A stretch of DNA of 38,851 nt, taken from NCBI GenBank assembly GCA_913058185.1, contig CAJXQX010000033.1, positions 1 to 38,851 of the forward strand, in the 5' to 3' direction. A program made the position numbers and the translations under genes. The notes beneath the pieces were generated by a model. It saw only the letters and a list, made by a program, of their open reading frames with translations. It was not told where the DNA came from and did no database searches. The stretch comes from an uncultured Verrucomicrobiota bacterium (GTDB lineage Bacteria; Verrucomicrobiota; Verrucomicrobiia; Opitutales; Opitutaceae). Shown one piece after another: positions 1 to 38,851 of the stretch. Each line of letters starts with the position of its first letter. The first letter of the stretch is position 1.

Positions 1-47
1 GAGATCAGCCTCGGTCTCGTGGGCTCGGAGATGTGTATAAGAGACAG
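1..47. other. Nextera sequencing adapter (left end), not genomic
   Basis: The 47 bases contain the 19-bp Tn5 mosaic end (29-47, ending in GAGACAG) preceded by the Nextera read-2 transposase arm and an 8-base string CAGCCTCG (6-13) in the i7 index position. The block is the exact reverse complement of 38805-38851. It is library adapter left in the assembly. The open frame crossing it from purD ends in the artefactual residues LLYTSPSPRDRG. Confidence 0.97.
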
Positions 48-436
48 GCCGTGGGGATCCCGTATTTCTGGAGAATCTCCTTGGTGCGGGTTTTTGAGGC
101 CTCGAGTTCTCCGCCATCGGCGGTAGGCCCGTAGGCGGGGATGCCTATCTTGGCCAATTCATCGACTAAACCCATGGCCAAGGGCACCTCGGGACCAACC
201 ACGACAAACTCAATGGCTTGAGACTGCACCAGGGCGACTAATCCGGGAATGTCGTCTGCCGAAACCCCATGACATTCGGCACCATCTGCTGCCATACCCG
301 GGTTTCCGGGAGCCGCGTGCACCTCAAGCTGGCGGTTTGTTTGGGTGATGGCGCGGATTAAGGCATGTTCCCGGCCACCAGCCCCAACAACCAGTAGAGT
401 AGAAGGGGGGGAGGAGGAAGAATCGGAGAAGGCCAT
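48..436 (-). CDS. purD: Phosphoribosylamine-glycine ligase, N-terminal fragment (3' end missing)
   Basis: This is the GAR synthetase step of purine biosynthesis: ATP-dependent joining of 5-phosphoribosylamine and glycine in the cytosol. About 129 residues are present, against roughly 420-430 for the family. The N-terminal Rossmann-like domain is clear: VVGAGGREHAL near residues 16-26, APGNPG, VVGPEVPLAMGLVDEL, then GPTADGGELEASK. The start chosen is the ATG at 434-436, because the typical protein begins just before the GGREHA motif; the open frame continues 47 codons further upstream, with residues that do not look like PurD. The gene runs off the contig at the adapter, and everything past base 48 is artefact. 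It is divergent from the prepilin unit. Identification is secure. Confidence 0.95.
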
Positions 437-551
437 GATGCGGAAATTCAGGAATCGAGAATTCCACGCAATGCAGAAATGTAATTTTACGTATGAATCA
501 GGTATTGATTCCTCGGAAGCCGCACCGGAGAATCTAACCTTGAGAATGTAA
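437..551. promoter_or_regulatory. Divergent intergenic region between purD and the prepilin unit
   Basis: The 115-bp gap must hold the promoters for purD (minus) and the prepilin unit (plus), but no convincing -35/-10 pair is seen. It contains two small inverted repeats built on GAAT/ATTC: GGAAT (451-455) with ATTCC (461-465), and GAATC (495-499) with GATTC (507-511). They could be operator half-sites or chance AT-rich palindromes. Confidence 0.3.
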
Positions 552-1013
552 CCCCCCAAAAAAAATAAGGGATTCACCTTAGTGGAAATAATGGTCGTGG
601 TTACCCTGATCGGTCTTTTGGCCTCAATTGCGATTCCTTCGTTTCAACGTATTAAACTACGAGCGGTATCGTCGAATTTTGTTTCCGATATGAGAATCAT
701 GGAGGAGGCGTTCCAAGGTTATGCTCAAGAATTTGGGAAATTCCCCGCGGACACGGCAGCGGGGGTCGTTCCAACCGGAATGGCTGGATATATCGATGCG
801 GATCGTTGGGCGAGTGCGACAGCTTTGGGCGGTAATTATAAATGGTATGACGCCGGATCTTACATTGGAATCATGATTATCGCGCCTACCGCTTCACTGA
901 GTGAATTAAGTTTAATCGACGAATGGATTGACGATGGTAATGTTGGGACAGGTCTTTTACTCGTGACGGGAGCTGGATCGGTGGTTCTTCACGTTATGGA
1001 GGAGCGGACCTGA
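552..1013 (+). CDS. Type IV prepilin / type II pseudopilin-like protein (start codon unclear)
   Basis: The protein carries the class III prepilin signature KGFTLVEIMVV at its N-terminus (from base 567), followed by a hydrophobic helix (VVTLIGLLASIAIPSF) and a short globular domain with a GNYKW segment. Prepilin peptidase would cut between Gly and Phe (base 573) and methylate Phe, and the mature subunit would join a type II secretion pseudopilus or type IV pilus-like fibre. The coordinates give the maximal open frame. No ATG, GTG or TTG lies between the in-frame stop TAA at 549-551 and the GFTLVE motif; the first is GTG at 582, inside the motif (encoding the V of LVE), with a weak AAGG upstream. 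An ATG at 546-548 is in frame but directly followed by that TAA. The true start is therefore unresolved. The next gene overlaps its stop codon. Confidence 0.8.
   Translation, partial: PPKKNKGFTLVEIMVVVTLIGLLASIAIPSFQRIKLRAVSSNFVSDMRIMEEAFQGYAQEFGKFPADTAAGVVPTGMAGYIDADRWASATALGGNYKWYDAGSYIGIMIIAPTASLSELSLIDEWIDDGNVGTGLLLVTGAGSVVLHVMEERT
998..1004 (+). promoter_or_regulatory. Strong Shine-Dalgarno for the 71-residue gene
   Basis: GGAGGAG lies 8 nt before the ATG at 1013, inside the end of the prepilin gene. It supports the small overlapping frame at 1013-1228 being a real, translationally coupled gene rather than a chance ORF. Confidence 0.6.
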
Positions 1014-1228
1014 TGAAATCAATTTTCGTTCTATTACCCACGCAAGGCCTCTCGGCCGATTGTGCAAAACCCAAAAAAGGCCGTAAGGGGCCGATGTCCA
1101 AAATGGATATCGAACCCTCCCTGGAACGTTTGAAAGCGTTTGCCGGTCTTTCATCTCTTCAGCTCTCCGGCACTCAAGCCGTCGTAACGGTGGTCCGTGG
1201 GGACTTGAAACTCGATGTGAAAAAATGA
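1013..1228 (+). CDS. Small hypothetical protein in the prepilin unit
   Basis: A 71-residue basic protein of no family I recognise. Its ATG overlaps the prepilin stop codon (TGATG) and is preceded by a GGAGGAG ribosome-binding site, which is the main evidence that it is real. The first 15 residues are mildly hydrophobic but do not form a convincing signal peptide. Residues 17-31 are rich in Lys and Arg, and the C-terminal half could form one helix and a short beta pair (TQAVVTVVRGDLKLDVKK). The position between a prepilin and a single-pass membrane protein suggests an accessory to the same secretion or pilus apparatus, but nothing in the sequence shows what it does. Confidence 0.55.
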   Translation: MKSIFVLLPTQGLSADCAKPKKGRKGPMSKMDIEPSLERLKAFAGLSSLQLSGTQAVVTVVRGDLKLDVKK

Positions 1229-1241
1229 GAGAGGGCGCCTG

Positions 1242-1787
1242 ATGGTTAAGGATGCCCATAGCGATGATGCAACTGGCGAGGAAAAGACCCCCGAGGAGAT
1301 CGCAGGTATGCTGATGGCTGCTTCTGCAAGTGGTGATGCGAAACGATCTCCCAAAGGCACGGAAAATCCTGAAGGTGGCATTCGGGCCGTGATCGCCGCA
1401 GAGGGTGAAAAACTTGTCCTAATTGCCGCTATGTTGATCGCGACCGCAATCATCGGTTGGATCAATTTTGGCCCTGAAAGTCCGCCGGACGGGGTTCAAT
1501 TCATTGATCAGCCTGTGCGGGTTGCTGGACTCAATCGGGAGTTTGAAGGTAAGTATGGCGATCTTGCTGAAATCAGCCAGGTGGTGTTTGAGGTCGGAGA
1601 ATCCAAATTGAAGGTTCACCTGATTTTGCCGGGAGGAATGGATAATGAACCATTGAGGGTGATGGATTACCGTTATGGAAGTCTGGGCGTAGACGAGATT
1701 ATAGTGGCCGAGAATGGTGCCGTTCTAACTCGAGATGCCTATGACAATATCGTCCATGCCGGCAGTATCTATCCGCGCCTACCGTGA
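1242..1787 (+). CDS. Hypothetical single-pass membrane protein in the prepilin unit
   Basis: The protein has 181 residues: a charged, low-complexity cytoplasmic N-terminus (about 1-50), one membrane span near residues 56-74 (KLVLIAAMLIATAIIGWINF) and a periplasmic domain of about 105 residues. The topology (short cytoplasmic tail, one helix, periplasmic domain) resembles inner-membrane components of type II secretion or type IV pilus systems such as GspC or PilP, but no family motif is recognised and the comparison rests on layout and on the adjacent prepilin. A GAGAGAGG ribosome-binding site precedes the ATG. It is the last gene of the unit and is followed by a hairpin terminator. Confidence 0.65.
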   Translation: MVKDAHSDDATGEEKTPEEIAGMLMAASASGDAKRSPKGTENPEGGIRAVIAAEGEKLVLIAAMLIATAIIGWINFGPESPPDGVQFIDQPVRVAGLNREFEGKYGDLAEISQVVFEVGESKLKVHLILPGGMDNEPLRVMDYRYGSLGVDEIIVAENGAVLTRDAYDNIVHAGSIYPRLP

Positions 1788-1806
1788 GCCAAGTGACTTC
1801 CGATTG

Positions 1807-1826
1807 CCGGGTAATTCCCGGATTTT
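1807..1826 (+). terminator. Hairpin terminator after the prepilin unit
   Basis: CCGGG (1807-1811), loop TAATT, CCCGG (1817-1821), then ATTTT. It lies between two converging genes. The T-run is on the plus strand, so it most likely ends the prepilin transcript. The stem is only 5 bp and overlaps the stop of the minus-strand gene by two bases. Confidence 0.45.
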
Positions 1827-2895
1827 AGAGGACTTGAAGTTTTTCGCGGTAGAACGCCACGACCTCTTCGGGATCGTCGGTGAAGAGCAGGTAGTCAGCC
1901 ATCCAAGCCGGGGCGCGTCCGGCCCGAATCATCTGATTGATCTGTTTGCGCAGATCCCGGAAATAACGGGCATCAAAGAAAACAAACGGCACGCGGGGGC
2001 GAATACCGAGTTTGAGATTACACAGTTCAATCCCGATTTCCTCGAGCGTGCCGACGCCACCGACGTTGAAGACACAGAAATCAGCCACTTCGAACCACTT
2101 TTGGCGAAAGTGACGGGACGATTCCTGGAAGGTGTTGAAGAAATCCACGCCGAGTTCGGGTGGCTGAGCTTCGAGTTCCAAGAAACAAGCTCCGGTCAAG
2201 GCGCCCTTGTCGCGGGCTTTTTCACAAGCAAGCCCCATGACGCCGCCACCGCCGCCGGTGATCATGCCAACATTGGGCTCCATATAATCAGTCAATTTAT
2301 CGATTAGATCAGCGATCCGGTCGGATTGTTTTTGGTTGAGCCCAACCGCGCTGCCGTAGAATGCGAGCACGGTGGATTCTTGGAACCGCCGCCGGGATTC
2401 TTCGCGCAGGAAAAATCCATGCTCATTTTTGTAGGTGTGGATGTAGAGGTCACCGAGTTGAGGCGTGAACCAATAGACATCGATCCCCAGGGCGTGCAGG
2501 GTGTCCAGTCGGGCATGGGCGTTGTGGGAGAGGAAGAATCCGTTGGTTCGAGAGGCTTTCCGGAAAATAATTCGTTTGAGTTTCAGGTCCGGCAGAGCGG
2601 AGAGCAGCTCCACCTGTTCCAGTAGGTTCGGGAAGAAGTCCGCGATCAACGTGTCGACGCCGGAAGGTGCCGCATCGAGGGCCTCGAGTAGCGTGGGGTA
2701 ACCTTGGGCGGACGTTGCGGCAGAGATCGCTTCCTGAATTCGACGTGAGCCTTCACCTGCGCTGAGGAACAAAGAAGCGTTGGGCAAGGCCGCGTGTTGC
2801 CCCTTCACCGTGACCCGCAGACGGGGTTTAGGCGTGGGCTTGGGGCTTGGTTTGGCGGCAATCTCGTCGAGATTCAGGTAGGCGCCACTGGTCAT
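1825..2895 (-). CDS. LOG-family (Rossmann-fold nucleotide-binding) protein with N-terminal extension
   Basis: The C-terminal part (about residues 175-350) has the two LOG-family signatures: a glycine-rich GGGGGVMGLA at 214-223 and GGVGTLEE at 279-286. Family members hydrolyse nucleoside 5'-monophosphates (cytokinin-type phosphoribohydrolase activity) or are annotated as lysine-decarboxylase-like proteins. The usual PGGxGTxxE begins Asn-Val-Gly-Gly here, so the conserved Pro is Val278. The family is typically about 180-200 residues; this protein has 356, with an extra N-terminal domain of about 170 residues that starts with a Pro/Lys-rich linker (15-25). Substrate cannot be told from the sequence. 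The gene is 21 nt downstream of the interrupted hypothetical gene, probably in one transcript, with a hairpin filling the gap. Confidence 0.85.
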   Translation of the reverse strand: MTSGAYLNLDEIAAKPSPKPTPKPRLRVTVKGQHAALPNASLFLSAGEGSRRIQEAISAATSAQGYPTLLEALDAAPSGVDTLIADFFPNLLEQVELLSALPDLKLKRIIFRKASRTNGFFLSHNAHARLDTLHALGIDVYWFTPQLGDLYIHTYKNEHGFFLREESRRRFQESTVLAFYGSAVGLNQKQSDRIADLIDKLTDYMEPNVGMITGGGGGVMGLACEKARDKGALTGACFLELEAQPPELGVDFFNTFQESSRHFRQKWFEVADFCVFNVGGVGTLEEIGIELCNLKLGIRPRVPFVFFDARYFRDLRKQINQMIRAGRAPAWMADYLLFTDDPEEVVAFYREKLQVL

Positions 2896-2898
2896 TTG

Positions 2899-2918
2899 CG
2901 TGAGTAGCTCACGTTTTT
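2899..2918 (+). terminator. Perfect hairpin with plus-strand T-run in a 21-nt intergenic gap
   Basis: CGTGAG (2899-2904), loop TAG, CTCACG (2908-2913), then five T on the plus strand. It has the form of a rho-independent terminator, but both flanking genes are on the minus strand. On that strand the same hairpin would occupy the ribosome-binding position of the LOG-family gene, ending 3 nt before its ATG. It may block antisense transcription or restrict translation. Confidence 0.4.
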
Positions 2919-3120
2919 AGGTCAGGGCTATCGTGCGTGAGCCATCATTTTCCGGCGCGCGAAATACTTCCACGGAAACCATGGGGTTAACCACGGGTTG
3001 ATCGCCGGGATTGTAGATTTCCAACATGATGTTGGTGCCAAATGTTTTTACGGGATCCAGTAACACCGCACCGGTGTGGATGCCAAAGTTACCTTTGCCC
3101 TGATTGAGCACGACGTAGTG
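2917..3120 (-). pseudogene. Orphaned C-terminal part of the interrupted hypothetical gene
   Basis: This frame continues in phase from the gene at 3121-3750 after a single TAG (3121-3123) and encodes about 67 more residues (HYVVLNQGKGNFG at its start) ending in a TAA at 2917. It has no ribosome-binding site and no ATG of its own; the only candidate start is a GTG at 3109-3111. The residues look like normal protein (a beta-rich stretch with LEIYNPGD and VSVEVFRAPE). I read it as the original C-terminus of the upstream gene, cut off by a nonsense change, or reached by readthrough if the TAG is a sequencing error or is suppressed. Confidence 0.6.
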
Positions 3121-3750
3121 CTATTTTAAATACATCGAGCAACTGGTCAGGACGCCGGTGTGTGGGTCGATGGTCAGGGGCGTCGCGGCGTGCCGGATCT
3201 GGACTTTGTCGAGCAGGTTGCGGCCCGCTAGTCCGTTGGCCAAACGCGAGATCGTTTCGCGATCGAGATCCGGTTTGAGGGTGTAACGCACATTATGAGG
3301 CGTGAGGAATACCCGCCCGTCACGGTCGATGGACAGAGTGTTGGGTAACTTGAGGGTATTGGAGCGGATTGCCTGCCAAATCTCGTCGGTGGTTAGTTTC
3401 GCCTCGGCGGGAGCGAAGTATAATCGACCTACTGGGGTTCCCGGGCGGAAGAGTTTTGCCCAGTAGTCCGCATGAGGGACCGTGGTGTCGTAGATGAATG
3501 CCTCGGCGTCGAGAATGAGTCGGTTGCCATCGATGCGGGGAGGATTGGGGGTGAGCATCTCGATGCCGATACGGGCCAGGGTGCTGCGCTCGGTGAATTT
3601 AAATTCAGCATGATGCTTTTGCCAAAATTCCCATTCGCTGGAGTCCCGCGGCCAGAAGGCGAGCGTCAGTTGCAGGGGCTTATCGTTCTTGGCGGCTTGA
3701 ACGGTGAGGACTTGGCCATCTTGGCTGGTCCAGAATTGATCCGGTTGCAT
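3121..3750 (-). CDS. Hypothetical protein, probably truncated by an in-frame TAG
   Basis: The protein has 209 residues and no recognised family. It is soluble, rich in beta-strand-like segments, and contains FWTSQDGQVLTVQAAKNDKP near the start, followed by two segments that read like lists of expected values (PRIDGNRLILDAEAFIYD, LPNTLSIDRDGRVFLTPHNV). No signal peptide is seen. The only upstream in-frame possibility ends at a TAA eight codons before the ATG, so the N-terminus may also be incomplete. The frame stays open after the stop for another 67 codons without change of phase, so the natural product is probably about 277 residues. It is followed by the LOG-family gene and diverges from the FKBP gene. 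Confidence 0.6.
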   Translation of the reverse strand: MQPDQFWTSQDGQVLTVQAAKNDKPLQLTLAFWPRDSSEWEFWQKHHAEFKFTERSTLARIGIEMLTPNPPRIDGNRLILDAEAFIYDTTVPHADYWAKLFRPGTPVGRLYFAPAEAKLTTDEIWQAIRSNTLKLPNTLSIDRDGRVFLTPHNVRYTLKPDLDRETISRLANGLAGRNLLDKVQIRHAATPLTIDPHTGVLTSCSMYLK

Positions 3751-3862
3751 ACCGATGGAACCAACCCCAGATTACCTGTCCTTACAAGCGATCAGTGTGG
3801 CGAAGCGCAAGGTGCGCCCGGTGCATGATTGACTCTCTAGTCTAACCTTGATTTCCGAAATT

Positions 3863-4612
3863 ATGAAAATCCGTATTCCGTTCGTCACCGCGATCACCAG
3901 TTTGGCGCTGCTTTGCATCTCTCCACTGATGGCTCAGGAGGAAGCCGTGGCCATCGCCCCCGAGCAGGCTGAACTCTCGGATGCGGAGATGCTCGAAATT
4001 TATGGATGGATGGCAGGAATGCGCGCTGGAATCAGTCGGTTGGGTTTGAACGATGAAGACATGAAGGCGTTCATACTCGGCATCGATGCGGCTCGTTCTA
4101 ATCGCGATCTGGATGTGGATTTGCAGGCAATCGGCCCGATGATCTCTGAGTTTGTGCAATCAAAGTTCGAATCGCACATGGAGGAGCTTCAAGCAGTCGA
4201 AGAAGCGAAGTCCGAAGTCTACTGGACGGAAATCCGCGCTCTGGAAGGCGTGCATTTCTTGGAGAGCGGACTGGCTTATAAGATCATTGAGTCGGGTAGC
4301 GCGGTTAAGCCAACCGCGGCGGATACCGTCCGGGTGCACTACACGGGGAAGTTGGTCGACGGCACGGTGTTTGATACCTCGGAGGGAGGAGGCCCATTTA
4401 TATCACAGCTCGATGAGATGATTGAGGGTTGGACCCAAGGCGTGCCTCTGATCGGTGAGGGCGGTTCCATCAAGCTCTTCATTCCGGCGGAGCTTGGATA
4501 CGGGGATTCCGGAAGCGGCCGAATCCCGCCAGCAGCAACGCTCGTATTTGACGTGGAGCTAATCGAAGTCCTTCCAGCCGGAACTCCTGTTCCGGAAGCG
4601 GCCAGCGAATAG
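3863..4612 (+). CDS. Exported FKBP-type peptidyl-prolyl cis-trans isomerase
   Basis: This is a folding helper that isomerises Xaa-Pro bonds in the periplasm. The start chosen is the ATG at 3863, because the protein then opens with a clean signal peptide (MKIRIPFVTAITSLALLCIS, cleavage near MAQ-EE); a TTG 15 nt upstream is less likely. Residues 38-120 resemble the FKBP N-terminal dimerisation domain. The catalytic domain spans about 150-236, with the expected VHYTGKLVDGTVFDTS (158-173), GW (189-190), IPAELGYG (207-214) and IPPAATLVFDVELIEV (221-236). The active-site aromatic residues Tyr160, Phe170, Trp190, Tyr213 and Phe229 and the Asp at 171 are all kept. Length (249) fits Mip/FkpA-type proteins. 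It converges on the threonine aldolase gene with 13 nt between them. Confidence 0.93.
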   Translation: MKIRIPFVTAITSLALLCISPLMAQEEAVAIAPEQAELSDAEMLEIYGWMAGMRAGISRLGLNDEDMKAFILGIDAARSNRDLDVDLQAIGPMISEFVQSKFESHMEELQAVEEAKSEVYWTEIRALEGVHFLESGLAYKIIESGSAVKPTAADTVRVHYTGKLVDGTVFDTSEGGGPFISQLDEMIEGWTQGVPLIGEGGSIKLFIPAELGYGDSGSGRIPPAATLVFDVELIEVLPAGTPVPEAASE

Positions 4613-4625
4613 CCTCGGTTGTTTA

Positions 4626-5690
4626 TCAGCGGGGAGGCAAAACCTCGCCAAGATCGACGATGAATCGATCCAGGTCTTCCTGCTGGGTATCCCAAGAGCA
4701 CATCAAGCGATTACCGGTCGCACCGATGAAGTTGTAGAAATGCCAGCCGCGTTGGTGCATGGCTGCGGAGATTTCGGGTTCGAGGTGCACGAAGACGGCG
4801 TTGACCTCAGGTTCGGCCGCGAGCTCCAGGCCGAATCGATCGCGTAGGGTTTGCCCGAGTTGGCGGGCCATGGCGTTGGCATGCTCGCCGTGACGGAGCC
4901 AAGCCCCGTCCTTGAGGACGCCCACCCACTGGCTGCTGAGAAAGCGCATTTTGGAGGCAAGTTGCCCGGCTTGTTTGCAGCGATACTCGAATTCGCGGGC
5001 CATGGCTGGGTCGAAAAAGACAACGGCTTCACTGGTGTTCATGCCGTTCTTGGTGCCGCCGAAGCACAATACGTCGACGCCGGCACGCCAGGTGAAGTCG
5101 GCCGGGGAAGCACCTTCGCGCTCTTTAAGTGCAGCCGCGGCGTTGGCAAAACGCGCTCCATCCATGTGGACGGCGAGTTCATGAGCCTTGGCTACCTCAG
5201 TGAGTGCTTTTATTTCGACGGTTGAGTAGGCCGTGCCCCATTCCGTCGATTGGGTGAGAGAAAGGACGCGGGGTTTGGGGTAGTGAATATCCGACCGCTT
5301 TTTGATGAGCTCTAGGACGCCGGAGGGGGTGAGTTTGCCGGATTCCCCTTTAGACGTCAGGATTTTTGTCCCATTGGAGAAAAACTCGGGCGCGCCGCAT
5401 TCGTCCGTTTCGACGTGAGCGTAGTCATGGCAGATGACGCTGTGGTAGCTTTGACAGAGCGAGGCCAACGAGAGGGAGTTGGCGGCGGTCCCATTGAAGA
5501 CAAAGAATATTTCCGCGTCGGGCTTCTCAAAGAGCTCACGGATCATGTCGCATGCCTGTCGAGTCCAATCGTCGGAGCCGTAGGAAGGGAGGCGCCCCTG
5601 ATTGGCTTCGCTCAGGGCGGCCCAGGCTTCCGGGCAAATCCCGGTCGTGTTATCGCTGGAGAAATGGTGTTGGTGACTGAGCTCGGTCAT
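4626..5690 (-). CDS. ltaE: Low-specificity L-threonine aldolase
   Basis: This is a PLP enzyme that cleaves L-threonine or L-allo-threonine to glycine and acetaldehyde. The sequence follows the Pseudomonas-type LtaE closely along its whole length (354 residues, family about 345): SSDNTTGICPEAW at 11-23, FNGTAANSLSLASLCQSYHS at 65-84, HVETDECGAPEFFSNG at 92-107, HMDGARF at 175-181 and the PLP-lysine motif FGGTKNG, with Lys214 as the Schiff-base residue. The C-terminal segment also keeps KQAGQLASKMRFLS and SWDT. It starts at the ATG 5688-5690, divergent from aroK across 100 bp. It stands alone, so it is probably a housekeeping glycine/threonine enzyme. Confidence 0.94.
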   Translation of the reverse strand: MTELSHQHHFSSDNTTGICPEAWAALSEANQGRLPSYGSDDWTRQACDMIRELFEKPDAEIFFVFNGTAANSLSLASLCQSYHSVICHDYAHVETDECGAPEFFSNGTKILTSKGESGKLTPSGVLELIKKRSDIHYPKPRVLSLTQSTEWGTAYSTVEIKALTEVAKAHELAVHMDGARFANAAAALKEREGASPADFTWRAGVDVLCFGGTKNGMNTSEAVVFFDPAMAREFEYRCKQAGQLASKMRFLSSQWVGVLKDGAWLRHGEHANAMARQLGQTLRDRFGLELAAEPEVNAVFVHLEPEISAAMHQRGWHFYNFIGATGNRLMCSWDTQQEDLDRFIVDLGEVLPPR

Positions 5691-5723
5691 GGGTTTTAGG
5701 TGAGGCAGGATATCGCGAGTAAA

Positions 5724-5752
5724 TTGAAATAGGTTTTCAGGTTTGGCAAATT
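5724..5752 (+). promoter_or_regulatory. Possible promoter for aroK-queG
   Basis: TTGAAA (5724-5729), a 17-nt spacer and CAAATT (5747-5752) lie in the 100-bp divergent region upstream of the aroK ATG at 5791. The -35 box is close to consensus; the -10 box is poor. No other candidate in the gap is better. Confidence 0.25.
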
Positions 5753-5790
5753 AGGAACAGCCCCCTTGGGTGCGTGCTCCTGTGTCCGCC

Positions 5791-6336
5791 ATGAGTTCCA
5801 CCATTCCTCAAACCAATCTTTATCTCGTCGGCTTTATGGGCACGGGGAAAACGACGATTGGGCGGGCGATTGCGTATCGATTGAAGCACCAGCTGCTGGA
5901 CAGTGATCACGAGATTGAGCAGATCGAGGACCGCACGGTGTCCGATATATTTGCCAAAGAAGGTGAACCTTATTTTCGCGAACTCGAACGGAAGTTTGTC
6001 GAGACCGGGCATCCGAATTACAAATGTGTCGTTGCTTGTGGTGGTGGATTGGTGGTCCAGCCGGGGATGCTCGCGAAACTACAGAAAAAAGGCGTGGTGG
6101 TTTGTCTCCACGCTTCACTCGAAACCATTTTGGAACGCACGTCCGTAAATCGGAATCGACCGCTCCTTCATGTCGATGATCCGATGGAACGCCTGCAGGA
6201 ACTTTATGCAGAGCGGGAGCCGATTTATCGGAGAGCTGGAGCAGTCATTCTGACGGATCACCGTCCTACGAGCGATATTATCTCTCATGTGATGCGGGTC
6301 TATCGGCGGGAGGCGGCCGAATTTACCCACGTTTAG
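5791..6336 (+). CDS. aroK: Shikimate kinase
   Basis: The enzyme phosphorylates shikimate at the 3-OH with ATP, the fifth step of the chorismate pathway. The P-loop GFMGTGKTT is at residues 14-22, the shikimate-binding Asp pair at LLDSD (35-39), the FRELE arginine at 63, the GGG loop at 84-86 and the lid arginines in NRNRPLL (120-126). Length 181 fits the family. The ATG at 5791 is chosen because the P-loop then falls at its usual distance from the N-terminus; a GTG at 5770 would add seven residues. queG starts 13 nt downstream, so the two are probably one transcript. Confidence 0.94.
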   Translation: MSSTIPQTNLYLVGFMGTGKTTIGRAIAYRLKHQLLDSDHEIEQIEDRTVSDIFAKEGEPYFRELERKFVETGHPNYKCVVACGGGLVVQPGMLAKLQKKGVVVCLHASLETILERTSVNRNRPLLHVDDPMERLQELYAEREPIYRRAGAVILTDHRPTSDIISHVMRVYRREAAEFTHV

Positions 6337-6349
6337 GCGGGTGTGCGTT

Positions 6350-7474
6350 ATGGCGATCGACCCTGAGGTTCTGCGCACTCGGATCTCCGAATTGGGTTTC
6401 GATGTGGTGCGGTTTGTGTCGGTGAACGATGAGGCAGCTGGTGGGAACGCGTTCCGAGCATGGTTAACCGCGGAACACAACGCGGACATGAAGTGGTTGG
6501 AGAAAACTCCCGAACGCCGGACAGACCCCCGCAACGTTTTGGAGGGAGCGCGGTCTTTGATCATGTTGGGGGTGAACTACGGTCCGGGTGAAGAGCAAGG
6601 GGATGGGCCAATATGGGCACGCTACTCAACGCATCTCGACTATCACGATACGATTAAGCCAGGGCTGGTGGCGGCGGGTAAGGTACTGGAAGAATTCGGA
6701 GGACTAGAGGCTTCGGACTACCGTTACTACGTGGATACCGGTCCGGTCTTAGAGCGGAACTGGGCCAGTGCGGCGGGGGCGGGGTTTACCGGCAAAAATG
6801 CGATGCTCATTTCCCGGGAGTTCGGCAATTGGTTGATTTTGGCGGCAATCATGGTGCGAGCAGAATTGCCGGCCGATTTACCTATCAGTCGATTGACGGA
6901 AACAAAACCCGTTGGGACGCTGTGCGGTTCGTGCACAGCCTGTTTGGATGCGTGTCCAACCGATGCGCTAACGGCCCCGGGTGTGCTCGATGCTCGGAAG
7001 TGCATCTCGTATCAGACGATCGAGAATAAGGGCATCATTCCACGTGAGCTGCGACCGTCGATTGGTTCGCGGATCTATGGTTGCGATATTTGCGCCGAAG
7101 TTTGCCCGTGGAATCGATTCGCCCAAACGGCGAAATCGGGGCTAATCGCAGCCCGTCCGCACATAGATCGGCTCGAGTTACGCGAGATTTTGGAACTCAC
7201 CCCCGCGACGTTTGCCACGATATTTAAAGGTACGCCGATCAAACGGCTGAAACTGCGTGGTCTGTTGCGAAATGCTTGTATCGTCACGGCGAACGAAGGC
7301 TGCACTGAGTTAACGCCACAGTTGACGAATTTGGCCCGTTCATCTGCGGAACCGTTGGTTAGAGCCCATGCGGTTTGGGCATTGCGAAGGTTGCAGGCTA
7401 ATTCGGAACTCGAATCGATTCGAACGGGAGAGACTGAAGCGCAAGTCTTGGCCGAGTTTGAAGGGGCGGTCTAG
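6350..7474 (+). CDS. queG: Epoxyqueuosine reductase
   Basis: This performs the last step of queuosine synthesis, reducing epoxyqueuosine to queuosine in tRNA with cobalamin and two [4Fe-4S] clusters. Visible features are the catalytic-region VDTGPVLER at 128-136 (Asp129), the first ferredoxin motif CGSCTACLDACP (192-203), a further cysteine in RKCIS (218) and the second motif CDICAEVCPWN (245-255), giving all eight cluster cysteines. The C-terminal part resembles the HEAT-like repeats used to bind the tRNA anticodon stem. The ATG at 6350 is preferred over GTG 6341; 374 residues is normal. Its last 4 bases overlap the stop of the convergent thioesterase gene. Confidence 0.95.
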   Translation: MAIDPEVLRTRISELGFDVVRFVSVNDEAAGGNAFRAWLTAEHNADMKWLEKTPERRTDPRNVLEGARSLIMLGVNYGPGEEQGDGPIWARYSTHLDYHDTIKPGLVAAGKVLEEFGGLEASDYRYYVDTGPVLERNWASAAGAGFTGKNAMLISREFGNWLILAAIMVRAELPADLPISRLTETKPVGTLCGSCTACLDACPTDALTAPGVLDARKCISYQTIENKGIIPRELRPSIGSRIYGCDICAEVCPWNRFAQTAKSGLIAARPHIDRLELREILELTPATFATIFKGTPIKRLKLRGLLRNACIVTANEGCTELTPQLTNLARSSAEPLVRAHAVWALRRLQANSELESIRTGETEAQVLAEFEGAV

Positions 7475-7875
7475 CCGCCGAAGTGCTTTGCCATCAGTTC
7501 GGTGAAGTCATGAGGCGGTCGAGTCGGGTGGCCGCTTTTGTCGATGAATGTGTGTTCGGTGCTCGCGGTGGCGATCAGTTCGTCGCCGCGTGTTAATTCG
7601 TATTCCAATTTAATGCGCAGCCGCGGCCGCTCTTTGAGGCAAACGGAGATTTCGATCACGTCATCATAGACGGCGGGCCGAAGATACTTCACCGCGATGG
7701 ATAGCACGGGCAGACTAAATCCGCTGTCCTCCAGTTTTCGATAGGAGAGGCCACTGTTGCGAAACATGTCCGTGCGGGCTACCTCCAGCCATGGCAGGTA
7801 GCTGCCGTGATACACGACACGCATCATGTCCGTTTCGGCGTAACGCACGCGAATCTCAGATTTTGATTCGATCAT
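7471..7875 (-). CDS. YbgC/4-hydroxybenzoyl-CoA-type acyl-CoA thioesterase
   Basis: A 134-residue single hotdog-domain protein. The active-site segment RYAETDMMRVVYHGSYLPWLE (residues 11-31) matches the YbgC and 4-HBT family, with Asp16 as the catalytic acid and the His23/Tyr26 region forming the usual loop. Members hydrolyse short-chain or aromatic acyl-CoA thioesters, and YbgC proteins often sit with Tol-Pal genes, which are not present here. It lies 48 nt downstream of a minus-strand GT4 gene, probably in the same transcript, and next to the lipid-type locus, so an acyl-thioester substrate from that pathway is possible but unproven. The 3' end overlaps queG by 4 bp. Confidence 0.85.
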   Translation of the reverse strand: MIESKSEIRVRYAETDMMRVVYHGSYLPWLEVARTDMFRNSGLSYRKLEDSGFSLPVLSIAVKYLRPAVYDDVIEISVCLKERPRLRIKLEYELTRGDELIATASTEHTFIDKSGHPTRPPHDFTELMAKHFGG

Positions 7876-7923
7876 GTGATCACGTCACGAGTTTGCGAGA
7901 AGGGCGTCAACTTCCTGTCAGTA

Positions 7924-9078
7924 TCAAGGGGAGGATTCGGGCGCATCACCAAATAGGGCACGGGCTGAATCACTCCAACTGTAGTGGGTAGCCCAAGAGA
8001 GTCCGGCCCGTCCCATTTCCATACGTAGATCAGACGAATTGATCAGTTTTTCAAAAGCGGCCGTGAGCTCTGCCGGTTGATCCGGGGAAACGAGGAATCC
8101 CGTTTCTTGATCGACGACAGCATCGGATACTCCTCCGACATCATGGGCGACCACCGGTAAGCCACGGGCACCCGCTTCGAGGTAGACCAGTCCGAATCCT
8201 TCGACGCTTTTGCCCCAGGCGATACTGGTCATGCTAAAGATGTCGGCCTGGTCGTAGAGCTGGTCGAGTTGATCGTCGGGCACCTCGCCCCAGAATTTTA
8301 CGGGAAAGTCGCAGGTGGCGGCTTGCTCACGTAAGGCCGTTTCGAATTGGGGTCGATTGGCTGAGCCGACGATCCAGTATTCGATTTTCTCGCGCAGCTG
8401 GGGTGCGAGAGCGTTTAGCGCGTTCATCGTCTGGAGTTGACCCTTGCGAGGATGCAAACGGGCTACGGTCAACACGATGGTTTTGGTCTTGGACTGTCTG
8501 GGGGGCGGAGGCTTATCGATGACAACAAAATCGGAGCGGAGAGCGCAGGGAGTTCGAACCAGCTTAGTAGCCGCCCCAGGAAAGTGAGTGGTTAGAAGCG
8601 TGTCGGTAAACCCCGAGACGACACTGATCTTGGTCGCATTACGAATGAGACGGCGGGTCAGCGGGCGGAGAAAACGGTTACGGTGAAATTTCAGGATCTC
8701 CGACCCGTAAAAGGTGAGGACGAGGTTCTTGGGCCGAAGGCAGGGGAAAAATTGCAGCCCCATCATGGTGAGCATCGGCCCAGGCTCGGCCAAGTAGACC
8801 GTGGCGTCGCGTAGCTCTCGGCGACGTTTGACGAACTGATAGCCGAGACGAATCAGGCAGATCAGATCATGGGTGCCTTTGAGAGGCATTCTCCAGATGC
8901 GAAATGGCCACGTCCTTTCCGATGCCTCGGCCTTATCTTGTGCCCAAACCTCGACATCTCGCTCCAACCCCGCGGTCGCACGAGCCATTTCCTCGGTAAA
9001 CATGGCTATTCCTCCCCGTTTGGGGTGGAATTCGTGGGTGATCAGGTAGACCGTCGAATCTGACAGAGTGGTGGTCAT
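7924..9078 (-). CDS. GT4-family glycosyltransferase
   Basis: A two-domain GT-B enzyme of 384 residues. The N-terminal domain opens with a glycine-rich acceptor loop (EFHPKRGGIAMFTEEMAR, 16-33). The C-terminal nucleotide-sugar domain starts near residue 198 (TIVLTVARLHPRKGQ) and carries the retaining-GT signature EGFGLVYLE (Glu293 and Glu301) followed by GLPVVAHDVGG. It has no signal peptide and probably acts at the inner face of the cytoplasmic membrane. It diverges from the ACP-dehydratase gene across 216 bp and precedes the thioesterase gene. Donor and acceptor cannot be told; proximity to the lipid-type locus makes a glycolipid acceptor plausible. Confidence 0.88.
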   Translation of the reverse strand: MTTTLSDSTVYLITHEFHPKRGGIAMFTEEMARATAGLERDVEVWAQDKAEASERTWPFRIWRMPLKGTHDLICLIRLGYQFVKRRRELRDATVYLAEPGPMLTMMGLQFFPCLRPKNLVLTFYGSEILKFHRNRFLRPLTRRLIRNATKISVVSGFTDTLLTTHFPGAATKLVRTPCALRSDFVVIDKPPPPRQSKTKTIVLTVARLHPRKGQLQTMNALNALAPQLREKIEYWIVGSANRPQFETALREQAATCDFPVKFWGEVPDDQLDQLYDQADIFSMTSIAWGKSVEGFGLVYLEAGARGLPVVAHDVGGVSDAVVDQETGFLVSPDQPAELTAAFEKLINSSDLRMEMGRAGLSWATHYSWSDSARALFGDAPESSP

Positions 9079-9294
9079 TTGCTCAATGGCTTGCGCCTAT
9101 CACAGGCAGATCGATGGGAAAATTAGTGTGGCTCAACTCTAATGCGCCGAATCAAGGCTGAGGCCCGATTGATCCCGGGCTGGATTGACTCGGCTTAGAG
9201 CGGTAAAATTATACGTATGACGTTCTCAAATGCAGAGAAATGAGGGCCAAGAATAGCATTTACATTCGGAAGAGGCGATCCTTAGTAAAAAGAC
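9079..9294. promoter_or_regulatory. Divergent regulatory gap before the ACP-dehydratase gene
   Basis: This is the longest gene-free stretch (216 bp), between a minus-strand GT4 and the plus-strand lipid-type run, so it should hold promoters for both. The best plus-strand candidate is TTGACT (9185-9190) followed after 18 nt by TTATAC (9209-9214), which is a weak -10. A GAAGAGG about 20 nt before the ATG at 9295 is too distant to be a standard ribosome-binding site. Confidence 0.3.
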
Positions 9295-10248
9295 ATGTCT
9301 AATGCAGACCGAAATGGCCAGAGGAGCCTTGAAGCTCTAGAAGCGGCCCGCAAGCCGTTTACAGTCGGAGATGAGACCGCGCTGAGAGATTCTCTGAAGC
9401 GTTGTTCTCCTGCTACGATCGAAGCAGCCATTGCTTATCGTAAAACGGACGAAGCGAGTCACTTACCTGCGGTCATCATTGGCGTGATCGAACGTTTCGT
9501 GGAGGCTGACTTGAGGTCCAAACTCAAACAAGCTGATGATGAACTCCGCTTGGTGGAAGATCTCGGGATAGACTCTCTCACGATGATGGAAATCGTTATC
9601 TTGGTAGAGGATGTGCTGCAAATGCAGATCAATAACGAAGATTTACGCAATTTACGCACGGTTGGAAACATCAAGGTATTCATTGATTGTAAGGCGCGTG
9701 GATTACCTCCGCCGTCGGCCACTAAATTTCTTCCGATCGAGCAGATCATTTCGATTATGCCGATCCAATCTCCGTTCTTGTTCCTCAATGAGGCGACAAT
9801 AGGGGGCAATGGTGCTCAGGGAAAATATAAGATTACGGGCCAGGAGTTCTTCCTCCAAGGACACTTCAAGGATAATCCGGTCATGCCAGCTTCGCTCATG
9901 CTGGAAGCGCTGGGACAGCTCGCCGTGCTATATCTACTCGAAGGCGTCTCGTCGGAAGAGGGTAAAACGATCGATCAAACCAAGATATTCTTCTCCTCAT
10001 GCGAAGGAGTGCGTTGCCACCGAATTTGTCGTCCGGGCGATCTACTTTCACTTTCAATAAAACCGAAACGAACCAAAATGCCTCTCGCGATGTTCGAAGG
10101 CTCAATTCGCGTTGGACAAGAAAAGGCGGCTATGGCCGAGGAAATCACGCTCACTTTTGCCTACAAGGTTGCTAAGCAAGATCCGTCTGATCTGGACCGC
10201 GTGGATGACGACAAGTCGCAACCTCCGCTGACGGTTGTAACGGCGTAA
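9295..10248 (+). CDS. Acyl carrier protein - FabZ-like dehydratase fusion
   Basis: Two fatty-acid-synthase functions are joined in one 317-residue protein. Residues 1-55 are of unknown role. Residues 57-133 form an acyl carrier protein with the phosphopantetheine site DLGIDSLTMMEI, Ser94 being the attachment residue. Residues 140-295 form a hotdog dehydratase of the FabZ/FabA type: QGHFKDNPVMPASLMLEAL places His190 and Glu204 14 residues apart, the spacing of the FabZ catalytic pair. A Gln/Asp-rich tail follows. The protein should carry a growing acyl chain and dehydrate the 3-hydroxyacyl intermediate. It heads the run containing the ketosynthase and reductase. FabZ and ACP are separate proteins in ordinary fatty-acid synthesis, so this suggests a dedicated acyl pathway. 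Confidence 0.88.
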   Translation: MSNADRNGQRSLEALEAARKPFTVGDETALRDSLKRCSPATIEAAIAYRKTDEASHLPAVIIGVIERFVEADLRSKLKQADDELRLVEDLGIDSLTMMEIVILVEDVLQMQINNEDLRNLRTVGNIKVFIDCKARGLPPPSATKFLPIEQIISIMPIQSPFLFLNEATIGGNGAQGKYKITGQEFFLQGHFKDNPVMPASLMLEALGQLAVLYLLEGVSSEEGKTIDQTKIFFSSCEGVRCHRICRPGDLLSLSIKPKRTKMPLAMFEGSIRVGQEKAAMAEEITLTFAYKVAKQDPSDLDRVDDDKSQPPLTVVTA

Positions 10249-10402
10249 GGATTTGCGGGATATTGGATTGGTGCGCAGTGGCACGTTGACGTGAACCAAC
10301 GTATCGGCATGATTTAAATTCTTATCTGATTTTTAAGGAATAGAGCACAATTCTGATCGAGTTGTTCTCGGTTCTTGTCACCCCCCCCTTCGAACTTAAG
10401 TA
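10249..10402 (+). promoter_or_regulatory. 154-bp gap between ACP-dehydratase and ketosynthase genes
   Basis: Unusually long for this otherwise compact run. It contains an inverted repeat ACGTTG (10283-10288) / CAACGT (10297-10302) with an 8-nt loop, an AT-rich stretch (about 10312-10340), and a long C-run (about 10380-10388) just upstream of the ketosynthase ATG. It could hold a second promoter or an operator; there is no T-run to make the repeat a terminator. Confidence 0.25.
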
Positions 10403-11674
10403 ATGGCGAAAGTATTTGTCACCGGTCTCGGGTTTATAACTAGCATCGGAAATGACGCGTCTACAGTAGTAGATTGTTTGAAACGGATGGAGCATGGAAT
10501 CGAGAGCTATCCGGCTTTCGAAGGTGATGATATTCCGGTGAAAGTCGCTGCTCCGGTTAAGGGATTTGATACGGCCTCATACGATCCTGAAGATTGGACC
10601 TTTCCGGATCGTTACCGCGTTAAACGTGAATTTCTACGCAGCATGTCGCCGCATGTGCTCTACAGCTATTGTGCGATGCTGCAGGCGATCGAAGATGCGA
10701 AGCTAGTTCCCGAGGATATCTCGAATGACAATACTGGACTGTTCGCGGCGTCGGCTGGCTCGCCGGATATGCTGACCTATTACGTCGATCGAATGCGCTC
10801 GAAGGGTATCATGCGGTGTTCCCCGCTGGGTATTCCGGCGAGTATCTCGGGAACCGTGCAATTTAATCTCGTCGCGCATTTCAGTATCAAGGGTGCATCG
10901 ACCGGATTTGCCTCAGCATGCGCCTCGTCGTCGCACGCTTTGGGCTATGCCCACGACGAAATCACCCTTGGGCGGCAAGAGCGTATGATTGTGGTCGGGG
11001 CCGAAGATGGGAACGTCGAAACGATTCTCCCATTTGCCGCCATGCGTGCACTTTCACTAAATACCTCTCCGGATACGGCATCGCGACCGTTTGACCGGGG
11101 GCGTGATGGATTTGTCGGCACCGGCGGAGCAACCGTTTTAGTGTTGGAGAGTGAAGCTGAGGTTTCGCGCCGGGGCGTAGAGCCGTATTGTGAGCTGGCG
11201 GGGTGGGGGCAAGCTTCGGATGGGCACAACGTGGCGATTTCGCACCCGGAAGGTGATGGACTAGCCAGCGCGCTGAAGAATGCCCTCAAATCTGCCAAGG
11301 TTGAACCGCAAGAAGTTGATTATATTAACGCCCATGCGACTTCGACTCCGATTGGGGATGTTTCCGAAGCTAAGGCGATTCGCCGGATTTTCTCTGCGGT
11401 TGGCGCACGCCCAGCGATCAGCTCGACCAAGGCCCTTACGGGCCATGGTTTATCATTGGCTGGAGCAATGGAGACCGGTTTTTGTGCCTTGGCGATGCGT
11501 CATGGGTTTATGCCCGGCTCTGCTCATATTACTGACATGGAACCTGCCGTGGCGGATCTAAATATCATCCAAGAAACCGTCGATAGCCGGCCTCAAGTGG
11601 TGGTGAATAACAGCAGCGGATTTGGGGGAGCCAACGTCGCACTCGTGCTTCGTGCGGTCCCATCGGTTGACTGA
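10403..11674 (+). CDS. Beta-ketoacyl-ACP synthase (FabF/FabB-type)
   Basis: A decarboxylating condensing enzyme that extends acyl-ACP with malonyl-ACP. The thiolase fold of 423 residues keeps the full catalytic set: nucleophile Cys173 in SACASSSHALGYA, His311 in NAHATSTPIGD, Lys343 and His348 in STKALTGHGLSLAGAMET, and the glycine-rich NNSSGFGGANVALV at the end. The spacing between the two histidines (37) equals that in FabF. Because all residues are intact it is a true elongating enzyme and not a chain-length factor. The extra genes around it (ACP-dehydratase, reductase, glycosyltransferases) suggest a specialised acyl chain and not bulk membrane fatty acids. The SDR gene begins 7 nt after its stop. 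Confidence 0.92.
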   Translation: MAKVFVTGLGFITSIGNDASTVVDCLKRMEHGIESYPAFEGDDIPVKVAAPVKGFDTASYDPEDWTFPDRYRVKREFLRSMSPHVLYSYCAMLQAIEDAKLVPEDISNDNTGLFAASAGSPDMLTYYVDRMRSKGIMRCSPLGIPASISGTVQFNLVAHFSIKGASTGFASACASSSHALGYAHDEITLGRQERMIVVGAEDGNVETILPFAAMRALSLNTSPDTASRPFDRGRDGFVGTGGATVLVLESEAEVSRRGVEPYCELAGWGQASDGHNVAISHPEGDGLASALKNALKSAKVEPQEVDYINAHATSTPIGDVSEAKAIRRIFSAVGARPAISSTKALTGHGLSLAGAMETGFCALAMRHGFMPGSAHITDMEPAVADLNIIQETVDSRPQVVVNNSSGFGGANVALVLRAVPSVD

Positions 11675-11681
11675 TTTGGTT

Positions 11682-12521
11682 ATGGCATCATCGGAGCATC
11701 GCGCCGTATTCGTCTCGGGGGCGTCTAGTGGCATCGGGGCAGCGGTGGCTCATCATTGGTTGAACCGAGGGTATCAGGTATGGGGCACGGCTCGTTGCCG
11801 AGATCGTTTGACGAAGTTTGCCGATCAGAAGAACTTTCACGCTGTCGAATTTGATCTCTTAGATCGATCCGCTGCGTTGGAATCCTATGAGGAGGCCGAG
11901 AAATCGGCAGGCGGTTTTGGGGTTGTCGTGAATAATGCTGGGTTCGGATTGTTTGGCGTTCTCACCGAAATTCCGGCTCGGCAATGGGACGAACAATTAT
12001 CTGCCATGCTGACGAACACGTTCATGCTGGTTCAACGACAAGTTGAGCTGATGGTCAAAAGGGACCGTTCTGCGACCCTCGTTAATGTTTCATCTTTGGC
12101 AGTCGATTTCCCGCTCCCGTTCATGGCCGGATACAATGTTGCTAAGGCGGGGCTCAGCGCCCTCAGCGAGAGTCTGTTGATGGAACTTTCGAAGACACCG
12201 ATTCGTGTCATAGATTTTCGGCCAGGAGATGTCCGGACGAAGTTCAATGCGGCGATGCAACCCTCCGCGACGGTTGCACCGAGTGCGCAGCCCCAAAAGG
12301 AAAACATGGAAGCAGCCTGGCGAACATTGGAGCAAAACTTGGATCAAGGACCGTCACCCGAGTCGGTCGCAGTGGATCTTTGGCGTGCGGTGAAAAGTGG
12401 GCGAAGAGGCACGGTTACTACTGGTGGATGGTTTCAAGCCACACTTGCCCCATTCTTGATTCGGTTGTTTCCGCAAGGATTAGCTCGCAGTGTCCGGTGG
12501 CGATACTTTGGAATCCGCTGA
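11682..12521 (+). CDS. Short-chain dehydrogenase/reductase (probable ketoreductase)
   Basis: A classical SDR of 279 residues: cofactor loop SGASSGIGAA (12-21), NNAG (84-87), catalytic Ser137/138 in NVSSLA, Tyr151 and Lys155 in YNVAKAG. The start is taken at ATG 11682; the longer frame from 11622 runs inside the ketosynthase gene and adds residues unlike an SDR. Placement after ACP-dehydratase and ketosynthase fits a 3-ketoacyl-ACP reductase that completes a condensation-reduction-dehydration cycle. With the oxoamine synthase in the same locus, reduction of a 3-ketosphinganine-like intermediate is an alternative. The C-terminal tail (about 240-279) is hydrophobic and basic and may contact the membrane. 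No enoyl reductase is seen nearby. Confidence 0.86.
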   Translation: MASSEHRAVFVSGASSGIGAAVAHHWLNRGYQVWGTARCRDRLTKFADQKNFHAVEFDLLDRSAALESYEEAEKSAGGFGVVVNNAGFGLFGVLTEIPARQWDEQLSAMLTNTFMLVQRQVELMVKRDRSATLVNVSSLAVDFPLPFMAGYNVAKAGLSALSESLLMELSKTPIRVIDFRPGDVRTKFNAAMQPSATVAPSAQPQKENMEAAWRTLEQNLDQGPSPESVAVDLWRAVKSGRRGTVTTGGWFQATLAPFLIRLFPQGLARSVRWRYFGIR

Positions 12522-12524
12522 TTC

Positions 12525-13742
12525 GTGGATAAAAAGATTCGAATTCTTGTTTTGACGTCGAGCACGGGTGGGGGGCACGACGCCCGCGCCCAAGCCTTCG
12601 CCCAGTGGTGCTTTGCGCTGTATAAACATGGGGTAGATGTGCGAACCGAGCAGATGTTAGAGAAGTCTTCGGTGATCAATCGCTGGGGAGTGAGTCTCTA
12701 CAATTGGATTCAAATCCGGTTGCCGTTCCTGCATAACCTATTCTTCGCCGCGATCGAGTTACTGAGCATCTTGAATCGTTCGAGTGTCACGTTGGGCAGA
12801 GCGTATTACCATTCGGTGCTCGAGGAGTATCAACCTCACTTGATCTTGAGTGTGCACGACTGCCTAAATCGTGGTTATTTCCAGTATGCTCGGAAGTTGT
12901 TGGGCGAAGAAAAGGTTCGATGTGTGACCTATTGCGGCGAGTTTTCCGGAGGATGGGGTTATAGCCGCAACTGGATCGAGACGTCGGTTGATATGTTCAT
13001 TTCCCGGACGGCGACCGCTCGAGATTTTGCGATCAAGCATGGTATGCCTACGGAGAAGACCCGAGTGCGAGGACATCTCATGCGCCCACAGGCAATGTTA
13101 GAGACCTTCACGGAGAAGGAGCGGATTCGTTTTCGTAGACGGGAATTAGGGCTGAATCCGGATCGGTTTACGGTCTTTTTAGCCACGGGCGGAAATGGCG
13201 CAAATAACCATCGAGAGCTCCTCCCGGTGTTACTGAAGCAGGCGTCCAATTTGCAGGTGATTGCGATCTGTGGGCGGAACCATGAGACTTACAATGAACT
13301 CATGCATTGGCGTTCCAATCATCCGGAATTACCTCTCTTTATCGAGGGTTACACCGATGTAATGCATCTGCTGATTCAAGCTAGTGATGTCATTGTCACT
13401 CGAGGCGGCACGACGACCTGCGCGAAAGCCCTGCACTACGGTTGTCCAATCATATTTAATGGTTTCAACGGCGTCATGCCGCAGGAAAAGCTCACCTGGA
13501 AGTTTTTTCGAAACGGTGCGCGTTCACAGAAGATTGAATCTGCCTCAGATTTCGCGCCGATAATTGATGATTGGATGGCGAATCCGGCGGCATTCTCCCA
13601 ATATCGATCAGAGTTTATTTCGATGCAGTATCCCGATGATCAAACCGAGTTGATTGAAGACATTATTTCGTTGGCGGAAGAGGTCACGGAGACTCAAGCG
13701 ACCCGATATCCGTTTCCGCCTGAGGACGTCAAAGTAGACTGA
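12525..13742 (+). CDS. MGDG-synthase/GT28-like lipid glycosyltransferase
   Basis: A 405-residue GT-B protein resembling the monogalactosyldiacylglycerol synthase / diacylglycerol glucosyltransferase group. The N-terminal domain opens with a TGGGHDARAQAFA loop (14-26), the counterpart of the GGGH loop of this family, and the C-terminal domain has ATGGNGANNH (220-229), ICGRN (248-252) and TRGGTTTCAKAL (292-303), the donor-binding GG(L/T)TT-type motif. Such enzymes transfer a hexose from UDP-sugar to a lipid at the inner membrane surface. It starts with GTG at 12525, 3 nt after the SDR stop, so it is translationally linked to the acyl-chain genes. This is the best single indication that the pathway product is a glycolipid. 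Confidence 0.82.
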   Translation: MDKKIRILVLTSSTGGGHDARAQAFAQWCFALYKHGVDVRTEQMLEKSSVINRWGVSLYNWIQIRLPFLHNLFFAAIELLSILNRSSVTLGRAYYHSVLEEYQPHLILSVHDCLNRGYFQYARKLLGEEKVRCVTYCGEFSGGWGYSRNWIETSVDMFISRTATARDFAIKHGMPTEKTRVRGHLMRPQAMLETFTEKERIRFRRRELGLNPDRFTVFLATGGNGANNHRELLPVLLKQASNLQVIAICGRNHETYNELMHWRSNHPELPLFIEGYTDVMHLLIQASDVIVTRGGTTTCAKALHYGCPIIFNGFNGVMPQEKLTWKFFRNGARSQKIESASDFAPIIDDWMANPAAFSQYRSEFISMQYPDDQTELIEDIISLAEEVTETQATRYPFPPEDVKVD

Positions 13743-13842
13743 CTTAGTTTACCTGAATGTCGCCGTGGCCCATGAAGTTCAAAGTAAGCGCTTGGCCGAT
13801 GCGGTTAAAATAGACAGGTTTCGCAGCGTGCCCGCAAAGCCA

Positions 13843-15039
13843 ATGCACATTATCTATCTCTTTACCACGTTCCCGAAAGCTTCGGAAACGTTTCTCCAAC
13901 GAGAAGTTGAAGCGATGATGACGCGTGGCCATCAATTGACAGTGTATTCGCTATTCGGTGGAGGTGGTGAATTTCAGGGCTTAAGGGTAAAGAAGTTCTC
14001 CATGTGGAAGCTGCTTCAATTGATTTGGGTGATCCCGTGGGTGGCGTTTTCGCGATGGGATGTGTTTGGTATCATATGGCGTGGCCTTTGGACTCGGAAG
14101 GCACCCAGCTGGCTGAACTTTTGGGAAAATATGCTGGGAGCTGGATTTGCTGGAATCTTTTTGCCAGCGATTCGGCGCGATAATCCTGATTTGATCCACG
14201 CCGCGTGGGGAGGGGCACCAGCGACGGCAGCGTGGATGCTCCACCGATTAGCGGGCTACAAATTTAGTGCAGCTGCTCACGCCTATGATATTTACGAACA
14301 TGGCGGCGATTGGTGGCTGGATGAGAAACTGGCCGAGGCGGAGTTTATCCACACCTCTACGGAGATGGGTCGCAAAACACTGATTGAGCGAGGGATCGAT
14401 GCCGCACTGATTCACGTCGTTCGCCGAGGCATGGTCGAGTTTCCGGCTTGTCGTGAACTGCGCGAAGATCGGTCCACGATTCACCTCGTTTGTATTGCCC
14501 GGTTGGTTCCCAAAAAAGGATTCGATCACCAGATGAAGATTTACGCGGTTTTGCGTGAAGCGGGGGTTTTGTTTGAGACTCGAATTGTGGGTGAAGGGCC
14601 TGAGCGCGCTCGTATTGAGCAGGATATTGCGGCCAAAGACCTTGGGGGGATTGTTACTTTGCTAGGAGAGCTCTCCCAGCCAGAGGTGGTATCTCAGCTC
14701 GCCTGGGCTGATGGATTACTTCACACCGGTATCGTTGTTTCTAGCGGGGATCGCGATGGGTTACCCAATGTCATACCTGAGGCGATGATTGCGGGAGTCG
14801 TGGTGTTTACTTCGCCCCATGCGGCCACTACCGAAGCCATTGAGAATGGCACGTCTGGTTGGGTTTTACCGGTCGAGGCTCCGTCGCGTTGGGTAGAGGC
14901 GATAACGTCGTTGCAGGGTGAGACCAACCCGTTGGAGGAGATACGACTCGCCGCCCGGAATTGGGCCGAAAAGAATTACAACGGAGTTCAAAATGCCCAA
15001 AAATTATCCGAGCTATTTGAAGCTGCTGTCCAGCGATGA
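13843..15039 (+). CDS. GT4-family glycosyltransferase
   Basis: A GT-B glycosyltransferase. The start is set at ATG 13843 because the protein then begins directly with the first beta strand (MHIIYLFTTFPKASETFLQRE); a GTG at 13765 would add 26 residues without GT character. The FPK-SETF-REV opening is typical of GT4 enzymes of polysaccharide and glycolipid loci. The C-terminal domain begins near IHLVCIARLVPKKGF and ends with the donor-binding region SGDRDGLPNVIPEAMIAGV, in which the first Glu of the usual E-x7-E motif is replaced by Asp (DGLPNVIPE). A hydrophobic stretch (KLLQLIWVIPWVAF) in the N-terminal half may sit in the membrane surface. Its stop overlaps the next start (ATGA). Confidence 0.85.
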   Translation: MHIIYLFTTFPKASETFLQREVEAMMTRGHQLTVYSLFGGGGEFQGLRVKKFSMWKLLQLIWVIPWVAFSRWDVFGIIWRGLWTRKAPSWLNFWENMLGAGFAGIFLPAIRRDNPDLIHAAWGGAPATAAWMLHRLAGYKFSAAAHAYDIYEHGGDWWLDEKLAEAEFIHTSTEMGRKTLIERGIDAALIHVVRRGMVEFPACRELREDRSTIHLVCIARLVPKKGFDHQMKIYAVLREAGVLFETRIVGEGPERARIEQDIAAKDLGGIVTLLGELSQPEVVSQLAWADGLLHTGIVVSSGDRDGLPNVIPEAMIAGVVVFTSPHAATTEAIENGTSGWVLPVEAPSRWVEAITSLQGETNPLEEIRLAARNWAEKNYNGVQNAQKLSELFEAAVQR

Positions 15040-16052
15040 TATATTTTGATGTAACAAAGTCCGCCAGTTCGCGCCATGCATCTGGTCTTATGCGGGTGAA
15101 TCGTCGCTTGCGCGAAGAACTCGGCGAAGCCGTGCAACCCGTAGAGTGGGGGAAGTGGAATCCCGCAACGGCGTCCAAGTCGGACTGGTATTTAAGCACC
15201 GAAGTTTTTGATGCCGATCAACGAACCGGGTTTATTGAGTTTTTGAAGGAATCTCCCTGCCGCACCGCTGCGATGTTCCCTGACGCGATACCGTTAAAAT
15301 TTCCGGAGATAATATGGCCCCACTCAGTCGCGCGGCACCCTCGGTATATGCACACCTTGTCGTTGTTTGATCACGTATTTGGTATTTCAGAGGAGGTTAA
15401 GCACGATTTACAGGGGTTTTGGGCGTGGCAGGGAACGCCGACAAATACGGCGCTCAGTGTGTTGCCCCTCGGGGCCGATTTTGACGGTTCACCTCGTAGG
15501 TCCCCACAGTTGGAAGTTCCCGCACCTCTATTGGTCTGTGTCGGAATTGTGGAACCGCGAAAGAACCAGTCTTTCCTCGTCGATGTGGCGGAATCGATGT
15601 GGGCAAAAGGACTCGCGTTCGAGTTGCATATCGTGGGCCGAATTAATCCCCATTTTGGCAAACCTATTGTCCAAAAAATCAAAGCGATTGCGGCGCGAAA
15701 CCCTCAACTTCAATTTCATGAAGCAGCTTCCGATGAGGTATTTTCAAACCTGTTGAATCGCGCGCGTAGCGTGGTCTTTCCGACGATTGCGGAGGGGTGT
15801 GGATTGCCTGTGTTGGAGGCGTTGTGGCGCTCTCTGCCCTGCGTTTGTTCCGACCTACCGGTCCTGCGGGAGATTACTCACGATGGAGGCTGTTTATGTA
15901 TCGAACCCAATAATTCGGAAGAATGGGAGCGTGGGCTCACCCAAATTCTTACTGACGACGTTTTGTGGACGAAACTAGCGAACGAGGCCTCGGTCAGACC
16001 ACTTCCAACCTGGTCTGACTCAGCTAATGAAGTGCGGCAGCAGTTGCGGTAG
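15036..16052 (+). CDS. GT4-family glycosyltransferase (paralogue of the gene at 17302-18510)
   Basis: The protein has 338 residues. It begins MIYFDVTKSASSRHASGLMR, and this N-terminal pattern (a short beta strand, Asp, Ser-rich loop, then G-x-x-R-V) is shared with the protein at 17302-18510. The C-terminal domain has LLVCVGIVEPRKNQSFLV, the E-x7-E motif as EGCGLPVLE, and LPCVCSDLPVLREITHDGG. The last residues (WSDSANEVRQQL) also match the paralogue. It overlaps the preceding gene by 4 nt and ends 4 nt before the stop of the convergent oxoamine synthase. The shared ancestry with the gene on the other side of that enzyme suggests the two act on the same acceptor with different sugars or linkages. 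Confidence 0.85.
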   Translation: MIYFDVTKSASSRHASGLMRVNRRLREELGEAVQPVEWGKWNPATASKSDWYLSTEVFDADQRTGFIEFLKESPCRTAAMFPDAIPLKFPEIIWPHSVARHPRYMHTLSLFDHVFGISEEVKHDLQGFWAWQGTPTNTALSVLPLGADFDGSPRRSPQLEVPAPLLVCVGIVEPRKNQSFLVDVAESMWAKGLAFELHIVGRINPHFGKPIVQKIKAIAARNPQLQFHEAASDEVFSNLLNRARSVVFPTIAEGCGLPVLEALWRSLPCVCSDLPVLREITHDGGCLCIEPNNSEEWERGLTQILTDDVLWTKLANEASVRPLPTWSDSANEVRQQLR

Positions 16053-16056
16053 CAGT

Positions 16057-17253
16057 TCAGAGTTTCTTCACCGCGTAGGCCATGGCATCGCCGATTTGAT
16101 CGATCTGATCATTGGTGTGCAGAGCTGAAATGGCTGTTCGAATCAGGTCTTTACCTGGAGGCACCGCAGGAGCAATCGACATGACTGAAAACACCCCTTT
16201 TTCCATCAACGCTTGCCAGAAACGATAGACGGCTTCGCGTGAACCGAGGACAATCGGCACGGCGGGGGTTTCACTGCCCCAAATATCGAGACCGAGAGAC
16301 TTCAGAATCGCGGTGTAACGTTTGGTATTCTTCCAGAGTCGTTCGTGATGTTCAGGCTCGTTTTGCATCACATCGAGAGCGGCCGAAGCGACGGCTGCTT
16401 GGGCGGCAGGAACCGCGGCACTGAATATGGTCTGCTTCGAATTTGTCCGCAGATATTCAATGATGTCCGTGGATCCGGCAATGAATCCACCGGTGCTGGC
16501 GAGAGATTTGGACATGCTTCCGCAAATGATATCCACCTGATCATTCAGACCAAAGTGATCGACGGTTCCGCGACCTTGACGGCCAAGCACACCGAAACCA
16601 TGCGCGTCATCCACAACGTTGAAACAGCCGAATTCTTCACCAACCCCAATGAGTTCGGGCATGCGAGCAATGTGTCCCTCCATCGAGTAGACTCCTTCGA
16701 TCACGAGCATTTTTGCCTGACGCGTGCTCGAGGTCTCCGCGATCTCGCGCAGGTCATTCGGATTGTTGTGGGAAAACCGCTCGACCGCCGCGTGAGAGAG
16801 TCTGGCTCCATCCAATAGACAGGAGTGAATATTCTTATCGGCTAAGATCATGTCACCTTTCTGAGCGAACGAGGCGACACTGGTGAGGCAAGAGAGGTAT
16901 CCGGCCGCGTGAATATGACAGGCTTCGCGACCAAGGAATGTTGCCATTTTTTGCTCCAGTTCCGTGTGGTAAACTCTGGAACCGTTTGACGGACGAGCGC
17001 CCGTCGGGCTCGTGCCCCATTTGGCCAGGGCCTCTTGACCCGCCGTAATCACGTCGGGGTGGAAGGAAAGTCCTAGATAGTCATTGCTCGAAAGCATGAT
17101 CATATCACGTCCCTTCAGTTTTATGGAGGTGCCCACCTGCGATTCAACGGCATGATAATACGGCGCGTATTTGAGCCGCATCTTGGTGGGATAGTCGTCG
17201 CGCAAACGTTGTAAAATTGCCTTAGGACTGCGCTTGAAGAAAGTGAGAGCCAT
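16057..17253 (-). CDS. Alpha-oxoamine synthase, serine palmitoyltransferase-like
   Basis: A fold-type I PLP enzyme of 398 residues that condenses an amino acid with an acyl thioester and releases CO2. It has SSNDYLGLSFHP (55-66), SNGSRVYHTELEQKMATFLG (89-108), EGVYSMEG (186-193), cofactor-binding DDAHGFGVLG (215-224, His218) and the Schiff-base lysine in GSMSKSLASTGGF (Lys249). The SKSLASxGGF form and the long HxELE segment resemble serine palmitoyltransferases of the bacterial sphingolipid group more than 8-amino-7-oxononanoate synthase or glycine C-acetyltransferase, and no other biotin genes are nearby. I favour a 3-ketosphinganine-type product. An AONS-like or autoinducer-type role cannot be excluded. 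It is third in a minus-strand run after a GT2 and a GT4. Confidence 0.85.
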   Translation of the reverse strand: MALTFFKRSPKAILQRLRDDYPTKMRLKYAPYYHAVESQVGTSIKLKGRDMIMLSSNDYLGLSFHPDVITAGQEALAKWGTSPTGARPSNGSRVYHTELEQKMATFLGREACHIHAAGYLSCLTSVASFAQKGDMILADKNIHSCLLDGARLSHAAVERFSHNNPNDLREIAETSSTRQAKMLVIEGVYSMEGHIARMPELIGVGEEFGCFNVVDDAHGFGVLGRQGRGTVDHFGLNDQVDIICGSMSKSLASTGGFIAGSTDIIEYLRTNSKQTIFSAAVPAAQAAVASAALDVMQNEPEHHERLWKNTKRYTAILKSLGLDIWGSETPAVPIVLGSREAVYRFWQALMEKGVFSVMSIAPAVPPGKDLIRTAISALHTNDQIDQIGDAMAYAVKKL

Positions 17254-17301
17254 TTGTAATTGAGAGATTAGGCGGAGAGTGAGGCCGGGAAAAGGGCAAA
17301 G

Positions 17302-18510
17302 TCAGTCATGGGCGTCATTGCGAACAGAAAGTGTGCTCATCCAGTCGTGAATTCGGGTCGCAGAGTCGTGCCACATCGGCGGAATCCGTTGCGTCGTCTC
17401 CTCTCGCAGCGTTTTGAGCCGCTCGCCGTCGTGGAGTAGCGTGGTAATAGCACCGGTGAGAGCTTCCGTTTCCGAGGTGTCCACTGCCACGCAGCCGCCG
17501 CCTGAGGCGATCTCGTAGGTGGCGCCGATATTTGAGCAAATGCAGGGGACCCCATTGAGCACGCTTTCCCAGACCGGTAGTCCAAAACCCTCGAGCAGAG
17601 AGGGGTAGACGGTGAATGATGCGGACTCGTAGGCCTGTTGAAGCTCTTGATCGCTCACCCAGCCGTCATAGCGCACGGGACGGCCAGCTGCTTGCAGCGC
17701 CCTAATCTTGGTCAATGCGTCGTGTCCCGTATCCCGTTGTAATGTGCCGATAATTCGTAGTTCGAACGTATCTCCATTTCTCCACAGTCTTTCAGCAGCG
17801 GACAGCAAGGTAAGGTGATTCTTTCGACCCTCGATCGAACCAACACATAAGATCTTCGGTCGATCTGATTGCTCGTTGGAGCGCGATTGGCCCGCGCCAC
17901 CACGTTTTGGGAGATGATCTAATCCATGAGAAGAAACAATGACATCAGGCACCGGATTCCATCCCGCCCATTTCCAGTAATCGATTAGGGATTGGCGGGA
18001 ATCTTCGGAGACGGCGACGATGCCATCAAATTTTCGCAATTCGGATAAGTAGTTAGGGAATCGGCCGACCGTTCCTTTCGGAGCCAAATGAGGCATGCGG
18101 AGAGAAATCGCGTCATGGAACATCGCAACTTTTGGGCCTGTAAGTCGCTCGAAAAGATCAGGGAGGTTTTGGCCTGTTCGAGCAGTAAATATCTCAGTCG
18201 TCAAAAATCCGGACGTATTCTTTGGCAGGCTCACCGAAGTGGAGGAGGTGTGCAGGTTGCGGTCGATCCACGCGCGCAATTGCTTACGTAGTGGCCAATA
18301 GGCACCACGCCGTTTTGCGGTTCCGGGGACGGTCTCAAGGGTTCGGGTTTCCCAGCTCTGGAGTGGTCGCCAATGCCGCCGATAGGGATCGTGAGTGATG
18401 TCCTCGACGCTGGTGATGTTTTTTAGCGCGCGCCTTAACTCCAGGGTGACTCGCTGCACTCCCGTGCGGGCTTGCGAGTGACTGGTATGAGAAAGATCGA
18501 AGAGGAGCAT
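17302..18510 (-). CDS. GT4-family glycosyltransferase (paralogue of the gene at 15036-16052)
   Basis: The start is taken at the ATG 18508-18510, giving MLLFDLSHTSHSQARTGVQR; a longer frame would run 56 nt into the preceding GT2 gene and adds residues that look like an out-of-frame reading. The protein has 402 residues. The C-terminal domain starts near KILCVGSIEGRKNHLTLL and carries the E-x7-E motif EGFGLPVWE, then VPCICSNIGATYEI. Compared with its paralogue it has about 60 extra residues in the N-terminal half (a basic stretch around RRHWRPLQSWE and RRGAYWPLRKQL). It lies 4 nt downstream of the GT2 gene and 48 nt upstream of the oxoamine synthase, so all three are probably one transcript. 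Confidence 0.86.
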   Translation of the reverse strand: MLLFDLSHTSHSQARTGVQRVTLELRRALKNITSVEDITHDPYRRHWRPLQSWETRTLETVPGTAKRRGAYWPLRKQLRAWIDRNLHTSSTSVSLPKNTSGFLTTEIFTARTGQNLPDLFERLTGPKVAMFHDAISLRMPHLAPKGTVGRFPNYLSELRKFDGIVAVSEDSRQSLIDYWKWAGWNPVPDVIVSSHGLDHLPKRGGAGQSRSNEQSDRPKILCVGSIEGRKNHLTLLSAAERLWRNGDTFELRIIGTLQRDTGHDALTKIRALQAAGRPVRYDGWVSDQELQQAYESASFTVYPSLLEGFGLPVWESVLNGVPCICSNIGATYEIASGGGCVAVDTSETEALTGAITTLLHDGERLKTLREETTQRIPPMWHDSATRIHDWMSTLSVRNDAHD

Positions 18511-18514
18511 CCGC

Positions 18515-19213
18515 TTAGCGGTGCCAAATGTTGTATTTAAAAATCGCGAAGATTGCGCGAACTCCGTCACGCCAACCGATCTTTTTACCCTCTGCGTAGG
18601 TCCGTCCTGCGTATCCGACTCCTACTTCATAAATACGACAGTTCATCCGGGAGATCTTAGCCGTGAGCTCCGGTTCAACGCCGAATCTATTCTCTTCAAT
18701 TGTGATCTGGTGGATGATGTCTCGGCGGAAGAGTTTATAGCAGCACTCCATGTCCGTGAGGTTTAGATTGGTGAACATGTTAGAAAGCAGGGTGAGAAAA
18801 CGGTTTCCGAGCGAGTGCCAGTAATAGAGCACGCGATGCGGCTCACCGCCCATGAAGCGCGATCCGAAAACGACGTCGGCCTTACCGCTGAGCAAGGGTT
18901 TCAGGAGACGTGGGTAGTCCTGAGGATCGTATTCCAGATCGGCATCTTGAATGATCACGAAGTCCCCGGTCGCCTCTTTTATGCCGGTGCGTAGGGCGGC
19001 TCCTTTGCCTTGGTTTACCTTGTGGTGGATGACTCGGCTCACGAGAGGCGCCACCTGCTCGTCTAGCACCTTGGCGGTCCCATCGGTGGAGAAATCATCG
19101 ACGACGATGATTTCTTGTTCGATCTCGATGGGAGCAGCACGAACGGCCGCGATTAGCGTCATCACAGTGTCGCACTCGTTGTAGCAAGGGATTACGATCG
19201 AAAGTTTGGTCAT
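18515..19213 (-). CDS. GT2-family glycosyltransferase, polyprenyl-phosphate (Dpm1/ArnC-like) type
   Basis: A single-domain GT-A protein of 232 residues. [14 protein letters not shown] (4-17), the nucleotide-binding [10 protein letters not shown] (37-46, Asp39-40) and metal-binding QDADLEYDP (89-97) are the signature of the dolichyl/undecaprenyl-phosphate hexose synthases, which make a lipid-linked sugar donor for GT-C enzymes on the outer side of the membrane. There are no C-terminal membrane helices, as in Dpm1-only proteins. It is the first gene of a minus-strand run with a GT4 and the oxoamine synthase, and it diverges from a polytopic membrane protein at 19330, a plausible GT-C partner. 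Confidence 0.86.
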
Positions 19214-19329
19214 GATTTGTGGACCATTGAGGTGAATTGATGACGGTCCTGCAATGCCGGAGCGAAGAGAACTCTGCAGGTAATTCCGGCGATTGACGCC
19301 GCGCCGGTGATTCTACTGCGTAGAGGCGA
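19214..19329. promoter_or_regulatory. Divergent gap between the GT2 and a membrane-protein gene
   Basis: The 116-bp gap should carry both promoters. It has an inverted repeat CCTGCA (19248-19253) / TGCAGG (19275-19280) and a TTGACG (about 19293-19298) without a good -10. AGAGG at 19322-19326 is a reasonable ribosome-binding site for the ATG pair at 19330/19333. Confidence 0.25.
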
Positions 19330-20973
19330 ATGATGCTGAATCGGGTTTGGAACTGGTTAAAGACTCCACGGGGTAAGGATTCGTGGCGCCCGGGGTGGGC
19401 TATCCTCTACCTGTTCGCGGCATTCGGCCTGTTAGCCAAGCTCGGAGATTATTATGTGCCAGATTATGGTTTTACGTATTTAATCGGCCAAGGGGATGAA
19501 CCGGCCAGAGAGTTTAATTGGATAGAGGAGCGAGACGTTACGGTGTATCGTCACTTCCGTTCGTCAGGCTACGATGCACAGTATTACGCGCAGTTGGCAC
19601 TGGATCCGGCTTTGCTCGATCCGACGCTGACTGAATCGGTGGATAATCTACCATATCGTGCGCGGCGGATTTTACTGCCGTGGACGGCATACCTATTTGG
19701 CATGGGGCAGCCTAATTGGGTCCTCAATGTCTACGCTTTGCAGAATATTGTCTGCTGGTTTCTGCTCGGATGGCTGTTGTTACGCTGGTTTCCCCCGACC
19801 AGTTTCGATCGGGTCTTTAGGTGGCTGGGCATCATGTTTTCATATGGCCTCTGGTTCAGTGCCTTCTTCTCATTGGTTGATGGTCCGAGTCTACTGTTGC
19901 TGGCCTTGGCCCTCCGTTGGATCGAACAAGGACATAGCTGGCGGGCTTCGGCTATCCTGGCGCTGGGTGGTATGGCCAAGGAAACGAACATACTCGGGGC
20001 CGCGGTGCTCGCACCGGATCGATGGAAAAATCTTAATGGATGGGTCAGATGCGTGATTCAAGGCATCCTAGTTGCTTTGCCATTGCTGGCGTGGTTCGCG
20101 TTGTTGCATTGGCGGTTTTTGGATACAGGTTCGCTCGCTGGCGTGCGTAACTTCGCTTGGCCTTTTGTAGCCTATGGCGAACGGTGGGCGGACCTCATCC
20201 GAGTGACGCTGAATGGTGAAGCGAGTTGGAAGTTCTTATCTTCGGGTTGGGCGATGCATTTGAGTCTCACGGTTCAGATGGTGGTTCTACTAGGATGGTG
20301 GCAATGGCGCAAAGCGGCCTGGCGTCTCACGGTGCCTTTTGCCGTGCTTGCATTCGTTTTGGGTGAGGCGGTCTGGGAGGGTTACCCTGGGGCATCTGGT
20401 CGCGTGCTATTACCGATGTTGTTAGGGTTTAATTTGCTCGTGCCTCAAGCCCGCCGTTGGTGGCCGGTGCTGTTATTGGGAAATCTTACAATGTTCGTCG
20501 GACCATTTTCTCTAGAGCCTCGACCGGGCGAAACTTACTCCGTGCAAATTACGGATAGACCCGAACTCTCACTTGATGCGGAAACCACAGAGTTAACGGT
20601 GAGTTTTCCTCGACCTTGGTATCGCGCCGAGAAGAACCGTAAGCGAGAGTGGCGGTGGTCTGAAACTGACGCCGATATCGTTATCAATAACCCCTATACG
20701 AGTGCTCTTGAAATTGAGATTCGCGGTGAGTGGACGGCGCATACCAGCCGAACGGCTCGTCTGACTCAGAATGGTGAACTTAAATGGCAGCAATCGATTG
20801 ATACCCGCATTCGAGATTGGCGGTTGGCGGGCATCATTTTGCAGCCGGGAGAGAACCGGTTACGAATCGAATCAGACGAACATAATTTCGTGGCGAAGAC
20901 TGGGGATGGCCGTCGATTGGCGGTATGCCTGTTCCGGTTTGCGATTAAAGGGAAACCAGTAGCGACGGAATAA
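19330..20973 (+). CDS. Polytopic membrane protein, possible GT-C-type enzyme, with soluble C-terminal domain
   Basis: The protein has 547 residues. A first membrane span lies near 24-42, and the region to about residue 405 holds further hydrophobic helices (about nine to ten in all) separated by short loops. The first large outer loop has paired acidic residues (GDEPAREFNWIEERD) and SGYDAQYYAQLALDP. A D-x-QYY segment at this place occurs in bacterial membrane proteins related to GT-C glycosyltransferases, which use lipid-phosphate sugars. From about 410 the protein becomes soluble and beta-rich (RPGETYSVQI, EIEIRGEWTAHTS, LQPGENRLRIE), likely a periplasmic sandwich domain. It lies divergent from the Dpm1-like GT2 and convergent with the next gene, 5 nt apart. 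Function is inferred, not shown. Confidence 0.6.
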   Translation: MMLNRVWNWLKTPRGKDSWRPGWAILYLFAAFGLLAKLGDYYVPDYGFTYLIGQGDEPAREFNWIEERDVTVYRHFRSSGYDAQYYAQLALDPALLDPTLTESVDNLPYRARRILLPWTAYLFGMGQPNWVLNVYALQNIVCWFLLGWLLLRWFPPTSFDRVFRWLGIMFSYGLWFSAFFSLVDGPSLLLLALALRWIEQGHSWRASAILALGGMAKETNILGAAVLAPDRWKNLNGWVRCVIQGILVALPLLAWFALLHWRFLDTGSLAGVRNFAWPFVAYGERWADLIRVTLNGEASWKFLSSGWAMHLSLTVQMVVLLGWWQWRKAAWRLTVPFAVLAFVLGEAVWEGYPGASGRVLLPMLLGFNLLVPQARRWWPVLLLGNLTMFVGPFSLEPRPGETYSVQITDRPELSLDAETTELTVSFPRPWYRAEKNRKREWRWSETDADIVINNPYTSALEIEIRGEWTAHTSRTARLTQNGELKWQQSIDTRIRDWRLAGIILQPGENRLRIESDEHNFVAKTGDGRRLAVCLFRFAIKGKPVATE

Positions 20974-20978
20974 GAACT

Positions 20979-23564
20979 CTATTCTGGCCAGAGCTTAGTG
21001 GCCTCAAGGCGTTTCGCATACCGCTCTCCAATAACAGCGGGAGAAAACTGCGCTCGTATGTCCTTTGCGCCCTTATCTCCCAGTGAGCGGCCAAGGTCGG
21101 GCAGGGCGGCAACGGTCTTCATCGAGTTGGCCGCATCATCAATTCGCGGATCCGCCCAAATTTGCCCCTTTTCATAGGGACCATGCGTTTCACTGAGTTC
21201 GATCAAATCGTAAGGCACCGGAAATCCATTTTTCTCATTAACAAACTCTGCCGTAGCCGACCAGTTCGTGCTGATGACCGGTTTGCCAACGAACATAGCT
21301 TCGGCGACCGCCAGTCCAAACCCTTCGGATCGATGGAGTGAGACGAATACGTCGCAGGCCGCTTCGAGGTTGTGCACATCCTCGCGCGATAAGGTTCGAG
21401 CAATCAATGTGGTGTGGGCGAGCCCTTCGAGCGCAGCTTTGAGCTGTTTGTAAGCCTTGGGATTACGTTCAGGGTTTTGCGTCTTGATGACCAACTGCAC
21501 GTTTGATTCATCGGGAAACGCCCGCCGATAAGCTTCGATGACAGCGTGCGGATTCTTTCGCTCCTGATATGAATTTAGATCGTAAAGAAACAGGAAAGTG
21601 CAGCGATCAGTCGGGAGGTCAAATTTTTCGCGCTGGTCACCTACGGGAATCGGAAATTCGATCGCGTGGGGCATGACTTGCACGGGTAACGGAACCTTGG
21701 CGGCAATGGCATCGCGGACAAACGCCGAGGGACACCAGATTTCGTCGTAGTATTGGCATGCATCCACCCATTGATCGGGGAATTCCGTTAATTCCCAGGC
21801 CCAATACGCAATGTTGTAGCGATCGCGTCTAAAGGGGGCACCATGGTGGTGATCGATGTCGCCAGAGACGGGAGGGTCGATATGAAAAACGTTTGCCCGG
21901 TAGGGGTTGGTGCTTTGCAGCTGGGCGGCAAAGGAGTTGTCTCCCATCCGATTCAAGCACGGGAGTTTCATATCGATGAAAGCGTGAGGAATCTTCGCTG
22001 CGGCGGTGGCGCGAGCCATGCAACGGGCACTTTCCCCAATGCCGAGCTCAGCGCGAAACCAGCCCACAACATTCAATCCAAGTGGGTAGTCTTTTTTCTC
22101 TCGGCGATTTACGCGGAGTGGAAGTGGTTTCTTGAAATCGTAGATCGTTTGTTCGTCACAGAGGATCTGTTCCACTCGAAGCCGGCGATTTTTAAACTGC
22201 GCTCGATGAGATTCGAGATGGAGACGCCATGTACGAGGGATCGGCCAGCTCTGAGAAATCCTCCCGAGCCATGCGAGCGTGTCCTGTTTCTCTGTGCCCA
22301 ATAGCTCGATCGTCAGCTCCACGGGTTCGTCGGTAACGACCTTGGGGCGATCAATGCCGCAGTTGAAGTTTTTGCTATCGAAAGGGAAGAATGACTCTTG
22401 TTGCACGCCATTAACGGTAAGGCGAAGCCCCAAGTCTCCTTCGGTTTCCGGTCGATCTTTCATTGGTGGTAAAACGAATCCGTTTACGAAGACATTTTTT
22501 TCAATGGTGCCGGGAGCGAAGGTAACGATGAATTTATTTCGGAATGAATAACTCAGCAGATGGATGTCGTCTTTGCGCAGTCCTTCCAGTCGATACGAAG
22601 TGGGATCATCTCCCAATGGCGGGCGAGGGATTCCGAGAGATTTTCGCCAGTGAAGCTCTTCGTAATAAATTGCGCTCCCAACCTCAACCCAAGCGGCTCG
22701 TGGCACGTGTTTGAGTAACCCCCAGCGATACCTGAGCGCAGTGAGTAATATTCTCCATCTAACTTGGGCGGAGTCTTGGCTCCAGCTGGCGATTTTGGCT
22801 CGGGCCCAGTCTTTGGCGCAAAGGTTGATGATTTCACCACGCCACCGACCAAAAAGTCGCCGGCTATTTGCCTCGTCATGCGGGCGCGCAGTCCCTCGAG
22901 AAGCACTCACATGGTGACGCACCACACTGTTGAATGCGATCGCCACCTGGTAGCCCCGATCACGTAGCGCCATACAAAGGTCGACATCTTCTCCACCGTT
23001 CTCGAACTCCTGCCGGAAGCCTCCGCCCGAATCCAGAAAGAGTTTTCGACGCACCATGCAACACGCCGCGGTGACAGCCGGAACGTAGCGAACAGGTTTA
23101 CGACGAATACTGCCTGCCGACGGCAATTCCCGGATGTGCTCCAATTTGGCGTCCTCCTTAAATCGAATTCCTCCATGGTCGACCTCGTTGTTGTCGAACC
23201 GCCGTTGGATATTACCAATGAGAGCAATTGATGGATCTTCCTCGAGTGCTTCCAGCATCGGCTCAAACCAGCCGGGGAGCAGTTCCAAGTCGTTGTTGAG
23301 CAGCGCCAGGATCTCACCCTGTGCCTCTCGGGCACCTCGATTATTGGAACCCGCGAAGCGCAAATTCGATTCGTTGACGAGATGTCGGCAGGGAGCCTTC
23401 AACGTCTTCAACCATTCACGGGTGCCGTCGGTGCTGCCGTCATCGACGAAGATGATCTCATGCGTTAAATCAGCGGGCAGCGTGTCTTGAAGACTACGCA
23501 GACAAGCCTTGGTCAGTTCTAGTCCGTTATAGAGCGGAATGATGAACGAGACCTTGAGCACCAT
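20979..23564 (-). CDS. Bifunctional GT2-GT4 glycosyltransferase
   Basis: The protein has 861 residues. Residues 1-250 are a GT-A domain: VSFIIPLYNG (5-14), FVDDGSTDG (39-47), LALLNNDLE (86-94) and GGEDVDLCMALRDRGY, as in rhamnosyl/galactosyl GT2 enzymes of O-antigen loci. The middle (about 260-490) is a linker with beta-rich sequence (LRLTVNGVQQESFFPFDS). Residues about 500-861 are a GT-B domain with GWFRAELGIGESARCMARA at the acceptor loop, LFLYDLNSYQERKNP, and E-x7-E in EGFGLAVAE (Glu747, Glu755). Two sugars could thus be added by one chain. It is the last gene of the long minus-strand polysaccharide series and starts 9 nt after rfbA. Confidence 0.88.
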   Translation of the reverse strand: MVLKVSFIIPLYNGLELTKACLRSLQDTLPADLTHEIIFVDDGSTDGTREWLKTLKAPCRHLVNESNLRFAGSNNRGAREAQGEILALLNNDLELLPGWFEPMLEALEEDPSIALIGNIQRRFDNNEVDHGGIRFKEDAKLEHIRELPSAGSIRRKPVRYVPAVTAACCMVRRKLFLDSGGGFRQEFENGGEDVDLCMALRDRGYQVAIAFNSVVRHHVSASRGTARPHDEANSRRLFGRWRGEIINLCAKDWARAKIASWSQDSAQVRWRILLTALRYRWGLLKHVPRAAWVEVGSAIYYEELHWRKSLGIPRPPLGDDPTSYRLEGLRKDDIHLLSYSFRNKFIVTFAPGTIEKNVFVNGFVLPPMKDRPETEGDLGLRLTVNGVQQESFFPFDSKNFNCGIDRPKVVTDEPVELTIELLGTEKQDTLAWLGRISQSWPIPRTWRLHLESHRAQFKNRRLRVEQILCDEQTIYDFKKPLPLRVNRREKKDYPLGLNVVGWFRAELGIGESARCMARATAAAKIPHAFIDMKLPCLNRMGDNSFAAQLQSTNPYRANVFHIDPPVSGDIDHHHGAPFRRDRYNIAYWAWELTEFPDQWVDACQYYDEIWCPSAFVRDAIAAKVPLPVQVMPHAIEFPIPVGDQREKFDLPTDRCTFLFLYDLNSYQERKNPHAVIEAYRRAFPDESNVQLVIKTQNPERNPKAYKQLKAALEGLAHTTLIARTLSREDVHNLEAACDVFVSLHRSEGFGLAVAEAMFVGKPVISTNWSATAEFVNEKNGFPVPYDLIELSETHGPYEKGQIWADPRIDDAANSMKTVAALPDLGRSLGDKGAKDIRAQFSPAVIGERYAKRLEATKLWPE

Positions 23565-23573
23565 AATTCAGCC

Positions 23574-24461
23574 TTAGTTGCGATGCCGTGGCCACGCTTT
23601 GAGGTAAGCACCGTAGGAAGATTTGCCGAGACGCTCGATTTGGGCATCAAGTTGGGCGTCATCAATCCAACCGCGAGTGTAGGCGATCTCTTCGAGACAG
23701 GCGATTTTTTGCCCCTGTCGGTTCGATATTATCCCCACAAATTCACCCGCTTCGAGCAGTGAATCATGAGTCCCGGTATCGAGCCAAGCCGTTCCGCGTC
23801 CAAGGAGTTCAACCGAAAGGTCACCTCGTTCGAGGTAGCAACGATTGAGGTCGGTAATTTCAAGTTCGCCACGAGGTGATGGCTTCAAATCGCGGGCAAA
23901 ATCAACCACGTCCTTGTCGTAGAAATACAGGCCGGGAATCGCGTAATTCGATTTAGGCTGAGTCGGTTTTTCTTCTAATGAGAGCACCTTGCCGTCGGCC
24001 GCGAACTCAACCACGCCGTAAGCTTCGGGTTCGGAAACGTGATACCCAAAAATGGTAGATCCTGCTTCGCGAGCCGTCGCTGCACCAAGCGCATTCGCGA
24101 AGTCGTGGCCGTAAAAGAGATTGTCACCAAGGACCAAGGCAGAGGGTTGGGTGCCATTGAGGAAACCGACTTGCTCGGCGATTACAAAAGCTTGGGCGAG
24201 ACCATCGGGACTCGGCTGTTCTGCATAGGACAGCGTGATGCCGAAAGCCGACCCGTCGCCGAGGAGTTTTTCGAAAAGGGGTAGATCTTGCGGCGTCGAT
24301 ATGATCAGGATTTCGCGGATGCCGGAAAGCATGAGCACCGAAAGGGGGTAGTAGATCATCGGTTTGTCGTAAACCGGCATGAGTTGCTTGGAGACCGCGA
24401 TAGTAAGAGGGAAAAGGCGGGTGCCGCTTCCGCCCGCGAGGATGATGCCTTTGCGATTCAT
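23574..24461 (-). CDS. rfbA: Glucose-1-phosphate thymidylyltransferase
   Basis: The enzyme joins dTTP and glucose-1-phosphate to dTDP-glucose, the first step of dTDP-sugar synthesis. The whole family pattern is present in 295 residues: [13 protein letters not shown] (8-20), [52 protein letters not shown], and the C-terminal [16 protein letters not shown]. The first ATG (24461) puts the nucleotide loop at the correct distance. It lies 11 nt downstream of rfbB, the second enzyme of the pathway, in the same transcript. Together they make dTDP-4-keto-6-deoxyglucose. Confidence 0.97.
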
Positions 24462-24472
24462 AGGATGAGGTT

Positions 24473-25525
24473 TTAGCTATTGCCGAGGCGCTCGAGTTGG
24501 TAGTCGCCGCTGAGGATGTTATTTGTCCAATCCTCATTATCCAGATACCATTGAACGGTTTTCCGAAAACCTGATGTATGGTCCTGTTTAGGACTCCAGT
24601 TTAGTTCTTTTTTGATCTTCGATGCATCGATGGCGTAGCGGAGATCGTGGCCAGGACGGTCAGTCACGAACGTAATCTGTTCGGCGTAACCTTTGCTATC
24701 TTCGCGAGGGTGAAGGTCGTCGAGTAATGAACAGAGGAGTCGCACGATATCGATGTTCTGCCGTTCGTTGTTGCCGCCAATGTTATAGGTTTTACCAGTC
24801 TTACCTTTTGCCATGACCAGGTGAAGGGCCTCGGCATGGTCACCGACGTAAAGCCAATCTCGGATGTTTTCACCTTTGCCGTAGACAGGAATGGGTTCTC
24901 CACGGAGGGCTTTTAAAATGACGACCGGAATGAGTTTTTCCGGGAACTGAAAAGGACCGTAATTATTGGAGCAGTTGGTCACCAAAACAGGTAACCCATA
25001 CGTGTCGGCCCAAGCTCGAGCCAGATGATCGGATGCCGCTTTGCTGGCAGAGTAGGGGGAATGAGGATCGTAAGGGGTGCTTTCAGAAAAAAGTCCCTCG
25101 ACGCCCAGAGAACCATAAACTTCGTCGGTCGAGACATGGAGGAATCGGAACCTCTCTTTTGCTTCTCCGCTGAGGGTTTCGAAATGTGTCCGCGCTGCTT
25201 GTAAGAGGGTGAACGTGCCCACGACGTTGGTTTGCACAAATTCGCCCGGTCCATCGATGGAACGATCGACGTGTGACTCGGCAGCGAGGTGCATGATCCA
25301 GTCCGGTGTAAAACGACCAATAATCTCAGTTATCGCACTAGCGTCGCAAATGTCGGTCTGGGAGAACTCATATCGTGAATTGCCTTCGAGATCATTCAGA
25401 GATCGGGGATTTCCTGCGTAGGTGAGCTTGTCGATGTTGAGGACTTCGTGCTCCGGAGATTCCAAGAGGTGTCGCACAAGATTGCTGCCGATGAAGCCGC
25501 AGCCGCCAGTGACGAGGATTTTCAC
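24473..25525 (-). CDS. rfbB: dTDP-glucose 4,6-dehydratase
   Basis: An extended SDR of 350 residues. It has [16 protein letters not shown] at the N-terminus, [12 protein letters not shown] (79-90), STDEVYGS (132-139, the Thr-Asp-Glu catalytic trio) and YSASKAASD (158-166, Tyr158 and Lys162). It converts dTDP-glucose to dTDP-4-keto-6-deoxyglucose. The start is the GTG at 25523-25525: a GGAGG ribosome-binding site (25536-25540) lies 10 nt upstream, and the codon overlaps the preceding stop as GTGA. The longer frame from 25549 would begin in the RmlD-like gene. Translation is therefore likely coupled to that gene. Confidence 0.97.
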
Positions 25526-26403
25526 GATGCAGTTTCCTCCGGTTTCCATCTCTTTAGGTCCCGCTCGATCGCTTCATGCACTTCAGTCATTTGAATACCT
25601 GCTGCAGCTAGCTTGCTCGAGTCCATTACGCAGTTCGATCGAGGGGTTTTGGCCGCGATTTTCATGAATTCTTCCTCATCTGAAAAGAAATCGAAATCCT
25701 TGTTCGATACGCCGCTCGCTTTGATATGTTCGACCACTTCTCGAGTTGTTACGTGACCGGGGTTGGTCACGTTGTAGGTGCCGAATGGAATTCGCTTTTC
25801 CCAGCAACCGAATGTGGCAGTTACAAATTCATGGAGTTGTGAAATGGAATTTTCCGCTTCAAGCAATCGTTGGTATCGGAGGAGCTTGGTTAGGTAGTTA
25901 CGCGGGCCATCACGGTGATCAAAGGGGATTCTCAAACGCCAGAGGTAGACGTTGTCTACGCCCTGGAGCGTTTCTTCTCCGAGTGCCTTGGTTCCGCTGT
26001 AGAATGAACAATTATTGGTGCGAAAGCTGAAGTTGGGAGTGTCCTCTTCGGTGAAACCGCTCCCGTCATTTCGCGAACCAGTGAAAATACAGCCACTGGA
26101 GACATGTCCCCAGGGGACTCCTGCACTCTCACAAGCCTCGGCGATCCGCCCAGGAAGCACGCCATTGCCGAATAGGCAGGCAGCTTTGTCATCTTCACAG
26201 GCGTCAACATTCGGCTTACCGGTGTAACCCGCGGCATTAATTAAAAACTGGGGCCGATCTTGCTTAAGAGCTGCTGCGAGCGTTCCGACGTCCGTGTAAT
26301 CGACTTCGGCCCGTCGCAGATTGCGAAACGGGATACCTTTTTGGGTGAGTAAGGCTTGGTAAGCCTGTCCGACGTAACCGGAGCCTCCGAGTAGATAGAT
26401 CAT
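25522..26403 (-). CDS. RmlD-like NAD(P)-dependent sugar-nucleotide reductase
   Basis: A 293-residue protein of the RmlD-like SDR group: cofactor loop [11 protein letters not shown] (4-14), [15 protein letters not shown] (56-70), SSGCIFTGS (102-110) and YSGTKALGE (135-143, Tyr135, Lys139). In a rhamnose pathway RmlD reduces dTDP-4-keto-rhamnose. Here the rfbA and rfbB genes follow directly but no rmlC epimerase is present. The sequence departs from typical RmlD (for example [10 protein letters not shown] before the active site), so the substrate may be a different 4-keto sugar. It lies 48 nt after a GT2 gene, and its stop overlaps the rfbB start. Confidence 0.8.
25536..25540 (-). promoter_or_regulatory. 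Consensus ribosome-binding site of rfbB
   Basis: GGAGG on the minus strand, 10 nt before GTG 25525. It decides the start of rfbB against the upstream in-frame ATG at 25549. Confidence 0.7.
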
Positions 26404-26451
26404 AGGAAGTTTTTGATGCTCCGGGATGTGTCTTTGAGTGCAACCCGGATT

Positions 26452-27228
26452 TCAAACTGAATCATCGGGTCTACGGTAGTCTCCCCGACTGAAGTATTTC
26501 TCCAGCCAGACATACATGCAGATAAAAAAGTAGCGGCTACCCATCTCTTTAATTTTTAACTTGGCCTCTCCAAATTGGCGGTTCCGCCATGTGATGGGAG
26601 TGATCGACCATGTGAATCCACGCACGATCGCTTTAAGCGGGATCTCCACGGTGAGATTGAAGTGCGGTGCCATGAAAGGCCGACACCCATCGATGACGGT
26701 CCGGCGATACGCCTTGAACGCATTCGTCGTATCGTTGAGAGGGATGTTAAAGATGGTCTTGATGAACAGGTTGGCAAAGCGATTGACCGCTAGTTTCACT
26801 CGCGGGTAGTCGTAAACCCGTCCGCCCTTGATGAATCGGCTGCCAAACGCGCATTCGTAGCCCTCGCCGAGTAGATTCCAGTATTTCACCGCATCGTCCG
26901 GATCGTCCGAACAATCGGCCATCATGATCACGACTGCGTCGCCTTTGCTGTGGTTCAGACCATAAACGATGGCGCGACCAAATCCGTGAGGGCCGGGGTT
27001 CTGAACGTGAATGAGGCTAGGATATTGTTCCTTAAGGTTGTTCAGCACCTCCCATGTGCCATCGCTGCTTCCGTCATCGACGACCACGATTTCGTGAGGG
27101 ATATTCTCCCGTTGGAACGACTTATCGATCGCCGCGATAGTAATCGGCAGCGAGTCTTCCTCGTCTCGGGCTGGAATTATTACCGAGAAAAAAGTGGGCG
27201 GAGTCAGTGATTCGTTTGGCGAACTCAA
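26452..27228 (-). CDS. GT2-family glycosyltransferase, polyprenyl-phosphate (Dpm1-like) type
   Basis: A 258-residue GT-A protein: FSVIIPARDEEDSL (14-27), VVVDDGSSDGT (48-58), MMADCSDDPDD (102-112, metal site) and FGSRFIKGGRVYDYP. It is a second Dpm1-like enzyme in the window but clearly different from the one at 18515-19213 (here MADxSDDP, there QDADLEYDP). It likely makes a polyprenyl-phosphate sugar or adds the first sugar on a lipid carrier. The start codon appears to be TTG (27226-27228), since no ATG or GTG lies between the upstream gene and the first beta strand. There are 12 nt to the preceding epimerase gene. Confidence 0.84.
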   Translation of the reverse strand: MSSPNESLTPPTFFSVIIPARDEEDSLPITIAAIDKSFQRENIPHEIVVVDDGSSDGTWEVLNNLKEQYPSLIHVQNPGPHGFGRAIVYGLNHSKGDAVVIMMADCSDDPDDAVKYWNLLGEGYECAFGSRFIKGGRVYDYPRVKLAVNRFANLFIKTIFNIPLNDTTNAFKAYRRTVIDGCRPFMAPHFNLTVEIPLKAIVRGFTWSITPITWRNRQFGEAKLKIKEMGSRYFFICMYVWLEKYFSRGDYRRPDDSV

Positions 27229-27240
27229 GGTGTTCAGCGT

Positions 27241-28311
27241 TCAGAAAGGAGCAGAGCGTTCAAGCCAATCAGGATGAGAACGGGCGTGATCCGCAATCTC
27301 CTCGAGGATGTGCAAGGTGGGGATGGTGGGTTTCCAACCCCACACGGTCTCAGCCTTACTGGAATCTAGAACCATCCATGGAATATCAAAAGGTCGCGGG
27401 GTCGCTTCCGTTGCCACCGGATGAGGACCGAATTGTTCATCGCACCAAGCAGTCAGTTGACGCAATGACATTGCCGAAGCGGATCCTCCACTGATATTGA
27501 CGATCCGATCTCCGGTGGAGGTCGAATCCGCCGCAAATTGAAGTTCCAGCAAGGAAATGAGATCTCGGGGATGAAGGCAGTCGCGCACTTGGTGGCCCAT
27601 GCCATCGAAGCCGATATATTTTAACGGCCGTTTACCTAGGTGGCTGTTGATCCAATATGCGAAAATTCCTTGATCGGGACGACCGAACTGCCCTGCGCCG
27701 GCCATGACACCGCAACGATTGACGAAAACGGGAAAATCGAAAGTAGCACCGTATTCGACCGCGAGTGCTTCGCTTGCGACCTTGGTCGCTCCATAGAGTG
27801 AAACCGGAGCTTGGGTCGAGAATGATTCCGAAACGCCTTGGGCACTCACGCCGTCGGGTAAGGATTTGGCGGTATCTGGCTTAAAGGCACCTCGGTGGAT
27901 TTCCACGGGTAGGGAAGCGAGCGGAGGTATTGAATAAACCCGACTTGTGCTCAGGAGGGTAAACCCCGCTCCGTGCATCTTGCAAAATTCGAGCATGTTG
28001 ATGGTGCCGATCAGGTTGTGCTCGACCAACTGTCGGGAACTGGTCTTCCCGTCGACTCCGGCCAACACGCTAGGGTTTGCTGCGGCATCAATAACCCAAT
28101 CCACTGACGGGATCGCCTCTAAGTCAGAGGCAGATCGAATGTCTCCATGAAAGAGTTTAATCCCCAGAGCCTTAAGTTCCGCCCGATTCGTTTCACTTCC
28201 GGGCCGTATGAAGTTATCGAGACCAAGCAGCTCATGGGTGCCCCCCTCAACGAGAGTTCGGGCGAGAGTGCTGCCAACGAACCCACATATTCCGGTTATT
28301 AGAATCTTCAT
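27241..28311 (-). CDS. NAD-dependent sugar-nucleotide epimerase/dehydratase (SDR)
   Basis: An extended SDR of 356 residues: ILITGICGFVGSTLA (3-17), DNFIRPGSETNRAEL (32-46), AAANPSVLAG (76-85), STSRVYS (121-127) and YGATKVASEALAVEYG (173-188, Tyr173, Lys177). The DNFxRxGSExN segment after the cofactor loop and the overall length resemble CDP-paratose/tyvelose 2-epimerases. A long insertion before the active site (about 130-170, with GAFKPDTAKSLPDG) is present. Substrate is uncertain. It sits between the small exported protein and a GT2 gene in the polysaccharide series, together with another epimerase of the same group at 28991. Confidence 0.82.
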   Translation of the reverse strand: MKILITGICGFVGSTLARTLVEGGTHELLGLDNFIRPGSETNRAELKALGIKLFHGDIRSASDLEAIPSVDWVIDAAANPSVLAGVDGKTSSRQLVEHNLIGTINMLEFCKMHGAGFTLLSTSRVYSIPPLASLPVEIHRGAFKPDTAKSLPDGVSAQGVSESFSTQAPVSLYGATKVASEALAVEYGATFDFPVFVNRCGVMAGAGQFGRPDQGIFAYWINSHLGKRPLKYIGFDGMGHQVRDCLHPRDLISLLELQFAADSTSTGDRIVNISGGSASAMSLRQLTAWCDEQFGPHPVATEATPRPFDIPWMVLDSSKAETVWGWKPTIPTLHILEEIADHARSHPDWLERSAPF

Positions 28312-28401
28312 GTGCTTCTAAACAAACGGCACTGAGCAGTGGGCGGAAGCGGAAAATGAATTCGCGGCGCAGGCATTTTTATCCGACGAAGCACGCAGAA
28401 G

Positions 28402-28950
28402 TCAGTTTTCTTTCGCGGCCTCGCGCTTGGCGACCACCTCGTCGGCCTTGGCCTTTTCGTAAGCTTTTCGCTGAATGAGCCCGATTTCGAGAAGATCACT
28501 CACCAGCATCCGGGCGTCAGTCGCTTTTTCCTCATTGGTCAAAGGCACTGTTTCTGCAACGCCCGCAGAACGTAGTGGAGAAGCCGATTGATACGCGACC
28601 AAATTACCCGAATCGAAAGTAGCCTCGGCAAGGGTTAGGAGGTGCGTTTGGCCATTATGTCGCACGGTGATGACGTTATTTTCGGAGTCGAAATCGACCA
28701 GCGATATCCCCGAGATCGTTTGGCCGATCTTCAGCCAGTGGCTGCGTTTGCTCGCGATTTCAGTTACGCAGATCAGGGGATTCGCCCCCATTTTTACTAG
28801 GCCAGCGAATGTAAAGGGCTGCTCTTTGGCTTCGGCTTGATTGGTCGATTGCACGATCCCGGTCCGCTGAAACGGAGATGACTGCGCCATCAAAGCCCCG
28901 GACCACGGAGCCACCATCAAGAAAAGACCTATTACGATACCGCGTTGCAT
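28402..28950 (-). CDS. Small exported protein of unknown function
   Basis: The start is set at ATG 28948-28950, which gives a clear signal peptide (MQRGIVIGLFLMVAPWSGAL, cleavage near MAQ-SS). A longer frame from 29247 runs through the preceding epimerase gene and looks like an out-of-frame reading. The mature part, about 160 residues, contains FTFAGLVKMGANPLICVTEI and a compact beta-rich region (WLKIGQTISGISLVDFDSEN, then VITVRHNGQTHLLTL). This layout resembles the periplasmic domain of GspC/PilP-type proteins, a fold-level impression only. The C-terminus is a charged helix (EKAKADEVVAKREAAKEN). It is odd to find it between two sugar epimerases. Confidence 0.65.
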   Translation of the reverse strand: MQRGIVIGLFLMVAPWSGALMAQSSPFQRTGIVQSTNQAEAKEQPFTFAGLVKMGANPLICVTEIASKRSHWLKIGQTISGISLVDFDSENNVITVRHNGQTHLLTLAEATFDSGNLVAYQSASPLRSAGVAETVPLTNEEKATDARMLVSDLLEIGLIQRKAYEKAKADEVVAKREAAKEN

Positions 28951-28990
28951 GAAAGAATGATGGGTTAGACGCCTATCGCGGTAAAGTGTT

Positions 28991-30052
28991 TCAATTTCCC
29001 GCGCGGATTTTCCAAGCTTCGACAATCTGACGAATCGTTTCTTCGAGTGAAACGCTGATGTCCCAAGTGGGGTAGTGGTCGCGCATCTTTCGCAAGTCCG
29101 AGTAGTAGCAGATGTGGTCACCGATGCGATTTTCGTCCACATAGGTGTGGACTTGTTCTTGGCCGGAAAACTTTTCTGCCCACTTGAACGCTTCGAGAAT
29201 TGAGCACGAATTGTCTTTGCCGCCACCCAGATTGTAGACCTCGCCACTGCGAGGGGACTCCACGAAGGACGCCATAAAACGGGCTACATCAAGTGAGTGG
29301 ATGTTGTCTCGGACCTGCTTTCCTTTGTATCCGAAAACTCGATACTCTTTCCCTTCCAGATTGCACTTAACCAGGTAAGACAAAAAGCCGTGCAGTTCCA
29401 CTCCGGTGTGATTGGGGCCCGTCAGGCATCCCCCTCGTAGGCAACAACAGGGTAGATTGAAGTAGCGGCCGTATTCTTGCACCATCACGTCAGCGGCAAC
29501 TTTGGAGGCCCCGAACAACGAGTGTTTGGACTGATCGATCGAGAATGTTTCCGCTATACCGTGTGAGTATGCCGGATCGGCATAATCCCACCGCGTCTCG
29601 AGCTCGGTTAAATCGATTCGATTGGGGGCATCACCGTAGACCTTATTAGTGCTCATGTGCACAAACGGAGATTCTGGGCACGCTTGGCGGGTTGCTTCCA
29701 AAAGATTCAGAGTGCCAACCGCATTGGTGTCAAAATCGGCAAAAGGTATTGCGGCAGCGCGATCATGTGATGGCTGAGCTGCGGTGTGGACGATCACATC
29801 CGGTTTCACTTCTTTCAGGAGTGCCTGAACCCCGGCTCGGTCTCGGATATCGACCTCGTGGTGAGTGAACGCGGTGAGATCTTCTGACAGTCGTTGCTGG
29901 TTCCAGCGGGTATCACCTTGGGGGCCGAAAAAGACCGCGCGTTGATTGTTATCCACGCCGTGGATTTCATATCCCAGTTCGCGAGAGAAATACATGCATA
30001 CTTCGGACCCGATGAGTCCGGAAGAGCCGGTGACGAGAAGTTTTTTAGCCAT
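28991..30052 (-). CDS. CDP-paratose 2-epimerase-like SDR
   Basis: An extended SDR of 353 residues starting at ATG 30050-30052: [15 protein letters not shown] (4-18), [11 protein letters not shown] (89-99), [12 protein letters not shown] (133-144), [10 protein letters not shown] and [27 protein letters not shown] and the GGCLTGPNH segment are characteristic of the RfbE/Tyv group of CDP-paratose 2-epimerases. At the usual YxxxK position the sequence reads [10 protein letters not shown]: Phe180 takes the place of Tyr, with Lys183 kept. I believe this Phe recurs in the bacterial subgroup, but cannot confirm it here. The protein would form a dideoxy- or deoxyhexose nucleotide for the polysaccharide. 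The small exported protein follows 40 nt downstream. Confidence 0.86.
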
Positions 30053-30130
30053 GAATAGTCTAGGAGAAGATGCCAACGAAGCAGCACCGGCTCTCCCTAG
30101 CAAGTCCCGGTTGGGGAGGGGAAAGGTGTT

Positions 30131-31945
30131 CTACTCATTGTTTGGCGAAATGATGGTCCGCAGCCGTGAGGGAAGAATCGTTGTTACGAGTGCTCCCAAA
30201 AGCAGAACCCCACTGAGACTCATCCACCAAAGATGGTATTTGATCGCCTTTTCTACGGCCCAAGAGATCACGCCCAATTCGACCGGACTGGTTAGGGCAA
30301 TGTGCTCAAGGTTGTCATTATCTTCGAGCTCGATCCACCATTCGCCAGGAGGACGAAGTACGTTGATCGTTTTCCAACGATTTCGTGCAGAACCTTCGGG
30401 AATGACTTCGACTACCGAAGAGTCACTGACCAATCGCATGGTCAAGGCGGATTCCGGGTCCCCCAATCCTCCATTAATTCTAAATCGTAAAAAGCGTAAC
30501 GTCTCGGCTGAGTAGCGTTTGCTTCGCCACATCCATGACTCCGTCTGGGAACCAGCTGGGGAAGCCGCCATGACGGGATATAGGGAAAGTGGGATCTCAG
30601 TAGGAACCGGAGATTTGTCCCCGTCTATCTTAAGTGGCGCGCGCACCGCAGCAGGCATGATTTGCTGAATTACGTCATGACCCCATCGGTCGTTTAACAC
30701 TGCTGCCGAGGGGTAGGGCAAATCGCGGATATCGGCTCGGGTAAGAACTCTGGCATCACCATTGGCGAGGAACTTCCGGACCAAAACCTCTTGGCGTTCG
30801 ATCCGTTGTTCAGTCGGTTTTATGGTTCGTTCCCATGTTTTATCAAATACTGATAGGAGGGAAATCGCTACGACCACGCCCCAGGCGATGAGCCCAAGAT
30901 TAGACCAACGTCCATTCCCGAAAATCGTCCAAGCGAGTCCCTGCGCGATCACCAGAAACGTGTAGTTGGTAAGATACCGGGAAATAAGGGGGGAACTGTG
31001 ACCTCGAAACACAGCCATCGCGAAAGCCGTGATCAGTATCCAGATAACCACGCCGACAAACGTCTGCTGAAAGAGAGTAATTTCTTGTCGCCGCAGCAGA
31101 ATGAGGCTCGCCACGATCGCGGGTAGTCCGAATAGCACTCCAGCCGGTAGGTATCCGCGGGTCGGCCATGCGAGGATCTCGCTAAAGGCCGTGATGGCTT
31201 CTGCCAGGGTTTGGGCTCGAGACATCTCATGACCGGGGACTGAGGTATGCGTTGTTAAGCCAATGATTAGCCAGAGTGTGGCGATACCAGCGGTTGCGAT
31301 CGAGAATCGTGAGAGTTTACGAGTTTTCCATGAGCGAACAGCCACGACAAGAATGATGGCAGCGGACGAGAAAGCGCCCCCAGCCATGGCTCCCAAGGCC
31401 AAAAATCCGCACAGATGACCGATACTCCACTTCCAGTTCACCCGTTCCGCTCCCAGCACTAACAGGATTTGTGAGAACGATAATCCCAACACGAGATAGA
31501 CCTGTGATTGGAACCCTTGTAGCGTGTTCTCCCAATCGAAAGGAACCACCCACAGCAGGATGCTCATTACAGTTATTACCGTAAGTCGCCAGCCCCCCAA
31601 ATGCTGTCGAAACCAGCCCAACACGACGAGGAGTAGCACCGCATGTATAAGGGCATTGAGCGTCACCTGCAAATAGACATCCCATTGGCCATTCATCGCG
31701 ACCGAGGCCAAAGCAATGACCTTGGTAAAGACGATGCGGTGTTCGTTGTGAGGAGCAAAGAACTCCTGCCACTCCAGTCGATCCTCCAGCCACGGACGCA
31801 GGATTGATTCGCCCTCGGCATCGATCTGATCACGGTAAGGCACGCTACTACCGGCTACACTCACCACCCAGAGTTTGGCCCCGACCACGAAAATAAATAT
31901 CCCGGCCCCTAATAGAAATCGGCTCAACGGCGCAATTCGCTTCAT
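30131..31945 (-). CDS. Polytopic membrane protein, possible GT-C-type enzyme or polymerase
   Basis: The protein has 604 residues. The N-terminal 380 residues hold roughly ten to twelve hydrophobic helices, the first at 8-32. The first periplasmic loop has PYRDQIDAEGESILRPWLED and FFAPHNEHRIVF, with Asp, Glu and His residues as seen in the acceptor loops of GT-C proteins. From about 400 to 565 the protein is soluble (RNRWKTINVLRPPGEWWIELEDND), and a last helix lies near 575-592 before a basic tail. The layout recalls the protein at 19330, though sequence identity looks low. It lies between the 1248-residue glycosyltransferase (10 nt upstream) and the epimerase gene (78 nt downstream). It is a candidate for a membrane glycosyltransferase or the missing polymerase. 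Confidence 0.6.
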   Translation of the reverse strand: MKRIAPLSRFLLGAGIFIFVVGAKLWVVSVAGSSVPYRDQIDAEGESILRPWLEDRLEWQEFFAPHNEHRIVFTKVIALASVAMNGQWDVYLQVTLNALIHAVLLLVVLGWFRQHLGGWRLTVITVMSILLWVVPFDWENTLQGFQSQVYLVLGLSFSQILLVLGAERVNWKWSIGHLCGFLALGAMAGGAFSSAAIILVVAVRSWKTRKLSRFSIATAGIATLWLIIGLTTHTSVPGHEMSRAQTLAEAITAFSEILAWPTRGYLPAGVLFGLPAIVASLILLRRQEITLFQQTFVGVVIWILITAFAMAVFRGHSSPLISRYLTNYTFLVIAQGLAWTIFGNGRWSNLGLIAWGVVVAISLLSVFDKTWERTIKPTEQRIERQEVLVRKFLANGDARVLTRADIRDLPYPSAAVLNDRWGHDVIQQIMPAAVRAPLKIDGDKSPVPTEIPLSLYPVMAASPAGSQTESWMWRSKRYSAETLRFLRFRINGGLGDPESALTMRLVSDSSVVEVIPEGSARNRWKTINVLRPPGEWWIELEDNDNLEHIALTSPVELGVISWAVEKAIKYHLWWMSLSGVLLLGALVTTILPSRLRTIISPNNE

Positions 31946-31955
31946 GCGCGGAAAG

Positions 31956-34900
31956 CTAAGACCGGGGAGGAACCGCTAATGAGAAGTCCTCAAATTCGGC
32001 GGATAGGTTGGGATTGTAGGCGGGGTCTCGATCGAGCACAGCCGTCCACCTTTCGCGCATGACAGAAATTTCCCCGGCGAATCGATCCAGTTTTTCGGGA
32101 GAATCCTCGATCCCGCGACTGGCGGATTCGTGGTGATACAGTTCCGCGAATGGAGTCCAAAGATTGCGATATCCCGCTCGCTGCACGCGTAGACAAAAAT
32201 CGATATCGTTGAACGCCACGGCCAGTTGGTCCTCATCGAATCCCCCCACCTCCACAAAGGTTTCGCGACGAATCACCATACACGCGGCGGTGAGTGCGGA
32301 GTAGTTCTGCACCAGACGGAGGCGGTTGCGTTGGCCTTCGCTACCGCGTTTGGCATCCTTGAATGCGTGACCCGCCACGGAAGGGGTGCCGTTGAGCCCG
32401 CCTATGCCCAAAATTACCCCGGCGTGTTGCACGGTATCGTCCGGGAAATAAAGCATCGCGCCGACCGCGCCGATTTTGGGTCGCATGGCTTGTGATACCA
32501 TTTCGGTCAACCAATCCGCATGAATAGCTTCAAGATCGTTGTTCAGAAACGCCAACACGGAACTGGTCGTGTGCCGGACGGCGAAGTTGTTAATCGCCGA
32601 GAAATTAAACGCCCCATCAAATTCGATAACTCGCACGCCTTCGGTTTCGATATCTCGGAAATACTTCAGAATGGTCGGATCATCTGAGCGGTGGTTCACC
32701 ACGATGATTTCGTAGCTCGGATAATCGGTGAGGCTGCGGAGAGAATCCAAACAGTTCCGGAGTAGTTCGTAACCGTTGTGCGTCGGAATGATGATGCCCA
32801 CCTTTGGCGGGGGAGCTGGTAGCTGGTATTTGATCCGCCAATGTTGGCCTTCGACGGGGATCAACTCTGCATCGTGGTTGTTTGCCGATAGATGGTCGCT
32901 CAACGCCCGTTTCGCTGCGACAAAGGGATAGTCATCCTTTTGGTCAATGACTAGGGCAGTGGATCCGGGGATCGCCCGCCAATGGTAGAGCACCTTGGGA
33001 ATGTGATAAATCTCATCAGGCGACAGATCGGCGGTGGCGCGAAGCGTGAGGTCCCAATCTTGGCTACCTTCGAGTCCGATGCGGAAACCCGCTAGGTTGC
33101 GAACCAAGGTCGTGCGGAAGGTCGAGAAATGGCAGGTATAGTTCTGTCCCAGTAATAGGTCGGGGTTCCAGTCGGGCTTGAAGTATGGATCGGAGCGATG
33201 TCCTGCTTCATCGATTTTGTCCTCGTCGGAGTAAATGAATTGAAGATCGGGTTTCCTCGCCAAGGCGTAGATGACCTCGGCCAAAGCATGCGGTGCTAGT
33301 TCATCATCGTGATCGAGCAATGCACAAAATTCCCCCGTCGCGGCTGCGAGCGCGGAATTGGACGCGGCGGAAATGTGACCGTTCCCAGCCCGCGACACGA
33401 CTTTGATACGTTTATCGCGTTGGGCGTAGTCCGAGAGGATCCGCGCCACGTGAGGTTCGGTGCTGGCGTCATCCGCGATGCAAAGTTCCCAGTTCGGGTA
33501 GTATTGGTTTCTGACCGATTCAATCGCCTTGATCAGCCACGGTTCCGGCGAATTATATACCGGCATAATGACCGTGATTCGTGGCCGCGCCGTTTCCATC
33601 AGGCCTTCTATGCGAGCTCGATGGTTGATCGTATCAGCCAGCGAAAGCGTGTCATACTTCTGCACCCACTCGCGGTAGTGGTGGCGCAGACTCTCGGTAC
33701 TGCCAGTCGCAAGTTGGGTGTGACGAGCCGCGAAGCGCCGCCACTGCCCGTCAGCGGTGAGTGCTTCGAAAACTGTTTCTCCGGACCAATCAGGTGGGAG
33801 CTCGTAGGTCGCGGTAAAACCCGCTTGGGCAGCGAAAGGATTGTTTGGATGCAAGGTGGCGACATCAGGGCGAGAGATACCAAGATCCACTTCAATGACT
33901 TTATCACCGGCGAGGATCCGCATTTGCACAATTTCCTGTGAGTCAGCGGAAACCACCCACCCGCGGATCAGGCCTCGCACAGGCACTGCGGCCCAATCGG
34001 CAGGTTCATCCAGTGAGTGCGGTAATCCCGGGTCGATCGTGACGGGAGGAGGGGCTTCCGATTCCTCCGGCTCTTTTGCGGTAGTGAACTCTTCTTGGGT
34101 AAGCGGGTCGAAAAACTTGCGGCGCAATGCTCGGAATGGAGACGTAAAAACCCATGACCCCGAACGAGTCACCCGGTTCAGTTTGCTTTCGAGCTCATCG
34201 ACTCGCTCACGATGGATGCGGTTGTCGTGGTCCTTGAGATTGCGGAGGTCTGTTACCTCTTCTTGTAGCCGACCAATAACCGGCGTAAGTTCGGCACTTA
34301 GATTTGATGAATCTTTGCGCACGTTTTCGGTGACGTGCCGTTCGGCCTGAACCTTAGCGGTTTGATAACGCGCTCCGGCGGCGTGTCGAGCGGCGCTGGC
34401 TTCCGCGCCGCTGAGATTCTGCTTCAGTTCGTCAATTTCGTTATTCAATCCCCGAACGCGTTGCCCGAGTTCGGGATCAAATTTATCGACTAAGACAGCG
34501 AGATCATCCGTGGCGGGAGGGTGTTCGCCGAAGACGCTCGGTTGAGTCGCCAATGACTGATAAAACTTCAGCAGACCTTTCGTATTGGTGCCTAAGTCGA
34601 AATGCATTTGCGCGAATGTCCGTGCACCCCGGGCGAGTCGCCTGGCTAATTCGGGATCGGCAAAAATTTCCTGACAACGTCTGACAATTTCCTGCGGAGT
34701 CGGGGATTCCAGCAGTAGCCCCTCTTGGCCGGCTCGGATCAACACACCGATGTTGGCTGCCGGCATGATAGTAGGACGGCCGACGCAAAGAAACTCGGGC
34801 AATTTGGAAGGGAGGCGATAGGCGTTGAATACGTCGGTGCCCCCGGGTTGGACCAGCACATCTGCCGCAGCGAGTAGTCGGGGGAGTCGATCTTTCGCGA

Positions 34901-35702
34901 TGAACCCCAAGTCAGTTACGAATTTGCCGCCGACTTCGGCCAAAATGGCGAGATACTCGGCCGGTTGGTGACCGGTGCGCACCAATCGCGTTGGTTGTCC
35001 GGCTTCGTTGAGTAATCGCACGGCAAGCGTGAGGCATTTCACATCGGCCAGATTCGCGAAGGTCGTGCTACCGGTATAGACGATGAGTTTTTCGTCCGGC
35101 TTTAATCGTAGTTCGGCCCGTTCGGCTTCGACCGACGCTTCATCGCGGTCTTCCGACATACTCAAACCGGGAAGCAATAAATGTGATGAGGCGGTGGAGG
35201 GAATCGATTCTCTGAGACGTTCGGTGATGTAGGTCACTCCATGGGCGAGACTCAGAAAATGTTTGGATCGGAGTGGGTGGGAAAGATTCTCCGGCAGTCG
35301 TTTCGCACTCTCCACGTCCCCTAGAGCGGTGAGTTCATCAATGCTGAGTTTGGCAAACGCAGCGGAGAGGTGTGCCTCATTATCTTCAAGATGAATGGTG
35401 AGGCGCGCTTCAGGGGCGGAGCCGAGATAGGCCATCACGAATTTGCGCACATTTTCCCGCGGAGTCCACGCGTGCACGAGATCGGCAGTTTTGCGATCGG
35501 GGAAAAGGGCGGGGTTACGCAGCACATCCGCAAATGTTCGCACCCCGAATAGCGGAGAATCGAGAACCTCTGCCGTCTCGGGGTGATCGGGCACCGCCAC
35601 AATACAGGCATGCCCAAGCATGGTTAGCTGGTTGGCGAATGCCCCAATATGGTTGAGACTGTTGGACGTGCAGTCCCCGTAGTTCGCGAAGAGTATATTC
35701 AC
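31956..35702 (-). CDS. Multidomain glycosyltransferase: GT4 - coiled coil - beta domain - GT2 - GT2
   Basis: The protein has 1248 residues. Residues 1-385 are a GT4-like GT-B unit (LIVYTGSTTFANL 206-218, VLVQPGGTDVFNAYRLPSKL 282-301). About 405-515 form a coiled coil rich in Glu, Arg and Leu. About 570-665 form a beta-rich domain (GLIRGWVVSAD). The first GT2 domain (708-930) has ITVIMPVYNSPEPW, IADDASTEP (742-750) and LLDHDDELAP (795-804). The second (967-1240) has VGIIIPTHNGYELL, VVNHRSDD (1001-1008), FLNNDLEAI (1052-1060) and FNDIDFCLRVQRAGY. In the second domain the nucleotide-binding Asp appears as Asn1003. The start is GTG at 35700-35702. It lies 16 nt after a GT4 gene. It probably adds several sugars in one assembly. 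Confidence 0.87.
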   Translation of the reverse strand: MNILFANYGDCTSNSLNHIGAFANQLTMLGHACIVAVPDHPETAEVLDSPLFGVRTFADVLRNPALFPDRKTADLVHAWTPRENVRKFVMAYLGSAPEARLTIHLEDNEAHLSAAFAKLSIDELTALGDVESAKRLPENLSHPLRSKHFLSLAHGVTYITERLRESIPSTASSHLLLPGLSMSEDRDEASVEAERAELRLKPDEKLIVYTGSTTFANLADVKCLTLAVRLLNEAGQPTRLVRTGHQPAEYLAILAEVGGKFVTDLGFIAKDRLPRLLAAADVLVQPGGTDVFNAYRLPSKLPEFLCVGRPTIMPAANIGVLIRAGQEGLLLESPTPQEIVRRCQEIFADPELARRLARGARTFAQMHFDLGTNTKGLLKFYQSLATQPSVFGEHPPATDDLAVLVDKFDPELGQRVRGLNNEIDELKQNLSGAEASAARHAAGARYQTAKVQAERHVTENVRKDSSNLSAELTPVIGRLQEEVTDLRNLKDHDNRIHRERVDELESKLNRVTRSGSWVFTSPFRALRRKFFDPLTQEEFTTAKEPEESEAPPPVTIDPGLPHSLDEPADWAAVPVRGLIRGWVVSADSQEIVQMRILAGDKVIEVDLGISRPDVATLHPNNPFAAQAGFTATYELPPDWSGETVFEALTADGQWRRFAARHTQLATGSTESLRHHYREWVQKYDTLSLADTINHRARIEGLMETARPRITVIMPVYNSPEPWLIKAIESVRNQYYPNWELCIADDASTEPHVARILSDYAQRDKRIKVVSRAGNGHISAASNSALAAATGEFCALLDHDDELAPHALAEVIYALARKPDLQFIYSDEDKIDEAGHRSDPYFKPDWNPDLLLGQNYTCHFSTFRTTLVRNLAGFRIGLEGSQDWDLTLRATADLSPDEIYHIPKVLYHWRAIPGSTALVIDQKDDYPFVAAKRALSDHLSANNHDAELIPVEGQHWRIKYQLPAPPPKVGIIIPTHNGYELLRNCLDSLRSLTDYPSYEIIVVNHRSDDPTILKYFRDIETEGVRVIEFDGAFNFSAINNFAVRHTTSSVLAFLNNDLEAIHADWLTEMVSQAMRPKIGAVGAMLYFPDDTVQHAGVILGIGGLNGTPSVAGHAFKDAKRGSEGQRNRLRLVQNYSALTAACMVIRRETFVEVGGFDEDQLAVAFNDIDFCLRVQRAGYRNLWTPFAELYHHESASRGIEDSPEKLDRFAGEISVMRERWTAVLDRDPAYNPNLSAEFEDFSLAVPPRS

Positions 35703-35718
35703 TGGGTAGAAAAGCAGT

Positions 35719-36852
35719 TCACGTTACGAGGAGGCCCTCGGCCAACTCCAGCACGGTTTTGGCAGTTTTTTCCCAACTATAGTGGTTTGCGCGCGCCAAG
35801 CCTGCCTGGACCATACGTTGGTGGAGCTGGGGGTCTGATTCTAATTGCAGCATTTTTTTCGCCCAAATGGTCGGTTCGCTTGGAGGGCAATGGAGTGCGG
35901 CTCCGGCTGAAACCTCGGGTAGGCTCGCGGTATCGCTAGCGATTACGGGTAGTCCTTGGCTAAACGCTTCCAAGACAGGTAGTCCGAATCCCTCGTGCCA
36001 ACTGGGTTGCAGCAAAGCAAAAGCCTCGTGGTAGGCCGCCCGTAAAGTGCGATCATCTACGTAGCCGACATAGTTCACCGGAAGTCCGCGGCCGATGAGT
36101 GCTGATATCCGGCGATGGGTCGCTTCGGAATGCCAACCCCGACCGCCGACAATCTTCAAGGGCCGGGGCTGGTCGGATTGGGCGTAGTAAAGTTCGTAGG
36201 CATCCAAGGCACACTGGTGGTTTTTGCGAGGTTCCACCGATCCGACCATCAACCAAGGCGCGGTTTGCTTCGGAACGACCAGGTTTTCCCGAACCGCCCA
36301 GCGGCTTGCCCCTGATGCGATGGCATGAGGTCTGCCGCTGCTTTCCAGCCAACCCGGAAAAAATGACTCGAAATCGTCTCGGGTTGATTCGCTCACAAAC
36401 AGAAACGCCGCGGCTCGTCCAATCGCTTGCCCGAGTTCCCGTTGGCAAACCACCCGGGTCGCATCAGTCGCGTAGTCAGGGTGCGTCCAGAAAACCAGAT
36501 CATGAATGACATAGATCAACTTGGCCGGATCGACCCGGGGCGCATGAAAACTGGAGGCGATGACCACATCGGGAGAGCCGGGTAGATCGGCCGTGCCTGC
36601 TTCAATCTCTCGCCAAAGCGCCCGAGCAGGAACTGGCAGCAAGGATCGCATGGGCATTTCCACGTCTTTGCCCGTTAGATGAGTGCCGTGTCCGGGTTCG
36701 CCATTAATCCAGTCACCAAATTGATGGTAGAGCACAAACGAATGTCCCTTGGGTCGGGCGACATGCACCATCGCCTTCGCCAATGCATCGGCAAACCAGG
36801 CACAACCGGCTCGTTCCGCCGAAGTCTGAGCTACATCGAGTCCAATTTTCAT
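35719..36852 (-). CDS. GT4-family glycosyltransferase
   Basis: A GT-B protein of 377 residues: KIGLDVAQTSAERAGCAWF (2-20) at the N-terminus with an acceptor-loop glycine, YVIHDLVFWTHP, VSESTRDDFESFFPG, WLMVGSVEPRKNHQCAL opening the C-terminal domain, and the E-x7-E signature EGFGLPVLE followed by GLPVIASDTASLPEV. The combination of HDL-x-P and SEST-x-D is common among mannosyl- and rhamnosyl-type GT4 enzymes of O-antigen loci (WbaZ-like). Its ATG overlaps the stop of the upstream GT2-GT4 gene by 4 nt (ATGA). Sugar specificity cannot be told from sequence. Confidence 0.9.
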   Translation of the reverse strand: MKIGLDVAQTSAERAGCAWFADALAKAMVHVARPKGHSFVLYHQFGDWINGEPGHGTHLTGKDVEMPMRSLLPVPARALWREIEAGTADLPGSPDVVIASSFHAPRVDPAKLIYVIHDLVFWTHPDYATDATRVVCQRELGQAIGRAAAFLFVSESTRDDFESFFPGWLESSGRPHAIASGASRWAVRENLVVPKQTAPWLMVGSVEPRKNHQCALDAYELYYAQSDQPRPLKIVGGRGWHSEATHRRISALIGRGLPVNYVGYVDDRTLRAAYHEAFALLQPSWHEGFGLPVLEAFSQGLPVIASDTASLPEVSAGAALHCPPSEPTIWAKKMLQLESDPQLHQRMVQAGLARANHYSWEKTAKTVLELAEGLLVT

Positions 36853-38804
36853 GGCACCAGATTACGCGCTGCAGCGTATAAGAAATGATTGAGCTTGGCG
36901 GCCTCGTAATGTCGCGAGTATCGCGATAATTGAGCCGTGCCTTGAGCGATGAGTGATTCCCGTAAATTTGCATCTTCGGTCACGCGCTGCATGGTTTCGG
37001 CAAGATCCCGCGGATCCCGCGGATCAAACCAGGCACAAGCATCTTGGCCGACTTCCGGTAGGACGGACGTTTGGGCGGCAAGAACGGGCAACTCCGATTG
37101 AAATGCTTCGACGAGCGGAATACCAAAACCTTCGTGAAGCGATGGAAAGACCAACGCGCCCGCAAATTCCCACACTGCTTTGAATGCGTCGTCGGGCAAG
37201 TGGCCGGCAAAGGTCACCAGCTCCTGTAGTCCCAACCCATTGCTCATTTGTTGCAGGGTTTTCATCCGCGCATCTGGATGTCCCGTTAGTAGCAGTGGCC
37301 ACGCTGCGGCGCCAGCGTTGTGAGCGTATTGATGATAGGCGGTTATTAGGATTTCGTGATTCTTGTGGGGCCAAAAGTTAGCCGGGTAGAAAAAGAATTT
37401 CGAATTAGGTAGAGCATCAGGACGGACTTCAGGCGTGTCGGCACCGGTCAGCCGCTGTTGCACCGATGCGTAAGTGTGGAAGCAATAAGAAGGATGCACC
37501 TCGAAGTGATGTTGCAAACGATCGATTCCATGACGGGCGAGCGTTTGAATCCAGGTCGCCGCGCCAATGGCACGTTTGAAACTGTCTTCGCGGAAATTCA
37601 CCTCTTCGAGGGGGAGCGCTGACGGAAGATCGCGATGCAGGCTATCCACCAAGAGCGCAACCATCGGTAAGTTTCCCCGCCCGAATACCGAAGTTCCAAA
37701 AGGGCAATAGAGCACCTCGGGAGGGTTGGCGGTTTCGAATTCAGCGAAGGAGACGGTGTCAGGGGCCTTGCCGACGCGATGGACGGTGAAGTTGGAACCG
37801 GATTTGGTTGTGATGACATCGCTCGGGCGAAGGAAATCGAGTTCCTCCAGTAATCCCGGTTGGGCAATCACGACGAACCTGAGGGGCTTCCAGGCCAGCG
37901 TAGTCATTTCCTGCAGGAATCCGTAAACGAGTGGCTTGATTCCTCCATTGGCGCCGCGGGGCTCCATCCGAAGAAGGTCTACCCATACGGTGGCGGGAGT
38001 CTCGGCGATGCGTTGACGGTCTTCCTCGCGATTCAGAATAAGTTTCCGCGCCGCTCGAACGTTGGCGTCTTGAGTTGGTCGCCCGGCCTCGGCGCGAAGG
38101 TGTTGAATACGGCGTGCCTGCTCCAGTCGCTCGGCCCGTTCGATTGCCGCGGTTCGTGGTCCCCAGCGTTCGAGAAACTTTTGAGCGTTGCGATATTCAT
38201 GACGCCCGCGTCCTTGGCTAGTGGATACGGCGTGTTTCACGATACTGCGATTGGCGAGGTAGATTTGCCAGCCGGCCTCTCGGGCTCGCAGACAAAGGTC
38301 GACATCCTCGAAACCGTTGCGGTAACGCGTGTCGAGCCCACCGATATTTAAGAACCACGCTCGATCCACCAAGCAGCAAGCGGCCGTCACGGCCGGAACC
38401 ACGCGATCCCGCGGTCCCGATTGGAGGGCCTTGATCTCGGTGCGTTGATGCACGGGGTAACCCCCATCGATAAAATCGATACCCGTGTGGTCGACCGATC
38501 CATCATGACTGGAAACCTGCACACAACCGATGATTCCGGCATCGTTGTGGGCATCAGCGACCCGGATCATTTCCGCCACTGCACCCTCGGTTAGCTCGAC
38601 ATCGTTGTTGAGCAGACAAAGCCATTGACCGGATGCCACCGCTGCACCGGTGTTCGTGGCGGTCGCGAAACCTTGGTTTTGAGCGAGATGAATCACGCGG
38701 TGGTTGCCCGTGATGCTTTCGAGGAAATCTCGAGTTTCCGCGTCACTCGCATCGTCTATCCAAATGACCTCGTGACCGGTGGAAGTGGGCACATGCTCAT
38801 AGAG
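36849..38804 (-). CDS. Bifunctional GT2-GT4 glycosyltransferase, N-terminus missing
   Basis: The gene enters from the right edge; the 651 residues from base 38804 are genuine and the preceding MYKRQ is adapter-encoded. The GT2 domain (about 1-230) has lost its first strand; it shows VIWIDDASD (13-21), LCLLNNDVE (62-70), VPAVTAACCLVDRAWF and NGFEDVDLCLRAREAGW. The GT4 domain (about 290-651) has FFFYPANFWPHKNHEILI and E-x7-E as EGFGIPLVE followed by ELPVLAAQTSVLPEV. Architecture is like that of the protein at 20979-23564 but with a different and shorter linker. It is the first gene visible in the minus-strand series, so the operon continues beyond the window. Confidence 0.9.
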   Translation of the reverse strand, partial: LYEHVPTSTGHEVIWIDDASDAETRDFLESITGNHRVIHLAQNQGFATATNTGAAVASGQWLCLLNNDVELTEGAVAEMIRVADAHNDAGIIGCVQVSSHDGSVDHTGIDFIDGGYPVHQRTEIKALQSGPRDRVVPAVTAACCLVDRAWFLNIGGLDTRYRNGFEDVDLCLRAREAGWQIYLANRSIVKHAVSTSQGRGRHEYRNAQKFLERWGPRTAAIERAERLEQARRIQHLRAEAGRPTQDANVRAARKLILNREEDRQRIAETPATVWVDLLRMEPRGANGGIKPLVYGFLQEMTTLAWKPLRFVVIAQPGLLEELDFLRPSDVITTKSGSNFTVHRVGKAPDTVSFAEFETANPPEVLYCPFGTSVFGRGNLPMVALLVDSLHRDLPSALPLEEVNFREDSFKRAIGAATWIQTLARHGIDRLQHHFEVHPSYCFHTYASVQQRLTGADTPEVRPDALPNSKFFFYPANFWPHKNHEILITAYHQYAHNAGAAAWPLLLTGHPDARMKTLQQMSNGLGLQELVTFAGHLPDDAFKAVWEFAGALVFPSLHEGFGIPLVEAFQSELPVLAAQTSVLPEVGQDACAWFDPRDPRDLAETMQRVTEDANLRESLIAQGTAQLSRYSRHYEAAKLNHFLYAAARNLVP

Positions 38805-38851
38805 CTGTCTCTTATACACATCTCCGAGCCCACGAGACCGAGGCTGATCTC
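38805..38851. other. Nextera sequencing adapter (right end), not genomic
   Basis: Exact reverse complement of bases 1-47: mosaic end CTGTCTCTTATACACATCT (38805-38823), then the read-2 arm and the i7 index position. It gives the glycosyltransferase frame the false start residues MYKRQ. Confidence 0.97.

Follow-up and report, generated by a model that had tools for sequence, protein, structure and literature searches.

What product would a gene cluster specify in which genes for building an acyl chain face a gene for an enzyme of the kind that joins such chains to amino acids, with glycosyltransferase genes on both sides? Such a cluster is present in a contig from an uncultured Opitutaceae bacterium (Verrucomicrobiota), of which a stretch of 38,851 nucleotides (the window) was analysed. 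A plus-strand run (9295–16052) encodes an ACP-dehydratase fusion (ACP-DH), a FabB-like ketosynthase (KS), a short-chain reductase (SDR), an MGDG-synthase-like glycosyltransferase (GT28), and two GT4 enzymes, and converges on a minus-strand PLP-dependent oxoamine synthase (AOS; 16057–17253). This cluster, conserved in Opitutales, suggests a bacterial glycolipid of a kind not yet characterised, apparently made without the usual ceramide genes, and from the sequence comparisons we consider it fairly probable that the genes form a pathway devoted to a long-chain-base (sphingoid-like) lipid bearing sugars. No earlier description of such a locus was recognised in the open-access literature.

Gene content of the locus

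The open reading frames and domains of a preliminary description of this DNA are all at the places claimed, as checked by ORF and Pfam/NCBIfam comparisons (Table 1). They include the four further glycosyltransferases, two GT4 genes in the plus-strand run and GT4d and GT2 in the minus-strand run, and the SPT-like enzyme with which the minus-strand run ends, these two glycosyltransferase genes preceding it. The genes are closely spaced, with intergenic gaps of 154 nt (ACP-DH/KS), 7 nt (KS/SDR), 3 nt (SDR/GT28), 22 nt (GT28/GT4), -4 nt (GT4/GT4), and 4 nt (GT4/AOS). The functional unit extends slightly past 9295–19213, as GT4a and a 4HBT thioesterase are often kept beside ACP-DH; GT2 adjoins AOS in the nearest relatives only, and the AZOBR_p60025-like protein is likely accessory.

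Table 1. Features of the Opitutaceae locus. Linked loci are 24 stretches holding both ACP-DH and AOS, in which genes were counted by tblastn.
Feature	Coordinates	Strand	Basis
4HBT-type thioesterase, frequent acyl-module neighbour	7471..7875	-	Pfam 4HBT_2, 64.4 bits; 16/24 linked loci
GT4a, GT4 glycosyltransferase, often adjoining ACP-DH	7924..9078	-	Pfam; 18/24 linked loci
ACP-dehydratase fusion (ACP-DH)	9295..10248	+	Pfam/NCBIfam, FabZ structures, catalytic residues
FabB/FabF-type ketosynthase (KS)	10403..11674	+	Cys173, His311, His348
SDR ketoreductase	11682..12521	+	Listed ORF start 11622; ATG 11682 likelier
GT28, MGDG-synthase/processive diacylglycerol glucosyltransferase-like	12525..13742	+	Profile and structure matches; 19/24 linked loci
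GT4b, GT4 glycosyltransferase	13765..15039	+	Pfam; 24/24 linked loci
GT4c, GT4 glycosyltransferase	15036..16052	+	Pfam; 20/24 linked loci
SPT-like alpha-oxoamine synthase (AOS)	16057..17253	-	PLP Lys249, Arg372, SPT-type Asn90-Gly
GT4d, GT4 glycosyltransferase upstream of AOS, same run	17302..18570	-	Pfam; 18/24 linked loci
GT2, polyprenyl-phosphate-sugar-synthase-like	18515..19213	-	7/24 linked loci, one a weak 28% match
AZOBR_p60025-like protein (cell-surface glycopolymer formation)	19330..20973	+	NCBIfam 115.9 bits, cut-off 150; 13/24 linked loci

ACP-DH matches the Pfam PP-binding (24.8 bits; cut-off 20.8) and FabA-like (65.4 bits) models, and matches to FabZ structures identify its dehydratase part as FabZ-type. 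The ACP Ser94 and the dehydratase His190 and Glu204 are kept in 27/27 aligned rows (25 distinct), and the protein is matched as two adjoining ORFs in three genomes (G055, G273, and G335). KS was described as having a full catalytic set, and Cys173, His311, and His348 are all three present in each of 23 aligned relatives; it is an extra ketosynthase, with two other sites in the genome exceeding the fabF cut-off. Among the Pfam-scanned window proteins no enoyl reductase was identified, as previously noted, save for a match of SDR to the adh_short_C2 superfamily model. Enoyl reduction could be provided by housekeeping enzymes, and an unsaturated or hydroxylated final acyl chain is therefore a guess.

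SDR keeps its Ser, Tyr, and Lys in 23/23 relatives, with FabG as its best solved structure (82 bits) and a score of 104 bits against the KdsR model (cut-off 400), and is predicted to reduce either a 3-ketoacyl chain or a 3-keto long-chain base, either of which it may do. Its genomic company varies. At four loci (L150, L151, L108, and L090) it lies with KS/ACP-DH and away from AOS, and we have therefore withdrawn its assignment as a certain 3-ketosphinganine reductase; at four others (L100, L101, L105, and L111) it stays with GT28 and AOS, and KS/ACP-DH are elsewhere.

For GT28, the only two solved structures matched at E <= 0.001 are MGDG synthase 1 and processive diacylglycerol beta-glucosyltransferase, including an end-to-end match to 4wyi (residues 2–378, 5e-17); against PRK13609 it scores 78.8 bits (cut-off 500). 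Judged by these solved structures, GT28 is nearest to lipid glycosyltransferases of the MGDG synthase/UgtP type, in keeping with its first description as MGDG-synthase-like.

Relationships of the oxoamine synthase

By score, the closest solved and annotated oxoamine synthase is the Bacteroidota SPT 3a2b (Bacteroides; 320 bits), ahead of E. coli KBL (1fc4; 183 bits) and E. coli BioF (1bs0; 160 bits), and a Thermus AONS/KBL enzyme (242 bits) outscores the Sphingomonas SPT (236 bits). The SPT equivalog models are matched below their cut-offs (SerpalmtaseCFB 376/640 bits, BetaP 337/500, AlphaP 259/670), and the bioF model (323 bits; cut-off 426) is relatively as near as these. Because the curated SPT cut-off is missed, we term the enzyme SPT-like rather than SPT.

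Five residues, Asn90, His143, Asp215, Lys249, and Arg372, are present in 47/47 aligned rows (46 distinct, and three of them distant AOS with 36–43% identity), the last four being common to the entire AOS family. We take Lys249 to be the PLP lysine, His143 the stacking histidine, Asp215 the conserved aspartate, and Arg372 the carboxylate-binding residue. The Asn-Gly of the substrate loop occurs in 23/23 members of the clade described below and in 5/5 SPT references, but in 0/11 BioF/KBL/HemA/Thermus rows.

A tree was constructed from the window AOS and 22 others of the order or class together with SPT, BioF, KBL, HemA, and Thermus references, SgaB not being among them. The 23 AOS form a single clade (100/100) with a Rubrobacter AOS as its sister (99/94); the latter has Thr-Gly in place of Asn-Gly and is followed by YghO-like (33%) and CerR-like (28%) genes. 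All of the BioF/KBL/HemA rows lie on one side of a branch that excludes AOS (94/94; 100% of 200 bootstrap trees), and the SPT references split in two, with the deep forks open. The preliminary description had set a place firmly among biotin-type AONS against its reading of the enzyme; by tree and scores AOS is instead SPT-like, and is neither BioF, KBL, nor HemA. A role in biotin or threonine metabolism is likewise ruled out by the tree and scores, and the other full-length AOS of the genome (on C80) groups with KBL. A third, partial AOS match (on C1) has 32% identity over 122 residues.

Predicted pathway and related systems

The domains suggest a first step in which an acyl chain attached to the fused ACP would be lengthened or altered by KS and the FabZ-type dehydratase, while SDR and/or housekeeping fatty acid synthesis enzymes would carry out the keto and enoyl reductions. 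From its SPT-like phylogeny and linkage, AOS would then accept the chain from the ACP and catalyze its decarboxylative condensation with an amino acid (serine being the likeliest) to yield a 3-keto long-chain base. The ketone would be reduced, maybe by SDR, after which GT28 would glycosylate the lipid first, and the glycan would be lengthened for the cell surface by GT4b, GT4c, and GT4d, in some cases with additional enzymes. No published lipid chemistry supporting this scheme was found in the open-access literature.

Ceramide-type genes were sought as the preliminary description had suggested, using the YghO-like family as a proxy for the ceramide synthase bCerS. The window's genome contains no YghO-like match at E <= 1e-8 (4/57 relatives have one), no match to a CerR query from an E. 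coli record at E <= 1e-10, and no acyl-ACP-synthetase-like match at the thresholds used; among 19 of the 57 relatives searched with CerR there are weak, partial matches of superfamily strength in 5/19. One relative (G016) has bCerS-like, CerR-like, and acyl-ACP-synthetase-type genes in addition to the Opitutales-type locus. We infer the equivalence of YghO-like proteins and bCerS from adjoining SPT-like genes in five loci (L119, L120, L103, L104, and L149), and treat the proxy with caution since the stretch fetched of a Roseomonas locus (L122) lacks a YghO-like gene although acyl-AMP ligase and CerR-like genes are present. With no bCerS- or CerR-like match there is no N-acylation step known for the locus. 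The pathway first proposed thus keeps its SPT-like enzyme, the co-occurrence and linkage of the acyl genes with it, and a lipid-type GT28, whereas the searches for ceramide partners gave no match in this genome, such that 'sphingolipid' in the ceramide sense is not supported. LpxC is present in this genome and in 51/57 relatives and the lipid is therefore not required as an LPS substitute, a role that we have ruled out.

We suggest tentatively that the cluster represents a third way in which bacteria make sphingoid lipids, one that is common across Opitutales and bypasses ceramide. A type II mini-FAS (ACP-DH and KS) would tailor the chain on its own carrier and hand it directly to the SPT-like enzyme, with MGDG-synthase-like glycosylation following, and the product would be an oligoglycosyl lipid located at the outer surface, with a long-chain base that is N-unacylated (or differently acylated).

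Two characterized systems have related designs. The rhodobacterial ceramide locus (spt, acpR, aasR, bcerS, cerR; represented by an E. coli plasmid record, L119, and by the Roseomonas locus) likewise has an SPT-type AOS and a dedicated ACP, and the accessible part of one account gives acyl-AcpR as the preferred acyl donor of the rhodobacterial SPT and acyl-CoA as the substrate of Bacteroidetes SPTs (PMC11324152). In contrast, the Opitutales ACP is fused to a dehydratase, a ketosynthase takes the place of the acyl-ACP synthetase, the core has several glycosyltransferases, no CerR- or bCerS-like gene was found, and AOS is in a different clade. SgaAB of Pseudomonas fluorescens MYb115 similarly pairs a chain-building synthase with an SPT-like AOS, and according to the available text its products are very-long-chain sphinganines in free form along with phosphoglycerol sphingolipids (PMC12134224). 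The synthase SgaA is a single PKS protein, whereas the Opitutales locus has discrete type II-like ACP-DH, KS, and SDR proteins together with glycosyltransferases, and a single-protein PKS beside AOS is absent from the window locus.

In a different reading, which we regard as rather unlikely, the cluster would supply the lipid that anchors or carries a polysaccharide of the cell surface, as rkpAGH does in Sinorhizobium or as at PKS, AOS, and SDR capsule loci; the amino-lipid would be no more than the foot of a glycan built by the many glycosyltransferases nearby. Its first steps would involve the same chemistry, and it therefore differs mainly in the final product. A Sinorhizobium meliloti locus, which from gene order we take to be rkpAGH (rkp names are absent from its record), is similar in logic, with a 7.5-kb multidomain gene, AOS, SDR, and capsule genes, as is a Pseudomonas plasmid with a type I PKS and AOS and with SDR and capsule genes nearby; the Opitutaceae window itself runs on with numerous glycosyltransferase genes together with rmlAB and an RmlD-like gene. 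The rkp-1 system (rkpAGHIJ) likewise has a multidomain synthase, AOS, and SDR for a polysaccharide lipid, and in the accessible part of its description the products are said to help make the specific carrier lipid used in capsule secretion (PMC4881576). However, the S. meliloti locus has one large multidomain gene with adjoining capsule genes, and its AOS (RkpG) forms with the Pseudomonas PKS-associated AOS a clade of their own (100/100) apart from the Opitutales AOS. Moreover, no capsule-export family was seen among the window proteins scanned, and of the 24 linked stretches, many of which end earlier, L034 alone was seen to have rmlA, rmlB, and rmlD together.

The glycosylated long-chain-base lipid would, if correctly predicted, constitute a glycolipid class new to a phylum that is common. 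Predictions of which bacteria produce sphingolipids rely mainly on spt, bcerS, and cerR, and in the Black Sea Spt-like proteins were predicted by AOS phylogeny in 22 MAGs of this same phylum, with no ACP-DH/KS/GT28 locus described in the available text (PMC11334938). A lineage-wide locus lacking these ceramide genes would mean that a group of producers has so far gone uncounted. With its SPT-like enzyme coupled to a lipid glycosyltransferase and to type II acyl genes of its own, it would offer a discrete-protein system for studying acyl transfer from a carrier protein to such an enzyme.

Conservation of the gene set

ACP-DH and AOS face each other in all 24 stretches that contain both, and the arrangement is not a chance one, because this gene set recurs with its order unchanged as far as other families of the order. 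Among 387 genomes of the phylum, ACP-DH accompanies the AOS orthologue in 44/45, and the one remaining genome has a 36–38% ACP-DH beside AOS; against a joint pathway, ACP-DH occurs with no AOS orthologue in five of the 387. Within a set of 57 relatives ACP-DH was found in 43 of the 45 AOS-bearing genomes, and the two in which it was missed have completeness values of 82% and 50%. A failure of the acyl genes and AOS to co-occur had been named at the outset as evidence against a joint pathway; they co-occur and are often physically linked.

These distributions also bear on the improbable view that two independent systems adjoin, in which an acyl module (ACP-DH, KS, SDR, GT28, GT4a, and 4HBT) would make an unusual fatty acid or glycolipid, and AOS with its glycosyltransferases would act separately. 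Consistent with it, and against a joint pathway, ACP-DH and AOS lie more than 10 kb apart or on different contigs in 19 of the 43 genomes with both, and one genome (G056) has ACP-DH, KS, GT28, and GT4b with no AOS detected; in other orders (L150–L152), GT4a, which adjoins ACP-DH there too, forms a unit with ACP-DH, KS, and SDR. However, the co-occurrence includes three families (f24, f28, and f30) outside the order, and a reduced set of ACP-DH, GT4b, and AOS stays linked at L086, L088, and L089 (with KS or GT4c in some).

It is very improbable that AOS forms some other amino ketone from a different amino acid or a short acyl chain, such as a cysteate-derived sulfonolipid or a signal molecule, as CFAT or CqsA do, for although enzymes of the AOS family catalyze varied reactions and this one stays below every equivalog cut-off, the solved CFAT (28eh; 217 bits) and CqsA (117 bits) both score below SPT, and the SPT-type Asn-Gly is missing from the single CFAT-like sequence in the tree (from Bernardetia; matching 28eh at 7.5e-174).

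Seven genes found near the locus in four loci (X6, X7, and X14–X18) were considered as pathway members and rejected. X15 has no Pfam match, and those that do are unrelated genes encoding Pta, a P-loop/DRTGG protein, MurJ, a DUF4013 protein, a polyprenyl synthetase, and a RecN/SMC-like protein.

Organization of the locus

We confirmed the positions that the preliminary description had assigned to the ACP-dehydratase fusion (ACP-DH), ketosynthase (KS), SDR reductase, GT28, the other glycosyltransferases and the alpha-oxoamine synthase (AOS). The plus-strand genes follow the order ACP-DH, KS, SDR, GT28 and two GT4 genes, with successive gaps of 154, 7, 3, 22 and -4 nt, and meet a convergent minus-strand run of GT2, GT4 and AOS across a 4-nt gap. 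The host genome (G000) is 4.09 Mb and 99% complete, with the window on contig C33, and the named relatives of the AOS are from Opitutaceae, a family within the order Opitutales, and other Verrucomicrobiota.

Features of the window and their occurrence in relatives in which AOS and ACP-DH are linked
Feature	Coordinates	Strand	Linked loci with gene	Remark
4HBT thioesterase	7471-7875	-	16/24	upstream of ACP-DH; part of conserved block
GT4a	7924-9078	-	18/24	upstream of ACP-DH; part of conserved block
ACP-DH	9295-10248	+	24/24	
KS	10403-11674	+	20/24	
SDR	11682-12521	+	17/24	
GT28	12525-13742	+	19/24	
GT4b	13765-15039	+	24/24	
GT4c	15036-16052	+	20/24	
AOS	16057-17253	-	24/24	
GT4d	17302-18570	-	18/24	
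GT2a	18515-19213	-	7/24	
AZOBR-like gene	19330-20973	+	13/24	
Glycan locus	20979-38819	-		

Catalytic residues are kept in all 23 relatives aligned for the KS and all 23 for the SDR, in 27/27 rows (25 distinct) of the relatives' alignment for both parts of ACP-DH, and in 47/47 rows (46 distinct, including three distant enzymes) for the AOS. FabA has an Asp at the position where FabZ-type dehydratases have a Glu, and alignment with a solved FabZ-like enzyme gives the locus dehydratase the FabZ-type Glu. The KS has FabB-type enzymes as its closest solved structures and is additional to two other genomic places scoring above the fabF cut-off. Among solved structures GT28 resembles MGDG synthase almost end-to-end, and also diacylglycerol glucosyltransferase. 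Seven relatives (G001, G002, G003, G006, G013, G022 and G031) have, elsewhere in the genome, a second, stand-alone ACP with 40-59% identity to the carrier domain of ACP-DH. The long glycan locus includes rmlA, rmlB, an RmlD-like gene and two epimerase/dehydratase-like genes, together with glycosyltransferase proteins of 861, 1248 and 656 residues, each with at least two GT domains, and a 604-residue protein with no Pfam match and ~10 TM-like stretches.

Linkage and co-occurrence of AOS and ACP-DH

Gene order was compared in 58 loci longer than 7 kb from stretches L033-L050 and L073-L112, leaving out 22 shorter ones. AOS and ACP-DH are both present in 24 of these, representing 22 distinct contigs (L049 equals L075, and L050 equals L084), and were not found together in the other 34. 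They are convergent in every linked locus, and those most reduced in gene content (L086, L088 and L089) still hold ACP-DH, GT4b and AOS together. G302, G131 and G063, which belong to other orders, have a unit of GT4a, ACP-DH, KS and SDR, with ACP-DH ~11, ~13 and ~70 kb from AOS, respectively. The SDR accompanies GT28/AOS with the KS elsewhere in L100, L101, L105 and L111, and accompanies KS/ACP-DH with the AOS elsewhere in L150, L151, L108 and L090. The locus looks decayed in the Candidatus Synoicihabitans palmerolidicus MAG (G006; L049/L075), where KS, SDR and GT28 were not found, the AOS match is in several pieces and ACP-DH is kept. An ABC ATPase and FtsX/MacB-like permease pair near the AOS in four loci (L046, L047, L089 and L093) possibly reflects lipid or lipoprotein export, or chance neighbours.

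AOS matches at E <= 1e-60 were found in 46 of 57 relatives, 45 being taken as orthologues (54-100% identity) and the 46th having 33% identity. ACP-DH is present in 47 of the 57, among them 43 of the 45 with an AOS orthologue (the other two are 82% and 50% complete) and four of the 12 without one. The 43 relatives with both genes have them within 10 kb on one contig in 24 cases and apart in 19 (on different contigs, or 1.2 Mb away in G012). Across 387 genomes of the phylum, for which the counts, like those for the 57 relatives, are all inflated by shared ancestry, 51 have an AOS match at E <= 1e-85, of which 45 were kept as orthologues and six at 36-43% identity dropped; ACP-DH occurs in 49. 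The preliminary description would have been refuted had the acyl genes and the AOS not co-occurred in relatives, and the opposite was seen, with ACP-DH in 44 of these 45 genomes. In the sole exception, G204, an ACP-DH of 36-38% identity adjoins the AOS (L099). The association extends to three families of other orders in the class (f24, f28 and f30). Five genomes have ACP-DH and no AOS orthologue (G051, G055, G056, G208 and G273). One of them, G056, counts against the proposed pathway: an AOS was not detected there although GT4b, GT28, KS and ACP-DH are retained, so some of these genes may function independently of the AOS, unless that of G056 was lost or missed.

Relationships of the AOS

The nearest solved structure to the AOS is the Sphingobacterium serine palmitoyltransferase (SPT; 320 bits), followed by a Thermus AONS/KBL enzyme (242), Sphingomonas SPT (236), E. 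coli KBL (183) and E. coli BioF (160); it scores under every curated cut-off (best SPT model, 376 of 640 bits; bioF model, 323 of 426). In a tree of 49 rows the window AOS and 22 sequences from the same order or class form a single clade (100/100), sister to an AOS from a Rubrobacter plasmid (99/94). A firm placement of the enzyme among biotin-type synthases would have refuted the preliminary description; the clade lies outside the group of BioF, KBL and HemA (94/94). Three remoter verrucomicrobial AOS (36-43% identity) are placed in other parts of the tree. A substrate-loop Asn-Gly is present in 23/23 clade members, 5/5 SPT references and 0/11 BioF, KBL, HemA or Thermus rows, the Rubrobacter sister having Thr-Gly instead. 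The SPT references are split rather than forming one clade and the deep forks are uncertain, so the description of the AOS as SPT-like draws on its exclusion from the other groups, the Rubrobacter sister and these residues.

SPT-like and carrier-fed AOS are already known, and one study has predicted Spt-like proteins in 22 MAGs of Verrucomicrobiota from the Black Sea (PMC11334938). Our searches of the open-access literature found no description of type II acyl genes combined with an AOS, an SDR and a lipid GT28.

Proposed product and alternatives

ACP-DH and KS probably synthesize a chain, or modify one, while it is attached to the fused ACP, and the AOS would then condense this chain with an amino acid, releasing it from the carrier. 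The substrate of the SDR is probably either the chain or the 3-keto base, and GT28 would add the first sugar for extension by the GT4 enzymes. An unacylated base is a plausible product by analogy, since SgaAB, a PKS with an AOS, can give free long-chain sphinganines (PMC12134224). For the N-acylation step there is no candidate.

That the product is instead a polysaccharide anchor is a live alternative. The S. meliloti locus used for comparison is one we take to be the rkp-1 genes. It offers a parallel (PMC4881576), but the AOS of the rkp-1-type locus falls in another clade than those of Opitutales. A Pseudomonas sp. TMW 2.1634 plasmid (L130) carries a type I PKS and an AOS adjoining SDR, LTA-synthase-like and capsule genes; this AOS clusters with the S. 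meliloti RkpG-like AOS, and PKS-derived sphingoids linked to capsule anchoring are possible there.

In the route known so far, bacteria make the ceramide backbone with Spt, bCerS and CerR, to which Rhodobacteria add an acyl-ACP synthetase and AcpR (PMC11334938 and PMC11324152). The preliminary description had proposed looking for ceramide-synthase and ceramide-reductase homologues in the source genome, and our search found no match there to YghO-like proteins (E <= 1e-8), which we infer to be bCerS from gene neighbourhood, or to CerR (E <= 1e-10). The Rubrobacter YghO-like query matched in 4/57 relatives and YghO from an E. coli record in 1/19 genomes, with weak partial CerR matches in 5/19; acyl-ACP synthetase at E <= 1e-60 was not matched in the host genome and was matched in 13/57 relatives. 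The Rubrobacter sister AOS is followed by YghO-like (33%) and CerR-like (28%) genes; the distant verrucomicrobial AOS have YghO-like neighbours in two of three cases and a CerR-like neighbour in the remaining one, and Roseomonas L122 has no YghO-like gene within the stretch fetched. One Opitutaceae-family relative, G016, has AOS (37%), acyl-AMP ligase (41%), YghO-like (42%) and CerR-like (39%) genes in one 20-kb stretch (L149; C13:52000-71999), a set like Rhodobacterial ceramide loci. Its Opitutales locus is on another contig, and the two systems are therefore distinct.

A lipid standing in for missing LPS is ruled out because LpxC is present (51/57, G000 included). In an E. coli PN43 plasmid record (L119), yghO on one side and LptG/LptF genes on the other flank an SPT set comprising an acyl-AMP ligase, a CerR-like gene, an ACP and an SPT above the BetaP cut-off.
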